The notes beneath the pieces are model-generated. The model was not told the origin of the DNA. It saw nothing but the letters and a program-made list of their open reading frames with translations, and ran no database searches. Shown in pieces: positions 1 through 64,000 of a stretch of 64,000 nt of DNA. Source of the stretch: an uncultured Erysipelotrichaceae bacterium (GTDB taxonomy: Bacteria; Bacillota_I; Bacilli_A; RFN20; CAG-826). The translations under genes were made by a program, and so were the position numbers. Numbering within the stretch: the stretch's first letter is position 1; every line of letters begins with the position of its first letter. The DNA lies in the NCBI GenBank assembly GCA_902787955.1, contig CADAIJ010000003.1, positions 77,907-141,906 on the forward strand. Direction: 5' to 3'.

Positions 1-1105
1 CTTTGCCATCTTTAATCAAACGAACGATTTGGACAAGTTCAACTTCAAGGACATCTTTGGAATATCCCTGCATCATAAGAGCGGATTTCATTCGGTTAAT
101 ATAACCATGATGGTCTGCTCCTAAAACATCAACAAGTAAGTCATATCCTCTACTTAATTTGTCTAAGTGATAAGCAATATCAGGCATTAAGTAAGTGAAT
201 TGACCATCTGATTTAACAACTGGACGATCTTTATCATCTAAGAAGTCAGTTGTTTTTAAGAAAGTAGCACCATCAAGAACATAGGTGTATTTAGCAAATT
301 TATTTTTCAATACATCTTGAACATGGTTATCTTTACGAACATCGCTTTCTTTTGTATAGATATCAAAGCTTGTTCTAAATGATTCTAAATCTCTTTTAAT
401 CTTTTCAAATTCTTTTTCGATTCCATATTCCATCATGAAATCAAGTGTCTCTTTAGAATTATCGAGATATTTATCACCATAGGTGTTTTTGAATTCAGTT
501 GCGATATCAATAATATCATGAGCGTGATAACTATCTTCAGGAAGTTCGACTTTTTCTCCAAATAATTGATGGTAACGAATATTTAAAGACATCGCTAATG
601 TAGCAACTTGGTTACCACAGTTATTAAGATAATATTCTCGATCAACATCATAACCAGCGAAATCATATACGCGGCAAATTGAATCGCCGACTGCAGCAAT
701 ACGAGCGTGACCTAAATGTAAGTCACCAGTTGGGTTAGCACTAACGAATTCAACATTAATCTTTTTATTCTTCTTTTCTCCACGACCATAATCATCACCT
801 TTAGCAATAATCATGCTAATAGCGGAATTGATTGTGTCTTTCTTTAAGAAGAAATTAATAAATCCAGGTCCAGCAACTTCAATTTTTTCAATACCTTCTT
901 TATCAATAACTTCCACTAATTCTAAAGCGAAATCACGTGGCTTTTTGCCTAGTCTAGAAGCAGACTTTAAGGCAACGTTTGTCGCGTAATCTCCATGTTC
1001 TTTATTTTTAGTGTTTTCGATAATGATATCCGAAAGCTCAAGAGATAAGTTATATCCCTTTAAGGCGGATTGGATTTTAAGCTTTAATGTTTCTTCAATA
1101 TTCAT
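1..1105 (-). CDS. argS: arginyl-tRNA synthetase, C-terminus cut by window edge
   Basis: Class I aminoacyl-tRNA synthetase that charges tRNA-Arg in the cytosol. I translated the minus strand by eye. The frame is open from ATG at 1105 to the window edge, about 368 residues of a family near 550. It shows the N-terminal Add1-like region, the segment VEFVSANPTGDLHLGHAR with the HLGH (HIGH-class) ATP-binding motif near residues 130-133, and the Rossmann segment DIAYHLDKL. The KMSKS loop and anticodon-binding domain lie outside the window. A promoter sits directly upstream, so argS probably starts its own transcript. Identity is secure. Confidence 0.95.
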   Translation of the reverse strand, partial: MNIEETLKLKIQSALKGYNLSLELSDIIIENTKNKEHGDYATNVALKSASRLGKKPRDFALELVEVIDKEGIEKIEVAGPGFINFFLKKDTINSAISMIIAKGDDYGRGEKKNKKINVEFVSANPTGDLHLGHARIAAVGDSICRVYDFAGYDVDREYYLNNCGNQVATLAMSLNIRYHQLFGEKVELPEDSYHAHDIIDIATEFKNTYGDKYLDNSKETLDFMMEYGIEKEFEKIKRDLESFRTSFDIYTKESDVRKDNHVQDVLKNKFAKYTYVLDGATFLKTTDFLDDKDRPVVKSDGQFTYLMPDIAYHLDKLSRGYDLLVDVLGADHHGYINRMKSALMMQGYSKDVLEVELVQIVRLIKDGK

Positions 1106-1128
1106 AAGTTCTACTTTCGTAAGAGGGT

Positions 1129-1158
1129 ATTATATAGATTTAACTTGTTAAATATCAA
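1129..1158 (-). promoter_or_regulatory. putative argS promoter
   Basis: On the minus strand TTGATA (1153-1158) and TATAAT (1129-1134) are separated by 18 bases, a good sigma-A-type match. The -10 box ends about 23 bases before the argS start codon. The stretch between ispF and argS also holds a weak hairpin (ACTTG/CAAGT). Confidence 0.6.
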
Positions 1159-1165
1159 GTGAAAT

Positions 1166-1645
1166 TTAATTATTTGTTTCAAGAAGGACAGAAGCAACTG
1201 ATTTGATACCTTTTCCTTCTCCGATAATTCCAAGTCCGTTATAGGAACAAGCTTTAACGGAAACTTGGTCATCTTTAACGTCTAACATAACAGCGATATT
1301 CTTAGCGATTTCTTTTTTATATTTGGCTAATTTAGGCTTAGCTGCGCATATTTGAATATCAACGTTATTAACGTGATAGTTATGTTCTCTCATAATCGCT
1401 ACTACTTCATTAAGAAGTAAGACACTAGAGATTCCTTCATAACGAGGATCTGTATCTGGGAAGTGATCGCCTAAATCTCCTAAGGCTAAAGCACCTAAGA
1501 TAGCTTCTGCTAAAGAATGTAAAACAACGTCTGCATCGCTATGCCCTTTTAATCCAGGAGCACCTTCAATATATAAACCACCTAAATAGAGTTTACGGCT
1601 TTCATCAAATGGGTGAATGTCTTCACTATAACCAATTCTAATCAT
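1166..1645 (-). CDS. ispF: 2-C-methyl-D-erythritol 2,4-cyclodiphosphate synthase
   Basis: IspF forms the cyclic diphosphate intermediate of the MEP isoprenoid pathway. I place the start at 1645 because AGGAGG lies 9 bases upstream; an in-frame ATG at 1681 would overlap ychF. The resulting 159-residue protein has normal family length. The start MIRIGYSEDIHPF and HSDADVVLH give the expected metal ligands D9, H11 and H43. The C-terminal motif is KACSYNGLG where the family usually has KATTTExLG, so the conserved Thr-Glu pair is replaced. The gene lies 10 bases after ychF, so the two are probably co-transcribed. No other MEP gene is visible here. Confidence 0.9.
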   Translation of the reverse strand: MIRIGYSEDIHPFDESRKLYLGGLYIEGAPGLKGHSDADVVLHSLAEAILGALALGDLGDHFPDTDPRYEGISSVLLLNEVVAIMREHNYHVNNVDIQICAAKPKLAKYKKEIAKNIAVMLDVKDDQVSVKACSYNGLGIIGEGKGIKSVASVLLETNN

Positions 1646-1655
1646 AGCTAACCTC

Positions 1656-2762
1656 CTAGACATTGAATCTAAAGAAAACAATATCCCCGTCTTTCATTGG
1701 ATATGATTTTCCTTCGATTCTTAATTTACCTGCTTCTTTTAAAGCGGCTTCACTCTTATATTGAACGATATCTTCATAAGAATAGACTTCGGCTTTAATA
1801 AAACCTTTTTCAAAATCACTATGAATGATACCTGCGCATTCAGGTGCTAACATGCCTTGTTTAAAGGTCCACGCTCTAACTTCATCTGGACCAACGGTAA
1901 AGAAAGTGGAAAGATTAAGTAACTTATAGGTGGCTTTGATAATCTTATCTAAACCAGATTCATTAACTCCTAAAGTATTTAAGAACTCAATTCTTTCTTC
2001 TGCTGAAAGTTCAGAAAGCTCAGCTTCAATTTCACAAGAAATAGGAATAACTTGAGCGTTTTCACTAGCGGCAATTTCTTTAACAATATTTAAATATTTG
2101 CAGTTATCTAAATCGCTATAATCGGAATCTGAAACATTAGCGACATAAATAATTGGTTTTAAAGTGAGAAGATGATAGTTTTTAAAAGCAAATTCATAAT
2201 CTTCTGGTTTAAGGTTTGCTTTACGAGCAGGTTCTCCGTTTTGTAATAATTCTTGAAGTGGTTTTAAAATAGAAACTTCATAAATTGATTCTTTATCTTT
2301 ATTAACACGAGCTTTGTTTTCAATCGCGGATAATCTTTTTTCAACTGTAGAAAGATCCGCCATTGCGAGTTCAAGATTAATTGTTTCGATATCACGTTTT
2401 GGATCAACAGTTTCATCAACGTGGATGATTTCGTTTGAATCAAAACAACGAACAACTTCAACAATGGCATCGCATTCTCTAATATGTCCTAAGAATTGGT
2501 TTCCAAGACCTTCGCCATGGGATGCACCACGAACTAAACCAGCGATGTCATAGAACTCAAAAGTAGCTTTGATTGTCTTCTTTGGATTAAATAAATTCGA
2601 TAGGAAGTCCACTCTTTCGTCTGGAACGTTAACTACTCCAGTATTTGGATTAATAGTTGCAAATGGATAGTTTGCAGCTTCAACACGTGAATTTGTAATC
2701 GCGTTAAAAAGGGTGGATTTACCAACATTTGGAAGACCAACAATACCTGCTTTTAATGACAT
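1656..2762 (-). CDS. ychF: redox-regulated ATPase YchF (Obg family)
   Basis: A cytosolic P-loop protein of the Obg/YchF family that binds ATP and associates with ribosomes. The 368 residues match the usual length. Visible are Walker A GLPNVGKST at residues 9-17, the G3 segment DIAGLVRGAS, NVSDSD at the base-specificity (G4) position, and a C-terminal TGS-type domain containing GPDEVRAW and FEKGFIKAEV. An AAGGAAC ribosome-binding site precedes the ATG. It follows the cold-shock gene after 11 bases and precedes ispF. Identity is secure; the cellular role of the family remains loosely defined. Confidence 0.96.
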   Translation of the reverse strand: MSLKAGIVGLPNVGKSTLFNAITNSRVEAANYPFATINPNTGVVNVPDERVDFLSNLFNPKKTIKATFEFYDIAGLVRGASHGEGLGNQFLGHIRECDAIVEVVRCFDSNEIIHVDETVDPKRDIETINLELAMADLSTVEKRLSAIENKARVNKDKESIYEVSILKPLQELLQNGEPARKANLKPEDYEFAFKNYHLLTLKPIIYVANVSDSDYSDLDNCKYLNIVKEIAASENAQVIPISCEIEAELSELSAEERIEFLNTLGVNESGLDKIIKATYKLLNLSTFFTVGPDEVRAWTFKQGMLAPECAGIIHSDFEKGFIKAEVYSYEDIVQYKSEAALKEAGKLRIEGKSYPMKDGDIVFFRFNV

Positions 2763-2773
2763 AATAAAGTTCC

Positions 2774-2980
2774 TTAATCTATAAACTTAATGTTAGTAGC
2801 GTGGTTACCGCGTTCATTAGTTTCAATATCAAATTCAACCTTTTGGCCTTTATAGATTTTGATATCAACACGGTTTGAATCTAGTAAATTTGATTTATGA
2901 AAAAAGATATCATTACCATTAGAGGCATTAATAAAACCATATCCTTTTTGATTATTAAACATTACTACCTTGCCTAACAT
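2774..2980 (-). CDS. cold-shock domain protein
   Basis: A 68-residue single-domain OB-fold protein that binds single-stranded RNA or DNA. RNP1 (KGYGFI) and RNP2 (DIFFHKS) are both present in the expected order, and the start MLGKVVMFNNQKG is typical of the CspA/CspB family. An AGGAG site lies 8 bases before the ATG. It leads a short run with ychF and ispF. I cannot say which csp paralogue this is or whether it is cold induced. Confidence 0.93.
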   Translation of the reverse strand: MLGKVVMFNNQKGYGFINASNGNDIFFHKSNLLDSNRVDIKIYKGQKVEFDIETNERGNHATNIKFID

Positions 2981-3049
2981 ATTTGTTTCTCCTGACTAGG
3001 TAGTTATTTTACATATAAAATAGATTATTGCAACTTGTTTTATGAATTA

Positions 3050-5875
3050 TCAATTCAAAACTGCTTCATTTTCGAAATTTGTTGTTCTTTTTCTTTTATT
3101 CATAATCGCTCTTACAACGATTTGGGAAACAGTGAATGAGGCGATAACTGAGATTAATAAAACAATTAAGATTGGCATTGGATTCAGGATAAAGCCTCCA
3201 TTAGTGCCAAGCATATTGTCCAAAGAGTAAGAAATAGCAAAATCAATAACAATCATTTCAAACATTGAGAAAAGGAATGAAATTAAGGTTTGAACTATTG
3301 CTTCACTTACAAAGGATGAGATTATATCTCTTTTTCTAATTCCAGTATATTTAAAGATCTTAACTTCTTGCTTACTTTCTAAAACACTTAGGATAAGAAC
3401 AGTTGATAAAAGTAGAATTGAGATTAGAGATGCTAAAACAGAAAAGAACATTAAGATTGTTTGAGCGTATTCCATAGTCGTATTTAATGAACCTGCTAAC
3501 TCACCAACCGGATTTGAAAAGATATAGTCACGGTATGTTTTATTTAGTTTCTCCACTAGTAAAGAAGAGTTCACATTTTCATTAAGTTCAAAGACAACCG
3601 ATTTAGGTGTGAGATAAAACATGCTTACTCCTAAATTGTCTCTAAAGAATGAGATAGTCCAGTTGTGATCGTGATATAAGTAATGTTTTTCTTCATTTAT
3701 AATACCAACAATCTTTGCTTTAGATGTTCGATATTCTTTTTTATTATTCTCACTAACTAAGGATTCAGAAACCTCTCCAGCAAGAATTAAATCACTATCA
3801 ATGACAGAATGGCCATTATCTAATTCAAGAGCTAGGCCGTAAGATATTGCAATTTCATTATTATTTAAAGGGAGTCGACCCACTAGTAGCTCTTTTGGGT
3901 GGTTTGAAAAACGAAGTCCACCGCCGATACTATTCATAAAGTTTCCCTGAATAACTCCTTTTGGTAAAGAAAGCTCTACTCCCTCTTCGTTTCCTTTTAC
4001 TGTATCTGCATCAATTGCAGCATCAATCTTTTCTTCATAAATAGAAACAAATAAGTTCTTCGCAAAACCAGATAAAAAGTTCGAGACATAGGAAGCATAA
4101 CCAAAGTCATTAACAAAATAATAATCGTTAAAATTTGAATCAGATTTAATGACATTTTTAATAATATTTGGTCTAACTGCTTTCTTATCTACATAATACG
4201 CTAGAACTCGTTTTTCCTTGCACACCTCCCCTATTTTGCATAAAAGAGGATGAAACTTATTGCTTGTTCTTTCAAAAACATAGTCATAAGCTTCTTCATC
4301 ATAAAATATGGCATCTAGAAACTTTTTTGGATCTTCAAGAGTATGGAAATAAAGAAGTCTAGACATCTCCCAAGGCTTAGATGTTTTTGTGCCATCATTG
4401 CTTGGGAATCGCATCAAATCTTCAAAGACATGTTTGTTCCATAATAAGTTTGTATGGCATAAGGTTGCTTCATTAGATTCAAACACTCCTACGACATGAA
4501 ATATTTGTTCATCTTCATACTGCCAGTCGTTGTTTTTCACATGAACATTTAATGTTACAAAGTTATTGAAAAGATAATCCGCTAATGAATTATAGTTTCT
4601 AAGTATTTTTAAACTAAAACAAAGATTAACCATGTCTGCATAATTGATACCCATTACTACTTCATCATTATCGAGACTAACTACATTTGGAACGATTAAA
4701 GATTTATCCATTTCATTAATCCATTTAAAATCATTGAAACTTCTCATTGAGAAAGATGGCATTTTGTATTTGATTGATGGTGTGGCTATATAGACTTCGT
4801 TTTTATCTTTAAAGAAATCTTCAAAGTTAACTTGATATGTTGCCCCAATCCCATCGATATAATTTGCGTATCTTTGTGATAAGGAAACTAGTTTTTCTTC
4901 GCTTGCAGTATAAACACCTTCGAACATGTTTCCGTTATTTTGTCTCATCTCCATTACTATTTGGTTGCCATTAACGATTTCTGAGAAAGATGATTCGAGT
5001 TTATTCTTCACTGAACTTGTTAATATTAATGACATTCCAATTCCTGTTAAGGATAAAGAAAGCATAAAGTTAGTAACAATAAATCTAAACTTCTTTGAAC
5101 CTATTTTATGAAAGGCATGAGACATCTGAAAACCTATAGGAAGTGCACTCTTTTTAGTTTTCTTCCCTCCTCCGAGCAAAGGTGGTAAATATCCTTCAAC
5201 TGATTCATTAGTTTGGATTTCGTGTGATAATACTTTCCCATCTGAAATCTTAATTATTTGATCCGCTATTTTAGATACGCCTTCTAAATCATGAGTGGCA
5301 ATAATAACCAAAGCATTTTTGGATAACCCTTTTAGAACTTTAAAGATTTGTTCACTATTTTTGCTATCTAATGCGCCAGTTGGTTCATCACATAATAAAA
5401 GTTTAGGTGAATTAATCATTGCTTTAGCAATTGCTACTCTTTGTTTTTCACCACCTGAAAGTTTATTAACTTGTTTCTTAAATAATTCTTGGATACCCAA
5501 TGCCTGAAGAATATCTTTAATTCTTTTCTTTTTTATATGTTCTTTTACATTAGTGGATGAATCCAAAGGCAATTTAATATTTTGATATACCGTTTCTAAA
5601 TTTATTAAATTAAAGTTTTGAAATACATAGCCAATATTTCTTAAACGATAATCTGATAATTCATCATTCTTTAGTGATGCTAGATTAGTTCCATTAATTA
5701 ATATTGTTCCGTTATAAGTTAGATCAACTCCTCCAATTGCGTTTAATAAAGTCGTTTTACCTGAGCCAGACGCTCCAACTAAAGCAATAACGCCTTTATC
5801 AGGGAATTCTAAATTTATAGAATCCAAAATAATTCTTTTTCCAAAGTGTTTAAAAAGTTTATTAATCTTAATCAT
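3050..5875 (-). CDS. MacB-like ABC exporter, fused ATPase and FtsX permease (941 aa)
   Basis: A half-transporter with the ATPase at the N-terminus and the permease behind it. The ATPase shows Walker [10 protein letters not shown] (34-42), signature LSGGEKQR (139-146) and Walker [13 protein letters not shown] (159-170). A first membrane helix follows near 265-285, then about 500 extracytoplasmic residues, then three helices near the C-terminus in the FtsX arrangement (inference from hydrophobicity). It overlaps the next ABC gene by one base (TAATG), so the two proteins are likely made together and may pair. No two-component system or peptide substrate gene is adjacent. Family knowledge suggests mechanotransmission, lipoprotein handling or peptide export; the substrate is unknown. 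Confidence 0.85.
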
Positions 5876-7983
5876 TATTCATCCCTCAATTCTTCGACGA
5901 TCGATTTGTTTTTATATATGGTTAATGGAATAAGGATAAATAAGGTTGAAACTAGTAAAGAAATAATTATTAAAAGTGGAATAAAAAGATACGGTATTCC
6001 TAAGAATGATCGAATAGGTACTTTTATTAAATTATCAAGCATAAAAACATTACTAAAGATGGCGTTTAAGCCGAGTTGTGCTGGGAAAATTATTAAAAAT
6101 GATAATACAAGTGATGCTCCTATAACTATGTAATTTTCTAATAAAAATATAGATGAAATGCTTTTATCTTTAGCGCCTAAAGATGTAAGAATTGCGGATT
6201 CTTTCTTTCGCTCAATAAAGGAAGATAACGAAATCATTCCAATAATGAAATTAACTCCAAAGAAGGCTATGACCATAAAGGCAAATAAAGCTATTGAAAA
6301 TGTATCAATAAATGATGAATAAGTAGTATAGATTTCATAGGTAGATGAGGATATCTCTAGTGCACTTTCATTTTCCTTATTTTCTTGGATTAATAGATAG
6401 AGTTTATCTAAATCATCTACGCTTTTTAAAAACAAATTATAAGAATATCCACTTACGGATTCATCGTCTTTCACATTATTAACATAATCATAAAAAGTAA
6501 AACGTTCGTTTTTATATCGAGATAAGTTATCCATAAGAGTGTTTTTAAGTTCTCTTTCTAAAGAAAGATATGAATAATAAACTTTAGGGGTGTTAAGAAA
6601 GTTAAACTCTTTAACTATCCCCACTATTTTTCCCCGATATGAATAAGAGTAAGTATCTTTAATAACTGGATTATCGTTATCTCCAGTCGCGTAACTTATT
6701 TCACTTTGGCCACTAAAAATAATTACTTTATCGATAACCTTATTAATATTCGGATCAATTGATTTAGCAAACTCTTCATTTACTACTATTTGTTCAATTG
6801 ATTCTTTAGTTGGCAAAGCTCCATATTTTAAAACTTTTGGTAAAGTAAAAGAATCACATAAAGAATATATCGGCATAAATTCCGCACTATCAATACGCGT
6901 AGAATTATATGTAATTTCGGGATAATCAGAAAAAAGATATGAGTAATTATAAGAGACTTCTGCATGGAAATTTGGTTTAACTATTTCGTTAACTTCATCT
7001 CGAGATGGTCTAGTTTGTTTAATAAAAGATAATGGCGAGTTCTCAACTTTATATGTAATCTTTTTAGTAATCGTGGCTCTTTCGCAAGCGAGGTTATTTC
7101 TTAAAGCTTCTCTTTCAGATTCTTTTGATCCATTCGAAAAACCAAAAGATAACATTATTACTAAAAAGCCAAATACATTAACCACTAACGAAAAGATGTT
7201 CTTCTTAAGATTTGCTTTGAGATTCTTTTTTATAAAAAGTTTTGTCCAAAGATTAGAATAACTAGCTTTTAAAGTGTTATCGCTATCGTAGCCTTTATAC
7301 TCATTTATTATTTCATCACCTATTATCTTCCCATCTTCAATTGAAATAATACGGTCTGAATACTGCTCCACTAACTTTTTATGATGAGAAACCATGATTA
7401 CGAGTTTTTCTTTGGATATCTCTTTAAACATATCCATCACCATAGTAGCGTTCGTACTATCAAGCGCTCCAACGGGTTCATCAGCAAGAATAACTTTTGG
7501 ATTAGTAATTAATCCTCTTAAGATGGCAATTCTTTGTTTTTCACCACCAGAAAGTACTTCAGTATTTTGTTTTAATAAGTAGCCTAAAGAGAACTTTCTA
7601 AAGAGTTTTAAGGCCATATCCTCAGCTCTTTTTGGATTTATACCTCTAATTAATAAAGGAAGTATTACGTTTTCTAAAGGGGTTAATTCATCAAAGATGT
7701 TGTAGTGTTGATATATCATCGAAATCTCAAATAAATGTAACTTTGAAAAAGATGATTTAGAGATTTTAGTAATATTTTGATTCTTATAATAAACTTCACC
7801 ATTAGTTGGTTTTTCTAAACCCATAAGCACATTTAATAGAGTGGACTTACCACTTCCAGATTTACCAACAATTGAAACAAGACCTTTATTTGCAAATGAT
7901 AAGGACACATCATTAAGTGCATTAAAAGATCTCTTTTCAATAGAGTAAGTTTTAGTAACATGCTTAAGAACAAAAAACGACAT
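5875..7983 (-). CDS. MacB-like ABC exporter, fused ATPase and FtsX permease (702 aa)
   Basis: Partner of the downstream 941-residue gene, with the same layout. Walker A is GKSGSGKST (40-48), signature LSGGEKQR (144-151), Walker B VILADEPVGALD (164-175). A membrane helix near 255-275 is followed by a shorter external region and three C-terminal helices. The C-terminus EELRDE ends in a TAATG overlap with the next gene. The start at 7983 has a GGGGTG ribosome-binding site, and a small inverted repeat (CACTA/TAGTG) lies just upstream. Two different fused half-transporters side by side suggest a heterodimer (inference). Confidence 0.85.
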   Translation of the reverse strand: MSFFVLKHVTKTYSIEKRSFNALNDVSLSFANKGLVSIVGKSGSGKSTLLNVLMGLEKPTNGEVYYKNQNITKISKSSFSKLHLFEISMIYQHYNIFDELTPLENVILPLLIRGINPKRAEDMALKLFRKFSLGYLLKQNTEVLSGGEKQRIAILRGLITNPKVILADEPVGALDSTNATMVMDMFKEISKEKLVIMVSHHKKLVEQYSDRIISIEDGKIIGDEIINEYKGYDSDNTLKASYSNLWTKLFIKKNLKANLKKNIFSLVVNVFGFLVIMLSFGFSNGSKESEREALRNNLACERATITKKITYKVENSPLSFIKQTRPSRDEVNEIVKPNFHAEVSYNYSYLFSDYPEITYNSTRIDSAEFMPIYSLCDSFTLPKVLKYGALPTKESIEQIVVNEEFAKSIDPNINKVIDKVIIFSGQSEISYATGDNDNPVIKDTYSYSYRGKIVGIVKEFNFLNTPKVYYSYLSLERELKNTLMDNLSRYKNERFTFYDYVNNVKDDESVSGYSYNLFLKSVDDLDKLYLLIQENKENESALEISSSTYEIYTTYSSFIDTFSIALFAFMVIAFFGVNFIIGMISLSSFIERKKESAILTSLGAKDKSISSIFLLENYIVIGASLVLSFLIIFPAQLGLNAIFSNVFMLDNLIKVPIRSFLGIPYLFIPLLIIISLLVSTLFILIPLTIYKNKSIVEELRDE

Positions 7984-8054
7984 ATTTCACCCCTACACTA
8001 TTAAGTAGTGCTAATAGGGATAAAAAATGTCGAAAATTTGGGAAAAATTTAAAT

Positions 8055-8276
8055 CTATTTAGAAGTGAAAGATATACTATCTTTATGCTCAATAACTTTT
8101 TTAAATTTTGTGTTAAATGTATCTCGAGGAATGAGAATAATATTTCCACATCCTTGGCATTGAATCTTTAAATCTGCGCCTAATCTAACAATTTGAAATA
8201 GCTTAGAATGACTTGCACATGGATGTGGCTTTTTCATTTCCACAATGTCATAAAGTTCGTAATTTAAATCCTTCAT
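8055..8276 (-). CDS. DUF951 family zinc-ribbon-like protein
   Basis: A 73-residue protein matching DUF951 (YyzM-like) as I remember the family: YDIVEMKKPHPC, a GADLKIQC segment and CQGCG. Three of the four cysteines fit a small metal-binding knuckle. The function is unknown; homologues often neighbour ychF or parB in Bacillota. The start codon overlaps the fhs stop by one base (TAATG), so it is translated with fhs. Nothing is odd in length. Confidence 0.8.
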   Translation of the reverse strand: MKDLNYELYDIVEMKKPHPCASHSKLFQIVRLGADLKIQCQGCGNIILIPRDTFNTKFKKVIEHKDSISFTSK

Positions 8277-9883
8277 TATTCATCTTCCATTTTGACTGCA
8301 GCAGGAACAAGTGGGAGACCTGGCATAGTCATAATTGCACCAGTTAAGGCAACAATGAAGTTAGCACCCGCAGAGAGGTTAACTTCTTTAATATGCATAG
8401 TGAATCCTCTTGGAGCGCCTTTAACTTTTGGACTATCAGTAAATGATAAAGGTGTCTTTGCCATACATACTGGAGTCTTATCATAACCGAGTTTGGTATA
8501 TGTTTCGATTTGTTCTAAGGCAAGTGGAGAGAATTCAATTGTTTCTGCTCTATAGATTTCTTTACAAACGATTTCAATCTTAGTCTTAATATCTAAATTG
8601 AAGTCATATAATGGGTGATAATTTGATTTAGTTGTTTCAAGTAAATGTTTAACTTTTTGAGCAAAATCAATAGCACCATCGCCACCTTTTAAGAAAGCAT
8701 CAACAAAGGAAACTTCATAATGGTTTTCTTCACACCAATCTTTAAGGACTTTGATTTCTTCTTCGTAATCATTAGCAAAGTGGTTAATAGCAACGATCAC
8801 AGGAACACCGAATTTTTGAATGTTCTCTAAATGTTGGGCTAAGTTTGGAATGCCATCTTTAACCGCTTGAACATTAAGTTTATCAAGTTCTTCAAATGCT
8901 ACACCACCGTGTTGTTTAAGAGCTCTAATTGTCGCAACAATAACAGCAGCATCTGGTTTGAGGTTAGCATTTGGCATACAAATATCCATGAATTTTTCAG
9001 CACCAAGATCAGCGCCGAAGCCAGCCTCTGTAACAACGATATCACCAAGTTTTAAAGCAAGCTTTAAGGCAATGATGGAGTTACATCCATGAGCGATATT
9101 AGCGAATGGTCCACCATGGACTAAGGTTGGGTTATTTTCAACTGTTTGAACAAGGTTTGGTTTTAAGGCTTGTTTCATGAGTTTCATAATCGCATTAGAA
9201 ATACGAAGTTCTCTTAAATAAACAGGTCTTTCATCAAATGTATAAGCAACAATGATGTTGTTTAATCTCTTCTTGAAGTCCTCTTCATCTTTAGCAAGAC
9301 ACATAATAGCCATCATTTCTGAAGCAACAGTAATTTGGAAACCATTGCGATGAGGAACACCATTTTTATTTCCTAAACCAACTTCGATTTCACGAAGAGC
9401 GCGGTCATTCATATCTAACGCTCTCATCCAAACGATACGGTCTGGATTAATGTTTAATTCATTGCCTTGGAAAATATGGTTATCGATGATAGCAGCGATA
9501 AGGTTAATTGATGAAGTTAAGGCGTGCATATCACCAGTGAAATGTAAGTTAATATCTTCTCTAGGTTCAATAGAAGCTAAGCCACCACCAGTTGCACCAC
9601 CTTTAAGGCCAAAGACCGGACCTAAAGAAGGCTCACGAAGGGCGAGCATAACATTTTCACCAATCTTAGCTAAACCTTCAGTTAAGGCAATTGACATTGT
9701 AGTTTTACCTTCACCTGCTTTAGTTGGAGTAATAGCGCTCACTAAAACGAGTTTGCCGTTCTTCTTATCTTTAAGATCTTCCATGATATCAAGGTTGATT
9801 TTAGCCTTATCATTTCCGTATCTTTCTACATACTTTTCAGGAATATTTGCTTTTTTAGCAATAAGTTCAATATTTTCAATCAT
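8276..9883 (-). CDS. fhs: formate--tetrahydrofolate ligase
   Basis: ATP-dependent enzyme that makes 10-formyl-tetrahydrofolate from formate and tetrahydrofolate, feeding purine and fMet synthesis. I start at 9883 because GGAGGAG lies a few bases upstream of this ATG; the in-frame ATG at 9901 would sit before that site. The 535-residue product carries the family P-loop TPTKAGEGKTT, EPSLGPVFGLKGGATGGG and the C-terminal GAIMTMPGLP. It is the first gene of a pair with DUF951. No folate riboswitch is visible upstream. Confidence 0.96.
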   Translation of the reverse strand: MIENIELIAKKANIPEKYVERYGNDKAKINLDIMEDLKDKKNGKLVLVSAITPTKAGEGKTTMSIALTEGLAKIGENVMLALREPSLGPVFGLKGGATGGGLASIEPREDINLHFTGDMHALTSSINLIAAIIDNHIFQGNELNINPDRIVWMRALDMNDRALREIEVGLGNKNGVPHRNGFQITVASEMMAIMCLAKDEEDFKKRLNNIIVAYTFDERPVYLRELRISNAIMKLMKQALKPNLVQTVENNPTLVHGGPFANIAHGCNSIIALKLALKLGDIVVTEAGFGADLGAEKFMDICMPNANLKPDAAVIVATIRALKQHGGVAFEELDKLNVQAVKDGIPNLAQHLENIQKFGVPVIVAINHFANDYEEEIKVLKDWCEENHYEVSFVDAFLKGGDGAIDFAQKVKHLLETTKSNYHPLYDFNLDIKTKIEIVCKEIYRAETIEFSPLALEQIETYTKLGYDKTPVCMAKTPLSFTDSPKVKGAPRGFTMHIKEVNLSAGANFIVALTGAIMTMPGLPLVPAAVKMEDE

Positions 9884-9982
9884 ATTGGCTCCTCCATACA
9901 TAAAAAATAATCTCTTTTTGAGTCACGATAATCAAATGATTTATTAGAGAATACAACAAAGAGATTTATTTATCAATAAATA

Positions 9983-10864
9983 TTAAGCGATTTCTTTATT
10001 AATTATTTCGATTAGTTCATCGTCGTTTTTATAATAAGAAACTTCGAACTGATGACGGATGAAAGTCATTTGTCTTTTTGCGTAGTTACGAGTGTTCTTT
10101 TTAATTAGTTCAATTGTTTCATCTAATGTGAGTTTATTATCAAGATATTCAATCACTTCTTTATAACCAATTGCTTGAAGAGATTGAAGGCTTTTATCAT
10201 GGTCTTTTAAGAGGTCTTTAACTTCATCGATTAATCCATTTAAGACCATATAGTCCACTCTTTTATTAATTTTCTCGTATAAAGTAGCGCGATCAATATC
10301 TCGAGTAAAGAACATGCAATCATATATTGGTTTATGGCTTTGTTTACTAATAATTTCACTCTTAGAGGAACCACTAGTTTCATATATTGCTAACGCTCTT
10401 AAAACACGCTTACGGTTATTAAAGTGAATCTTTTTAGCGTCTTCTGGATCAATCTTTTCAAGTAAGGCATGTAACTCTTCATTTGTATAACTATCATATT
10501 TGGATTGATCTATTTCTTCTTTTTCATCGTTAAAAGCGTAGTCATATAAACCTGCACGGATATAAAGCATCGAACCACCAACAATAATGATGTTCTTATT
10601 TCTTTTAGAAATATCATCAATCTTATTTCTTAAATCAGTTTGATAATCTTTAATTGAATAAGGTTTATCAATGTTAACAAATGAATATAAATGATGAGGA
10701 ACTTCTTTGAGATAATCTAAAGGTGGCTTAGCAACACCTATATTAAGTTCTTTATATATTTGGAATGCATCGCCATTAATGATTTCAGCATTATAAAGCT
10801 TAGCGAGTTTAAGCGCGGTATCGCTTTTTCCAGTACAAGTAGGTCCTAATAATACGATAATCAT
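9983..10864 (-). CDS. miaA: tRNA dimethylallyltransferase
   Basis: MiaA adds a dimethylallyl group to A37 of tRNAs reading UNN codons. The 293-residue protein starts with the P-loop GPTCTGKSDTA (7-17), followed by INGDAFQIY, and carries RAGLYDYAF and the C-terminal KRQMTFIRHQ. It is the last gene of the rny-ymdB-miaB-ylbF-miaA run and overlaps the preceding stop by one base. MiaB, which acts on the product of MiaA, is two genes upstream, so both steps of ms2i6A synthesis are encoded together. Confidence 0.95.
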   Translation of the reverse strand: MIIVLLGPTCTGKSDTALKLAKLYNAEIINGDAFQIYKELNIGVAKPPLDYLKEVPHHLYSFVNIDKPYSIKDYQTDLRNKIDDISKRNKNIIIVGGSMLYIRAGLYDYAFNDEKEEIDQSKYDSYTNEELHALLEKIDPEDAKKIHFNNRKRVLRALAIYETSGSSKSEIISKQSHKPIYDCMFFTRDIDRATLYEKINKRVDYMVLNGLIDEVKDLLKDHDKSLQSLQAIGYKEVIEYLDNKLTLDETIELIKKNTRNYAKRQMTFIRHQFEVSYYKNDDELIEIINKEIA

Positions 10865-11175
10865 TACTCTAACGCCCTTTTCACTTCTAATAATAATGCA
10901 AAGACTTCTTCTTCAACATTTTTAAAATCAATATAGATAGGGTTTTGCTCAATTTCAGATTTATATTTTTCGAATAATTCTTTCTCTTTAAAATAGACTT
11001 CATCATTATCCATATTAAGAGTCATACCTCTTTCATGGACTTTCATATTTTGTTCCAAAGAGAGGAGTTCTGCATCGTTTTTGATAATTTCTGCCAATCG
11101 AAAATACTCTTTAACAATTTCATTTTGATATAGATTTTCTTTCGCGTTTTGAAGTAATTTATCAACTTCAGTCAT
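10864..11175 (-). CDS. YlbF/YmcA (RicA-like) family protein
   Basis: A 103-residue, highly charged, probably all-helical protein. Position directly after miaB matches ymcA (ricA) in Bacillus subtilis, where RicA, RicF and RicT steer RNase Y; the family assignment rests on this context plus length and composition. It starts inside the miaB stop (8-base overlap) and overlaps miaA by one base. Sharing an operon with rny fits a role in RNA maturation (inference). A single YlbF-like protein is seen; its usual partners are not in the window. Confidence 0.7.
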   Translation of the reverse strand: MTEVDKLLQNAKENLYQNEIVKEYFRLAEIIKNDAELLSLEQNMKVHERGMTLNMDNDEVYFKEKELFEKYKSEIEQNPIYIDFKNVEEEVFALLLEVKRALE

Positions 11176-12610
11176 TAACCAATTCTCCGATTAAAGAATA
11201 TGTATGGCTTTCATTAATTTTAACTTTAACGATCTCTCCGATAAGAGAGGTGTCGCCTTTAAAATGAACTAATTTATTTGATTCGGTATAGCCCGACATC
11301 ATTGTAGGATCTTTTTCGCTAACTGATTCCACTAAAATGTCATAGGTATTATTAACCATACGAGCGGATGATTCCCCTACTGTAACTTCTAAAGCTTTCA
11401 CTAGTTCTTTAAAACGTTTGGATTTTTCCGCTGGTGTTACGTTATCTTTGATTTCTGCGGCAGGAGTATTCTTTCTTGGAGAATAAATAAAGGTAAAAGC
11501 AGAATCATATTTAACATAGTTAACCATCTCAACAGTATCTAAGAATTCTTCATATGTTTCATTTGGGAATCCAACGATAATATCTGTGGATAAAGCGATA
11601 TTAGGAATCTTCGCTCTAATCTTATCCACTAATTCTTTATAAGTTTTAGAGGTATATTTACGATTCATTAAACGTAAAATTTCATCATTACCTGATTGAA
11701 CTGGAAGATGAATGTATTTCATGATGTTTGGATATTTTGCGATAACATCAATCATATCTTCCGTAAAATCCCAAGGATGTGATGTTAAAAATCTAACGCG
11801 AGGAATTCCTAATTTAGCAACCTCTTCTAATAGATGAGCAAAACTAGTTCCATCTTTGAAGTCTTTTCCATATGCATTAACATTTTGACCTAACAAAGTT
11901 ACTTCTTTATATCCAGCATCCCTAAGTTCTTTACATTCATTAATAACATCTTCCATTAAACGGGAGCGTTCTTTTCCACGTGTATATGGAACGATGCAAT
12001 ATGTACAAAACTTATCGCAGCCATAAGAGATATTAACAAAGGCTTTAAATTTGGATAATCTCGCAGAAGGAAGATTTTCTCTAATATCTCCTGGGAGAGA
12101 TTTAACATTAACTAATCTAACTTTCTTAAGAACTACTTCTTCTAACATTGAAGGTAATTCATCAATATTATGGGTGCCGAAAATTAAATCGACATGTTTA
12201 TATTTATCGATAACAGTTTCAATAACGTGTTTTTGTTGGACCATACAGCCACATAAAGCGATTATTTTAGTTTTATCTTTTTCTTTAACAATTTTTAAGT
12301 TGCCAATCTGACCATATACTTTTTGTTCAGCGTTTTCTCTCACTGCGCAGGTATTAAGTAAAATGAAGTCGGCGGAATTAATATCATCACTTTTGGTGTA
12401 GCCCATTTTTTCAAGCATACCCGCCATAATTTCTTCATCACGGTAATTAGCTTGGCAACCAAAAGTATGAATAAAATATGTCTTCCCTTTAGCGAACTTT
12501 TTCAATGATTCAGGGATAGTGATTTGTTCATGATTAAAATGAATATCAATATTTCTTTTTCGTTCAAGTTTAGAATCAGGTAAGGACTTATATAATGGTT
12601 TATTTGCCAT
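11168..12610 (-). CDS. miaB: tRNA-2-methylthio-N6-dimethylallyladenosine synthase
   Basis: Radical-SAM methylthiotransferase that converts i6A37 to ms2i6A37 in tRNA. The ATG at 12610 is preferred: AAGGTGG lies 9 bases upstream, inside the end of ymdB, whereas longer starts would place that site within the gene. The protein (480 aa) shows the N-terminal methylthiotransferase domain (FGCQANYRDEE, NTCAVRENAE, ALCGCM), the radical-SAM cluster CDKFCTYC, and a C-terminal TRAM region. Three cysteines in the N-terminal domain plus CxxxCxxC account for two 4Fe-4S clusters. It overlaps ymdB by 11 bases. Confidence 0.95.
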   Translation of the reverse strand: MANKPLYKSLPDSKLERKRNIDIHFNHEQITIPESLKKFAKGKTYFIHTFGCQANYRDEEIMAGMLEKMGYTKSDDINSADFILLNTCAVRENAEQKVYGQIGNLKIVKEKDKTKIIALCGCMVQQKHVIETVIDKYKHVDLIFGTHNIDELPSMLEEVVLKKVRLVNVKSLPGDIRENLPSARLSKFKAFVNISYGCDKFCTYCIVPYTRGKERSRLMEDVINECKELRDAGYKEVTLLGQNVNAYGKDFKDGTSFAHLLEEVAKLGIPRVRFLTSHPWDFTEDMIDVIAKYPNIMKYIHLPVQSGNDEILRLMNRKYTSKTYKELVDKIRAKIPNIALSTDIIVGFPNETYEEFLDTVEMVNYVKYDSAFTFIYSPRKNTPAAEIKDNVTPAEKSKRFKELVKALEVTVGESSARMVNNTYDILVESVSEKDPTMMSGYTESNKLVHFKGDTSLIGEIVKVKINESHTYSLIGELVND

Positions 12611-13394
12611 GAACATCAACCACCTTAATTGGGAAAATTTCCCTACAGAGCCCGCTTCTTTCGTCGATATCAAGGACACAAGCGTTAATTAAACGATCAT
12701 CTTTTTCGTTAATAGTAAATGGCTTTGAATCGCCAAATAAAGTTTTATTAATTACTGAATTAGAATCAAAACCAAGAACCCCATTATACGCTCCACACAT
12801 TCCAACATCACTCATGAAACCAGTACCCTTAGGAAGGATCCTCGCATCATTAGTTTGGACATGTGTATGTGTTCCAATAAAGGCGCTTACTTCACCATCG
12901 AAAGCGTAACCTAAAGACATCTTTTCACCAGTAGCTTCAGCATGTAAATCTACGATATGGATTGTCTCTTCGCCTTTATGTTCATCAATTAATTCTCTTA
13001 GGCTTTGATATGGGTTTTTGTATTCTTCTTTCATAAACGCTACACCCATCAAGTTTGTAACTCTAATCTTGTAGCCATTTACGGAGAATACTCTACTTCC
13101 AACCCCACCAAAAGAATTAACTAAATTTAAAGGTCTAACTAAAGAATCAGCATCATTTATATAATCTTTAATTTCTTCTTTAGAAGCGTAGTGGTTACCT
13201 AGGGTAACGCAGTTAACTCCAGAATTTAAAAGATATAAATAATTTTTCTCAGTTAGACCTTTTCCATGAGAAGCGTTCTCTCCGTTTGCGATAACAAAAT
13301 CAATGTGATATTTTTCCACAAGTTTTTCAAGGTTGGCGCTCACAGCCTTACGGCCTGGCTCACCAACGATATCGCCAAAGAAGAGTATTCTCAT
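12600..13394 (-). CDS. ymdB: YmdB-type metallophosphoesterase
   Basis: A 264-residue dinuclear-metal phosphodiesterase; the family hydrolyses 2',3'-cyclic nucleotides in Bacillus. Metal-site motifs are visible: FFGDIVG (5-11), NGENASHGKG, GNHYASKEE, DLHAEATGEK and the histidine motif GTHTHVQTND. It starts 2 bases after rny and overlaps miaB, the same order as in many Bacillota, so it is probably co-transcribed with rny. Identity is secure. Confidence 0.93.
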   Translation of the reverse strand: MRILFFGDIVGEPGRKAVSANLEKLVEKYHIDFVIANGENASHGKGLTEKNYLYLLNSGVNCVTLGNHYASKEEIKDYINDADSLVRPLNLVNSFGGVGSRVFSVNGYKIRVTNLMGVAFMKEEYKNPYQSLRELIDEHKGEETIHIVDLHAEATGEKMSLGYAFDGEVSAFIGTHTHVQTNDARILPKGTGFMSDVGMCGAYNGVLGFDSNSVINKTLFGDSKPFTINEKDDRLINACVLDIDERSGLCREIFPIKVVDVHGK

Positions 13395-13396
13395 AA

Positions 13397-14959
13397 TTAT
13401 TTAGCAACTTCAGTCGCGCGATATTCTCTAATTACTGAAACTTTGATTTGACCTGGATAAGTCATTTCATTTTCAATTCTTTCTTTAATATCGCGAGCAA
13501 GTTTGAACGCACTTAAATCATCAACCTTGTCTGGCATAACCATGACTCTAACTTCACGACCAGATTGCATCGCGTAGCATTGGTTAACACCATCATAAGA
13601 TTTACAGATAGTTTCAAGTTGTTCAATACGTTTAACGTAGTTTTCAAGTGTTTCGCTTCTAGCACCTGGTCTAGCAGCAGAAAGAGTATCAGCAGCTTGG
13701 ACTAAGTGAGCGATAACGTATTTTGCAGGAACATCACCATGGTGAGATTCAATAGAGTTAATAACGACATCTGGTTCACCATATTTCTTAGCAAGTCTTG
13801 CCCCAAGTTCAACGTGGCTTCCATCTTGTTCAAAGTCGACGGATTTGCCAATATCATGTAATAGACCAGCACGTTTAGCTAAGTTTTGATCTAAGCCAAG
13901 TTCAGCGGCCATAATACCTGCTAAATAAGCAACTTCCATAGAGTGATCATAAGCATTTTGACCATAGGAAGTGCGGTATTTTAGTCTCCCGACATAAGAA
14001 AGTAATTCTTTATTAATCTTTGGAAGACCAAGCTTAAAGGCAGCGTCTTCACCCGCTTTTTGGATTTGTTGATTCATTTCAGAACTTACTTTAGCGGTGA
14101 CTTCTTCAATTCTTCCTGGTTGGATACGGCCGTCTTTAATTAATAAGTCTAAGGTACGTTTGGCGATTTCTCTTCTGATTGGGTTAAAGCAGCTAACAGT
14201 AATAACTTCAGGAGTGTCATCGATAATTAAATCAACACCTAAGAGTTGTTCTAAGGAACGAATGTTACGACCTTCACGACCGATAATTCTTCCTTTCATT
14301 TCATCACTTGGAAGAGCGATGACAGATACTGTTCTTTCCGTAACTTCTTCTTGAGAGAATTTAGAAATAGCAAGACCAAGAATGTTCTTCGCGTTTTCTT
14401 CAGCCTTTTCATTGGCTTCATCTTCTTTATTTTTGATGAAGGCTGCGATTTCTTTAGAGAGTTTAGATTCTACTCTAGCAAAGATTTCATCTTTAGCTTC
14501 TTGGACACTATATTGAGCAACTTTTTCAAGTTCACTGATAATAGAGTCGATCTTTTCTTGTAAGAGAGTTTCTTTCTTGTCGCATTCTCTTAAACGACGA
14601 TTAAGGTTTTCAGTCTTATCTTCTAAGATTTGTTCCTTATTGGTAAGGTTAGCATCTCTTCTATCGATATTAGCTTCACGTTGATTAAGCTTATTCTCAA
14701 GTTGAAGATATTCTTGTTTTCTTTCGCGGATATCCTTTTCCGCTTCTTGCTTCATTTCTGCAACAGTTTGTTTACCATCGAGTTGGGCATTCTTACGAAT
14801 TTGTTCCGCTTTAATTTCAGCATCACGAACAATTTTGTCGGCATTTTTAGTAGCAGATTTTTTCTTTAAAGATGGGACAAGTAAGAAGACGGCAACAGTA
14901 CCGCCTGCACCAACGAGGAGGGCAACAATGATTAAGATAATGGCTAAATAAGGTTCCAT
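13397..14959 (-). CDS. rny: ribonuclease Y
   Basis: Membrane-anchored endoribonuclease that starts mRNA decay. Domain order in the 520 residues is an N-terminal membrane helix (about 5-28), a long charged coiled coil (about 35-200), a KH domain with GRIIGREGRNIRSLE, and an HD domain with LLHDIGKSVDFEQDG. The start has an AAGGAGGAAG site 9 bases upstream. The leader of about 180 bases is highly structured (separate entry), which may allow autoregulation or processing. It heads the operon that carries ymdB, miaB, the YlbF protein and miaA. Confidence 0.97.
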   Translation of the reverse strand: MEPYLAIILIIVALLVGAGGTVAVFLLVPSLKKKSATKNADKIVRDAEIKAEQIRKNAQLDGKQTVAEMKQEAEKDIRERKQEYLQLENKLNQREANIDRRDANLTNKEQILEDKTENLNRRLRECDKKETLLQEKIDSIISELEKVAQYSVQEAKDEIFARVESKLSKEIAAFIKNKEDEANEKAEENAKNILGLAISKFSQEEVTERTVSVIALPSDEMKGRIIGREGRNIRSLEQLLGVDLIIDDTPEVITVSCFNPIRREIAKRTLDLLIKDGRIQPGRIEEVTAKVSSEMNQQIQKAGEDAAFKLGLPKINKELLSYVGRLKYRTSYGQNAYDHSMEVAYLAGIMAAELGLDQNLAKRAGLLHDIGKSVDFEQDGSHVELGARLAKKYGEPDVVINSIESHHGDVPAKYVIAHLVQAADTLSAARPGARSETLENYVKRIEQLETICKSYDGVNQCYAMQSGREVRVMVMPDKVDDLSAFKLARDIKERIENEMTYPGQIKVSVIREYRATEVAK

Positions 14960-14992
14960 TTTATTCTTCTTCCTCCTTTATAAATGTAGTGT

Positions 14993-15151
14993 GCATCTTC
15001 TAAAAGAAGATAACACATAATAAAATCAAATTATTACCGCCCTGAGCATAAAAAAGTGGGCTTAGATATATTTTTTAACAGGATAGTTCCTGAGAAGTTT
15101 AGAAATTAATCTATGGTAATAAGTACTATTCAAAAGTACAAAAAGATTATA
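14993..15151 (-). promoter_or_regulatory. rny promoter and structured 5' leader
   Basis: TATAAT on the minus strand (15146-15151) begins a leader with nested helices. The outer helix TTATTACC/GGTAATAA pairs 15115-15122 with 15031-15038. Inside it are TAGAT/ATCTA (15109-15113 with 15063-15067), CAGGA/TCCTG (15079-15083 with 15088-15092) and GCCC/GGGC (15039-15042 with 15058-15061). A separate perfect 7-bp hairpin (14995-15011) stands just before the ribosome-binding site. This is a riboswitch-like layout, but I cannot match it to a known class. Confidence 0.5.
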
Positions 15152-15184
15152 ACAATTAAATAATTGATTTAAAAGTTAAAAGAA

Positions 15185-15216
15185 AAACTGAGTTTGTTTT
15201 AGCAGAGACTCAGTTT
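15185..15216 (-). terminator. recA rho-independent terminator
   Basis: A 9-bp stem AAACTGAGT/ACTCAGTTT is followed on the minus strand by TTCTTTT, 8 bases after the recA stop. Confidence 0.85.
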
Positions 15217-15224
15217 AACTATTT

Positions 15225-16220
15225 CTATTTTAAAGAACGGATTTTATCGTCTAATTCTTTTGCAAATTCTGGATTTTCTTCTAAGTAACGTTTACCAGCT
15301 TCTTTACCGTTAGCAAATCTATTACCTTCGTATTCATACCAAGAACCGACTCTTTTTAAGACACCAACTTGAACACCTACTTCAAGGATTTCCGCTAACT
15401 TATTGATACCATGACCATAGATGATTTCAATTTGGCAGTTTTTGAATGGAGGGGCAACTTTGTTTTTAACAATCTTAACATTAACAGTGTTACCAATAAT
15501 GTTTGATCCATCCTTAATTGCTTCCGCTCTACGAATATCAATACGGACTGAAGCATAGAATTTAAGAGCTTTACCTCCAGTCGTGGTTTCAGGGTTACCA
15601 TAAATAACTCCAACTTTTTCTCTTAATTGGTTAAGGAAGATAACGGTGCAGTTATGGGTATTTAAGACACCCGCAATCTTTCTCATCGCTTTAGACATAA
15701 GTCTAGCTTGTAAACCAACTTGGTTATCAGTCATTGTGCCATCAAGTTCAGCTTGTGGAACTAAAGCAGCAACTGAGTCTACAACAATAATTGAGAATGC
15801 TCCTGATTGAGCGAGCATCTCAACGATTTCAAGAGCTTGTTCACCACTATCAGGTTGAGAAAGGATTAATTCATCAATATCAACCCCTAATGCTTTCGCG
15901 TAATCTGGGTCAATCGCGTGTTCAGCATCAACAAAGGCAGCTCTTCCACCTTGTTTTTGAGATTCAGCAATTGCAGTAAGAGCTAAAGTTGTTTTACCTG
16001 AAGATTCTGGACCATAGATTTCGATAATACGTCCGAGTGGGTATCCACCTACACCAAGAGCATTATCAATTAATAAAGAACCAGATGAGATAACACCGAC
16101 ATCAACTTTTGGACGATCACCGAGTTTCATTACGGCGCCTTTGCCATAAGCTTTTTCGATTTGTTTAAGAGTGTTTTCGAGCAACTCTTTCATGTTTTGA
16201 TTTTCTTGTTTTTCTTTCAT
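15225..16220 (-). CDS. recA: recombinase RecA
   Basis: RecA coats single-stranded DNA and drives strand exchange and SOS induction. I choose ATG at 16220, giving 331 residues starting [14 protein letters not shown], because AAGGAG lies upstream, though at a long spacing of about 13 bases; a frame open to 16268 adds 16 unlikely residues. Walker [10 protein letters not shown] is at 70-78; [18 protein letters not shown] and [10 protein letters not shown] follow. It sits downstream of pgsA and cinA and has its own terminator. The C-terminal acidic tail is short. Confidence 0.97.
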
Positions 16221-16274
16221 AATCGTAATTTTTCTCCTTATATCATATATAGGGGTTAAATAATGCAAAAGTGA

Positions 16275-16736
16275 TCAAAATTTGGGAAAATTTAATAAGA
16301 GCTCTAACGCTTTATCTTTAGATAAATTTCTTATTAAATTTCTGTCACCTTGAAAGTCAAATTCATAGGTTTTTGTAATATTTTTATCACTTATTCCGAT
16401 GAAGACTTTACCAACTGGTTGGCCTCCAGGTTCACAAGTTGGGCCGGCATTACCAGTAAAGGAAACACATAAATCAGTATCTAATACTTTTCTACCTTTA
16501 CTAGCCATCTCATAGGCAACTTCTTTAGAGACAACACCATGTTTATCGATTAAATCTTTATCAATGTGAAGTAGGTTAATCTTTTCACTTGTAGCGTATG
16601 TTACAATTGAACCTTTATAAACTTTAGAGGCACCTGGAACAGATGTAATTTCACTAGCAAATAAACCACCGGTAAGTGATTCAACTGATCCTATTGTGAG
16701 TCCTTTTACTTTAAGTAGATTTACTAGTCTTTGCAT
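16275..16736 (-). CDS. cinA: CinA C-terminal-domain protein (PncC-like nicotinamide-nucleotide amidase)
   Basis: A 153-residue stand-alone CinA domain; this family deamidates nicotinamide mononucleotide in pyridine-nucleotide recycling. SVESLTGGLFASEIT, VPGASKVYKGSIVTYA, FTGNAGPT and GKVFIGI match the fold. Full-length CinA in Bacillus is over 400 residues with an N-terminal COG1058 domain, which is absent here, and the usual ESCTGG reads ESLTGG. The pgsA-cinA-recA order is standard for Bacillota. The start codon lies 3 bases after the pgsA stop with no clear ribosome-binding site, suggesting coupled translation. Confidence 0.88.
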   Translation of the reverse strand: MQRLVNLLKVKGLTIGSVESLTGGLFASEITSVPGASKVYKGSIVTYATSEKINLLHIDKDLIDKHGVVSKEVAYEMASKGRKVLDTDLCVSFTGNAGPTCEPGGQPVGKVFIGISDKNITKTYEFDFQGDRNLIRNLSKDKALELLLNFPKF

Positions 16737-16739
16737 ATA

Positions 16740-17390
16740 TTAATTAGTCTCTTTCAAAACATTAATGTTTTGCTTAATATAAATTATACCAGAAACTAAT
16801 GACATAATGGTAGCTAAATAAAAGAAAATATTACAAATCTTTAATGGTTCAGGGAATGCAAAGTCAATATAGCAGAATGGCCAGTCATTAATTAAGACAC
16901 ATGGAATGGCCACCATTTGGAAAATTGTTTTAAGTTTTCCGTATTTATTCGCTGCAATAACGACTTTCTTTTCAACAGCGATAAGTCTTAAAACATCGAT
17001 GACTAAATCTCGAATAATCATTAAGATGACACAGAACATCATAATGGTATTTGCTAAATATCCCCTTGCGTGAGATAAAGCATATGCTTGAGGAACTAAA
17101 AGGAAAATCATAGTCGCGTTAACAAGCATTTTATCTGCGACTGGATCAAGAAATTTTCCTAAATTAGTAACTTGATTATTTTTACGAGCTAGATGTCCGT
17201 CAATCGCATCTGTAACAGACGCAATGATAAAGATAAAAAAGACGGCGATATAAATTGGATTAATATGAGCGTCGCCAATAACTAAATCAGGTACGACTAA
17301 GTCAGGAATGCAGGCTAGGACCAAAAGTCCTAATAGCATTACTCCTATTAAGGCAATTCTTGTAACTGTAATCTTTGTTGGTAAATTCAT
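16740..17390 (-). CDS. pgsA: CDP-diacylglycerol--glycerol-3-phosphate 3-phosphatidyltransferase
   Basis: Integral membrane enzyme for the committed step of phosphatidylglycerol synthesis. The CDP-alcohol phosphatidyltransferase signature is complete: DAIDGHLAR, then GKFLDPVADK. Several hydrophobic helices surround it, and the 216-residue length is normal. It lies immediately downstream of rnpB on the same strand with only about 14 bases between, so it may be read through from the rnpB promoter. Identity is secure. Confidence 0.94.
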   Translation of the reverse strand: MNLPTKITVTRIALIGVMLLGLLVLACIPDLVVPDLVIGDAHINPIYIAVFFIFIIASVTDAIDGHLARKNNQVTNLGKFLDPVADKMLVNATMIFLLVPQAYALSHARGYLANTIMMFCVILMIIRDLVIDVLRLIAVEKKVVIAANKYGKLKTIFQMVAIPCVLINDWPFCYIDFAFPEPLKICNIFFYLATIMSLVSGIIYIKQNINVLKETN

Positions 17391-17404
17391 AATTCTTTTT
17401 TTGA

Positions 17405-17743
17405 GTTCCGACCCTATAAGCCATGTTTTGTCTAGGATAATAATTTATCTACGCTTACACGTGCTAGATTTGATTCGTTTCTCTTATCTAACCTCCCCTA
17501 CCAAATTTGGGTTTCTCGCTTGTGGGGTTTACCCGTTCCACTTTAATGTTTCCACTAAAATCGTCACTGTGGCACTTTCAGGAACATCATCATGACCGAA
17601 GTTTTAGACTAGTTCCGCCGTTATGCGCTCCCGCATACCTAGCGTTATTTTTTCCGCTAGCGCAATCACTACCATCATCACAGATGGTGCGAGCATGGAC
17701 TTTCCTCTCCTAATTAATTAGGAGCAATTATCCAGGCCGGAAT
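17405..17743 (-). ncRNA. rnpB: RNase P RNA, type-B-like
   Basis: The minus strand carries the hallmark segments GAGGAAAGTCCATGCTCGC near the 5' end, GAAAGTGCCACAGTGACG and GTGGAACGGGTAAACCCC in the middle, GCGAGAAACCCAAATTTGG, and ACATGGCTTATAGGG at the 3' end. Both ends pair to make helix P1 (17734-17742 with 17406-17415, one or two G-U pairs). Length of about 340 nt fits. gpsB ends directly upstream, as in Bacillus. Ends are set from P1 and are approximate by a few bases. Confidence 0.95.
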
Positions 17744-17748
17744 TTTAG

Positions 17749-18108
17749 TTATATTTTTGAAGGATCAATGCCTTGTTTATATAAGGCTTTTTCAAGAACG
17801 TCAATTCTTTTAAGTAACTCAATGTTCTCCTTCGAAACACCAGGGTTATCTTTGATGTTGGATAAACGATTATTCATCTTAGCAATCTCAACTTCAAGTT
17901 CTTTATTCTTCTCTTTTAAGTCGTAGATTGATCTTTCAAGCTCTTGAATATATGGGATAGCATCCGCTTTAAATTTTTCATAATGTCTTAAGTCGGCTAT
18001 GACTTTATCTAAAGCCATATCAACTTGAAGTGGATCATATCCACGGACATTCTTCGTGAATTCAAGTTCAAGTAAAGATTGAGATGTGAAATTTAGTTTT
18101 TCCGCCAT
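17749..18108 (-). CDS. gpsB: cell-division protein GpsB (DivIVA family)
   Basis: A 119-residue cytosolic adaptor that binds membranes and links division and cell-wall synthases. The N-terminal DivIVA-type domain (about 12-60: ELEFTKNVRGYDPLQVDMAL) is followed by a coiled coil rich in E and K. Position next to rnpB is the same as ypsB/gpsB in B. subtilis. There is no ribosome-binding site; the promoter -10 box ends 6 bases before ATG, so the message is probably leaderless. Confidence 0.92.
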   Translation of the reverse strand: MAEKLNFTSQSLLELEFTKNVRGYDPLQVDMALDKVIADLRHYEKFKADAIPYIQELERSIYDLKEKNKELEVEIAKMNNRLSNIKDNPGVSKENIELLKRIDVLEKALYKQGIDPSKI

Positions 18109-18114
18109 GCGATA

Positions 18115-18143
18115 ATTATAGATATAAATTAAACTTTATACAA
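18115..18143 (-). promoter_or_regulatory. gpsB promoter, probably leaderless
   Basis: Minus-strand TTGTAT (18138-18143), a 17-base spacer and TATAAT (18115-18120). Only GCGATA (in plus orientation) separates the -10 box from the gpsB start codon, so transcription should begin at or near the A of ATG. Confidence 0.65.
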
Positions 18144-18171
18144 TTATTTAAGAATAATTTAATTTTTCGTA

Positions 18172-18177
18172 TATAAT
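18172..18177 (+). promoter_or_regulatory. -10 box of the exonuclease-recU operon
   Basis: TATAAT ends 9 bases before the ATG at 18187 and no Shine-Dalgarno sequence lies between, again implying a leaderless message. The -35 element is weak and I cannot fix it. This faces the gpsB promoter in a compact divergent region. Confidence 0.5.
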
Positions 18178-18186
18178 ATTGTCGTT

Positions 18187-18912
18187 ATGCGAGCACTTCA
18201 GAAGATTGTAAATGGAAGAAAAACATTATGTTTCCTTGATTTAGAGGGAACACAATTTTCTCATGAAATGATTGCTATTGGTGCTTTAAAAGTAGATCTA
18301 AAGAAAGATGGCTCAGTTAAGAAAATCGCTAAACCTTTCTATTCTTTAGTTATTCCTAAAAATAAAGTTGGCAAGATTGTTGTAGATTTAACTGGTCTTA
18401 CTGATGAAAAGATTAAAAAAGAAGGTAAAAAGTTAAGAGAAGTGATGCAAGGTTTAAAGAAATATCTTGGCAAAAGCTTTACTTCCACTTTATTTATTAC
18501 ATACGGAAATCATGATGCGAGAATTTTAGCGCAATCCCAAGCCTATAATTTAGATGCACCAACTGAAGATATTAAGATTATGATTAAGCATAACTTCGAC
18601 TTAGCGGAGTTTATGTATCAATATATTAAAGATGAACACGGAAATAGTTATTCATTATCTAATGCGCTTAATGAATTCCATGTTGATTTTAAAGGCACCA
18701 AACATAATGCATTAGCAGATACTTATAACCTTGTTTATCTATATGAAGCTTTAATAAAACATCCAGAAATTGTTGCGGTTCATTATAAAGACACAATTGC
18801 TAAATCAAAACAATATCCAGAATGTGTTCATAAACTAATTAATAAGTTAGTTAATAACGAATCTGTTACTCCTGAAGAGTTTGAAAAATTAATCTTAGAG
18901 GAAATTGAATAA
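18187..18912 (+). CDS. DEDDh-family 3'-5' exonuclease (KapD/RNase T-like)
   Basis: A 241-residue exonuclease-fold protein. The first acidic motif is LDLEGT (D18, E20), a central YGNHDARIL supplies the next Asp, and HNALADTYNL gives the His-Asp of the DEDDh active site. The C-terminal extension is helical and charged. The substrate could be RNA or DNA ends. It overlaps recU by one base (TAATG), so a role in recombination or repair is plausible but is only inferred from context. Confidence 0.8.
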   Translation: MRALQKIVNGRKTLCFLDLEGTQFSHEMIAIGALKVDLKKDGSVKKIAKPFYSLVIPKNKVGKIVVDLTGLTDEKIKKEGKKLREVMQGLKKYLGKSFTSTLFITYGNHDARILAQSQAYNLDAPTEDIKIMIKHNFDLAEFMYQYIKDEHGNSYSLSNALNEFHVDFKGTKHNALADTYNLVYLYEALIKHPEIVAVHYKDTIAKSKQYPECVHKLINKLVNNESVTPEEFEKLILEEIE

Positions 18913-19523
18913 TGACCGTTAAGTATCCTAATGGTAAGACATTTGAAACAAAAAAACCTATAGGAACTCAAGCGGATAAGAAAATTGTCTCAGCCAAGCT
19001 CCATAAGTCCGCGGCTAATCGTGGGATGGGTTTAGAATACGATTTAAATCTTTCAAATGAATATTATTTAGAGAAGAATTTGTGTCTTGTTACTAAAAGA
19101 CCTACTCCGATAAATATTGTTAAAGTTGATTACACAAAAGGAGCTAGAATCACTAACGCCTACTTTGAAAAGCAATCCACAACTGACTATAACGGTGTTT
19201 ATAAAGGGAGATATTTAGACTTTGAAGCTAAATCAACTAGATCAAAAACTTCTTTCCCGTTAGCAAATATCTCCGAGCATCAAATTAAACATTTATCTAA
19301 AGTAATCAAACATGGCGGTATTGCCTTCTTTATTATTGAGTTTGCTCTTCTTAATAACGATACATATTTATTAGATGCTTCTTATATTATTGATTTTATT
19401 AATAAAGAAAAACGTAAATCTATTCCATATGAAGACGTTAAAAAATATGGACATCAAATAAAAAGAGGCTATAATCCTCGCCTCGATTATCTTCAAGTTG
19501 TTCAAGAAGTCTACTTTAAATAG
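18912..19523 (+). CDS. recU: Holliday junction resolvase RecU
   Basis: RecU cleaves four-way junctions in Bacillota, replacing RuvC. The 203 residues contain the family start YPNGKTF, then NRGMGLEYDLN, and QSTTDYNGVYKGRYLDFEAKST in two adjoining parts; the DFEAK segment is the PD-(D/E)xK nuclease core. It is translated from the exonuclease stop and converges with nth, overlapping it by 8 bases. Its terminator hairpin begins inside its own last codons. Confidence 0.95.
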   Translation: MTVKYPNGKTFETKKPIGTQADKKIVSAKLHKSAANRGMGLEYDLNLSNEYYLEKNLCLVTKRPTPINIVKVDYTKGARITNAYFEKQSTTDYNGVYKGRYLDFEAKSTRSKTSFPLANISEHQIKHLSKVIKHGGIAFFIIEFALLNNDTYLLDASYIIDFINKEKRKSIPYEDVKKYGHQIKRGYNPRLDYLQVVQEVYFK

Positions 19524-19533
19524 TAGATTTTTT
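19510..19533 (+). terminator. recU terminator
   Basis: TCTACT/AGTAGA stem (19510-19515 with 19522-19527) followed by six T. It spans both convergent stop codons of recU and nth. Confidence 0.7.
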
Positions 19534-20160
19534 CTTTTTAAAGTAAGAACAGAAACCAGTGCAGGCACATTTTTCGCAGTGAGGGTTTTGAGCCTTACAG
19601 ATTTCACGACCAAACCAAATGATTTGATGATTAATCTTAACTAATCTTTCACTTGGGATTTGTTTAACAAGCTTATGCTCCATTTCTAAAACAGAATCTG
19701 ATTCTTTAACCATATTTAATCTTTTAGAAATTCTCTGAACATGAGTGTCCACTGCTAAAAGAGGTTCATTAAAAAGTTCTGCTAAGACACAATTCTTAGT
19801 TTTATTACCGACTCCAGGAAGAGTAACTAAGTATTCAGGATCATTTGGAACACTTGTATAGCCATCTTCAAGAAGCTTGGAAGCAATACCTATAATATTC
19901 TTTGCTTTATTACGAAACATACCGAGAAAAGCGATATGATTTTCAATATCTTTTAAGTCAGCTTTTGCTAAAGATTCTAAGCTTGGATAATCTAAAAAGA
20001 GGCGACTTGTTGCTTTATTAACGGCTTTATCTGTCGTTTGAGCGGATAACATGACCGCGATTAAAAGTTCATAATCTTTTGAGTAATTTAAAGCGCACTT
20101 CGCATTAGGAAAAGTTTCATTTAAAATAACAAAATATATCTTTAAATTTTCTTTAGTCAT
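19516..20160 (-). CDS. nth: endonuclease III
   Basis: DNA glycosylase/AP lyase that removes oxidised pyrimidines. The ATG at 20160 overlaps the dnaD stop by 8 bases and gives a normal 214 residues starting MTKENLKIYF; a longer frame to 20181 adds seven residues inside dnaD. The helix-hairpin-helix LPGVGNKTKN with the catalytic Lys, the catalytic Asp in AVDTHVQRI, and the 4Fe-4S spacing C-x6-C-x2-C-x5-C at the C-terminus are all present. The dnaD-nth pairing is conserved in Bacilli. Confidence 0.96.
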   Translation of the reverse strand: MTKENLKIYFVILNETFPNAKCALNYSKDYELLIAVMLSAQTTDKAVNKATSRLFLDYPSLESLAKADLKDIENHIAFLGMFRNKAKNIIGIASKLLEDGYTSVPNDPEYLVTLPGVGNKTKNCVLAELFNEPLLAVDTHVQRISKRLNMVKESDSVLEMEHKLVKQIPSERLVKINHQIIWFGREICKAQNPHCEKCACTGFCSYFKKKKSTI

Positions 20161-20803
20161 CGAGCCACTTAGTATTAACAATCTTTAATGTTTCTTCTAA
20201 GTTCTTATCCCATTCTGGAGAGATAGAGGTATAACCATTTTTCTCTAAATCATCTCTAGCTTCCCATTGAAGAAGAATCTTATCAACGCTTTTTAAAGTC
20301 TTTTTGCCTTTTGACATAGCTTCTTTTAAAGCATTAATAATGGTTTCGTCAGTGTAACCATGATCAACCCACTCTCCAATTAAAGAGAATTCTAATGGGG
20401 ATAAAGTTCTATTAAGTTCTTTTTCAAAAACTTGGTAAATGTTTTGTAAATAATTAGCTTTTTCTTCGTTTAAGGTATTTTCTTTTTCTTTCGCTAAAGA
20501 AACTTGGAACTCGTCATAGAGCTTTTCTTTAAGAGGTTTCAATGAAACCTTGATACGTTTTCCCATATCATATTGAAGGAAATTCTTTTCAATTAATTTA
20601 ACTAAGATAGAATCGATTTCCGACATCTTAAGATTCATCTTTAAAGATAATAAATCAGGAGTTATTAAAGTATTCTTTTGGTCAAGCAAATGATCAATCA
20701 TAAAAATAACCGCTAATTCATTCTCGGAAATACGTAATTTTTTATAATATTCGAGTAATAGATATTTAAAATCTAAAGCTTCAAACTGGACGTTACTTTT
20801 CAT
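20153..20803 (-). CDS. dnaD: replication initiation protein DnaD
   Basis: Primosomal protein for helicase loading at oriC and restart sites. The N-terminal winged-helix region (about 1-95) and the C-terminal DnaB_2/DnaD domain with GEWVDHGYTDETI and SVDKILLQW match the family. The start is uncertain: ATG at 20803 has no ribosome-binding site, and a TTG at 20821 has none either. I prefer ATG because homologues begin close to it. It precedes nth with overlapping translation. Confidence 0.88.
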   Translation of the reverse strand: MKSNVQFEALDFKYLLLEYYKKLRISENELAVIFMIDHLLDQKNTLITPDLLSLKMNLKMSEIDSILVKLIEKNFLQYDMGKRIKVSLKPLKEKLYDEFQVSLAKEKENTLNEEKANYLQNIYQVFEKELNRTLSPLEFSLIGEWVDHGYTDETIINALKEAMSKGKKTLKSVDKILLQWEARDDLEKNGYTSISPEWDKNLEETLKIVNTKWLDD

Positions 20804-20836
20804 AGTGCAAAAATAATACAATAGACAGACAAAATT

Positions 20837-21463
20837 TTAAAGTAATTTGTCGTCTTTTATTTTATAACCCTTTCTAATCTCCTCTTTGATTTTATCCGGA
20901 TTTAGTTCATTAGTTAAGTAAGATAATTCATTAATTGCTTTTAATGTATTTTCTTCAATCTTAAACCCTAAAACATTCGCAAATCTTTTAGCTCTAATAA
21001 TACGTAACGGATCTTCTTTTATTCTAGTAGATGGGTCTCCAATAAACCTTATAATCATATCATTTAAATCTTTAAAACCACCGCAGAAGTCCACTATTTT
21101 GTAGTTTTCATCAAGATAAATCGCATTAATTGTGAAATCTCGACGAACATAATCTTCTTCAAGTGATTTAGTGAAAGTAATGCTATCTGGGTGTCTTTTA
21201 TCTAAATAATTATTTTCTTTTCTTAAAGTAGTAATATCGACTTTTATACCATTAACTTTTAATCTAACGGAACCATATTTTTCGAAATGATAATTAGCAT
21301 TACTTAAAAATGTTTTCATTTCACTAGGTGTTGCATCAGTCACAAAATCGTAATCTGTTAGTTCTTTTTTAAGAAGATAATCACGAGTTGTGCCGCCTAT
21401 AACATAGAGACGAAAACCGTTTTTATTAAACTCTTTCTTTAATATTTCAAAAATTTCAATCAT
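20837..21463 (-). CDS. CCA-adding enzyme / poly(A) polymerase family protein, C-terminally short
   Basis: A 208-residue class II nucleotidyltransferase. The head domain is complete: YVIGGTTRDYLL, the metal pair DYDFVTDA, RRDFTINAIY and the neck DPLRIIRAKRFA. CCA-adding enzymes normally have 350-450 residues with helical body and tail domains that hold the tRNA; these are missing and no continuation is visible downstream in any frame. It may add CCA in a minimal form, act on another RNA, or be a genuine truncation. A TATTAT box ends 7 bases before ATG with no ribosome-binding site. Downstream lies dnaD. Confidence 0.75.
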   Translation of the reverse strand: MIEIFEILKKEFNKNGFRLYVIGGTTRDYLLKKELTDYDFVTDATPSEMKTFLSNANYHFEKYGSVRLKVNGIKVDITTLRKENNYLDKRHPDSITFTKSLEEDYVRRDFTINAIYLDENYKIVDFCGGFKDLNDMIIRFIGDPSTRIKEDPLRIIRAKRFANVLGFKIEENTLKAINELSYLTNELNPDKIKEEIRKGYKIKDDKLL

Positions 21464-21499
21464 GTTATTAATAATAACACTAAGTTAAAGAAAACAAAA

Positions 21500-21521
21500 A
21501 GGGCATGATATCTCACACCCT
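21500..21521 (-). terminator. hup terminator
   Basis: Minus strand AGGGTGTGA, loop GATA, TCATGCCCT (9 pairs including two G-U), then TTTTTG. Confidence 0.75.
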
Positions 21522-21543
21522 ATATGTTGTTATTAATCAAAGA

Positions 21544-21819
21544 CTATTTGTTAATCTTTTGCATTAATATTTTAGAAGGTTTAAATCCAACAGTAGCGCT
21601 AGCAGGAATTGTAATCTGTTCATGAGTAGTAGGACTTGTGCCTTTTCTAGCATCACGTTGTTTTTTATAAAGAATACCAAATCCTAAAATTTTAATTTGA
21701 TTCCCCTTAACAAGTTCCTTCTCAATAGTGGCAAGTAATTCTTCAACAACTACTCCAACTTCTGAGGCAGGAACATCAGTATTCTCCGCAACTTCTAAAA
21801 TTAGATCTGCTTTATTCAT
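21544..21819 (-). CDS. hup: HU family DNA-binding protein
   Basis: A 91-residue nucleoid protein that bends DNA. It starts MNKADLILEVAE as HU proteins do; the helical part is followed by GFGILYKKQRDARKGT, the base of the DNA-binding arms, and by IPASATVGFKPS. AAGGAG precedes the start. It is a single-gene unit with its own promoter and terminator. HU and IHF-like members cannot be told apart here. Confidence 0.93.
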   Translation of the reverse strand: MNKADLILEVAENTDVPASEVGVVVEELLATIEKELVKGNQIKILGFGILYKKQRDARKGTSPTTHEQITIPASATVGFKPSKILMQKINK

Positions 21820-21835
21820 TCGATAGCTCTCCTTC

Positions 21836-21864
21836 CCTTATTAGCAATTATAATACCAATAAGG
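21836..21864 (-). promoter_or_regulatory. hup promoter inside a 7-bp inverted repeat
   Basis: CCTTATT/AATAAGG arms (21836-21842 and 21858-21864) flank a minus-strand TATAAT (21848-21853). The repeat straddles the likely -10 box, so it may be an operator, or simply the end of the der transcript. Confidence 0.4.
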
Positions 21865-21879
21865 AAAAAAAGTCACTTT

Positions 21880-23187
21880 TTAAATTCTTTCTCGAAGGAC
21901 GATTTCGATAGGAGTTCCCGTTAATTCGAAACTATCACGTAATTTATTTTCTAAATATCTTAAGTAAGAAAAGTGAGCGTATTTAGGTTTGTTTACAAAT
22001 AAAACAAAAGTTGGAGGACATGTATTTGCTTGGTTTGCAAAATAAATTCTAAGTCTTCCGCCATTAAAATCAGGCGCTTCATTCATCGTTTGAGCGTCTT
22101 GAATTACATCATTTAAAACACTGGTTGGAATATGAGTATCGTAAGCTTTATGAGTTAAAGAAATAGCATCATAAATCTTATCAACATGGTATTTTGATTT
22201 AGCGGAAACAAATACAATTGGAGCGTAGCTTAAAAACTGGAATTCTTTTCTAATCTTCTTTTCAAAATCTGACATTGTATTTTGTTCGTGTTTAATTAAA
22301 TCCCATTTATTGACCACGATAACGATAGCTTTCTTCTTTTCAACTGCGTAACCCACAACATGTTTATCTTGTTCAGTTATTCCGTGGTCTGCATCGATAA
22401 CAAAAAGAATGATCTCTGCTCTATCAATTGAGGCTAAAGCACGTAAGGAGGAATATTTATCAATTGATTCATAAATTTTTCCTCTCTTTTTAAGACCAGC
22501 AGTATCAATAACAACATATTTTTGTCCATCTTTTTCAAATGGAGTGTCAACAGAGTCTCTTGTTGTACCAACAATGTCACTAACAATAACTCTTTCTTTA
22601 TTAAGTAAAGCATTAACTAAGGAAGATTTACCAACATTAGGTCTACCGATAATAGAAATAGTAATCGCATCTTCATAAGTATCAACTTTATCATCAGGTA
22701 ATTTTTGTACAATTTGGTCTAAAATATCACCAATACCAATACCGTGTTCGCCAGAGGTTGGAATAGGCTCGCCAAGACCTAAAGAATAGAATTCATTGAT
22801 ACCAAAAAGCATGTCTTGATTATCAACTTTATTAACCGCTAAAATGACTGGTTTACGGGACTTGTGCAGGATTTTTGAGACTAAACGGTCATCATTTGAG
22901 ACGCCTTTTTTGCCATCCACTACAAAGACAATCACATCAGCTTCATCGATAGCAATTTCCGCTTGCATTCTAATTTGTTCTTGGAAAGGGCGATCCGCCA
23001 TTTCAATACCACCGGTATCGATAATTCTAAATTCTCTTCCAAGCCAAGAAGCTGATTCATATAAACGGTCTCTTGTAACACCAGGTTCATCATCCACGAT
23101 GGCACGTCTAGAACCAACGATACGATTAAAAATCGTTGATTTACCAACGTTTGGACTACCTACAATTGCTACTACACCAACCGCCAT
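21880..23187 (-). CDS. der: ribosome biogenesis GTPase Der
   Basis: Tandem-GTPase protein (EngA) required for 50S assembly. In 435 residues the first G domain shows GSPNVGKST and NKVDNQD, the second GRPNVGKSS, DTAGLKKRGK and NKWDLIK, and the C-terminal KH-like domain ends FELTGTPIEIVLRERI. The start overlaps the cmk stop by one base (TAATG); cmk-der is a common Bacillota pair. Length and motifs are normal. Confidence 0.97.
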   Translation of the reverse strand: MAVGVVAIVGSPNVGKSTIFNRIVGSRRAIVDDEPGVTRDRLYESASWLGREFRIIDTGGIEMADRPFQEQIRMQAEIAIDEADVIVFVVDGKKGVSNDDRLVSKILHKSRKPVILAVNKVDNQDMLFGINEFYSLGLGEPIPTSGEHGIGIGDILDQIVQKLPDDKVDTYEDAITISIIGRPNVGKSSLVNALLNKERVIVSDIVGTTRDSVDTPFEKDGQKYVVIDTAGLKKRGKIYESIDKYSSLRALASIDRAEIILFVIDADHGITEQDKHVVGYAVEKKKAIVIVVNKWDLIKHEQNTMSDFEKKIRKEFQFLSYAPIVFVSAKSKYHVDKIYDAISLTHKAYDTHIPTSVLNDVIQDAQTMNEAPDFNGGRLRIYFANQANTCPPTFVLFVNKPKYAHFSYLRYLENKLRDSFELTGTPIEIVLRERI

Positions 23188-23849
23188 TATTCAGTCTTTT
23201 CCTTAATAATTTTCATGACTTCTTCCACTACTTCATCAATAGTTAATTTAGTAGTGTCTAATAAGATACTATCATCAGCAGGTTTTAAAGGAGCAAAGGC
23301 TCTAGTGGAGTCAATTGTGTCTCTTTTCTTAACATCAGCAATAATATCTTCTAAAGTAGTTGGAATACCTTTTTCTTGGTTTTCAATAAAGCGACGATGG
23401 GCTCTTTCTTCTGCAGACGCAATCATGAAGATTTTAACTTCAGCATGTGGAAGAACATATGTTCCAATATCTCTACCATCCATAACTACAGATACTCTTT
23501 TAGACATTGCTCTTTGTTGTTCCACTAAAGCAAGACGAATATCTTTATAAGAAGCGATATAAGAGACGTTGCCAGAAACTAAAGGTTCTCTAATTACTTT
23601 AGTAACATCTTCACCGGAACAAATAACTGTTCCATCTTTATGTAATTCAATATTTACTTCAGGGATTAAAGCACAAGAAGCTTTTTCATCTTTAGGATCA
23701 ACACCTTTTTTAATTACATAGTAAGTAAAAGCACGATACATCGCACCAGTGTCGATATAAGTAAAACCTAACTTCTTAGCGACGATTTTAGAAATAGTGG
23801 ATTTTCCAGCAGCAGCTGGACCATCAATTGCTACACAAATACGTTTCAT
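23187..23849 (-). CDS. cmk: cytidylate kinase
   Basis: Phosphorylates CMP and dCMP with ATP. The 220 residues begin MKRICVAIDGPAAAGKST with the P-loop at about 9-17, followed by YIDTGAMYRA, MDGRDIGT and RRFIENQEKG. The ribosome-binding site is GGGGGT. Two bases separate it from the upstream membrane-protein gene, and it overlaps der downstream, so three genes form one unit. Confidence 0.96.
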   Translation of the reverse strand: MKRICVAIDGPAAAGKSTISKIVAKKLGFTYIDTGAMYRAFTYYVIKKGVDPKDEKASCALIPEVNIELHKDGTVICSGEDVTKVIREPLVSGNVSYIASYKDIRLALVEQQRAMSKRVSVVMDGRDIGTYVLPHAEVKIFMIASAEERAHRRFIENQEKGIPTTLEDIIADVKKRDTIDSTRAFAPLKPADDSILLDTTKLTIDEVVEEVMKIIKEKTE

Positions 23850-23851
23850 TG

Positions 23852-24181
23852 TTATTTACCCCCGAAAAGTAAAATTGCTAAATAAATTGCTAAACCCAAT
23901 AAGATAACTGCGGCAATGATGGCAATAATAATAGCGAAAGGGATCTGAACTTTCTGTTTTTTGAAAGGATTCTTTTCACCTTCACCCTTATCATATAGTT
24001 CATATGCATCGCATATCTTATCAAAAGAGATAGATTGTTTAGACTTAGTAGATGGATTATCGTCATCTTTTAGCATGTGAGAAACTTTCTCCGATGTTTT
24101 CCTTTTTGAAGTTACTTCTTCGCCGGATTCGGATTGAATTTCATTACGAAGTTCACGATATCTTTCTACACGAGTTTCCAA
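23852..24181 (-). CDS. small single-pass membrane protein of unknown function, TTG start
   Basis: 109 residues: a charged cytoplasmic stretch with an N-terminal ERYRELRNEI helix, a low-complexity Ser/Lys/Asp linker, then one C-terminal membrane helix (about 83-106) ending LLFGGK. The start is TTG at 24181 with GAGGA 8 bases upstream; no ATG gives as long a product. Topology would put nearly all of the protein in the cytoplasm (inference). It leads the cmk-der unit. Short ERYRxxR-type N-termini occur in small division-associated proteins of Bacilli, but I do not recognise this gene. Confidence 0.6.
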   Translation of the reverse strand: METRVERYRELRNEIQSESGEEVTSKRKTSEKVSHMLKDDDNPSTKSKQSISFDKICDAYELYDKGEGEKNPFKKQKVQIPFAIIIAIIAAVILLGLAIYLAILLFGGK

Positions 24182-24315
24182 AACAAAATCCTCAATTTAG
24201 TTATTTTATCTTAAATCCTTCTTATTTTGTAGAACAAAAGCAACAAAATTATCGACTTTTTTATACTCGTTTTATTAGTAGTATAAATTTAGGCCTTATT
24301 ATTCGAATTTCTTAT

Positions 24316-24343
24316 TTGAATATTAGCGTTTTTACTTTATAAT
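24316..24343 (+). promoter_or_regulatory. ferredoxin promoter
   Basis: TTGAAT (24316-24321), 16-base spacer, TATAAT (24338-24343), followed by GGAGGAAA before the ATG. Confidence 0.6.
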
Positions 24344-24365
24344 AAAGCCACGGAGGAAATTTAAT

Positions 24366-24536
24366 ATGCCAAAAGTACTAGTTGATTCAGATGCTTGTGG
24401 TTCCTGCGGTTTATGCGTTGGATCTCGCCCAGACGTCTTCGAATTCGATGATGATGGAAAAGCTAGAGCGGTCGTCGAAAGTATCGACGATGAACTCGAC
24501 TTCGAATGCCCATTCGGTGCAATCTCAGTTGAATAA
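24366..24536 (+). CDS. 4Fe-4S ferredoxin, 56 aa
   Basis: A small electron carrier below the usual ORF length cutoff, translated here by eye. Four cysteines (C11, C14, C17, C48) in the pattern CGSCGLC and CPFGAI bind one 4Fe-4S cluster; acidic residues dominate (DDDGK, SIDDELD). GGAGGAAA precedes the start, a sigma-A promoter lies upstream and a strong terminator follows, so it is a single-gene unit. Codons are biased to C in the third position, as in the surface lipoproteins further on, which suggests high expression. Confidence 0.93.
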   Translation: MPKVLVDSDACGSCGLCVGSRPDVFEFDDDGKARAVVESIDDELDFECPFGAISVE

Positions 24537-24556
24537 TTCCAACGCTTTAGATATAT

Positions 24557-24585
24557 GGGAGTCAGAAATGACTCCTTTTCTTTTT
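24557..24585 (+). terminator. ferredoxin terminator
   Basis: Perfect GGAGTCA/TGACTCC stem with GAAA tetraloop (24558-24575) followed by TTTTCTTTTT. Confidence 0.92.
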
Positions 24586-24588
24586 CTT

Positions 24589-25302
24589 TTAAAGTCTATT
24601 CTGTCTTACTTTTTCAATAAGTTTACGAAGTGGCTTATAAATAAGAATTGTAATTACCACAACAATAGAGTTTTTAATTAAGTTAAATGGAACAACTGCC
24701 ACTAAAGCATAAGCCCATTTAATATCTCCAATAGGATTATCTTTATACGCGCTAAGTAAACGATCAAGTGGTACACCATAGAATTCAACATAGAATGGGA
24801 TGGATAAATAGACATTCAAGACTGTAGCAACAATTACTTGGCAAACAAAGCCCACTCCTAAACCAATAAGTGCACCTTTAATCTTTCTATTCTTTTTATA
24901 AATTAAAGTAGCAGGAAGAATAAAGGCGGTTGAGAATACTAAGTCGCTAAGTTCACCAACTAAGACGGTATTTGAAATTGGAAGTTTAATTAAGGTCTTA
25001 AGTAAGATAACAAAGAAACCAGTTAATGGACCATAGGCAAAACCTGCGATAAAGGCCGGAATTTCATCAAAGTGAATCTCTAAAAAAGATGGAAATCCAG
25101 GTATAGCAAATTTAAGGAATGGAATGGTATATAAAATCGTAGAAATTGCCCCAAATATGCCAACCCTTGCAATGAATTTGGTTAAATCGAACTTGCTATT
25201 TTCTTTTGCTTTATGTTCTTTTTTGTTTAGATAAAGTGCGAATAAAAATAAGATAACGAATGCGATACCTGAGAAAAGTTTTAGATATTGTTCTTCTTTC
25301 AT
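24589..25302 (-). CDS. ribU: riboflavin ECF transporter S component
   Basis: Substrate-binding membrane subunit that imports riboflavin with the shared ECF energising module (not in this window). The 237 residues have about six membrane helices; FPSFLEIHFDEIPAFIAGFAYGP, written here as one family signature in two parts (FPSFLEIHFDEIP and AFIAGFAYGP), is the RibU hallmark. An extra N-terminal helix followed by a charged KKEHKAKE stretch makes it longer than usual. An FMN riboswitch directly upstream confirms substrate and regulation. Confidence 0.93.
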   Translation of the reverse strand: MKEEQYLKLFSGIAFVILFLFALYLNKKEHKAKENSKFDLTKFIARVGIFGAISTILYTIPFLKFAIPGFPSFLEIHFDEIPAFIAGFAYGPLTGFFVILLKTLIKLPISNTVLVGELSDLVFSTAFILPATLIYKKNRKIKGALIGLGVGFVCQVIVATVLNVYLSIPFYVEFYGVPLDRLLSAYKDNPIGDIKWAYALVAVVPFNLIKNSIVVVITILIYKPLRKLIEKVRQNRL

Positions 25303-25327
25303 AAAAAATAACCCTCCTCAGGGCTAT
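25302..25327 (-). terminator. riboswitch expression platform: terminator that also covers the ribU ribosome-binding site
   Basis: Minus strand ATAGCCCT, loop GAGG, AGGGTTAT (25308-25327, one G-U pair) followed by TTTTTT directly before the ATG. GGAGGG, the likely ribosome-binding site, lies in the loop and 3' arm, so the same hairpin can stop transcription and hide the start. Confidence 0.8.
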
Positions 25328-25350
25328 AAAATGAAATAACTTATAAGATA

Positions 25351-25454
25351 GTTTCTTTCATCCAGACTTTACTGTCGCCTCTAGAATCTCACTAGATCAG
25401 CCAATTGGCTCGTGGGGTATACCACCGGTCGGGAATTGCACCCTGCCCTGAAAC
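25351..25454 (-). promoter_or_regulatory. FMN riboswitch (RFN element)
   Basis: On the minus strand the conserved strings AGGGCAGGGTG, AATTCCCGACCGGTGGTA, GAGCCAATTGGCTGAT, GCGACAGTAAAGTCTGGATG and the closing helix GTTTC/GAAAC are all present in order. FMN binding is expected to turn off ribU. Confidence 0.97.
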
Positions 25455-25484
25455 AAATAAAATTATATAACTAATTAAAAATAA

Positions 25485-26192
25485 TTAAAGTGGTTTGTTC
25501 TTAATTAAAGAATAAGAACGTGGATATTTATGTTCAGTAGCTTTTCTTTTACGAATAACTAGGAAGCTACGACCATCATTTATATAAGGAAGATTATAGG
25601 TATATTTTTCTTCAATTTCGGCGGATAAAATATGCAAAGCGCGTTTAGCTTGTTTAATCTCAATATCCACCATCGAACCTTTATAGGCTAAAAAGTGGCC
25701 ATTTACTTTGAGCAAAGGAATGGTTAATTCAAGTAAAACATTAAGTTGAGATACCGCTCTAGCGGAAGCATAATCAAATTGTTCTTTATATTTATTAAGC
25801 GATTCTGCTCTAGCTTCTAATAAAGTGACATTATCTAAATGAAGTTTTTCTTTAACTTCGTTCATAAATGAAACTTTTTTACCAGTGGATTCCACTAAGG
25901 TAATTTTTAAATTTGGACACATGATAGCTAAACATAATCCTGGGAAGCCTGCACCTGAACCAATATCAATTAATGATTCACTTTCATTAAAATGAACATA
26001 TTTAAGAGGATAAATTGAATCAATAAAGTGTTTAACTAAAACATCATCTTCTTCTTTAATCGCAGTTAAGTTAAAGCGTCTATTCCACTCAATTAATAAA
26101 CTTTCATATGTTGAAAACTTCTCAAGAATAGTCTCATCCGCTTGAGTTCCTAGCTCTTTTTCGATAAATTCTTTTAGTTTTTCTTTATTCAT
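25485..26192 (-). CDS. rsmG: 16S rRNA (guanine-527-N7)-methyltransferase
   Basis: SAM-dependent enzyme that methylates G527 of 16S rRNA. The 235 residues show the N-terminal LIEWNRRFNLTAI, SAM motif I IDIGSGAGFPG and ASARAVSQL. The gene overlaps mnmG by 8 bases, the classical gidA-gidB pair, although here the pair follows the suf operon and not the replication origin. Length and motifs are normal. Confidence 0.96.
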   Translation of the reverse strand: MNKEKLKEFIEKELGTQADETILEKFSTYESLLIEWNRRFNLTAIKEEDDVLVKHFIDSIYPLKYVHFNESESLIDIGSGAGFPGLCLAIMCPNLKITLVESTGKKVSFMNEVKEKLHLDNVTLLEARAESLNKYKEQFDYASARAVSQLNVLLELTIPLLKVNGHFLAYKGSMVDIEIKQAKRALHILSAEIEEKYTYNLPYINDGRSFLVIRKRKATEHKYPRSYSLIKNKPL

Positions 26193-28062
26193 TATTTTGT
26201 CTCTTTAAGTTTAAAATAAGAATGGAAATATCGCTAGGATTAACACCAGAAATTCTTCCGGCTTGTCCAACAGTTAAAGGTCTAATTTTATTAAGTTTTT
26301 GTCTAGCTTCTAAGGCTAAACCATGCATGTTTAAATAATCGATATCGCTTGGAATCTTATAGCTTTCAAATTTAGCAAAAGAGTTTGCTTCATTTTCTTC
26401 GCGTTTAATATAGCCTTCATATTTAACTGATATTTCAAGTTGAGCAATACCAATATAATCAAGTTCGTAACTTCTGACTTCTTCAATTAAATCATAGATA
26501 TGTTCAAAGTGGACACCTGGACGTTTTAAGAATTCATAAGCAGAAATTCCACTAGTTAAAGGTTCCATATTATGAGCAATCATATATTCGCTTGTAGCTT
26601 TCGAAGATCCAAGGTGTTTAGTCTTTAAAATTTCAATTATTTCACGAACATCTCGGTTCTTTTTAATATATTTTGCGTATCTTTCATCACTAATTAAACC
26701 TAACTCATGTCCATATTCGGTTAATCTAACATCAGCGTTATCATGTCTTAAAAGTAAACGGTATTCCGCTCTTGAAGAAAGTAAACGATATGGTTCTTCA
26801 GTGCCTTTAGTGACAATATCATCAATCATGACACCGATATATGATTCATTTCTTTTTAGGATAAATGGTTCTTTGCCTAAAACATATAAAGCAGCGTTAA
26901 TACCTGCAACTATACCAAGCCCAGCAGCTTCTTCATATCCGGAAGTACCACAAATTTGTCCCGCCCCATATAAACCATTAAATTTCTTAATCTTTAATGA
27001 AGCGTCAAATTGAGTAGGAACAACTGCATCATATTCAATTGCATAAGCGTATTTTAAGAATTCAGCATGTTCTAATCCTTTTAAAGAATGAACCATCTTA
27101 ACTTGAGTTTCTTCATCCATCGCAGTAGAAAAACCTTGTAAATAAATAGATTCTCCTTCTTTAAATTCAGGTTCTAAGAATAATTGATGTCTACTTTTAT
27201 CAATAAAGGTCATTACTTTAGATTCAATAGAAGGACAATATCTAGGACCAATACCAGTTTGTAAACCATTATATGTTGCAGTGTTATCTAAGTTAGATTT
27301 AATAATCTCATGAGTAGTTTCATTCGTGTAAATTAGATAACATGGCATTTGTTCTTTAAGAGGTTTAAAGGAAGTAGTTTCATATGAAAAAGCATAATTA
27401 CCTTCCATACCGTTTTGAATAGTGGCCACGCTAAAATCGATTGAAGACTTTTTAATTCTTGGAGGTGTTCCCGTTTTCAATCTAAAGATTTCAATCCCCA
27501 TTCTTTGAAGGGATTTAGATAAGCCTAAAGATGGTTTTTCGCCATCAGGACCCGCACTTGTAACAGTTTTTCCTCTAAGAATAGTGGATTCCATATATGT
27601 GCCAGTAGAAATGACCACTGCCTTACATCCTATAACTTTGTTATCACTTAAAATAACACCAGTAATTGTATTACCTTCATATGTTAAATCAGTAACCATT
27701 CCTTCTAGGATATCTAAGTTAGGAGTGTTTTCTAATGTTTCTTGAATAAAATGAGGATATAAATGCTTATCTTCTTGTGCTCTTAAACATTGAACGCCTG
27801 GACCTTTACCAGTATTAAGCATTTTAATTTGAAGATAATCTTTATCAGCGCATATCCCCATGATACCGCCTAAAGCATCGACTTCACGAACAACAATACC
27901 TTTTGCAGATCCACCAATAGATGGATTACATGGCATGTTAGAAATCATCTTCTTATTAAGGGTTATTAAAAGAGTGGATAAGCCCATAGTAGCGCTAGCA
28001 TGAGATGCTTCTGCCCCGGCATGTCCACCACCAACTACGATAACATCATAATTGGTTTTCAT
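26185..28062 (-). CDS. mnmG: tRNA 5-carboxymethylaminomethyluridine modification protein MnmG
   Basis: FAD enzyme that works with MnmE to modify U34 of tRNAs. I start at 28062 (MKTNYDVIVVGGGHAG), one base after the sufB stop, because the FAD-binding motif VVGGGHAGAEAS normally lies this close to the N-terminus; the frame reaches 28152 but those 30 residues overlap sufB. The 624-residue length is standard. NPSIGGSAKG, GTGKGPGVQ-like and SRAEYRLLLRHDNAD segments confirm it. AAGGAAG inside the end of sufB may be the ribosome-binding site. Confidence 0.96.
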   Translation of the reverse strand: MKTNYDVIVVGGGHAGAEASHASATMGLSTLLITLNKKMISNMPCNPSIGGSAKGIVVREVDALGGIMGICADKDYLQIKMLNTGKGPGVQCLRAQEDKHLYPHFIQETLENTPNLDILEGMVTDLTYEGNTITGVILSDNKVIGCKAVVISTGTYMESTILRGKTVTSAGPDGEKPSLGLSKSLQRMGIEIFRLKTGTPPRIKKSSIDFSVATIQNGMEGNYAFSYETTSFKPLKEQMPCYLIYTNETTHEIIKSNLDNTATYNGLQTGIGPRYCPSIESKVMTFIDKSRHQLFLEPEFKEGESIYLQGFSTAMDEETQVKMVHSLKGLEHAEFLKYAYAIEYDAVVPTQFDASLKIKKFNGLYGAGQICGTSGYEEAAGLGIVAGINAALYVLGKEPFILKRNESYIGVMIDDIVTKGTEEPYRLLSSRAEYRLLLRHDNADVRLTEYGHELGLISDERYAKYIKKNRDVREIIEILKTKHLGSSKATSEYMIAHNMEPLTSGISAYEFLKRPGVHFEHIYDLIEEVRSYELDYIGIAQLEISVKYEGYIKREENEANSFAKFESYKIPSDIDYLNMHGLALEARQKLNKIRPLTVGQAGRISGVNPSDISILILNLKRQNNE

Positions 28063-28063
28063 A

Positions 28064-29458
28064 TTAACCAACGCTTCCTTCCATGTCCATTTTAATGAGT
28101 TGATTAAGCTCAACTGCATATTCCATTGGAAGCTCTCTAGAGAATGGTTCAATAAAGCCCATAATTATCATTTGAGTGGCATCCTTGCGGGAAATTCCAC
28201 GAGACATGAGGTAGAAAAGTTCATCTTCATTGATCTTTGAAACAGTCGCTTCATGCTCAATAAACGAGGAATTATTTTGGACTAAATTTACTGGAATTGT
28301 ATCAGACTTAGAAATGTCATCTAAGATTAAAGTGTCGCATTCAACATGGCTCTTACAATTTTTTGCATTCTTATAATGTTTAACCGAACCACGATAGTTT
28401 GCTACACCACCATTTTTAACAATTGATTTAGAAATAATTGTAGAACTTGTATTACTAGCAAGATGAATCATACGAGCACCAGCATCTTGATATTGACCTT
28501 TACCCGCAACAGCGATAGAGATACAGTTACCTTTTGCACCTTCACCCGCTAAGATACAAGCAGGATATTTCATATTAGTTTGAGAACCAATATTACCATC
28601 AACCCAGTCCATTTGGCCGTTTTCTTTAACTAAAGCACGTTTAGTAACTAAGTTAATGATGTTATTAGACCAGTTTTGAACGGTTGAATATCTACATTTA
28701 GCGTCTTTATGAACGATAATTTCAACAACTGCAGCATGTAATGAATCTTTAGAATAAATAGGAGCAGTACAACCTTCCACATAGTGGAGATCGGCACCTT
28801 CATCAACAATAATTAAAGTTCTTTCAAATTGTCCGGACTTCTCATTATTAATTCTAAAATATGATTGAAGTGGCTTATCGAGTTTTACACCTTTAGGTAC
28901 ATAGATAAAACTACCACCAGACCAAACTGCGCCATTAAGCGCAGCAAATTTATTGTCTTTATAAGGAACTACTGTATTAAAGTATTTCTTAACTAAATCA
29001 GGGAACATTTGAACCGCTTGGTCAGTAGAAAGGAAAATAACACCTTTATCTTCAACTTCTTTAAGCATGTTATGATAGACCGCTTCTGATTCGTATTGAG
29101 TGGTAACACCAGAAAGATATTTTTGTTCCGCTTCTGGAATTCCTAATTTTTGGAAGGTATTTTTAATAGTTTCAGGAACTTCATCCCAGTTTTTTTCAAC
29201 TTTAGCGCTTGGTCTAGTGAAATAAGTATAAGTATCAAAATCTAAATCTTTTAAATCTGGACCAAAATTTGGAAGAGGAAGTTCTAGGAAAGCTTTATAA
29301 GCTTTTAAACGGAATTCAAGCATCCATTCTGGTTCATTTTTAAGACGTGAAATAGTGCGAACCACTTTTTCAGATAAACCTTTACCAGTGTTTAAAATGG
29401 AGACGTCTTTGTCTTTAAAACCATATTTATAATCTTGCTCGAAATCGTTCTTACTCAT
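28064..29458 (-). CDS. sufB: Fe-S cluster assembly protein SufB
   Basis: Scaffold subunit of the SufBCD complex that builds Fe-S clusters using sulfur from SufS/SufU. The 464 residues carry the family segments [32 protein letters not shown] and [10 protein letters not shown]; the C-terminal beta-helix ends [16 protein letters not shown] as in SufB. It is the last gene of sufCDSUB and abuts mnmG. Length is normal. Confidence 0.97.
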
Positions 29459-29461
29459 TGT

Positions 29462-29896
29462 TTATTCAAGTCCTTTTAATATTTGATCTAAACCATCCCA
29501 ACCAATTGTTGCACATTTAATACGAGCGGCTTGCTTAGATGTATTCATAAAAACAATAGCTTCATCAAGAACACTTTCATCATAGTTTTCTTCATGAATC
29601 ATGTTCATATATTGTTTCAAGATATATTCAGCTTCTTCAACTGATTTACCTATCATTAAAGAACACATAATATCAGTTGAGGCAGTTGAAATTGTACAAG
29701 CAACACCAGTAAAACAGGTATCGACTATTTTACCGTTTTCTTCTTTAACATAAACTAAAATATCATCAACACAATTAGTGGAGTCCATATGGATTGATTT
29801 ATAGGAATTATCCATAGGTTCTCGCTTATATTGAGGATTTTCATAATGATCCATGATGATGCTTCTCATCATTTGAGGATTAAGCGAAATAGGCAT
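29462..29896 (-). CDS. sufU: SufU-type sulfur-transfer / scaffold protein
   Basis: Zinc protein that accepts sulfur from SufS. The 144 residues begin with MMRSIIMDHYENPQ and have the three ligand cysteines in NCVDD, VACTISTAS and IKCATIGWDGL. The usual NPxCGD reads STNCVDD, a mild deviation. The start codon lies 17 bases inside sufS with GGAGGTGA upstream. Family knowledge places it with SufS in Bacillota. Confidence 0.93.
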   Translation of the reverse strand: MPISLNPQMMRSIIMDHYENPQYKREPMDNSYKSIHMDSTNCVDDILVYVKEENGKIVDTCFTGVACTISTASTDIMCSLMIGKSVEEAEYILKQYMNMIHEENYDESVLDEAIVFMNTSKQAARIKCATIGWDGLDQILKGLE

Positions 29897-31112
29897 CTAA
29901 GAAGTCACCTCCTGTTTTTAATGTTTCAACAAAGTAATCAATTTCTTCTCTAGTATTATAGAAGTATAACGAGCAACGAACTGTCGCTACTTCTTTAAGA
30001 AAATCGTTAAGAATTTTAGCGCAGTGTTGTCCACTTCGACAAGCAATACCTTTACTATTTAGATAAGTAGCTTCATCCTGAGCAAAGACACCTTTGATAT
30101 TAAAGGTAACAATGCCAGATTCAGCATCTTTATTATAAATAACAATATTAGGTACTCCTTCTAAACGAGAAATTAGGTACTTTCTTAAATCTTCTTCGTA
30201 TTTACGAATATTATCTAATCCGAGGTTTTCAACATATTGAACTGCAGCTTCTAATCCGTAAATTCCTTCTATATTTAAGGTACCCGCTTCAAATTTAGTT
30301 GGTGGATTAAGATATTTAACCTCACCATTCATAAAGAATTTAGCGTTCATTCCACCACCAACAAATACCGGATCCATCTTATCTAGTAATTCATATTTTC
30401 CATATAAAACACCGATACCAGTTGGACCACACATCTTATGCCCAGAGAATGTTAAGAAGTCAACATCTAAATCTTTAACATCAATCTTCATATGTGGGAC
30501 GCTTTGTGCTCCATCACACATTAATAGGATGTTATTTTCATGGGCTAATTTAGCGATTGATTTTACATCAGTAATATATCCTAAAACATTAGTTACTTGA
30601 GCGATAGAAATGATTTTGGTGGCACTTCCTATAGATTTTTTGACATTTTCAAGTGTTAATCTACCTTCCTTAGTTAAAGGAATATAAGAGATCTTACAGC
30701 CAGTAATTTCACTAACTTTAAACCAAGGTAAAACGTTAGATGCGTGCTCAGCTTCTGTTAATAAAATCTCATCATCTTTAGTGAGATATTTCATCGCGTA
30801 ACCATACGCTACTAAGTTAATAGACATAGAAGTTCCGGAAGTAAAAACAACTTCATCTTCATTAGCATTAATAAACTTCGCAACGGTTTGTCTAGCTTCA
30901 GCGATTCTTTTATCTGCGTTATAACAAAGATCATAATCTCCACGATGAGAGTTTGATGTCTCATTTTTTAAATATTGATTAACAGCATTAATAACGGAAT
31001 CAGGTTTAAATGTTGTGGAAGCATTATCTAAAAAGACAAGATCATGGCCTTGCATTTGAGTTTTGTTCCTAAACATTGGGAAATCATTACGAATCTTATA
31101 AGGATCAAACAT
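29880..31112 (-). CDS. sufS: cysteine desulfurase SufS
   Basis: PLP enzyme that releases sulfur from cysteine. The ATG at 31112 overlaps the sufD stop (TAATG) with AAGGTGG 9 bases upstream; a GTG at 31124 is less likely. The 410 residues show FLDNASTTFKP, the PLP-lysine segment FSGHKMCGPTGIG and the active cysteine in RSGQHCAK. Group II (SufS-like) is supported by the neighbouring sufU. Confidence 0.96.
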   Translation of the reverse strand: MFDPYKIRNDFPMFRNKTQMQGHDLVFLDNASTTFKPDSVINAVNQYLKNETSNSHRGDYDLCYNADKRIAEARQTVAKFINANEDEVVFTSGTSMSINLVAYGYAMKYLTKDDEILLTEAEHASNVLPWFKVSEITGCKISYIPLTKEGRLTLENVKKSIGSATKIISIAQVTNVLGYITDVKSIAKLAHENNILLMCDGAQSVPHMKIDVKDLDVDFLTFSGHKMCGPTGIGVLYGKYELLDKMDPVFVGGGMNAKFFMNGEVKYLNPPTKFEAGTLNIEGIYGLEAAVQYVENLGLDNIRKYEEDLRKYLISRLEGVPNIVIYNKDAESGIVTFNIKGVFAQDEATYLNSKGIACRSGQHCAKILNDFLKEVATVRCSLYFYNTREEIDYFVETLKTGGDFLDAYFA

Positions 31113-31813
31113 TATGATAACCACCTTATCGCATCAATAATCTTATTTTGGTTTTCTTCACTAAAGTGAACACTGATAGGTTTTAGATAACCAAGAGTAA
31201 TTAATTGTTTAGCTTCATTTTGGGAAAGTCCCCTACTCATTAAATAGAACATATGATCATTATTAAGTTGTCCCACAACTGCACCATGGGATGCTTTAAC
31301 ATCATTTTCATCTATTTTTAAAATTGGAGAAGCAACACCGCTAGCTTCTTCATCAAAAACAATAATCTTAGCGTTTTGTTTTGTTTCAGATTTATAGCAA
31401 TGTTCAAATATGTGATTGCAGCCAGAGAAGACAATAGATGATTTATCTTTACTGACTCCATAGTTATCCATATAGGAAATTGTGTTTGGTTTTAAGTGAT
31501 TAAATGAGACATCAAAAACTTTCTTGTTTTCATGATGAGTTAAGGTAGTTAGTTTCCAATCAACATAAGCTCCTTCGCCCACTAAATCCATCTTCACATC
31601 TAAGTTAGAATCATTGTCCGAAAAGTCAGCATAAATAACTTCTATTTTTGAATTTGAGCCGACTTCTGCAGTGATTTTTATATTTTCTTTACTATTTATA
31701 TTTAAAATGCGTAAACGTAAAAATGAGTCCTCTTTTAAGGAAATTTCTAAGTCCTTAATATCGAGGAGTTCTAAATCTTTTTCTTCATGATTTAAAACAA
31801 TTTTCTCACTCAT
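31112..31813 (-). CDS. sufD: Fe-S cluster assembly protein SufD, short form
   Basis: Partner of SufB in the scaffold. Only 233 residues are present where about 420 is usual. The protein keeps the core beta-helix and C-terminus, with ASHGAVVGQL and HMFYLMSRGLSQNEA, but lacks most of the N-terminal domain. The reading frame is intact and coupled to sufC (1-base gap) and sufS, so this looks like a lineage-specific compact form and not decay (inference). Confidence 0.9.
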   Translation of the reverse strand: MSEKIVLNHEEKDLELLDIKDLEISLKEDSFLRLRILNINSKENIKITAEVGSNSKIEVIYADFSDNDSNLDVKMDLVGEGAYVDWKLTTLTHHENKKVFDVSFNHLKPNTISYMDNYGVSKDKSSIVFSGCNHIFEHCYKSETKQNAKIIVFDEEASGVASPILKIDENDVKASHGAVVGQLNNDHMFYLMSRGLSQNEAKQLITLGYLKPISVHFSEENQNKIIDAIRWLS

Positions 31814-31814
31814 T

Positions 31815-32639
31815 TTATTTTGCCTTTAATGCTTCTTTAGTCGCACAAGTTCCAATTGAAACTGATGACATTGTTTCTTCTTTTTCAAATTCGATACCAA
31901 GTTCATGTCTAAGCCATTCGTAACCTTCAGTATCAATCTTCTTAATTAATTCTCTTCCACCTTCAGTTACGACTTTACCGTTAACTAAGACAACTGCTCT
32001 ATCAACATTTATTAAGTCATAAAGTCTTGCATAGTGAGAAACAATTAAGAAACCACGATGATTTTCCTCTTGTTCTTTTTTAATAACGGAGGCTACAACT
32101 TGGATTGCATCAACATCTAAACCAGAGTCAATTTCATCGAGCATAGCGAATTTAGGATTAAGTAATAACATTTGAAGAATTTCGTTTTTCTTCTTTTCAC
32201 CACCTGAGAAACCTTCATTTAAATTACGGTTAGACATTTCAAATGGGATATGGGTTTCTTTATATGCATTATCAAGTAAACGATAGAACTCAAATAAAGA
32301 GATTGGTTTCTCCCTATGAGCGTTTAAACTAGCCTTTAAAAAATCGACATTATTGACCCCTGGAACTTCACTAGGATTTTGCATTCCTAAAAAGAGGCCT
32401 AATTTACTTCTTTCATCTGCTTCTAAAGATAAAATATCTTTACCATCAAGTAAAATTTCACCAGATTCAACGACATAATTTGGGTTACCCATAATGGTTT
32501 GTAAAAGGGTAGATTTACCGTTACCATTTGGACCAAGTAACGCAATAGTTTCACTTGAATCGATAGTGAGATTTAAATCCTTGAGAATTTGTTTTTCTTT
32601 AACGCTTACAGTTAGGTTTTTAATTTCTAAAGTCGCCAT
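31815..32639 (-). CDS. sufC: Fe-S cluster assembly ATPase SufC
   Basis: ABC-type ATPase that powers SufBCD. Walker A GPNGNGKST, signature FSGGEKKKNEI and Walker B FAMLDEIDSGLD are typical. At 274 residues it is about 20 longer than usual, through a C-terminal tail containing SSVSIGTCATKEALKAK. First gene of the operon, with GGAG before the start and its own promoter. Confidence 0.96.
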   Translation of the reverse strand: MATLEIKNLTVSVKEKQILKDLNLTIDSSETIALLGPNGNGKSTLLQTIMGNPNYVVESGEILLDGKDILSLEADERSKLGLFLGMQNPSEVPGVNNVDFLKASLNAHREKPISLFEFYRLLDNAYKETHIPFEMSNRNLNEGFSGGEKKKNEILQMLLLNPKFAMLDEIDSGLDVDAIQVVASVIKKEQEENHRGFLIVSHYARLYDLINVDRAVVLVNGKVVTEGGRELIKKIDTEGYEWLRHELGIEFEKEETMSSVSIGTCATKEALKAK

Positions 32640-32662
32640 ATACGTCTCCTAAAATCCTTATT

Positions 32663-32691
32663 ATTCTACTCGCTATTAAATAATGTTACAA
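32663..32691 (-). promoter_or_regulatory. suf operon promoter
   Basis: Minus-strand TTGTAA (32686-32691), 17-base spacer, TAGAAT (32663-32668), then the sufC ribosome-binding site. A perfect-arm palindrome TCAAAGAT-AA-ATCTTTGA (32722-32739) lies upstream between the two divergent promoters. Confidence 0.6.
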
Positions 32692-32804
32692 ATGAAATAC
32701 TCAAAAACTTGTCATATCTTATCAAAGATAAATCTTTGAGAAAAACTAATTGTTTCTAAAAAAGAAATAGAAATATATCTATTTAAAACTTATAAAAATC
32801 TTTG

Positions 32805-32833
32805 TTGTATTTATACAAGCAAAGTAATAGAAT
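32805..32833 (+). promoter_or_regulatory. promoter of the surface-lipoprotein operon
   Basis: TTGTAT (32805-32810), 17-base spacer, TAGAAT (32828-32833). The -35 region lies in an imperfect inverted repeat (CTTTGTTGTAT with ATACAAGCAAAG, one bulged base), a possible operator. Confidence 0.6.
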
Positions 32834-32872
32834 TATTAACGCTATGTTTGAAAAAGGAGGAAATAGGTTTCT

Positions 32873-34708
32873 ATGAGAAAAAGCAAAATTAGCCTTGCTC
32901 TTGTCGGATCTTTACTCTCAGTTACCGCTTTAGCGGGCTGTAATGAAGTCACTGCGTCCGATAAAGGCTACATCCTAACCTATACAAACTCGTCAGGCGA
33001 AAAGATCAACTATTCAGCTGATGAACTCTTCGGTACTTACTATAACGATAGCTCTTCTCTTTCTACAGTTTTCGATAAGATTTACAAATTAATCGTTCGT
33101 AACTCCTTCAAAGCTGGTGGAGAATATGCTGACAAGTACAATGATGTTCGTCAAAAAGCTCAAAACGATGTTGATGGTGATAAGAAAACAGCTAGACAAA
33201 ACGCCGATACAAACGGGACGAGTTATGATGAAGAATTCAACACAATCTTAAGCAGCCATGATTGTGAAGATGAAGAAGAATTACTCGAATACTACACTTA
33301 CCAACGTGAGTCTACAGAATTCGAAGATGGCTTCTATGAAAAGAATACTGCCCACTTAAGAGATAGTGTTCCAACTGAAGGAGATAAATATGATGGTTAC
33401 CTTCATAAAAAGCTCCCATATCACGTTAGACATATCTTAGTTAAGACAGAAGGTGAAAGTAGTTCCACCAATTACTGGAATTCCAGCATTACCGAAAAAG
33501 ATGCTCGTAAGTTAAATAACGTCGTTACTTTACTTGCTAATAAAGTCTCATTTGGTCAAATCGCTTCTGAATATTCTGAAGACACCGGTTCAAAGGCCAA
33601 CTATGGTGACTTAGGCATCATGGATTTAGATACAAGTTATGTTAATCCATTTAAGCTCGGTATTTATGCTTATGAAAACCTTTATAATGGTGACGCCACA
33701 ATTCACGCTGGTGCTGCTGCTAGTAATTTAGCGATGAATGCAACCATCAAAAATAATTACTACGATGCAGTTGATTACCATGCTGAATCAATTACTGGTG
33801 ATGATACTGGTTTAATCACTACTATCCCATATGGTGTTTTTGGAAAATTACAAGAATACGCTAACGTTACCCGTGATGAAAATAACTCCACAGTTAACGA
33901 TGACAATTCTATCTTCTATCCAAGAAACATCATGTTTAACAAATACTTAAACAGATTCTCATTAGCGTTCATCACACCTAATGATCCTGTTGCACCTGAA
34001 GTCACTGCTTTCGATACAGTTACTGAAAGCACTAAAGGTGGCGCTGAAGTTGCTGCTTATACAGCTCTTCCAGGCTTCAAAGATGTCACTTTCTCAAAAG
34101 CTGACGGAACAACTTATACTCAAAAAGTTTTAGTTTCTTCTACTAATAAACCAATTTTAGTAGCTAGAGCAGGAACTTCTGATTATCAAGGTGTTCACTT
34201 CATCACTATTGAAAGAGATGCTCTTGTTGCCACTGAAAACGGTGTTTCTTTAAGTGAATATTACACCACTAAATATCCAGGTCAAAATGACTACCCACAA
34301 GATGATAGTGGTAATGATAAGAACACTTATGTTAACTTCCTTGATCAAGACACTAAGGATTACAAATCTCGCGCCGAAAGCGTTGAATCTAAGATTAAAT
34401 CATTTGATAAGAACTTAAATAAATATATCTTTAAGACTTATCTTGAAAACCAAACTTTAGTCATCAAAGACGACAAGTTAAAAACAAACTTACAAACATG
34501 GATGAATAAGACCATTGAAAAAGCTGACCGTGATGCTGCTCTCGATTGGGAAGAAACATGGGAAAATTACATTCACACTCTCGAACAACAAAAGGTCGAA
34601 AGAAGAAAATTAGTTTCTGAAGCATGTGCTATTGGTTACTTAAGTGCAGCCAAAGGCGATGCATGGACCAAGATTGGAGGACTCTGCAATGACAACAAAG
34701 CAAATTAA
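32873..34708 (+). CDS. PrsA-like surface lipoprotein with parvulin domain (611 aa)
   Basis: Exported lipoprotein probably acting as an extracytoplasmic foldase. The signal peptide ends in lipobox LAGC (C23). A parvulin/rotamase domain occupies about 183-265 (HVRHILVKTE, FGQIASEYSEDTG, YGDLGIMDL), as in PrsA. The protein is about twice the usual PrsA length; the long C-terminal part has no domain I recognise. AAAGGAGG precedes ATG. The genes are rich in C-ending codons (AAC, TTC, ATC), unlike most neighbours, suggesting high expression. It overlaps the next lipoprotein gene by 20 bases. Confidence 0.82.
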   Translation: MRKSKISLALVGSLLSVTALAGCNEVTASDKGYILTYTNSSGEKINYSADELFGTYYNDSSSLSTVFDKIYKLIVRNSFKAGGEYADKYNDVRQKAQNDVDGDKKTARQNADTNGTSYDEEFNTILSSHDCEDEEELLEYYTYQRESTEFEDGFYEKNTAHLRDSVPTEGDKYDGYLHKKLPYHVRHILVKTEGESSSTNYWNSSITEKDARKLNNVVTLLANKVSFGQIASEYSEDTGSKANYGDLGIMDLDTSYVNPFKLGIYAYENLYNGDATIHAGAAASNLAMNATIKNNYYDAVDYHAESITGDDTGLITTIPYGVFGKLQEYANVTRDENNSTVNDDNSIFYPRNIMFNKYLNRFSLAFITPNDPVAPEVTAFDTVTESTKGGAEVAAYTALPGFKDVTFSKADGTTYTQKVLVSSTNKPILVARAGTSDYQGVHFITIERDALVATENGVSLSEYYTTKYPGQNDYPQDDSGNDKNTYVNFLDQDTKDYKSRAESVESKIKSFDKNLNKYIFKTYLENQTLVIKDDKLKTNLQTWMNKTIEKADRDAALDWEETWENYIHTLEQQKVERRKLVSEACAIGYLSAAKGDAWTKIGGLCNDNKAN

Positions 34709-36440
34709 GGGTTGTTTACTCGCTTTATCCGCGGTATTCCTTCTCTCTGGTTGTGATGCTATCGAAGCTAAACCAACTAACTATGATGATGCTATCGTTC
34801 AACAAGGTGGTAAAGATGCTGACTTATACCAAAACACCATGGGTGAAATTTGGGATGCTATTACCTCTAGTAAAAACGATCGTATCTTAGAAGAATTCTT
34901 AAAGATTATCACTAAAGACCAATTCGGTAGCTATAGTGAAATTAAAGAAGCGGTCGCTAGTGAAGCTACTGCTAAAACCTTCATCCAAAAACACAAAATT
35001 TATATCCGTGATAACGATGCTGATTTAGCTACTAAGTTCGCCGGCATGAACGCTGACAAAGTCCAATTCGAACGTTTAAAAGAATTCAAGAAAGATTTAG
35101 ATAAGCGTATCAATGAAGCTTTCTATAATGAAATTAAGTCTGGTTCTTATACCAAAGACAATATCTTCTACGAAGAAAGACTCGCTTGGGCTCATTACAC
35201 CGAACTTTATGAAATCGATGTTAAGAATCACGATGACTGGATTAAATCTTATTTAACTCCAGAACTTAAGAAAGAAGATGTCTCTTCCTTTATCCATTTA
35301 GATGATGGTAGATATGATGATTACATTAACCGTAAGATTCTCCCAACTATCTTAAAAGATAAACTCGTTGAAGAATACATCTACGAAAATAACTACACCA
35401 CTCTTGGTCGTGCCTACGCTCGTAATGTTAATGTTATTAAACTTACAAGAGAAGAAAAATATGAATCCGTCCCAAGAAACATGATGGAAAAATATGTCGA
35501 AACTAGAGTGGATGTCGCTAACCCAACCATTAACTTCGAAGATTTAGCTAATGCTTGGAGAGGTTTCAGTGGTTTAACTGCTGATGGTCGAATTGCCGAT
35601 CCTGAAAACCCAACTCAACCTGCTCAATCTAGTGATACTGTCTGTAACATCCTTTCCGATGCTGAAGAAATTATCGCTAAAGCTGGTGGTTTAGAAACTG
35701 GTGTGGCTACTATTAAGTCCACTGGTGGAACTGAACAAAAGATCGTCTATTATAAAAACACCAAACTCGGTATCTTACTTGAAAAATACAATAAGATTAC
35801 CGCAGCGGCTGAATCTAATAGATGGGTTGATGAAGAAACTGCTAACGCTATTTCTGAATTCACTAACTCTAACGCCTATCCAAAAGAAGTTGGCTTAAGA
35901 AACAAATTAGCGGAACTCGCTGTCACTGACTATACCACTGACGGTTGGTACGTTAAAAATGGTAGCTTAGACTTACCAGAAACCTTAAAGAGCAGATTAT
36001 TTAACATCACTGTTTCTAATAACGTTGATAAACTCGACCCAGAATCCGCGACTGTTAAATATGATAAAAAGAACTATGTCCGTAACATCCAAGGTCATTA
36101 CTTCTTAACTCCTGCTACTTCTGATAAAGAAGCTAAATACAACTACGTTATCAATGATTCTGATAACTACTATTTAGTGGAAGTCTTAGAAGCTCCTGCT
36201 ACTTCCAAGCTCAAAATGGACATTAATAGTGAAACCTCCTATATCAACTTAAAGAATGATAAAGGTGCCTTATTCACTGAAACTGTCGCGATGGAAATCG
36301 CTAAAGTTCTTGGAACTAAAGAATCTTATGTCAATAACGCTTATCAATCCTATATCGAGAAATATTCTCTCGAATACCATGATCAAGCCTTATATGACTT
36401 CTTCAAAGAAAAATTCCCAGATTTATTTGAGGATAAATAA
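34689..36440 (+). CDS. surface lipoprotein, paralogue or partner of the PrsA-like protein (583 aa)
   Basis: Start placed at 34689, where GGAGG lies 8 bases upstream and the product begins MTTKQIKGCLLALS with lipobox LLSGC (C22); the frame opens earlier at 34644 but would bury the signal peptide. The protein is helical and charged, with a PrsA-like N-terminal layout, but I see no intact parvulin signature. Its C-terminal half (NYVRNIQGHYFLTP, DNYYLVEVLEAP) may be a degenerate rotamase region. Codon use matches the upstream gene, and a strong terminator follows. Likely a non-catalytic chaperone partner (inference). Confidence 0.7.
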   Translation: MTTKQIKGCLLALSAVFLLSGCDAIEAKPTNYDDAIVQQGGKDADLYQNTMGEIWDAITSSKNDRILEEFLKIITKDQFGSYSEIKEAVASEATAKTFIQKHKIYIRDNDADLATKFAGMNADKVQFERLKEFKKDLDKRINEAFYNEIKSGSYTKDNIFYEERLAWAHYTELYEIDVKNHDDWIKSYLTPELKKEDVSSFIHLDDGRYDDYINRKILPTILKDKLVEEYIYENNYTTLGRAYARNVNVIKLTREEKYESVPRNMMEKYVETRVDVANPTINFEDLANAWRGFSGLTADGRIADPENPTQPAQSSDTVCNILSDAEEIIAKAGGLETGVATIKSTGGTEQKIVYYKNTKLGILLEKYNKITAAAESNRWVDEETANAISEFTNSNAYPKEVGLRNKLAELAVTDYTTDGWYVKNGSLDLPETLKSRLFNITVSNNVDKLDPESATVKYDKKNYVRNIQGHYFLTPATSDKEAKYNYVINDSDNYYLVEVLEAPATSKLKMDINSETSYINLKNDKGALFTETVAMEIAKVLGTKESYVNNAYQSYIEKYSLEYHDQALYDFFKEKFPDLFEDK

Positions 36441-36452
36441 GTAAACTGATTA

Positions 36453-36477
36453 GGAACGAGCAATCGTTCCTTTTCTT
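36453..36477 (+). terminator. terminator of the lipoprotein operon
   Basis: GGAACGA, loop GCAA, TCGTTCC, then TTTTCTTT. Confidence 0.92.
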
Positions 36478-36532
36478 TATATATTTATTTAATAAAGATA
36501 TATAATTATAAAGAATATAAAGGAGAGAAATT

Positions 36533-36952
36533 ATGATTAAACATGATGATTGTATTTTCTGTAAGATAGTGGACGGAGTAATCCCTTCTTCCATCGTCTA
36601 TGAAGATGATGATGTTCTCGCTTTCTTAGATATATCTCAAGTTACTAGAGGTCATACCTTAGTTATCCCAAAGAAACATTACGACAACTTCTTAACTGTT
36701 CCAAAAGACATTATGCATAAAGTTATGGATGTCGCTCAACGCATCGGACAAGCCGATATGGCCGTCTTAGGAGCGAAAGGGATAAATATATTAACCAATG
36801 TTAATAAAGAGGCTGGACAGTCCGTTTATCACTTCCACGTCCACGTTATTCCTCGTTACGTTAGAGATGAAGGTTTCCAAATCACTATGAAAACTGATGA
36901 GGAACCTAAAAACCTCCCTGCTTTAGCAGACTCAATCCGTAAAGGGATGTAA
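36533..36952 (+). CDS. hit: HIT family protein
   Basis: A 139-residue nucleotide phosphoramidase-type protein of the Hint branch. Zinc-type Cys pair CIFCKI near the N-terminus, GHTLVIPKKH, and the histidine triad HFHVHVIPRY are present. AAGGAG lies upstream. Single-gene unit between two terminators. The substrate in the cell is not known for most members. Confidence 0.93.
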   Translation: MIKHDDCIFCKIVDGVIPSSIVYEDDDVLAFLDISQVTRGHTLVIPKKHYDNFLTVPKDIMHKVMDVAQRIGQADMAVLGAKGINILTNVNKEAGQSVYHFHVHVIPRYVRDEGFQITMKTDEEPKNLPALADSIRKGM

Positions 36953-36964
36953 TTAAAAAAACAT

Positions 36965-36986
36965 AAAAAGGGCAACCGCCCTTTTT
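36965..36986. terminator. bidirectional terminator between hit and relE
   Basis: AAAAAGGGC, loop AACC, GCCCTTTTT. It has a T-run on both strands and separates convergent genes. Confidence 0.9.
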
Positions 36987-36987
36987 C

Positions 36988-37254
36988 TTATCTATATATT
37001 TCTTTACGATGTCCTATCGAGATAACTAACACAATTAACTTATCATCTTCAATTTTTACAATCACGCGATAATCACCAATTCGGTATCTCCATTGGCCAA
37101 CACGATTTGCAGTCAAAGCTTTTCCGTGAACTCTAGGGTTTGTCGTTCCCTCAATGTTTTTGTTAAGCCATAATAAAATAATTTTTTGAGTATAAATATC
37201 TAGTTTTTTTAAATCTTTTTTTGCTGATTCGGTAAAGACAACATGAAAACTCAT
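36988..37254 (-). CDS. RelE/ParE-superfamily toxin
   Basis: An 88-residue type II toxin, expected to cleave mRNA at the ribosome. MSFHVVFTESAKKDLKKLD, the internal KALTANRVGQWRYRIGDYRV and the C-terminal GHRKEIY are typical of RelE; R and Y/H residues of the active surface are kept. The start overlaps the antitoxin stop (ATGA). It ends 2 bases from a bidirectional terminator. Confidence 0.9.
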   Translation of the reverse strand: MSFHVVFTESAKKDLKKLDIYTQKIILLWLNKNIEGTTNPRVHGKALTANRVGQWRYRIGDYRVIVKIEDDKLIVLVISIGHRKEIYR

Positions 37255-37469
37255 AATCCTAATTCTTTCATCAATTCTTGAAGAGTATATGTTTTAGGAT
37301 TCTTTTCATATTCCTTTAAAGCAGCATCAGCTAAAGCAATATCATATTCATCTTCAATTCTTTCAAAATATGCACGCTTTATAGATTCGCTTAAAGAAAC
37401 ACCATTTAATTTTGCATATGCCTCTGCAAGTCTTTTTTCTTCATCTGTCATCCTAATAGAAATCACCAT
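37251..37469 (-). CDS. RelB-like antitoxin with ribbon-helix-helix N-terminus
   Basis: A 72-residue antitoxin: the N-terminal strand-helix MVISIRMTDEEKRLAEAYA is a ribbon-helix-helix DNA-binding domain (DUF6290-like), and the acidic C-terminal part would wrap the toxin. GAGGTG precedes the start. Two palindromes overlap its promoter, as expected for autorepression. Confidence 0.88.
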   Translation of the reverse strand: MVISIRMTDEEKRLAEAYAKLNGVSLSESIKRAYFERIEDEYDIALADAALKEYEKNPKTYTLQELMKELGL

Positions 37470-37484
37470 AATAACACCTCTTTG

Positions 37485-37521
37485 TGTACTACATTGTATG
37501 ACATACTCAGATTGAAATCAA
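37485..37521 (-). promoter_or_regulatory. toxin-antitoxin promoter with two palindromic operators
   Basis: Minus strand TTGATT (37516-37521), 17-base spacer, TACAAT (37493-37498). Palindromes GTATGACATAC (37496-37506) and TGTACTACA (37485-37493) sit side by side over the -10 box, the arrangement expected for ribbon-helix-helix autorepression. Confidence 0.65.
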
Positions 37522-37528
37522 GAATTAT

Positions 37529-37556
37529 AAAAAAAGACTACATATTTCAGTAGTCT
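37529..37556 (-). terminator. yhaM terminator
   Basis: Minus strand AGACTAC, loop TGAAATAT, GTAGTCT, then a T-run. It lies between yhaM and the toxin-antitoxin promoter. Confidence 0.85.
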
Positions 37557-37572
37557 AATTAAGTTTTTATAA

Positions 37573-38511
37573 CTATCTCGCTTTTGGTTTATATAAAGCA
37601 ATATTATCCATTGGCCAGATCTTTTGGGTGAAGTCTCCTTCTTTAGTAGGATCTAAGGCTTTATCCATAATCTGCATCTTAGAATCAAGTAAATCAATCA
37701 TTGATAATAAGACTGCTTCTCTAGTGGAAGGAACAACTGGACAACCAAATTCTCTAGTTCCATGGTGAGAAAGAATCATGTGTTCAAGGAGTAATGGTAC
37801 TTCACTTTCAATATGTAAATCATCAACGATCTTTTTAAATTCCGCATACATTAAGGAGATGTGACCGATTAGTTTACCTTCTAAAGTCATAGTAGGAATA
37901 ACTGGATTAGAATATTCAATGGTTTTACCAATATCGTGGATTAAGGCTCCTCCGACGAGGATATCTCTATCCACTTGTGGATAAAGCTTACATACTTCTT
38001 CAGCAAGATCTGCCATCGCAAGAGAGTGATACATAAGTCCACCATCGAAATCATGATGCACTCTAATACCACCTGGATAAGCAATATAATCCTTGTAGTA
38101 GTGTTTAATTAAGGTATTAACGATTAAGCTAACATCTTTATCTTTAAAAGAGGCAAGATATTTATCTAATTTCTTAATTAATTCTTCCTTAGGCACTAAG
38201 CATTCTTTCTGGAAGTTAAGAATATTAATTTCGTTTGGGTTAACTTGATTAACATTTAAGACTTTAAGTTGAGGTTTATCGCGGTATTTTAATACCACAC
38301 CATCAACGTTAATAATGTTACCAACCACAATAGTTTCTAAATCGCCTTCGACGATTTCCCACTTCTTAGCTTCAATAATTCCCGTTTTATCTTGGAAAGT
38401 AATATTAAGATATGGTTTAGCTCGATCGCTTTCACATTTAGCGACACTAGCGACTAAAAGTTGACCATTAATTTGGTCGCCATCTTGCATGTCATTAATC
38501 CATTTCATCAT
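37573..38511 (-). CDS. yhaM: 3'-5' exoribonuclease YhaM
   Basis: A 312-residue exonuclease with an N-terminal OB-fold (about 10-90) and an HD domain: HHDFDGGLMYHSL, GGALIHDIGKTIEYS and MILSHHGTREFG. It trims RNA 3' ends and in some species processes DNA. AAGGAG lies 9 bases before the first of two ATGs. It is followed by a terminator and preceded by recX after 15 bases. Confidence 0.93.
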   Translation of the reverse strand: MMKWINDMQDGDQINGQLLVASVAKCESDRAKPYLNITFQDKTGIIEAKKWEIVEGDLETIVVGNIINVDGVVLKYRDKPQLKVLNVNQVNPNEINILNFQKECLVPKEELIKKLDKYLASFKDKDVSLIVNTLIKHYYKDYIAYPGGIRVHHDFDGGLMYHSLAMADLAEEVCKLYPQVDRDILVGGALIHDIGKTIEYSNPVIPTMTLEGKLIGHISLMYAEFKKIVDDLHIESEVPLLLEHMILSHHGTREFGCPVVPSTREAVLLSMIDLLDSKMQIMDKALDPTKEGDFTQKIWPMDNIALYKPKAR

Positions 38512-38526
38512 AATTTATTTCTCCTT

Positions 38527-39288
38527 CTAATCATTTATATTTTTAATATCGTTATAACGATAACCTTTACGAATTAGATATTTTGTAACTGCGTCTTTAA
38601 GTTCATATCCTTCAAGTTTCTTAGAATATTTTTCATAAGCTTTTTTATATTCTAGTTTTAAGCTTTTAGTCTCGTTAGTTTTATCCCCTTGAGGTAATTT
38701 AACGATAACTATATCAATTAGTTCATATGGATAACCATAACGGTATAACGCTTCATATACTTTCTGTTTCTTCTTTAAATATGGGTATTTCTCGTATTTA
38801 GTGGATAGTTTAATAAGTAATTCACTAGCCTTATTAATTTCTTTCTTTTCATCAAAGTTTAATTTAGCTATATCTTCTTTCGAAATACCTTTATTTCTTA
38901 GTTCTTCTTTAATACGAAGTTCACCATATAGTTTTTCATTTAGATAGGTGAGATAAGTTTCTAAATAATCTTTATCATTAAGTAAATTAGAAGAGGTGAG
39001 CTTTTTAATAATCTCTTCTCTAGCTTTAATAGATGTTCCTCTTTTGATTAACTTATCTTCAATCTGTTTAACCGTATACATCCTAGAGGAGATAAGATTA
39101 AGCGCGTAAACATAATCAGCTTGAATCTTATCTTTCTTTAAGATGTCTTTATATTCTTTATCGCTAACTTCTTTATTAGGATAAAGTTTAAATTCAGTAT
39201 ATGTTTCTGGATTAATATTTATAATTTCATCATCAAAACGAAGTTGAACTTTCTTTTTACCAATATTAACCGAGACTAATTTATGCAT
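38527..39288 (-). CDS. recX: RecX family regulatory protein
   Basis: A 253-residue protein made of helical repeats; RecX controls RecA filaments. ALNLISSRMYTVKQIEDKL, KELRNKGIS-like (EELRNKGISKEDI) and the C-terminal KYLIRKGYRYNDI match the three-helix repeats. The N-terminus carries an extra beta-rich stretch (about 1-60) seen in Bacilli. It sits between yhaM and the glycosyltransferase, not next to recA. Confidence 0.85.
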   Translation of the reverse strand: MHKLVSVNIGKKKVQLRFDDEIININPETYTEFKLYPNKEVSDKEYKDILKKDKIQADYVYALNLISSRMYTVKQIEDKLIKRGTSIKAREEIIKKLTSSNLLNDKDYLETYLTYLNEKLYGELRIKEELRNKGISKEDIAKLNFDEKKEINKASELLIKLSTKYEKYPYLKKKQKVYEALYRYGYPYELIDIVIVKLPQGDKTNETKSLKLEYKKAYEKYSKKLEGYELKDAVTKYLIRKGYRYNDIKNIND

Positions 39289-39292
39289 TATA

Positions 39293-40468
39293 TTACCAAT
39301 TTATCTTTAAGACATGTTTATATGTCTTCATGATGGAGTTATAGAATGTTTCAATTGAATATTGTTCAATACCGATAATTGCATCATCAAGCATCTTTGT
39401 GTCGTAGTTTTTAAAGCTTTGATAAGCGAGATATAGTTTATTCGAGAACTCTTCTTCGTTTTCAAAGAAATAACCTGTCACTCCATCTTTAACAACATCA
39501 AGTAAGTTATGGTCATATCTCGCCATTACGTAAAGACGAGACGCCATCGCTTCCATATAGGTTAAACCTTGGGTTTCACTTAAAGAGGCACTAACAAAAG
39601 CGTCCCCTAAAGTGTAATAGTTTTGAACTTCTTTCGGATCACATGGTCCCGCGAATATAACTTTATCAGCGATATTTAAGTCTTTCGCAAGTTGTTTTAG
39701 TTCATCTTCTGCTGGTCCTTTACCCACAATTATCATTTTTGTTTTAATATCTGGATGATTTTCGATAAATTTCGCGTAGCACTTCATGGAGAAATCAATA
39801 GACTTCTCCGCGGCGATTCTTCCTAAAGAAAGAACAGTAAACGTATCATCATCAATATTAAATTTATGTCTAAGTTCTGGCTTAATATTAGGAGAGATAT
39901 TGCCTGGATTAAATCTAGAGAAATCTATCCCGGTAGGTACAACATTACAGTATTTGTCATAACCGATATTTCTCATATAGTCTTTAGTTTTAGATGATGG
40001 AGTAATAAAACCATCCGCGAGTTGAGCGTACATCTTAAAGTATCTACGAATAAAGAACTTCGCTAATCGGTCAAAATGCCCATGAGTGAGATAATAAGTA
40101 TAATCTTCAATCATCGTGTGGTAAGTATATACCATAGGTATTTTAAGAAGCTGAACCGCCATTAGGCCGATAATACCAACACTATATTCAGTTTGAATAT
40201 GAATTAAATCTGGTTCAAATTTTCTTAAAACATTTATCGCATTACGGTTAAAGATATTCGCCATACGATAACCATATACTTTTTTAAGTTCTGCTCCTGG
40301 AAGGCGGTAGACATCATTATCCATCATAAAATCATCTCCAAATGGATTAGATGTAACAACAAGAACTTGATGACCATGCGCGACTAAAATATCGTGAAGC
40401 GATTTACATGACATCGCCACCCCATTAATCTCAGGAACATATGTATCAGTAAATAAGGCTATTCTCAT
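39293..40468 (-). CDS. GT4 glycosyltransferase, probably 1,2-diacylglycerol 3-glucosyltransferase
   Basis: A 391-residue GT-B enzyme. MRIALFTDTYVPEINGVA and the retaining-GT4 E-x7-E motif (SETQGLTYME) are present, and SLGRIAAEKSIDF marks the nucleotide-sugar side. The sequence pattern resembles the alMGS group, which makes monoglucosyl-diacylglycerol, a membrane and lipoteichoic-acid anchor lipid. It is adjacent (5-base gap) to a flippase-like membrane protein, the same pairing as in streptococci. The exact sugar is inferred. Confidence 0.82.
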   Translation of the reverse strand: MRIALFTDTYVPEINGVAMSCKSLHDILVAHGHQVLVVTSNPFGDDFMMDNDVYRLPGAELKKVYGYRMANIFNRNAINVLRKFEPDLIHIQTEYSVGIIGLMAVQLLKIPMVYTYHTMIEDYTYYLTHGHFDRLAKFFIRRYFKMYAQLADGFITPSSKTKDYMRNIGYDKYCNVVPTGIDFSRFNPGNISPNIKPELRHKFNIDDDTFTVLSLGRIAAEKSIDFSMKCYAKFIENHPDIKTKMIIVGKGPAEDELKQLAKDLNIADKVIFAGPCDPKEVQNYYTLGDAFVSASLSETQGLTYMEAMASRLYVMARYDHNLLDVVKDGVTGYFFENEEEFSNKLYLAYQSFKNYDTKMLDDAIIGIEQYSIETFYNSIMKTYKHVLKINW

Positions 40469-40473
40469 ATACT

Positions 40474-42045
40474 TTAATCTCCTGTCGAAATATCATCCCA
40501 GTCATCTTGAGGTTCTTTGGTTTTCTTTTTACCTCTAGTAGATGGATTACGAGCTTTAGTTGGTTTTTTAGCAGCAGGCTTACCTGTTTTCATACCAGTA
40601 GACTTATTAAGTGTCTTTCTAGGTCTACGTTCACGTTTAACTGTGCCTTCTTCTGCATCGATAACCCCTTCAGTCTTCTTTTTAGATTGAGGTTTCCAGT
40701 TACGTAATCTTTCTTGCATTTCTTTACGAGATAAAGACGCTGTTTCAAACATCGTATCCGCGGTTTTCTTACGGATTTCATAAGTTTCAAGCTGAATAGT
40801 AACAAAGGTCTTTCTATTAGCTTCGTGAGCGGTTTCTTTAGGTGAGACGTGATAAGAGGCACTAACGATACCAGCGATAAGAAGCATAATGTGGAAGGTT
40901 AAGAATCTCCAAATGATCTGCGCCGCAGAAGTTACTTGTTGAGATACAAAGTAGTTAGAGAAGATCATGGAGAAGAAATATTCTGATACACCTGCAGCAC
41001 CTGGAATAGGTACTAAACCTGCGACCATTTGGTGATAGCTGGAAAGGAAGACCGCATCCCAGAATGACGCAAAGGAGACACTACCTGTAGATAAAACTGG
41101 TAAATTATCTCTAATTACTAAAGTCCCATCTACTTCAAGTAAATAGCCATAACCATCTAAGGCTACCCCTGCGAAGAATGGAATAGAGAAACGAATAATT
41201 AAGACTAAAGCAAAACAAGTAAAGATAAGAATAGTAACTGGAATATTAGATCCTAGACGTTTAAGTTCAATCTTAAAGTTTTCAACCTGAATACGAAGTG
41301 ATTCTCTAGTTTCTTCTGGTTTCTTTAAGATTCTTAACTTTGCTAGCAAGTTAATACCATGATGCATGATAAAGTTATGAATCTTATGAGAGAAAGACAT
41401 AACAAATAATAGCAAAATAACGGAGATGTTAAGTAAAAATCCAGCGATAGTAAATGGAATAGCAGGAATTGATAAGGTCGCGTTTCCTACTGCTATTTCA
41501 AAGTTACCAATCGTAGTAATTAAGTTCCATTTAAAGAAAACACCAACAATACCCACTACAATTAACGCGGATTGGTAAATGATAAAAGACATTATCATAA
41601 TAGATGCAGCATTAGAAACTTCAACACCTTGTTTCTTTAAGGTATAGACTTGCATAGCTTGTCCTCCAGAAGCCCCTGGAGTAACCGCACTATAAAATGA
41701 TCCAACCATTTGAGTGGCTAACGCTGATGGATAATGATAGTTTCTGGTATATAGTCTAGAAAAGATAAAGATAACAAAAGCTTCTATCGCATGAGACACT
41801 AAAACTAAACCAAACATGAGGAATAATATTCCTATATCTGCACGCGCGATAGAATTAATAACACCTTGGAAGTCTTGATAAAGGGATAAGAATAAAGCAA
41901 TACCAGTCGCGATAAGAATGATGAGAAAATAAAGAATAAACTTAAGGAAAGAGTGTTTCTTCTTTTCTTCGACTTTCTTTTCATCATCTAGCGTTCTAAT
42001 ATCGTCTAGAGATTCTACTTCGTTAGTTACGTCTTTTGTTGCCAT
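40474..42045 (-). CDS. flippase-like membrane protein (lysylphosphatidylglycerol synthase TM / UPF0104 family)
   Basis: A 523-residue integral membrane protein with about eight helices. The family pattern shows in SFYSAVTPGASGGQAMQVY and PIPGAAGVSEYFF. The N-terminal 35 residues are charged, and a long C-terminal tail (about 430-523) is very rich in Lys, Arg and Thr, probably cytoplasmic and nucleic-acid- or lipid-binding in charge only. Adjacency to the GT4 gene points to glycolipid or LTA precursor translocation (inference). Confidence 0.8.
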   Translation of the reverse strand: MATKDVTNEVESLDDIRTLDDEKKVEEKKKHSFLKFILYFLIILIATGIALFLSLYQDFQGVINSIARADIGILFLMFGLVLVSHAIEAFVIFIFSRLYTRNYHYPSALATQMVGSFYSAVTPGASGGQAMQVYTLKKQGVEVSNAASIMIMSFIIYQSALIVVGIVGVFFKWNLITTIGNFEIAVGNATLSIPAIPFTIAGFLLNISVILLLFVMSFSHKIHNFIMHHGINLLAKLRILKKPEETRESLRIQVENFKIELKRLGSNIPVTILIFTCFALVLIIRFSIPFFAGVALDGYGYLLEVDGTLVIRDNLPVLSTGSVSFASFWDAVFLSSYHQMVAGLVPIPGAAGVSEYFFSMIFSNYFVSQQVTSAAQIIWRFLTFHIMLLIAGIVSASYHVSPKETAHEANRKTFVTIQLETYEIRKKTADTMFETASLSRKEMQERLRNWKPQSKKKTEGVIDAEEGTVKRERRPRKTLNKSTGMKTGKPAAKKPTKARNPSTRGKKKTKEPQDDWDDISTGD

Positions 42046-42182
42046 ATAAAAACTTTTACCTAGGTAATTCTAACATATATTTATGATAAAGGGTATTCTA
42101 AGCAAGTAGATTTGGGAAAAATAAGGAAGAATATTTCGAAAAATTCTATTGTTTTAAATAAGAGAAAAAGGAAAAGAATAAT

Positions 42183-42309
42183 ATGCTTTCACGATAAAAA
42201 GAGGTGATTTCCTATATGTTTTTCGTTAATTTAAGCGATATTTAGTTAATTCGCGATAAATATAAGAAAAGATAAGAATATTAGGAAAGAATCCTCTAAG
42301 TGAAAGCAT
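42183..42309 (+). repeat. 127-bp inverted-repeat structure with a 9-codon leader ORF
   Basis: Ends ATGCTTTCAC (42183-42192) and GTGAAAGCAT (42300-42309) are perfect inverted repeats. Nested pairs AGAGG/CCTCT (42200-42204 with 42293-42297) and TTTCCTA/TAGGAAA (42208-42214 with 42282-42288) extend the stem. Inside, GAGGTGA lies 8 bases before ATG at 42216, which opens MFFVNLSDI and stops at 42245. The rest of 42046-42404 holds a near-palindrome (42129-42148) and the lipoprotein ribosome-binding site. No target duplication is seen at the ends. Confidence 0.5.
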
Positions 42310-42404
42310 TTTCATCTAAATGTTATTAATATCTTCTTTTAGTTAAATAACTAATAAAATATATTCTTATTTAGAAACACAATTTTACCAAGGAGAAAAT
42401 AAAT

Positions 42405-43895
42405 ATGAAGAAATCCTTAAAAATATCTTTAATCTCTCTTTTATCAATTTTAGTTTTAGGAGCGTGCTCCCCATCCACTTCTACTTTATCTTCCACTAGT
42501 GAAGATTCTTCAGGGAGCACTACTAATGAAGAAGAAATTAAATGGACTGATACTGAAACTAAATTAATGAAGAGTCACTTACATAATGAGGTTCTTCCAT
42601 ATATTGATTTAGCTAGCCGTAAAGTCGAATATGAAGATGGTTATATCACTATAAGTGGAAGTGAAGTAACTCATAGTGACTTAGAAAGCTATGCTTTACT
42701 ATATAAAAACTGGAAAGATATATCTTCTTCATATTCTTCTGATAAAGTATTTGCCTTTGAAAAAGAAGTAGACACCATAGAAGGAAAAAGATATATCGAA
42801 GTCTTATTCTACGCCTTTAATGAAGGAATAGTCTTAGATGGTAACTTCTATTTAGAAGCTCATGATCCATATGTTTATACTTATCCAAGTGATAAAGCTC
42901 TGGAATATGCCTCAACATTCATGTCTAATGAACTCCCACCTATCTTTGAAGCCGGACATTATAAATATAATAATTCCGCTCAATCAATCTTTGGTTACGA
43001 TATAGGTGGCACCACTGATGATAACGGCTATAAAGAATTATTAACTAAAGCAGGTTGGACTGTTAACGAATCTAAAGATGATCAAGGCTATTACACCGCT
43101 TTATCTAAAGATAGTCGTTATCAAGTTGCCTTTATTTATGATTTAGTTAAAGATCGATTTGAACTCTATTTTGAACCAGGACCTATCTTCCCAAGTGAAG
43201 TAATTAAAGATATCTTTGCTAAATATCCTTTATTAACCGCGTTTACTATACCTAGCTATTCCAAAGAAGGTATTACATTCCAAATACTAGAGGCTCAAAA
43301 TAACGCCCTTTATTATGAAAATAAACTATATGATGGAATGTATTATATTGTGGGTTTCTTTGGAGCGTCTATAACTGAATATAACGAATACCTTGACATT
43401 TTAAGAAATAATAAGTGGACTGTTACAGATATTTCTACAGATAAGAAGACTGCCTCGTCCGTGACACTATTTGATGATAAACTCGGTACAATGAAAATGG
43501 AGGTTGGTATTAGTTTTGATTATGTTATTCTCCAAGTATTTATGAAAATAGAAACTATACCAGCAGGTTGGCCAGCTGATGAAATTAATACTTACTTAAC
43601 TAGCTTAGGTATTAAAGACACTATTCCAGTATATAACTTAGGAGATGTCACCTTTAGTTGGTTAGATGATTATTTTGGAAATGCAATCTTATTTAACACT
43701 AAAAAAGATGAAGAAGCTAAGGTTGCTGAAGCTTATGGAAAGATTTTAGTGGACGCTAACTTTAAAGCAGGAGAACCAAATCAATTTGGTGATGTAAAGT
43801 ATACTTCTCCAAATGAAGAGTTTATTCTTAATGTCCAAGTAGCGCTTACCCCAGGTACTGTTACTGTCTCAATTATCCCATTAGTCGAGGAATAA
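42405..43895 (+). CDS. lipoprotein of unknown function (496 aa)
   Basis: AAGGAG precedes ATG. Signal peptide ends in lipobox LGAC (C21), followed by a Ser/Thr-rich spacer (about 22-45). The mature part seems to consist of repeated units of about 100 residues with spaced aromatics, for example SYSSDKVFAF and DDYFGNAILF, without a domain I know. Alone in its operon behind the 127-bp inverted repeat; ends in a bidirectional terminator. Surface location is supported; function is not. Confidence 0.75.
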   Translation: MKKSLKISLISLLSILVLGACSPSTSTLSSTSEDSSGSTTNEEEIKWTDTETKLMKSHLHNEVLPYIDLASRKVEYEDGYITISGSEVTHSDLESYALLYKNWKDISSSYSSDKVFAFEKEVDTIEGKRYIEVLFYAFNEGIVLDGNFYLEAHDPYVYTYPSDKALEYASTFMSNELPPIFEAGHYKYNNSAQSIFGYDIGGTTDDNGYKELLTKAGWTVNESKDDQGYYTALSKDSRYQVAFIYDLVKDRFELYFEPGPIFPSEVIKDIFAKYPLLTAFTIPSYSKEGITFQILEAQNNALYYENKLYDGMYYIVGFFGASITEYNEYLDILRNNKWTVTDISTDKKTASSVTLFDDKLGTMKMEVGISFDYVILQVFMKIETIPAGWPADEINTYLTSLGIKDTIPVYNLGDVTFSWLDDYFGNAILFNTKKDEEAKVAEAYGKILVDANFKAGEPNQFGDVKYTSPNEEFILNVQVALTPGTVTVSIIPLVEE

Positions 43896-43909
43896 ATGCT
43901 AAATATACA

Positions 43910-43945
43910 AAAAGAGTGAATTCCATATAAGGAGTCCGCTCTTTT
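43910..43945. terminator. bidirectional terminator between the lipoprotein and gdhA
   Basis: AAAAGAGTG (43910-43918) pairs with CGCTCTTTT (43937-43945, one G-U), with an inner TCC/GGA. The T-run serves both strands. Confidence 0.75.
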
Positions 43946-43971
43946 AATTTGGCTAAGGTATATAGGTTAGA

Positions 43972-45288
43972 TTAATGAAACATCTTATTAACTATACCTA
44001 TAAATGCGTAGTTATTAGCACCTTTAACAAGGTTATATTCATCATCTAAGTCTTTCGCACACTTATAGATATTATTAAATATGGTAGACATAATACCTTT
44101 TAATCTATTATCTACTTCTTCAAAGGACCATTTTTCATTTTTCTTATTTTGTTCTATTTCTAAACCAGATACTGCTACTCCACCAGCATTAGAGGCTTTA
44201 CCAGGAGAATAGATAACTTTATTTTTAATAAATAAGTTAGCGGCTTCAATAGTGCATGGCATATTAGCCCCTTCAAAGACCCCTATTACTCCGTTTGATA
44301 TAAGTTTCTTAGCGTCTTCTTCATCTAGTTCAAATTGAGTCGCGCATGGGAAGGCTATATCCGCTTTAACTTCCCAGATAGCTTTAGATTCTTTAACTAT
44401 TACTTCATCTTTAACCAAGTCTTTATATTCTTTAATTCTTCCGCGCTTATCTTCTTTAAGTTCTCTAAGAATATCAAAGTTAATGCCACTTGGAACATAG
44501 ATAGAATTAGAAGAGTCATTCATCGCAATAACTATTCCACCTAATTCAGTTACTTTCTTTAAACAATATAAAGCGACATTGCCACTTCCAGAGACAATTA
44601 CTTTTTTTCCTTTTAAATCAGTGTGTTTATATTGTTTTAAAGCTTCTAACGCAAAATAAGTAACGCCAAAGCCGGTTGCTTCTGTTCTACAAAGTGATCC
44701 ACCCATATCTAAAGGTTTACCTGTTAAAGAACAATCTGACTTACCTGAGTACTCTTTATAAGCGTTATATAAGTTTCTAATTTCTCTAGCGCCCACACCG
44801 ATATCCCCTGCAGGGACATCTTTATCTACACCTATATATGGATATAGTTCTTTCATAAAGGCGTAGCAGAAGTTTTTAACTTCATTATCGGATTTACCTT
44901 TAGGATCAAAGTCACTACCACCTTTTCCTCCTCCCATTGGGAGAGTGGTTAAATAGTTTTTAAAGATTTGTTCAAACGCTAAAAACTTAAGGATGGATAA
45001 GTTAACGGAAGGATGGAATCTAAGTCCACCTTTATAAACCCCATTAACATTATTAAATTGGACTCTATAGCCTTTATTAATGTGTTCTATGTTATTATCA
45101 TCAAGCCACTTAACATCAAAAGTTATAATATGATCAGGGGTAACTAGTCTTTCTAAGAATGCTTCATCTTTAATAAGAGATAATGATTTAGAATCTAAAG
45201 ATGCAAACATCTCTTTTAAGGCTGTTTGAAATTCAGGCTCATTATTATATTTTTCTAATAATTTATTTATAGATTGTTCAATATTCAT
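43972..45288 (-). CDS. gdhA: glutamate dehydrogenase, hexameric type
   Basis: Interconverts glutamate and 2-oxoglutarate plus ammonia; likely NADP-specific as in anabolic bacterial enzymes. KGGLRFHPSVN, PMGGGKGGSDFDPKG with the catalytic region, PAGDIGVGAREI and the Rossmann motif SGSGNVALY are present. I start at 45288 (MNIEQSINK) with GGGGA upstream; an ATG at 45303 adds five residues and has no ribosome-binding site. The gene stands alone. Confidence 0.95.
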   Translation of the reverse strand: MNIEQSINKLLEKYNNEPEFQTALKEMFASLDSKSLSLIKDEAFLERLVTPDHIITFDVKWLDDNNIEHINKGYRVQFNNVNGVYKGGLRFHPSVNLSILKFLAFEQIFKNYLTTLPMGGGKGGSDFDPKGKSDNEVKNFCYAFMKELYPYIGVDKDVPAGDIGVGAREIRNLYNAYKEYSGKSDCSLTGKPLDMGGSLCRTEATGFGVTYFALEALKQYKHTDLKGKKVIVSGSGNVALYCLKKVTELGGIVIAMNDSSNSIYVPSGINFDILRELKEDKRGRIKEYKDLVKDEVIVKESKAIWEVKADIAFPCATQFELDEEDAKKLISNGVIGVFEGANMPCTIEAANLFIKNKVIYSPGKASNAGGVAVSGLEIEQNKKNEKWSFEEVDNRLKGIMSTIFNNIYKCAKDLDDEYNLVKGANNYAFIGIVNKMFH

Positions 45289-45353
45289 AACATTATTCCC
45301 CATAAATTAATAACATACTAAATTATTTAATAACGAAATAATCATCATTACTA

Positions 45354-45677
45354 TTATTTTTTGTTGAAACCCTTTTCAATTAAATGAATATCTAGATTGA
45401 GACAATCTAAAATTCTAATAAGAGTGTCGAGTCTAGGCATGCATTCGCGCTTTTCAATTCTTGCAATCATAGGTTGCTTAATATTGGTTAAGGAGGCGAG
45501 ATCTCTTTGGGTTAAACCGAGAGCTTTTCTTCTTTGCACGATTAAATCAATGAAAGAGATGATTTTATTTGTTCTTTCAAGGAGTTCTTTGTTTTCGTTA
45601 GATTTGTTTGAAAATGTTTTTAAAGCTTCTTTAACAGAAATTGTGCCAATTACGTTCTTTTTGATCTTTTTAGTCAT
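45354..45677 (-). CDS. XRE-family helix-turn-helix regulator
   Basis: 107 residues with ATG at 45677 and GAGG 9 bases upstream (a TTG at 45692 is less likely). The C-terminal half is an HTH_3 domain: LGLTQRDLASLTNIKQPMIARIE. The N-terminal third is Lys-rich. This resembles the antitoxin of a HigBA-type pair, but no toxin gene is next to it. It may be an orphan regulator. Confidence 0.82.
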   Translation of the reverse strand: MTKKIKKNVIGTISVKEALKTFSNKSNENKELLERTNKIISFIDLIVQRRKALGLTQRDLASLTNIKQPMIARIEKRECMPRLDTLIRILDCLNLDIHLIEKGFNKK

Positions 45678-45769
45678 ATTATTATGCCTCAACCTTGATA
45701 ACTTTTTCGTTATCTAGATTTTAGCAAGAAAAAATATTAAATTCAATTAAATAACATATAAGTAATCGC

Positions 45770-47638
45770 TTATTTCCCTTTAATAAAGAGGAAAGTATGT
45801 AACATTATTTTGGTGTCCAATATAACTGACATCTTTTTAACGTATTCACTATCGAACCACGCCTTAGACATAACATCATGCTGTCTTTTCATATAGACTT
45901 GAGAATAACCAGTAATACCTGGCTTAACATCAAAAGCGCTTGGTTTATATTTGTCTCTAGCCTCTATTAAGATATCTTCATGTTCACTAGCACCTGGTCT
46001 AGGACCTACAAAAGACATATTACCAATAAAGACATTAATAAACTGTAATGTTTCGTCTATTGATGTCACTCTTAAAAATCTTCCAAATTTAGTTTCGTAT
46101 TTGTCTCTATCATTATCAGACATTTCGTATGGTGGAATGATTGGAGCGTCCACCTTCATTGATCTAAATTTAAACATCTTAAATATCTTCTTATGTTTGC
46201 CCACTCTTTTAGGAGCGAAGACAGGATGTCCTTTAGTGATTATCATATTAACTATGAAAATCCACCACCAAAGGAGGATAGTAGATATAATAATCATTAT
46301 TAAAGAGAAGATAATATCAAAGAGACGCTTAAAGAATAAGAAGAGTTTCTTAGACTCTATATAATAATTATCATCTTCATCTATGTTCTCTTTATGGGCT
46401 TTATTAAGTGCATAAATAATAAAGATAAGAATAACAATTAAAGTAACTCCTCCCACAACTAGAAGAAGCTTAAATAAATCAGAAGAGAAGAAAGATAGAT
46501 TAAACCCTCTAAATTCACCAGTATTAGGATCAATCCCGGCTTGTGAACACATTGTTTTCCATTTCTCATTCACGCTATAAGGAGTATCTTTAATTAAATT
46601 CTCGTAAGAGTTTCCATTTTGTGAATATCCAGAATAATCCATGAGTATCTCTTTTTTAAGATCATTAATTGTGGCAGACTTATTCTTAAACCAAGTATTA
46701 AAAAGATTAGATACGGTAAAAGAAGTTGAACCATTAGAATCTGCTTTACCATAAGTTAGATAAGCTTCACAGACATATTTAAGGATAGTCGCACTAGCGG
46801 AATTCACACTACCAGTAAGAACACTAAACTCAGTATTATTTAAATCAGCGAAGTAACATGATCCATAAGAGATGTTGGGGATTTCTGCCATATCATAGAT
46901 TAAATAAGAATGTCCTTCTTTTTGTGATATAGATAAGAAAGACATAGAACTAACTGTATAAGGAATATCCGCGTAATAATATGTTTCATTTGTAGAGAGA
47001 TTTAAGACTTGCTCCATCTCGATAAGGATAAAGGCCTTACTTAAATCATCTATATAACCTATAACATTCTTACGAGGTGTCCCCCAGTCATCATTATCAT
47101 AGAAGTTAGGATAAGTGTTATTTAGCCACACTCTTTGGGTTTTATATGTAGCGCCTGGGTTTTTTATTCTTTCCCCATAATAGCCATATCCTTTAATCTC
47201 TTGTTTAGAGTTAGCGGTATATTCATCTAAACATAGATAGTTATATTCTTTATTTAGAAGTGGGTTATCTTCTCCCCCACTTATAAAGATAGATAAATAA
47301 TCATCTATAGATGAATCAAATGAATGTATTTCAAAACCATAGTCTTGATTAGTAAAGATAGTATAAGGGATAACTTCTTTAGTTTTATATAGATAATCAT
47401 TAATAAGAGTTAATTCTACTTCATGAGTAGTTGTGTCTTTATACACTAAGGTTGGGTTAGCACCTTCTTCTTTAAATTTAGTGTTTAAAGATAAATCAAC
47501 ATAAATAGTTTTATCATTAACATACCAAGCATTAACTTCATTATTATTAATTCTAGAATTAGACGATAAAGAAATAGTTCCAAAAGATAAAACATTAAGA
47601 AGTATAGAGATGATAAATATATAATATTTCTTTAACAT
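45770..47638 (-). CDS. exopolysaccharide sugar transferase fused to a large extracellular domain (622 aa)
   Basis: The C-terminal 195 residues (428-622) are a bacterial sugar transferase (polyprenyl-phosphate sugar-phosphate transferase): a re-entrant hydrophobic segment, FKFRSM, the catalytic Asp-Glu in SIDETLQFINVF and MSFVGPRPG. Such enzymes start repeat-unit synthesis on undecaprenyl phosphate. Unusually, the N-terminus has a signal-like helix (5-25), about 350 presumably extracellular residues rich in Tyr, Asn and Ser, and a membrane helix near 380-405. The usual four-helix N-terminal region of WbaP-type proteins is absent. No ribosome-binding site is clear at ATG 47638. Operon partners may be the Wzz/CpsD-like genes upstream. 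Confidence 0.85.
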   Translation of the reverse strand: MLKKYYIFIISILLNVLSFGTISLSSNSRINNNEVNAWYVNDKTIYVDLSLNTKFKEEGANPTLVYKDTTTHEVELTLINDYLYKTKEVIPYTIFTNQDYGFEIHSFDSSIDDYLSIFISGGEDNPLLNKEYNYLCLDEYTANSKQEIKGYGYYGERIKNPGATYKTQRVWLNNTYPNFYDNDDWGTPRKNVIGYIDDLSKAFILIEMEQVLNLSTNETYYYADIPYTVSSMSFLSISQKEGHSYLIYDMAEIPNISYGSCYFADLNNTEFSVLTGSVNSASATILKYVCEAYLTYGKADSNGSTSFTVSNLFNTWFKNKSATINDLKKEILMDYSGYSQNGNSYENLIKDTPYSVNEKWKTMCSQAGIDPNTGEFRGFNLSFFSSDLFKLLLVVGGVTLIVILIFIIYALNKAHKENIDEDDNYYIESKKLFLFFKRLFDIIFSLIMIIISTILLWWWIFIVNMIITKGHPVFAPKRVGKHKKIFKMFKFRSMKVDAPIIPPYEMSDNDRDKYETKFGRFLRVTSIDETLQFINVFIGNMSFVGPRPGASEHEDILIEARDKYKPSAFDVKPGITGYSQVYMKRQHDVMSKAWFDSEYVKKMSVILDTKIMLHTFLFIKGK

Positions 47639-47718
47639 ATAGAGTAATTTTAAAGTTATTGATTAATCTATTCAATAATATCTTAGTTTATGGTTATATC
47701 TTTAGGCCTTAAAAATAT

Positions 47719-47857
47719 CTATCTGTTTAAATTTACCTATTTTTAAACACTTGAGGGGGTTATTTATATGCCTATCTGTTTAAAATTCGGCATTTTTAAA
47801 CACTTAGCCATAATTTAGAGGTGCTATGTGTATAGAAATCATATATTTTAAACACTT
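47719..47857. repeat. three 34-bp direct repeats with 52-53 bp periodicity
   Basis: Units at 47719-47752, 47772-47805 and 47824-47857. The first two share CTATCTGTTTAAA and ATTTTTAAACACTT; the third keeps CTAT and TTTTAAACACTT. Arms TGTTTAAA and TTTAAACA make units 1 and 2 partly palindromic. Starts are 53 and 52 bases apart, about five helical turns. On the plus strand units 2 and 3 also lie in 16-codon frames behind GAGGGGG and AGAGGTG. The remaining part of 47639-47971 has a CCGAAA/TTTCGG hairpin (47895-47917) and no gene. Confidence 0.7.
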
Positions 47858-47971
47858 AACAAATAGTGTGTGTTAATGATCGAGATACGAAAACCCGAAA
47901 TAAGCCCATATTTTCGGCAGCTATAAAATAATTTTTTATTGGAAATTGCGATAAGGAAATAGCTCAAAACA

Positions 47972-48511
47972 CTAATTATTTTGTGATTTGATTAATCTTC
48001 TAAAATTCTGGGAAATATTTGTAACAAGTTTAATATCGTTTCCTTCTTGATAAACAATTTTCATCATTCCGATATTTATCAATGCGGTTCCTGATGAGAA
48101 AATTGATGCTATTTGATAAGGTGTTGGTGTATCAGAAGTAATTGATTCTAAAATGTTTCCATCAAATTTATAGTGTTTAAAAATTGGCTTTTCAATTGTT
48201 TCTTTTCTAACGCTCCAATTATTATCAAAATTATTATCTGGTGGATTTCTTTTTACGATGATTGTTGTATTTATAAGCATCATAAATAAGATAAAACTAT
48301 CTTCGGTAAAGCATATTTGCAAATATATACCAGAGCAAAATGAATTTTCACTATAAGTTCCATCAAGGGAAATATCAAAACCCGTTGAATTATCTTTCCC
48401 ACACGGTTTTAGATATAAATTCAAAATTTTGTAATCTTTAAATTTTAATAAAGTTATTATTTCGTCTCGATATTTAGAAAAAGATTCGTTATCCCAATTA
48501 AAGTTATTCAC
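47972..48511 (-). CDS. hypothetical protein (179 aa)
   Basis: I do not recognise this protein. It is 179 residues, without signal peptide or membrane helix, with mixed alpha/beta character and many Asn, Phe and Ile. It lies 5 bases after the zinc-ribbon gene and is likely co-transcribed with it. It could be an immunity- or effector-type protein of the accessory region, but nothing in the sequence shows this. Confidence 0.55.
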   Translation of the reverse strand: MNNFNWDNESFSKYRDEIITLLKFKDYKILNLYLKPCGKDNSTGFDISLDGTYSENSFCSGIYLQICFTEDSFILFMMLINTTIIVKRNPPDNNFDNNWSVRKETIEKPIFKHYKFDGNILESITSDTPTPYQIASIFSSGTALINIGMMKIVYQEGNDIKLVTNISQNFRRLIKSQNN

Positions 48512-48516
48512 GTAAA

Positions 48517-48891
48517 TTACTCTCTAATCTTTCCCGGAATCTCATTTCTTCTCATAAAGAACTGTTCAGGATCTATATAGAAAATTGGTGTGTTACTACT
48601 AGAATCTTCATATACCGCAAAATATCCTCTTTTACCTTCTCCATCAGGAGTGGTGTAATAAAAATGTTCCATCTTAGAATTGACTTCCATCTCTTTGGTT
48701 AAAGCGATAGAACCATACTTATTTAATTGAACATCCTTCTTTTCATGATCTGTCCCTGGGTTTACAACTAATATCGATGGATAATAACCTTCAAATAAAA
48801 TCTTTCCCTCAATCGGATAACCACAGCTAGGACACGCTACTGCTTGACTACTAATTCGTTTCCCACATTCTGGACACATTACTAACGCCAT
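48517..48891 (-). CDS. zinc-ribbon protein (124 aa)
   Basis: The N-terminus has two CxxC knuckles (MCPECGKRI and ACPSCGYPI), a zinc-ribbon of the DZR type. The remaining 90 residues form a beta-rich domain (DVQLNKYGSIALTK, YYTTPDGEGKRGYFAVY). A GGGGG ribosome-binding site precedes the start. It and the 179-residue gene form a pair. Function unknown; such ribbons often anchor small effector or sensor domains. Confidence 0.65.
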   Translation of the reverse strand: MALVMCPECGKRISSQAVACPSCGYPIEGKILFEGYYPSILVVNPGTDHEKKDVQLNKYGSIALTKEMEVNSKMEHFYYTTPDGEGKRGYFAVYEDSSSNTPIFYIDPEQFFMRRNEIPGKIRE

Positions 48892-49122
48892 ATAGTACCC
48901 CCTTTATTTTGAAATATAAAAATAATAGACAAAATATAATTTAACAAGAAGCATATATCTTTATTTAAAATATATATAAATTTTTTAGAAAATTAAATAA
49001 TGAAGTAACTATATTATCCGCTAATTATATTTCACTGATTATAAAACTTATCTATAAAGCATATGGCTAATAATTTGATAATATATTTGTCTTTGTGTTT
49101 TTTGCAAACAAATCTAAAAATA

Positions 49123-49151
49123 AGCACCCACGAATTCGATTCGTGGGTGCT
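49123..49151 (-). terminator. terminator of the CpsC/CpsD-like operon
   Basis: Perfect 13-bp stem AGCACCCACGAAT/ATTCGTGGGTGCT with 3-base loop, followed on the minus strand by TTATTTTT. The rest of 48892-49122 is AT-rich with no gene seen. Confidence 0.92.
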
Positions 49152-49175
49152 ACACTATTTAAGAATAACTAATAA

Positions 49176-49817
49176 TTATTTAATAATAACCGTTTTAGCG
49201 ATTGGGAGTTTGTTCTCCACTAAATATTGTAAGGCATAATAGATATCGCCTTTTTTAGTTAAGCTAGATTGGCTAACTAAGATGATTGCGTTTACTAGTC
49301 CTTTAAGTAAAGATACTTCTTTATGTTTCTTTAAGGAAGGAACTAGTACGACAAAGTGATCATATTTAGCTTCGTTATCTTTAATAATCTTATTAATTAA
49401 GCCTTTTTTATATACTTCAGAAGGATAGACTTCTTTATTTAAGCAAACTGCATCAATACCTTCATCAATAAAGATAACTTCATAGTTTTCTTCTTTTTCA
49501 CTAGAACCTACTTCGACATCACTTTCTTCTTTTTTAGTAAGAAGCTTTGCTAATGATGGGTTATATAGATTAGCGTCAATTACTAAAGTCTTTTCTTTAT
49601 TTAAAGCATAGGAATGAGCGAAGGCTTTTCCAAATGCTGCGGCTAATTCATCATTATGAATAGATGTAACTGCGATTACTTTGGTATCAAAAGAAACAGT
49701 AATCTCGTTTTGGAGAGCGGTTAATCTACGATGGATTGTTTCATTCTCTTTAACTTTTAAAATGTTATCAATCATCATTTGTTTTAAGACATTATTATCT
49801 TTTAAAGCGTTAAACAT
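49176..49817 (-). CDS. CpsD/CapB-like protein lacking Walker A
   Basis: A 213-residue relative of BY-kinases that regulate capsule chain length. Walker A' is kept as TLVIDANLYNPSL (77-89), but where the P-loop GEGKS/T should lie (about 52-60) the sequence reads SIHNDELAA, so ATP binding is unlikely in the usual way. No tyrosine-rich tail is present; the end is KTVIIK. It follows the CpsC/Wzz gene. It is probably a pseudo-kinase regulator (inference). Confidence 0.65.
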   Translation of the reverse strand: MFNALKDNNVLKQMMIDNILKVKENETIHRRLTALQNEITVSFDTKVIAVTSIHNDELAAAFGKAFAHSYALNKEKTLVIDANLYNPSLAKLLTKKEESDVEVGSSEKEENYEVIFIDEGIDAVCLNKEVYPSEVYKKGLINKIIKDNEAKYDHFVVLVPSLKKHKEVSLLKGLVNAIILVSQSSLTKKGDIYYALQYLVENKLPIAKTVIIK

Positions 49818-49843
49818 AATATTATTATCCTCCTCTCTCCAGT

Positions 49844-50539
49844 TTATTTCTTATCTGTTACGGTTAAGGTGAAGGCATCGCCTCCTAAGGCAATGATATC
49901 ATCTTTATCGTAAACTTGATCAGACACTATTTCATAAACAAATGGAACACCTAAAGCTAAGACTGCTCCTAAAGCTAAGCCAATAAGTAAGTATTTATTT
50001 TCACTACTATTTTTAGTTGGAGCACTTGCTTCACTATAAGACATGTTAGCGTATTCTGCTTTAGCAGGGTTTCGATCCGCTTTAAGATATGCAACTGCGT
50101 TCTTGGTAAGTTCATTCATAACTTGTTGAGTGATAGATTTATCACTAGAAGTGAATGAATAAGAAACATTAATAGAGTTAGTAGCTAAGGTTGCAAAAGA
50201 TAAGCCAGATTTAATCTCTGCTACTGTGATTTCATTTCCGTTAGCGTGCTTAACATTATTCTCTTTTAAGTTAACCGCGGTTGTATATATAGCGCCTGGT
50301 TTAGTTTCATCATTAGAAGTATCACGAATATAGTTTTGGATAACTTGATATTGCGCCGCACTTATAACAGCATTTCTATTAAGTGTGACACTAGATTGAT
50401 ATGTTTTAGTCATCATAAAGTTAGTGACTAAAAATGTAGCAAGAGCGATTGGAATAAAGATTAATAAGATAATATGAAATCTTCTTGCTAATGTGAGATA
50501 GATGGTTTTAAGACCAATTTGTTTTTCGTATCTGTCCAT
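49844..50539 (-). CDS. Wzz/CpsC-type polysaccharide co-polymerase
   Basis: A 231-residue membrane protein of the chain-length determinant family. Helix 1 is at about 22-44, an extracellular domain follows, and helix 2 is at about 184-205 with VPFVYEIVSDQVYDKDDI after it, a typical Wzz end. The C-terminal cytoplasmic tail is short. It is paired with the CpsD-like protein. The 303-base gap upstream holds the small two-hairpin RNA element. Confidence 0.82.
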   Translation of the reverse strand: MDRYEKQIGLKTIYLTLARRFHIILLIFIPIALATFLVTNFMMTKTYQSSVTLNRNAVISAAQYQVIQNYIRDTSNDETKPGAIYTTAVNLKENNVKHANGNEITVAEIKSGLSFATLATNSINVSYSFTSSDKSITQQVMNELTKNAVAYLKADRNPAKAEYANMSYSEASAPTKNSSENKYLLIGLALGAVLALGVPFVYEIVSDQVYDKDDIIALGGDAFTLTVTDKK

Positions 50540-50721
50540 AGTAGTATTTTTCCTTATAAATAAGCAATGTAATTTTATTATAAATAAATTAATGTGTCTA
50601 TTGTTTGTTTAAAGATGCCAAATGAGGGTGCTTGTATTTCGTTAATCGCAAGCAAATTGAAAATGCTCTTTTATCGAATTTGAATTATCAAAGTTTTAAA
50701 TGGCTATTGTAAGGAAAATGT

Positions 50722-50810
50722 TTGAAATTATAATCTATAAAACTCTATAATATAAACGATCATAAACCGATAAGGTTTGAAAAGAGGCCTTGATAGGCGC
50801 TCTTTTTTTG
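50722..50810 (+). ncRNA. copy A of a two-hairpin small RNA / bidirectional terminator element
   Basis: Promoter TTGAAA (50722-50727), 18-base spacer, TATAAT (50746-50751). The transcript (about 50760-50810) has hairpin AAACC-GATAA-GGTTT and a terminator stem AAAAGAG-GCCT/AGGC-GCTCTTTT plus T-run. Copy B at 62160-62208 shares a 27-base block exactly; in the stem, GCCT/AGGC becomes GTCT/AGAC, a compensatory change. Confidence 0.65.
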
Positions 50811-50842
50811 TCCTTTGGACAAACATGTTCCAAGATAACAAT

Positions 50843-51904
50843 TTAATTAAATTTATATATTGGCGTAAATTTTGTATCTAACGTGCTGTATGGCAGTTTG
50901 TTTTCGTTGTGTAATCTTCCTAAAACAATGCAAGGATGAATTCCAATTTTGTTCGCAAAACATTTAATAGAGCTTGAGGAAAAGTTGTTATTAATTATAA
51001 ATTTGTTCCATTCTTCCCTTGGAATCAAAATATCCTCTGCTTTTGCATCAGCTTCTTTATCATCAACACCATCAATGGACAAAAGGGCTTCTCTTTTGTG
51101 TTCCATTAGAACATGTGCAATCTCATGGCAAACTGTGAACCAGAATAAATCTGCTTTTCCTCCTCTATTAGAAACAGATAACATTACGTTATCTTTGCTT
51201 AGCCATTTAGTGGCCCCATAAATATTTGATTTAGATAAATATGGAAGCAAAACAAACGAAACACCACAATCTTTAAACATTTGTTGAAGTTCTGGATAGA
51301 AAATATCTTTTTTCATTGTTGTCATTTTGCGTATTGTTGGTAATTTTCTAATCAATTCTTCTCTATTATAAGTGCTACTTTGTCTTTTTCTAGCCTCATT
51401 TAGAGCAATCGCAATCCATAGATTTTGATAAAAATAACTATTTAATCCTTTCTTGGTATGTTGTTCCTTAAAACAAACCAAAAGATCTTTATTGTCTAAA
51501 AGAGTTAATTGATTAACACCGACGAATTTCCTTACTTTAAGGACAATTGTATTGTTGTCATCGCTAGGATCTATAATTTGAAACGCTGATAAATAATCTT
51601 TAACATTTTTAACGAGTTTCCAATCTTCGGACAATGATTTCAACATTTCTTGTTCTTTTTTTGATGCGTTGTATTGATTTTGGAGATTAGTCCAAAAATT
51701 TACACTGTTTCCAAAATATTCAGATAACTTAAAAGCAATCTCAAAACTCACATCACAGTTCCCAGTAATAATACCGGATATCATTCTTTCCGATATTCCT
51801 GTTCTAATTGAAAACTCTTTAGCAGTCATCTCTAATGCATCAAGCGCATCTTTTAAATAGACGCCTGGATGGAATTTTGTTATTTCCCTTCTTCTCTCAA
51901 TCAT
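50843..51904 (-). CDS. higA: HigA-type antitoxin fused to an ImmA/IrrE metallopeptidase-like domain
   Basis: A 353-residue two-domain protein. The N-terminal HTH (about 20-75: FSIRTGISERMISGIITG) is typical of HigA, and the C-terminal part carries the zinc motif HEIAH (260-264) plus downstream acidic residues of the COG2856/ImmA family. It starts 8 bases inside higB, in toxin-first order. The peptidase-like domain may degrade a partner or sense stress (inference). The downstream two-hairpin element can act as its terminator. Confidence 0.85.
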   Translation of the reverse strand: MIERRREITKFHPGVYLKDALDALEMTAKEFSIRTGISERMISGIITGNCDVSFEIAFKLSEYFGNSVNFWTNLQNQYNASKKEQEMLKSLSEDWKLVKNVKDYLSAFQIIDPSDDNNTIVLKVRKFVGVNQLTLLDNKDLLVCFKEQHTKKGLNSYFYQNLWIAIALNEARKRQSSTYNREELIRKLPTIRKMTTMKKDIFYPELQQMFKDCGVSFVLLPYLSKSNIYGATKWLSKDNVMLSVSNRGGKADLFWFTVCHEIAHVLMEHKREALLSIDGVDDKEADAKAEDILIPREEWNKFIINNNFSSSSIKCFANKIGIHPCIVLGRLHNENKLPYSTLDTKFTPIYKFN

Positions 51905-52259
51905 GGTAATCTCCTATCTTCCCAATTCTGAATTTCTTTGTTTCTTTTAGCACATCAATTTCTTGATTATTAACATCAGGAATTCTAACCTTATCGTTTT
52001 CATCTAAACAAAGAGCGGGAACTCTCCATTTAGATTTTTTGTTATCTGGAGACAAGGAGTAAACTCCCCTCATATCTCCGTGTAATAAATGCATTTTATA
52101 TTGTGGCAACGATTTAATATCGTTTGCGCATTCAGCAGCCTCAATAGCACACAACATTTTCTCAAGCCCTACCGAAAACACTTGCCCATACTTTCTTTTA
52201 ATGTATTTGGCATCATAATATTCTTTTTCAATACTAGGCGAATCAAATGTCATTTTCAT
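51897..52259 (-). CDS. higB: HigB-like toxin
   Basis: A 120-residue RelE-superfamily toxin, longer than RelE. The middle LPQYKMHLLHGDMRGVYSLS matches the HigB region that contacts mRNA. Toxin-first order with higA supports the call. A -10 box ends 9 bases before ATG without a ribosome-binding site, so the message is probably leaderless. Its operator lies between the -35 and -10 boxes. Confidence 0.8.
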   Translation of the reverse strand: MKMTFDSPSIEKEYYDAKYIKRKYGQVFSVGLEKMLCAIEAAECANDIKSLPQYKMHLLHGDMRGVYSLSPDNKKSKWRVPALCLDENDKVRIPDVNNQEIDVLKETKKFRIGKIGDYHD

Positions 52260-52268
52260 AGTGTATTC

Positions 52269-52297
52269 ATATTACATTTTTTGTAATTTAAAATCAA
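52269..52297 (-). promoter_or_regulatory. higBA promoter with palindromic operator
   Basis: Minus strand TTGATT (52292-52297), 17-base spacer, TAATAT (52269-52274). The palindrome ATTACA-(5 T/A)-TGTAAT (52271-52287) fills the spacer and reaches into the -10 box, as expected for HigA repression. Confidence 0.65.
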
Positions 52298-52321
52298 TGG
52301 TTAAATTATAAACTTTAAAAC

Positions 52322-52349
52322 ATAGCGCCGCCCTTTTTGGCAACGCTAT
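52322..52349. terminator. hairpin between higBA and the rfbB remnant
   Basis: ATAGCG/CGCTAT outer and GCC/GGC inner stem. Weak T-runs follow on both strands, so it could end either transcript. Confidence 0.5.
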
Positions 52350-52382
52350 TAGTCTTTTCTTTATTTATTAGTGTGTTAATTA

Positions 52383-52750
52383 TCTATCCGTACATATTTT
52401 GGTAATACTTTTGATAATCACCACTAGTACATTCATCTAACCAATCTTTATGGTCTTGATACCATTTGATAGTTAGTTTAATTCCATCTTTAAACATTGT
52501 AGTTGGTGCCCAGCCTAATTCTTTCATAGCTTTATCAGGAGCGATTGCATATCTTAAATCATGGCCTTTCCGGTCTTTAACATATGTAATTAAACTTTCT
52601 GGTTTATTAAGTTCTTTAAGGATAATCTTAACAATCTCGATATTAGCTTTTTCATTATGACCACCAAGATTATATATCCCCCCTACTCTACTTTTTTAGA
52701 ACTGCTAATATATCTCTACAATGATCTTCAACATGTCTTTAACGTACTAT
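52383..52750 (-). pseudogene. rfbB: decayed dTDP-glucose 4,6-dehydratase, C-terminal remnant
   Basis: From 52676 down to the stop at 52383 the minus strand reads IYNLGGHNEKANIEIVKII, then YAIAPDKAMKELGWAPTT and a normal RfbB end. Just upstream, 52691-52732 in another frame reads VEDHCRDILAVLKK, which normally precedes that segment, so about 2 bases are lost in between. Farther upstream HVEDH is preceded by VR and a stop, and the dehydrogenase part is absent. RfbB makes dTDP-4-keto-6-deoxyglucose for surface sugars; this copy is dead. Confidence 0.85.
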
Positions 52751-53029
52751 AATAATCCCAAATTTTTATTTGACGTAAATAATTCCGACTGTAAAAATCC
52801 TACTTAGAGGTCAACTAGCCACTAATGATGCCGTCCATCTAAGCAAAAAAACTCATTGTTTGAATCATCAAATGTGTCGTTATAGTTGTTCGACGGTTTA
52901 ATCAACTACTTGTGTCAAAATGAATCGCAATTACCAAAACAAGTAAAAGGTTACATTAATTAATAATTATTAAGTCTGAATAATGAGTTTAAAAGTATAC
53001 TGAGATATGCGAATAAAACAGGTAATGAT

Positions 53030-56000
53030 TTAAAGCAATCCTAAATTTGCACGCATCCTGTCATTAATACCATCAAAATTATAACTGTCGGCGATCATGG
53101 TAAGAGCAACAGAAGTTACACTATTTGTGTATTTATAAAAGTCGGCATATTTTAAATATTCATCTCTAAGAACAAATTCTGGCGTTCCATCTTGGACCGT
53201 TCTAATACCTCTTCGATTAGTAACATCATTAGCAAAAGATCGAGAGATATCGTTTCTATCATTGTTTGTAATCAGAGATAATCTTTCCAATATGTCAGCA
53301 ACTTCTTTTGTAGGCCAAAAAATTTGTCCAGGTATTTTTGGACAGGTGGAACAAACATTTATAATTGCACCAACAAGGAAATTAGATCCTTTTTCATTAT
53401 TTGCAAAATCACATTTCTTAATTAGACGCTCGGCCCAATCTTTAAATAAAGCAGGTTGCTGAACAATATATTCCTTTGGAATAAAAGAACTATCAGTAAT
53501 CGGAACAATAGTGTCCATATAAATTTTGAAGCCTATTGAATTCGTATCCAATTCTTTGCCTTTTGAGTGAATAGACAATAGTAAATCAGCAAACTCTTCT
53601 GGTTTCATCCAAAAATACTTTTTAATTCCTAGCGGATAGTCTTCAAGATTGCCCTTAATGATAGGTAATAATTTAAACTCACAAACAGCAAGCTCGTCAC
53701 TATAAAATTTCTCATCCATTTTTTTAACAATTACTTGGATTTCATAAATCATTTCGCGCAATTTAGAAGTATATTTTTTGTCGGAAATAATTTCTGCGAT
53801 TCGATTCAAAAACTTAATTCCAGTATCGTAGTCGATATCAACATTGAAAGCTAGCTCTGGTGCAAGATTGGTTGGATTAAAACATAAATATTTATCAAAT
53901 ACATCAGTGATATTAACACCGCTATTTTTAAAGAAATAATTGTTTTCCCAATAAATATGTTCGTTCTCCTTTCCGTCAATAATACCAAATACCTCTTTCT
54001 TAAATGGCAAACATTTGTATATGACATAATTATTGACATGCTTGCTGAAAACAGATTCTAACGATTTCTGGTCTAAAGAATAAAGATAGAATCTTAATCC
54101 TTTTTCATGTTTGGCCTTAATTAGGTTTTCTATATCTCTATATATATCGTTTGATAATTCATAAATATACTGCCACATATAATGTGATGTCGCTGTTTTA
54201 TCTTTAATAATTCTTTTAATAACTTTTTGGCCATATTTATCAAAAAGTTGTTGAATTGTTTCTTTTCTAACAGAATTTCTTATTAAATCTTCATCTTTTT
54301 GATGGTTTGGATCATCGAAATCCGGTGGGTTGTTTAATGGGAAGAAATCATTTCGCAAAATATAATTAACTTTGTCGTATAACTCATCGGGTTCTGTCAG
54401 CTTAATGACATTTTCAAGAATTGGAATATAATCTTTAAGAATTCTCCAATTGCTAAACCTAATAATATTCTCTTTCGTGGATATAGCTTTAATTCTTATG
54501 TCTTCCTTTTCTTCCGAACTTAAATTGGGAATCTCGGCACATATTTTTTCAAACTCTCTTTTCATTTGTTTGAATGGATAGTGATGGATATTTTGAAACA
54601 AATTGTTAATGTATTCTTTTTTATTGCTCCCATTCATCAATAACCAATTGAAAGCCATTTCTTGAGCATCAAAAACATCATCATAAGTACATTCATAGGT
54701 TTGTTTTTTAAAATTGCGGTAATAATCATCACCTGATGAAAACACCGAATCACCAAAACCGCTTGATAATGATTCAATTACTGGCTCAATTTTGATATTG
54801 TCTTTGCCGGCAATGTATTTATAGAAAAAATCATTTTTATCTTTAAGAGGTATGGCGATTATGCCACACACACTTGCAATTGGAGACATTATTTCTTGGA
54901 TTTCTTTTTGAACCATTTCTCTCGAATTTATCTTAAAGAAGAAGTCGACCAGGCAAGCTAAAGCACTAGCAGCGAGATTTTTATCTAGATAACATATTCT
55001 TAATGCACTTAAAATATATTGTGCATTTTCTGTATCAACAAATCCTTTATTTATTATATTTGAGTAATTCCTTAAAAATTCTTCATTGTTCGCCAAAGTA
55101 TCTGTTAAATAATTAAGAAATGATTTTGGTGAAAGTTCTGCAAATATTCTAAAATATGGCCCAATTTTAGTCGCCTCACCAACATTGCCATTTGTTTTTT
55201 GCAAAATGTTTATGACCACATAATCAAAATATTTTTGACTATTATCATCTTTTTCAGCTATTAAAATTAGACCTCTTACAATGTTGCAAACAAGCCTTTC
55301 TACAGTCCCATTGTTTGTTGTGTTAAAAATTAATTCAAATAATACATCTTCAATCTTTTTGATAATTTTTAAATATGTATTAACTTGTACAAAATCAAAA
55401 CATTCAAATCTGCTTCCAAGAACATAGACGCCGTTGTAATTAAACAAAGGTGGCTCATCAATTTCAGACAAATAGTTCAATGTGCATAGATATTTATCTA
55501 AATCAACAGTAATTAAATCTTCCAGACATTTGACATTTAGCTGATTATTCATATTAATGTCGCCCAGAAGCATCAAGGGAATCAAATCATATTTTTCTTT
55601 TATCTTTGCCCATGATGGCGCTTTATCTGAAGGGTTTTTAGAAAGCATTCTTTTAAGCGCTACGGGGTTGTAATTAGAAATATGTGCATATCTTTCAGCA
55701 TCATCATTAGAAAATCCTGACTCTTTTAATAAGTTAAGAAAAGAATCATGCTTAACAAACCCTAATTGATTGTCAGTGTCTAAAGGGCCACCAAAAATCA
55801 AAATCATATTCTTCGTGATTAAATTAAATCTTATTTCGTCGCATTTAAAATTTAAAATCAGAATTTTGTTTTCGGAAACCGAATTCATAGATAAAAAAGA
55901 ACCATAATTATCTAACACTACGCATCTATCAGATATTGCCGAATCGCCATTTTGAACCAAAGACGCAATAACGAAATAGTAAGCATGAAGTTTGCCAAAA

Positions 56001-56677
56001 TATTTTGATGAATAAGATAATATTCCTGAATCGTTAGTTTTTATATTGTTAATCAATTCACCACTTTTGTTTTCGTTACCGCATATATAAATAGATGGTA
56101 ACAATTCTTTGGAAGTTGATTGTTTAATGATATTCCATTCTTCACTCAAAGATCTGATGCCATATTCTTTATTGTTCAAATCATACTGAGTTAGCAGCCA
56201 AACAGATATTTCTAAATGATCACATAGCCAGTCAGCTAAATCATTAGCATCATATATTTTTATCTTCTTAAAAATCTTTTCCTTATTAAATTCTTTGGCT
56301 AATTCAGATTTTAGAGTTCCATCAAGGCAAGATGATGAAACCAAAACAAAAGATGTCGTTTTCTTTTTGGTTATTTTTTTATCATCTCTTCTTTTGCAAT
56401 AGTCATTTCTTATTTTTCTTTCGCTATTGGCATTAGTGCCAGCTTCCCAAACACTTCTACCAGATGGAACGAGCTTTATTCCTTTTGGAGCATCTTTCAC
56501 AATTCCGTCAGGACCGGTTGTAAAAATAGCACTTCCATGAGGAAAACATGAATAGGTGTTTTTGTTGCATGATGCTTTAATAAGTTTATCAAGCAACCTT
56601 GGTAGAACCTCCATAGTTTTCCTATCATCGGTTTTAAATATATTTGATAACTGTTTGCCATCTTTAATTATCTTCAT
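53030..56677 (-). CDS. large probable defence protein with N-terminal nuclease-like segment (1215 aa)
   Basis: The N-terminal 190 residues resemble the segment that precedes ATPase domains in some STAND/Avs-like anti-phage proteins: GPDGIVK (D57), SVWEAGTNANSE (E78), NDYCKR, FVLVSSSCLDG, then IYDANDLADWLCDH and SVWLL. It could be a PD-(D/E)xK-type fold, but the catalytic Lys after E78-A-G is not seen. I find no Walker A motif afterwards. From about 400 on the protein is helical, repeat-like and rich in Asn, Phe and Lys. No partner gene is coupled. A defence role is inferred from domain similarity and from the neighbouring TA and Pycsar genes. The 5' region has a weak AAGG site. Confidence 0.5.
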   Translation of the reverse strand: MKIIKDGKQLSNIFKTDDRKTMEVLPRLLDKLIKASCNKNTYSCFPHGSAIFTTGPDGIVKDAPKGIKLVPSGRSVWEAGTNANSERKIRNDYCKRRDDKKITKKKTTSFVLVSSSCLDGTLKSELAKEFNKEKIFKKIKIYDANDLADWLCDHLEISVWLLTQYDLNNKEYGIRSLSEEWNIIKQSTSKELLPSIYICGNENKSGELINNIKTNDSGILSYSSKYFGKLHAYYFVIASLVQNGDSAISDRCVVLDNYGSFLSMNSVSENKILILNFKCDEIRFNLITKNMILIFGGPLDTDNQLGFVKHDSFLNLLKESGFSNDDAERYAHISNYNPVALKRMLSKNPSDKAPSWAKIKEKYDLIPLMLLGDINMNNQLNVKCLEDLITVDLDKYLCTLNYLSEIDEPPLFNYNGVYVLGSRFECFDFVQVNTYLKIIKKIEDVLFELIFNTTNNGTVERLVCNIVRGLILIAEKDDNSQKYFDYVVINILQKTNGNVGEATKIGPYFRIFAELSPKSFLNYLTDTLANNEEFLRNYSNIINKGFVDTENAQYILSALRICYLDKNLAASALACLVDFFFKINSREMVQKEIQEIMSPIASVCGIIAIPLKDKNDFFYKYIAGKDNIKIEPVIESLSSGFGDSVFSSGDDYYRNFKKQTYECTYDDVFDAQEMAFNWLLMNGSNKKEYINNLFQNIHHYPFKQMKREFEKICAEIPNLSSEEKEDIRIKAISTKENIIRFSNWRILKDYIPILENVIKLTEPDELYDKVNYILRNDFFPLNNPPDFDDPNHQKDEDLIRNSVRKETIQQLFDKYGQKVIKRIIKDKTATSHYMWQYIYELSNDIYRDIENLIKAKHEKGLRFYLYSLDQKSLESVFSKHVNNYVIYKCLPFKKEVFGIIDGKENEHIYWENNYFFKNSGVNITDVFDKYLCFNPTNLAPELAFNVDIDYDTGIKFLNRIAEIISDKKYTSKLREMIYEIQVIVKKMDEKFYSDELAVCEFKLLPIIKGNLEDYPLGIKKYFWMKPEEFADLLLSIHSKGKELDTNSIGFKIYMDTIVPITDSSFIPKEYIVQQPALFKDWAERLIKKCDFANNEKGSNFLVGAIINVCSTCPKIPGQIFWPTKEVADILERLSLITNNDRNDISRSFANDVTNRRGIRTVQDGTPEFVLRDEYLKYADFYKYTNSVTSVALTMIADSYNFDGINDRMRANLGLL

Positions 56678-56872
56678 GATAGTTGCCTTTGCGATAAAAG
56701 ATTAAATGTTATTTAACGTTCTTAAATATTTTTGCTATAAAAGTCCAAATAACTCAGCAATTTTTCTATTTAATATAATACTTTATATGCTTTCTAATGT
56801 CTATTTCATAGACAGTTGTTTGCAAAAATATAACTTGAATTATCTGTTTTTTGGTTGATTTATATCGCATAA

Positions 56873-56998
56873 GGAACCGGTACCACTACGTACAATAAAG
56901 ACAAGGTTATCTTAGATAAGAAACTTCCGTACGAATATAACATCTGTCTTTATATCTTAGAAGAATTATGTGATAAGGGAGTTATCGATGTTTTTTAG
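56873..56998 (+). pseudogene. open fragment of unknown origin in the mobile-element relic
   Basis: A 41-codon fragment between stops: TTTYNKDKVILDKKLPYEYN, then YILEELCDKGVIDVF. It has no start codon of its own and directly precedes the recombinase remnant, so it may be the small gene or upstream end of the same element. The rest of 56678-56872 is AT-rich with no gene seen. Confidence 0.45.
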
Positions 56999-57022
56999 AC
57001 GACGGAAGCTAGCCCATAACAT

Positions 57023-57175
57023 AAACTAAGAGTCTGCGCCTATGTAAGAGTCTCCACTGATAGTGAAAAACAATTAAAATCTTTTGATGTTCAAATTGGA
57101 AAACAGATACTCATCCACAAAAATAAGGACTTTAAACTGTTTTTAAAATCAAAAATAAGTATTCAACAAATGTAA
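57023..57175 (+). pseudogene. N-terminal remnant of a serine site-specific recombinase
   Basis: The plus strand reads KLRVCAYVRVSTDSEKQLKS, the hallmark start of large serine recombinases including the catalytic Ser in RVSTDSE, then FDVQIGKQI and a stop at 57175. The remaining domains are missing and no start codon lies in frame. It marks an old integrated element. Confidence 0.85.
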
Positions 57176-57206
57176 TTAGTTACTAGAAATAATATTGAAA
57201 GAAATA

Positions 57207-58025
57207 TTAGAGATAGACTACGACTTGATTGCCATTTTCTTTCCTACATTCACCGTATATTGATCCTTCGTGAATGACGCCTTCGCTAACTGCGGTAATT
57301 TGCATATATGTAGGAAGGTTATTTGTTGCAAAAGATAATGTCCCAAAAGATTTAAATGTTTCACCATTTTCAAGAGTGTTAGGGTAAGTAAAATAATCAT
57401 GCATATCGAATAGACCGGTCGAAGTAATAACGGAAACAGAATTCGAAGAATCAACATTATATTTTGTTGCTTCGACTGTAAATCCTAAAAGACTTACTTC
57501 ACTATCAGTAAAATATGTCTCCTGATTTACGTAATACGACATTGATGAAGTATATGTTTGTAAAGGCACAGTGGAATAATTGTTTGAAGGGTAACCGAGA
57601 CGGAAGTTATTTCCATTTCTTGTGGAATGGATTATTTCCAAATCTGCTGGCGAGCTAGAGAAATGCAATATACATAAATTATTTACTATCTTAGTGTTGC
57701 CATGTTCGGTGAAAAGGAATAAAAATCCGTTTGCATAGGCGACATTTGTTTTTAGTTCGGTTTGAATGCAATAATTTACAGAATACGTATTTTTCCATGA
57801 AGTTGAATAAGGAATGTGATTCATTTTTAAAACTTCGTAAAAAACAGTGAATGTTGCCATTACTTCATCTCTGCTACTAATCAAATTATAAGAGAAATTA
57901 CTTTTTGCCAACACCGAATCAACCTGTTGGATCGATAGCGAGTACACATTAGAGTTATGATTAACATCAAGTGTGAAAGCGGATAAAGGTATTACTGACA
58001 ATAGTAAAAATAGTTTTTTAAGCAT
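57207..58025 (-). CDS. secreted protein of unknown function (272 aa)
   Basis: Start at 58025 chosen because GAGGGGG lies 7 bases upstream; the frame opens at 58049. The signal peptide is MLKKLFLLLSVIPLSAFTLD with no lipobox Cys. The mature part is beta-rich with many Ser, Thr and Tyr, and two Cys near the middle. It follows the ABC transporter gene by 37 bases, so it is probably the transporter's substrate, partner or co-regulated exported protein (inference). I do not recognise a domain. Confidence 0.6.
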   Translation of the reverse strand: MLKKLFLLLSVIPLSAFTLDVNHNSNVYSLSIQQVDSVLAKSNFSYNLISSRDEVMATFTVFYEVLKMNHIPYSTSWKNTYSVNYCIQTELKTNVAYANGFLFLFTEHGNTKIVNNLCILHFSSSPADLEIIHSTRNGNNFRLGYPSNNYSTVPLQTYTSSMSYYVNQETYFTDSEVSLLGFTVEATKYNVDSSNSVSVITSTGLFDMHDYFTYPNTLENGETFKSFGTLSFATNNLPTYMQITAVSEGVIHEGSIYGECRKENGNQVVVYL

Positions 58026-58062
58026 AATAATCCCCCTCTTTATTGTCAACCTTAGTTTAACA

Positions 58063-60285
58063 CTATTTTATAAGTGAGACAAAGCTTTTTTTACTTAGAA
58101 CTTTAAATGCTATAAATGTCGATAAAATCGAAATTATTAACGCAATAACGACAAGAAATATAGATGTAAAAAAGTTAATTCCAAACACATTAGAAATAAC
58201 ACCGAATTCTACTTTGAAAACATCATTAAGCAATATTTGTAAAAAGATAATTGTTGTTAAAGATAAAATCGATGATAAAAGAGCAACAAAAAGCGGTTCT
58301 AATAAGAAAGAAGCAATAGTTGTTTTTTCTGAATATCCACACGATCTAATGATGCCGAAAACTTTCATAGAATCTTTTGTTATCGATAATGAAAAAATAT
58401 AAATAAATATAAAAGATAAAATGGTGGTAATAATTGCTATGACTGTTGAAGCGATTGAAAAGGGAATTAAAAACGATGAAATTGAAGTAACTTTATGAAT
58501 AGATAAACTTCGTATTTGATAAATATTATTTCCATCAATTAATTTGTTATTCAAATGATATATTTTTTTAGCAATGCTAGCATCGTTAGGAACAAAGCTA
58601 CTTAAAGTATTAATAGCAGGACTATTTCCCTCTCCATAAATCGAATCAAGAAGATAGGTAAGATTTGAGGTATATATAAAGCAATGTGGAGATTCGTTAT
58701 GATAATATGACCATTCGACATAAAGATTATAATTCTTCCTATCGTTATAATCTAAAAGCACATTCTTTAAGACTTGATATTTCTCTACTGAAATTTTTGT
58801 GTCAATAATGCCTTTGATAATAAAATTATTGGAACCAATTTTAAAAGTCTTATCGATAAGGCTATTTATAGTTATATCCGAAGGATTAATTATAACATCA
58901 CCATTTTTATACCCAAAACACTTAAACAATTCGTAGTGTATTGAAGTTAACAATATCTCGTTATCGTTAGTAGGTAAGGAACCAGACAATAATGAACAAT
59001 GATTATTATCAATAATAGTTGAGTCGTATTGAATTGCACCCTTACATAAGTAGTTATAATATCTACCATAAGTCATGTATTCATCATCAACAAAATAAGC
59101 ATTAAAACCGAAAACTTGTCGTTTAAAAGTTAGGTAATAATCTAAAGGTATACAATCCTTTAGGTCTTCTATATCACTTTTAGAAATATTAGATACAACT
59201 GTTCGTTTATTTTCGTTAAGGAAATATTTGTCAAAAGATGCATATGAATTATTATCAGCTAATGTCTCGCTTATCATATTTTCTTCTTCGTTATATGTGG
59301 CAAATGTAAGCGATGTTCCAATAAATGAAAGACATAAGAACATTAAGATAATAGAAAAAGCAAATCTCCATTTATTGTTTTTTAAAATAGAAATAACAAT
59401 ATTAAATAAAGGTTTGAATGAGGTTTTCTTTCTTTCAAACGAAAGTTCTTTCTCCTCATATTCTTCTTTGTTTTTATTGTTGATATAGTTATTTGAAATA
59501 GAAAAATTTCTATCTGCGCTTGAGTCATTTAAATAATCAATAAGTTCATTCACTTCGCTATTAGATAGTTTTGTTCCGCTTCTAATCGTGTAAGAATTAT
59601 TTCCAACTTGTATAATCTTACTCTCACTTTTAATTTGATCCCCCACCACTTTTCCATTTTCAAGGCTAATTAATCGATCAGCGTAAGAAGATAGAAGAGA
59701 ATAATCATGCGAAGAAACGATAATAAGTTTTTCTTTTGATAGCTCTTTTAAAATTTCATAAATAGTTATTGAATTATCTTTATCTAACGCGCTTGTTGGT
59801 TCATCACAAATTAATATATCAGGGTTTTGAAGCAAGGTTCTAGCAATAGCCACTCTTTGTTTTTGCCCACCAGATAAATTCTTAGCAAGGGCGGTTTTAT
59901 ATTCAAGGAGTTTAACTTTATTTAAAATATCATTGATAAGGTTCTTATTTTCTTTATCAAATAAACATAAAGAAAGATTATCCTCAACACTTATATTTTC
60001 TAATAAGTTGTAACTTTGAGAGATATAACCAACTTTTTCTCTTCTAAATAAATCTTGTTCTTCTTTAGATAAAGAAAAAATATTGTTTTCAAAAAATAAT
60101 ACTTCACCAGATGTAGGATTATCTAATAGAGAAATAATATTTAATAAAGTTGTCTTCCCTGATCCAGATTCTCCTATTATTCCAATAAATCCAGTTTGAT
60201 TAAAATATAAATCAACTGAATCAAGAGCGGATACAGTCGATTCTTTATTAACGTATGTTTTTGAAATAGAAGAGAGCCTTAACAT
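58063..60285 (-). CDS. MacB-like ABC exporter, fused ATPase and FtsX permease (740 aa)
   Basis: Walker A GESGSGKTT (38-46), signature LSGGQKQR (137-144) and Walker B ILICDEPTSALD (157-168) are complete. A membrane helix near 305-325 is followed by an external domain and three C-terminal helices. The signature uses Q where the 3-8 kb pair uses E. A -10 box TATAAT (60293-60298) ends 7 bases before ATG, with GAGG crowded into that gap, so the message is nearly leaderless. The secreted-protein gene follows in the same direction. The substrate is unknown. Confidence 0.84.
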   Translation of the reverse strand: MLRLSSISKTYVNKESTVSALDSVDLYFNQTGFIGIIGESGSGKTTLLNIISLLDNPTSGEVLFFENNIFSLSKEEQDLFRREKVGYISQSYNLLENISVEDNLSLCLFDKENKNLINDILNKVKLLEYKTALAKNLSGGQKQRVAIARTLLQNPDILICDEPTSALDKDNSITIYEILKELSKEKLIIVSSHDYSLLSSYADRLISLENGKVVGDQIKSESKIIQVGNNSYTIRSGTKLSNSEVNELIDYLNDSSADRNFSISNNYINNKNKEEYEEKELSFERKKTSFKPLFNIVISILKNNKWRFAFSIILMFLCLSFIGTSLTFATYNEEENMISETLADNNSYASFDKYFLNENKRTVVSNISKSDIEDLKDCIPLDYYLTFKRQVFGFNAYFVDDEYMTYGRYYNYLCKGAIQYDSTIIDNNHCSLLSGSLPTNDNEILLTSIHYELFKCFGYKNGDVIINPSDITINSLIDKTFKIGSNNFIIKGIIDTKISVEKYQVLKNVLLDYNDRKNYNLYVEWSYYHNESPHCFIYTSNLTYLLDSIYGEGNSPAINTLSSFVPNDASIAKKIYHLNNKLIDGNNIYQIRSLSIHKVTSISSFLIPFSIASTVIAIITTILSFIFIYIFSLSITKDSMKVFGIIRSCGYSEKTTIASFLLEPLFVALLSSILSLTTIIFLQILLNDVFKVEFGVISNVFGINFFTSIFLVVIALIISILSTFIAFKVLSKKSFVSLIK

Positions 60286-60369
60286 GCCTCTAATTATACG
60301 ATTTAATCAAACTTTTATTAATAATTTTTGACAATTATCTCATTTATAGAACCAAATTCAAACATACAT

Positions 60370-61605
60370 CTATTCAAATATTCCTAGCTTATAATCAAAC
60401 CCAAATTCTCTACGAACCATTATTGCTGGCCCATTAAATGAATGAATCTCTATTTCGTTTTCAAAAATAAGATGAAGTTGATTTAGATAATTTCTTGATT
60501 CAGGAAAAGTTCTCCAAGAAGTTAGTTTTCGTCCGTTAAAAAGTATCTCTTTTTTATGCCCGTCAGCGAATAAAATAATCATACAATCGTCATATTCTAT
60601 AACCACCCCAAAGACTTCAACTCTAGCCTCTAAAACGGGTTTATTTGGTAATGACACTTCGTAGTGTCTAATAGAATCTTGTCTATTCCTATCATTTGCT
60701 AAAACCGCTTTTTTATTGAAAGAATAAATATGTCCATTAGCGATACAATAAACTAAATAGTTTTGAGAGAAGAAAAAGCCATTTTCAACGCTAAACCATT
60801 CGTTTAATGGTATTCTTCTTTCAATTGATACTTTTCTTTTTCGACGTTCTTCTTCTGTTCGATCATATTCATCAGCGAATTCTACTTTTCTTTTAATCAA
60901 ATATGCTTTATCTACATAAGAGCCAGAAAGAAAGTCATTATAATCTCTTGTTACATAGGAACAATGATAAGGTAAAATCTTACGTAACTTTTGTCCTTCG
61001 CCATAATCCCAAAGCGGATACTGATAAACTCCATCAGATAAACTAGATAATAACAAATATCCATATGAGGCACTTGAAATCTGCACAAACGGTTTATTAG
61101 ACACTTTGATAATTTCACTCCAAAATCGATTGGAGAGATTAGATGGGAATCTATTCTTAAAAGGAATTCGAGTCAGTCCGCTTTCAGAACATAAGAAAAT
61201 ATTCTTTTGATAGATAAGCATATCAGCGGGAAGAGTTTCTAAATCAATAGTTTTATTATAAAGACATTGATATTTAGTATTTATTTCTTCAATTGATTCA
61301 AACTTAAAATGTAAACTAGCTAAAATCTTCTTATAAAAAGCCTCGCCAATATCTTTATCAGAAGAAAGCAATGTTAAAAATTTCCCATCTATTCTATATA
61401 AAGCAGAGCTATCCAAAAAAGACATATGTAATCCAACGGCATAATCCTTATTTTCTTTTATTATCGAATTAATAAATCTATCCCAGTGGAGACACTTTAT
61501 CTTTTTATCTAAAGTTAGTAAATAAAGCTTTCCTGAATAAATAAAGGAATCAAAAAAATTTCCTCCAATTTTAATTAACCAACTTGAATATAATTTATCA
61601 CTCAT
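60370..61605 (-). CDS. hypothetical protein, second gene of an unknown cassette (411 aa)
   Basis: 411 residues, soluble, beta-rich with repeating strand-turn units (SGKLYLLTLDKK, LYRIDGKFLTLLSS, YGYLLLSSLSDGVY, CIANGHIYSFNKKA) that suggest a beta-propeller or similar. A charged helix EEERRKRKVSIERR interrupts the middle. Overlaps the first gene by 4 bases (ATGA), so the two proteins are made together. No catalytic motif or family is recognised. An effector/sensor pair is possible but not shown. Confidence 0.55.
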   Translation of the reverse strand: MSDKLYSSWLIKIGGNFFDSFIYSGKLYLLTLDKKIKCLHWDRFINSIIKENKDYAVGLHMSFLDSSALYRIDGKFLTLLSSDKDIGEAFYKKILASLHFKFESIEEINTKYQCLYNKTIDLETLPADMLIYQKNIFLCSESGLTRIPFKNRFPSNLSNRFWSEIIKVSNKPFVQISSASYGYLLLSSLSDGVYQYPLWDYGEGQKLRKILPYHCSYVTRDYNDFLSGSYVDKAYLIKRKVEFADEYDRTEEERRKRKVSIERRIPLNEWFSVENGFFFSQNYLVYCIANGHIYSFNKKAVLANDRNRQDSIRHYEVSLPNKPVLEARVEVFGVVIEYDDCMIILFADGHKKEILFNGRKLTSWRTFPESRNYLNQLHLIFENEIEIHSFNGPAIMVRREFGFDYKLGIFE

Positions 61606-62039
61606 AGAGGTTTTCCTCTTTTTAAGCGTTTTAAATCACGAGGGCATAGTTTTGAGCCAGGGCCAACATCATAAAAGTCAGAAGATGGCCTTTCTCTATT
61701 TTGATCCATATGATTCACTGGATAACCATGCCACTCAATGTTTTCTGAATCGCTTTTATTAATAAAATAGCAAAGGAAAAGTTTTATTTCTGATGACCCA
61801 GCCTTGCCTTTACCAACAGGTTGAGCTTCATAATTATCTATTAATAAGTTGAAGGTTGAAGAAGCACCGCTCAACAAATCAAATGATGTTGTAAATAAAC
61901 CAAACTCTTCATCTCGATGAATTGTCCAAACTGATTTATTGTCTGTTGGGCATGCGTAATGGTGATATGGAATGAAACAATAAGAATATTTTTTGCCATT
62001 GGCACTAGTATAACTACAAGTATTTGATGGATTTATCAT
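61602..62039 (-). CDS. hypothetical protein, first gene of an unknown cassette (145 aa)
   Basis: 145 residues without signal peptide. A distinctive C-terminal block reads WHGYPVNHMDQNRERP followed by LCPRDLKRLKRGKPL; short basic motifs of this form end several small uncharacterised bacterial proteins, but I cannot name a family. Four of the five Cys are scattered and do not make a clear metal site. No good ribosome-binding site precedes ATG at 62039. The 344-base gap upstream holds copy B of the two-hairpin element. Confidence 0.5.
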   Translation of the reverse strand: MINPSNTCSYTSANGKKYSYCFIPYHHYACPTDNKSVWTIHRDEEFGLFTTSFDLLSGASSTFNLLIDNYEAQPVGKGKAGSSEIKLFLCYFINKSDSENIEWHGYPVNHMDQNRERPSSDFYDVGPGSKLCPRDLKRLKRGKPL

Positions 62040-62144
62040 ATGATTGGTTAAAAATGTTTTGCTCCTCTAAATAGAAATGTTTAACATCAAAAATATTGAA
62101 TCACATTAGAAATCTAACACATGTAATACTTTAATACAAACTAT

Positions 62145-62208
62145 TATAGTATAAGTGAGCATAAACCGATAAGGTTTGAAAAGAGGTCTCGATAGACGCT
62201 CTTTTTTG
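62145..62208 (+). ncRNA. copy B of the two-hairpin small RNA / bidirectional terminator element
   Basis: Same -10 position (TATAGT, 62145-62150) as copy A and the identical 27-base block at 62160-62186, then stem AAAAGAG-GTCT/AGAC-GCTCTTTT and T-run. The -35 box is weak here. On the minus strand the same hairpin could terminate the Pycsar operon. Confidence 0.6.
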
Positions 62209-62292
62209 TTTTAACGTCAATAGTTTCTTTCTTTAGGATTTAGAATTAAAAACTGTATTTTTCCATCACAACTAGCATTTTTTCACCTTATA

Positions 62293-62334
62293 GAATAAAA
62301 ATTTTTATTCAACAAGTACTATCAAGAACTTGTT
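62293..62334. terminator. tandem hairpins downstream of the Pycsar operon
   Basis: AACAAGT/ACTTGTT (62311-62317 with 62328-62334), next to an 18-bp perfect palindrome GAATAAAAATTTTTATTC (62293-62310). T-runs follow on both strands. Confidence 0.55.
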
Positions 62335-62384
62335 TTAATTGGTTCACCATTTGCTTCGATTACTTATTTATTCATAAAATCGCA

Positions 62385-62882
62385 CTAAATAAATAAACAC
62401 ACTAGAAGAGAAACGAGAAAAGCAGAAAACGCAATAATTAGAATAGTAAAAATTCTTAATAGTGTTTCTTTCGTCTTAGCAATTCTTGCACACGTTTTGA
62501 TTTGGTCGACTATCGCTTCTTTGCTGCAACCTTTATTGAGAAAATCATCTAAGTCGCCGGCTTTTAAATGCTGAAATAAATCCCCTAAATATAATGGATA
62601 TTCTATCTTATTATTGTTTTCTTTTCTTGTTCTTCCACGCGGAAAAACAATCAAAGATAAAGCTATAATACAGCTTAAAAAAGAAACAATATAAAAAATA
62701 CCAAGAATATAAATAACTGTTTTGATAGGCCCTTCTTTATTAATGATTTCGCCTATTGAAAACAAGGAAAAACCGAAAGTAACACCAACCGCAGTTAATA
62801 ATGTGCCGGCTTTACTATCATAGTTATTGATTGTTACTAGCAAGGACTCTAGTGTATCTTTTGGAGAATAATCATCTTTCAT
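62385..62882 (-). CDS. pycTM: Pycsar effector, multi-helix membrane protein (PycTM-like)
   Basis: 165 residues with hydrophobic helices near 26-48, 55-80 and 140-163. The segment NNYDSKAGTLLTAVG at the start of helix 1 matches Pycsar transmembrane effectors (DUF5706 type), which damage the membrane when bound by cCMP or cUMP. A cytoplasmic part of about 60 residues lies between helices 2 and 3. It is 5 bases after the cyclase gene. Family call from memory of the pattern and from context. Confidence 0.8.
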   Translation of the reverse strand: MKDDYSPKDTLESLLVTINNYDSKAGTLLTAVGVTFGFSLFSIGEIINKEGPIKTVIYILGIFYIVSFLSCIIALSLIVFPRGRTRKENNNKIEYPLYLGDLFQHLKAGDLDDFLNKGCSKEAIVDQIKTCARIAKTKETLLRIFTILIIAFSAFLVSLLVCLFI

Positions 62883-62887
62883 ATTGC

Positions 62888-63631
62888 TTATTGTTTCATT
62901 CCTTTGTCAATCCAATCATTAAAATTGGTTTGGATAATATCGCAGTGATAAAAATACCCATCATATTTCGAAGATGATGCTTTTCTTATCCAATTAGCAT
63001 ATTTTTCATTCTCATTTAATAAGATATCAATAATATTGCTATATGTAACTGAATCCATGCAAATTGGGTCATAATAATTCCTGTTTGCAATTTTCGATAG
63101 ATTAGATGCATTAATGATGCCATCTCCTATCCAAATCTTATCATGGGTTATTCTTTTTTTGCCCGCTTTGATGACAAGTTGTTCATCACACCCAAGCCCA
63201 ATGCCCGCAGTGACCGATGGCATTTGTTCTCTTGCTAAAAGTTTATTGAACATTTTCATAAAGGTGTTGATACAATAAGCTGTTTCAAACATATCAACAA
63301 TCATACTTTGTTTATTAGCTTGGAAAATGCCATATACACAATCACCTCTTATGCCAATTTCATAACAATTTTCGTTATCGTTCATGATTGTCACTATTTG
63401 TTCGGTAAAAGAGCGCATTATTCTTGATAAAACGTTTTCGGAAATACTGCCGTTTTTAAATAATGAAGTTGAGTCCACAATATCCACAAAAATAGCACCA
63501 ACCCATGTTCTAATGCCGTTTTCATAGGTAAAAGCATTATCTCCAGGTATTGAATCTGTTTTTTGCACCTCAACTCTGGACTTAAGTGTGCTAAGAACAT
63601 CCATCTTTCCTTGTTTATAATCGTAAGACAT
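62888..63631 (-). CDS. pycC: Pycsar pyrimidine cyclase (PycC)
   Basis: 247 residues of class III nucleotide cyclase fold. GAIFVDIVDSTSLF (metal Asp at 50) and IGIRGDCVYGIF (second metal Asp at 97) are followed by TAGIGLGCDEQLVIKAG and HDKIWIGDGIINASNLSKIANR, the PycC-like end with Asn and Arg for nucleotide and transition state. Family knowledge: phage infection triggers cUMP or cCMP synthesis. It starts one base after the stop of the DUF3307-like gene. The base specificity is not readable here. Confidence 0.88.
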   Translation of the reverse strand: MSYDYKQGKMDVLSTLKSRVEVQKTDSIPGDNAFTYENGIRTWVGAIFVDIVDSTSLFKNGSISENVLSRIMRSFTEQIVTIMNDNENCYEIGIRGDCVYGIFQANKQSMIVDMFETAYCINTFMKMFNKLLAREQMPSVTAGIGLGCDEQLVIKAGKKRITHDKIWIGDGIINASNLSKIANRNYYDPICMDSVTYSNIIDILLNENEKYANWIRKASSSKYDGYFYHCDIIQTNFNDWIDKGMKQ

Positions 63632-63632
63632 A

Positions 63633-64000
63633 TTAATTCACTCCTAGTTTAAGCACCAAACAAATTCCGACATATAACGTGCTTAATAATGTACCCACTA
63701 TATATTTCTCCGCAAATAAATCACCGGCTTTTTTATCAAATCTTTTAAATCTGGCAAATGTTTTAGCAGCTAAGATAACAGGTATTATTTCAAACCAATT
63801 TAGAAATGTACAGAAAGAATACATTGTTAGTCTTTCTAAAATTCCAATAATAACGCCAGCATTAGCATCATTATCTTCAATCTCTTCTTCTATTTCTTTT
63901 TGCTTAAACAAAGTATCAAGAACAAATCTATTCATTATGTTGGCTGGTTGAATAAGGAATAAAAGTGAGAATGCGTATAAGAGAAACACATCGATAGAGA
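63633..64000 (-). CDS. DUF3307-like membrane protein, N-terminus cut by window edge
   Basis: The frame is open to the window edge; a GTG at 63989 is one possible start, but codons before it are also open, so the gene probably continues. At least 122 residues with three to four helices. GILERLTMYSFCTF, FEIIPVILAAKTFARFKRF and YIVGTLLSTLY match the C-terminal signature of DUF3307 as I recall it. In other genomes DUF3307 sits beside satD-type genes. Here it is coupled by a 1-base gap to pycC, suggesting a third Pycsar component (inference). Confidence 0.6.
   Translation of the reverse strand, partial: SIDVFLLYAFSLLFLIQPANIMNRFVLDTLFKQKEIEEEIEDNDANAGVIIGILERLTMYSFCTFLNWFEIIPVILAAKTFARFKRFDKKAGDLFAEKYIVGTLLSTLYVGICLVLKLGVN

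Follow-up and report, generated by a model that had tools for sequence, protein, structure and literature searches.

The locus and its repeat units

Three genes of capsule-type polysaccharide synthesis follow one another on the minus strand of the analysed DNA (64,000 nucleotides, here called the window). They encode a cpsC/Wzz-like chain-length protein, a cpsD-like tyrosine autokinase and the sugar transferase CpsT, in which the Bac_transf domain occupies residues 437-617 and is preceded by an N-terminal part of 420 aa. Between cpsD and cpsT lies a variable slot of about 1.4 kb that holds a zinc-ribbon gene, a gene for a 179-aa protein and then an array of three 34-bp units (Table 1). No relatives were found for the 179-aa protein, the structure model of which has a pLDDT of 38 and was set aside.

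Table 1. Positions of the array, its neighbours and the two-hairpin element (positions in the window unless a locus is named)
Feature	Position	Strand	Remark
XRE/HipB-like regulator	45354-45692	-	solitary; directly downstream of cpsT
cpsT	45770..47638	-	bacterial sugar transferase; next gene downstream of the array
Variable slot	47691..49121	.	between cpsD and cpsT; ends of the conserved flanks relative to L017, from blastn breakpoints and sequence
Unit w1	47719..47752	-	B-type; AAGTGTTTAAAAATAGGTAAATTTAAACAGATAG on the minus strand
Unit w2	47772..47805	-	B-type; AAGTGTTTAAAAATGCCGAATTTTAAACAGATAG on the minus strand
Unit w3	47824..47857	-	A-type; AAGTGTTTAAAATATATGATTTCTATACACATAG; 33/34 identical to unit A of L017
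179-aa protein	47972..48511	-	slot cargo; no known family
124-aa zinc-ribbon protein	48517..48891	-	slot cargo
cpsD-like gene	49176..49817	-	tyrosine autokinase; upstream border of the slot
cpsC/Wzz-like gene	49844..50539	-	chain-length protein
Two-hairpin element	50758-50812	+	window copy
Two-hairpin element	62157-62211	+	window copy
Two-hairpin element, L016	9690-9636	-	
Two-hairpin element, L275	about 5873-5819		
Two-hairpin element, L276	about 6678-6732		
Two-hairpin element, L277	about 6454-6400		

Each unit consists of the inverted half-sites AAGTGTTTAAA / TTTAAACACATA, the centres of which are about 21 bp, or two helical turns, apart. On the minus strand, the coding strand of the sugar-transferase gene, the units are ordered w3, w2, w1, with start-to-start distances of 53 bp (w1-w2) and 52 bp (w2-w3). 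Units w1 and w2 are identical at 29 of 34 positions, whereas w3 matches w2 at 25 and w1 at 23. The three units listed in a preliminary description of this DNA are thus confirmed, and they go beyond chance. The exact dyad TGTTTAAA-N10-TTTAAACA, formed by the arms of w1 and w2, occurs twice in the window against zero expected from 100 dinucleotide shuffles. Moreover, w1/w2 is the top 34-mer pair of the whole window at separations of 35-80 bp, and simulated 64-kb sequences (n=40) reach at most 27 of 34. The 1.5-Mb genome has this one array and no strong unit outside it, and a genome-wide regulon was rejected on that basis.

Two known types of repeat were considered and set aside for the window. 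CRISPR arrays have near-identical repeats and unique spacers of 25-40 nt, whereas the units are only 23-29/34 identical and their spacers measure 18-19 bp. As for the RNA repeats of type III toxin-antitoxin systems, the gene next to the array is cpsT and none of the neighbours has a ToxN-type match.

Occurrence of the array in other genomes and phages

A sequence-only profile of the unit (R1) was scanned against 220 family and 279 order genomes, and a profile of the unit pair (R3) against 376 class and 392 phylum genomes; most of the genomes compared appear to be metagenome assemblies. R1 and R3 give circular E-values on the sequences they were trained on, and these values were kept out of the evidence. 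Matches of about 30 bits to R1 were obtained at three loci only: the window, G172:C9 and G022:C3 (L015/L016). R3 yielded no further convincing locus in the class or phylum genomes. Lone weak matches in G272, G248 and G483 were set down to chance. G172:C9, which is the same stretch as L017, carries the array in the matching slot of the polysaccharide locus of a second genome. The copy in G022:C3 was first detected by plain blastn (E 2.1e-6).

A fourth locus, the phage contig L071 (IMG/VR 3300046332_000295), came from a pattern scan of viral contigs with 109 matches, mostly at chance level. We regard it, with some reserve, as a true member of the set, less certain than the other three, because its two units lie 51 bp apart, each with a score near the very top for the 7 kb of the contig, because its B unit has GTGTTTAAATTTGGC..TTTTTAAACA in common with the phage unit of G022:C3, and because TTTCTATA of its A unit recurs in w3 and in unit A of L017. 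Apart from L071, the viral contigs gave results near chance level with the exact palindrome (109 stretches), the tandem-arm pattern (32) and the A-type pattern (13). Collections of phage and plasmid records contained no informative match to the array. Relatives of the integrase were found among the viral contigs on L071's own contig only, and no Fic relative there had an array upstream. Nothing was found in the literature on this element under GTGTTTAAA or related descriptions.

Four loci are therefore known in total, with no convincing copy beyond these in the genus, family, order, class and phylum genomes. The genome-wide search that the preliminary description had suggested gave nothing further in the genome itself; the absence of both other copies and conservation in relatives, which it had named as counting against its proposal, was not what was found.

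A variable slot between conserved genes

The genes that flank the slot are nearly the same in the window and in L017 (95% DNA identity on the cpsC-cpsD side, 92% on the cpsT side), whereas the content differs: in L017 the slot holds the array and, downstream of it, a SoFic-like Fic gene (PADLOC SoFic 1.6e-36). The two genomes belong to two GTDB genera, and their RNase P RNA genes are only 79% identical. Set against the 92-95% of the cps genes, this points either to recent horizontal transfer of the polysaccharide genes or to one mixed metagenome bin.

In G053 and G041 only 33 bp separate the homologues of cpsD and of the N-terminal part of cpsT; this interval contains a short terminator-like hairpin but no unit. 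Judging from this comparison, the array is not a long-standing control element of the transferase gene and came with the variable slot. The preliminary description had proposed a regulator of the transferase gene binding upstream of it. The upstream position is correct, yet the proposal is weakened by the variability of the slot, the Fic gene in the relative, the convergent context in the phage and the transferase homologues that have no array.

The phage copies

The contig G022:C3 encodes RecE-like, RecT-like and DnaD-like proteins, a repressor and an integrase; its ends share 55 exact bases and hence form a circle, so that by its sequence it is a circular temperate phage. Its array lies between the late-operon terminator and a convergent small-RNA/terminator element, towards the integrase, and is thus flanked by convergent transcription units. 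A stretch resembling a tRNA 3' end, flanked by TGGACTAAAA repeats and about 220 bp from the array, is likely the attP core.

In L071 the pair of units is followed by a perfect sigma-70 promoter, then by ToxI-like RNA repeats and a ToxN/AbiQ gene (Pfam ToxN 8.6e-46, PADLOC AbiQ 3.8e-46). This type III toxin-antitoxin system (355-1073; ToxI-like repeats, terminator, ToxN/AbiQ) looks complete and lies beside a phage integrase. Its ToxI-like repeats match intergenic stretches of plasmids and phages of Lactococcus, the home of AbiQ. The array resembles ToxI/antiQ repeats in that units of some 34-36 nt follow one another in tandem next to a toxin gene. However, the ToxI-like repeats of L071 (about 355-490) are separate from the array and differ from it in sequence, and the other loci have no ToxN gene; the array was accordingly rejected as a set of such repeats here as well. 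No regulator gene is common to the G022 phage and the other loci.

Conservation of the phase

The spacing of the units is kept at all loci: 52 and 53 bp in the window, 52 and 52 bp in L017, 51 bp in the G022 phage and 51 bp in L071. More specifically, units A and B of L017 are 52 bp apart and a third, half-decayed unit follows at +52 from B; its right arm TTTAAACACTT is intact and exactly in phase, though it now forms part of the first codons of the Fic gene. The G022 phage likewise has a second, decayed unit at +51, which ranks at 1.5e-4 among all positions. Since the scoring matrix was built on the five units of the window and L017 only, the ranks in the phage and in L071 are independent of it. 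The spacers between the units match at only 4-10 of 18 bases, as against 33 of 34 for w3 and unit A of L017. In the window, L017 and L071 the units are oriented in the direction of the downstream gene.

The retention of arms and spacing while the sequence between them changes favours a protein that binds the DNA on one face. Such retention is predicted by same-face binding and by neither a peptide nor an RNA hairpin, and argues for the former. The suggestion of phased sites on one DNA face, already made in the preliminary description, is thereby supported, the phase of 51-53 bp recurring at three other loci with unrelated spacers. Two of the properties looked for in an operator of a dimeric protein, inverted half-sites about two turns apart and whole-turn phasing kept between loci, are found here.

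Alternative explanations

The plus-strand frames noted before units 2 and 3 of the window, each with a ribosome-binding site and an ATG, exist as described and had suggested a family of translated tiny peptides. In the frame of MPICLKFGIFKHL, however, unit 1 lacks a start and is preceded by an in-frame stop; the phage unit also lacks a start, and its centre, shorter by 1 bp, shifts the frame across the unit. The ribosome sites before units 2 and 3 have no counterpart in L017, and what is kept instead are the arms of the dyad. With starts, ribosome sites and frame not conserved, the peptide family is largely refuted and we consider it extremely improbable. Hairpins in a transcript are hardly more credible, and we hold an RNA-level element to be very unlikely. 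The units do fold as hairpins of 8-9 bp, the B-type with -3.3 to -7.7 kcal/mol, but the A-type units fold no better than shuffles (z -0.3), the stems are weak and rich in A-U, and no Rfam covariance model matches; moreover, a phase that stays at 52 bp while the spacer sequence varies freely is a property of DNA.

Two readings at the DNA level have more in their favour. The units might be core sites of a recombinase, with the 13-8-13 geometry of loxP, through which cargo enters and leaves the slot. Like loxP/dif-type sites they are 34-bp inverted repeats with an asymmetric centre. The array borders on cargo that varies from one relative to another, the spacers have turned over beside nearly identical flanking genes, and integrase genes are near in the G022 phage and L071. 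Tyrosine recombinases require matching overlaps, whereas the centres are unequal (AGGTAA, GCCGAA, GGTAGA, TTGGCG): those of w1, w2, unit B of L017 and the phage unit all differ and only w3 equals unit A of L017, which disfavours recombination sites. The phage centre also differs in length by 1 bp, tandem phased triplets are atypical, the likely attP core of the phage lies some 220 bp from the array, and neither the ORFs that surround the window array nor G172:C9 include an integrase, the integrases being confined to the phages. On balance we think recombination sites rather unlikely. The array could also be a site for the handling of phage DNA (partition, packaging, replication or an accessory of integration) that past phage insertions left in the chromosomes. 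This would suit its place in the circular phage, between the end of the late operon and the integrase and between convergent transcripts, and the L071 array lies in the same region. The two chromosomal loci, however, have neither other phage sequence nor a protein in common with the phage, and in L017 the array is kept in phase beside a non-phage gene, so that we judge a DNA-handling site unlikely as well.

A putative operator array

We give about even chances to the reading of the array as a cooperative operator for a putative dimeric protein, carried along with phage-defence or cargo modules. Given half-site centres two turns apart, one dimer is expected per 34-bp unit, on its two inverted half-sites; as the units follow at five turns, two or three dimers would sit on one DNA face and could bind cooperatively. 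The array would be part of a mobile cargo module (Fic, type III toxin-antitoxin, genes of no known function) that occurs in polysaccharide/defence loci, in a variable slot, and in temperate phages, where the late operon meets the integrase. There the array would most probably control how transcription enters the adjacent cargo; in the window it stands upstream of cpsT, with no gene intervening. This context is supported by L017, where the array precedes the Fic gene, and by L071, where it precedes the sigma-70 promoter and ToxIN. L071 has a clear promoter downstream of the array; none adjoins it in the window or L017. Against the operator stand the failure to identify a binding protein for the array and the small number of loci. 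The phage copy of G022 is the weak point, as a promoter operator between convergent units makes little sense unless the cargo was lost; this copy may be what remains of such a module. The XRE/HipB-like regulator directly downstream of cpsT is a candidate binder; the L017 contig ends inside cpsT, before the equivalent position.

Among known systems, the operators of the lambda CI type are tandem inverted repeats for dimeric repressors, helically phased and bound cooperatively. The array likewise has several phased inverted-repeat sites in tandem, suited to cooperative binding. Its units, however, are longer and five turns apart, no cognate repressor was found, and it occupies a cargo slot and not a phage immunity region. 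Another comparison is offered by the SPBRE of the Bacillus prophage SPbeta, a repeated intergenic element in promoter regions that is bound by the master repressor MrpR (PMC10516654). Both are repeated intergenic elements of temperate phages. The SPBRE is a 15-bp motif at separate sites scattered over one prophage (PMC10516654), whereas the array consists of 34-bp units in phased tandem, occurs once per genome and is also found in chromosomal defence/polysaccharide slots.

It is conceivable, though we think it quite a long shot, that phages and defence slots share one phased operator and that a regulator from an incoming or resident phage acts on the host array, switching the neighbouring defence or surface-polysaccharide genes. 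If so, the trigger of defence, or its silencing, would be wired through the phage's own operator. Proteins are the usual means of following defence genes; what recurs here, beside differing cargoes in polysaccharide loci and in phages, is a non-coding array with a locked phase, while its whole surroundings are exchanged. Should it prove to be bound by a protein, the array would offer a handle on how defence modules are controlled after they have moved and landed, and a motif that is easy to search for.

Other features of the polysaccharide locus

The polysaccharide locus (47691-64000 of the window, and L202, which is again G172:C9) is a mosaic of capsule-type and defence genes. The cps genes of L202 (16628-20000) and of the window (45825-50612) are 92-95% identical. 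L202 has a Qat system between rfbA and rfbB, in addition to SoFic, and PD-Lambda-2-like HigBA and Pycsar-like cyclase/PycTM genes lie in or beside the window. Positions 52374-52734 of the window are 87% identical to the end of rfbB of L202, and a matching ORF of at least 60 aa is absent; the stretch looks like a remnant of dTDP-sugar genes that were displaced by defence genes.

A further element, of about 52 nt, consists of two hairpins, AAACC-GATAA-GGTTT and a terminator hairpin with compensatory changes, with promoter-like sequence upstream. No Rfam family matches it at gathering score. The 220 family genomes contain six strong copies, each convergent with the 3' end of the neighbouring gene. 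In the G022 phage it directly adjoins the 34-bp array. Possible identities of this undescribed element are a small RNA and a bidirectional, mobile terminator. Several of its neighbours are of defence type (PD-Lambda-2-like, Abi-like, a helicase), and it is found near Pycsar-like genes.
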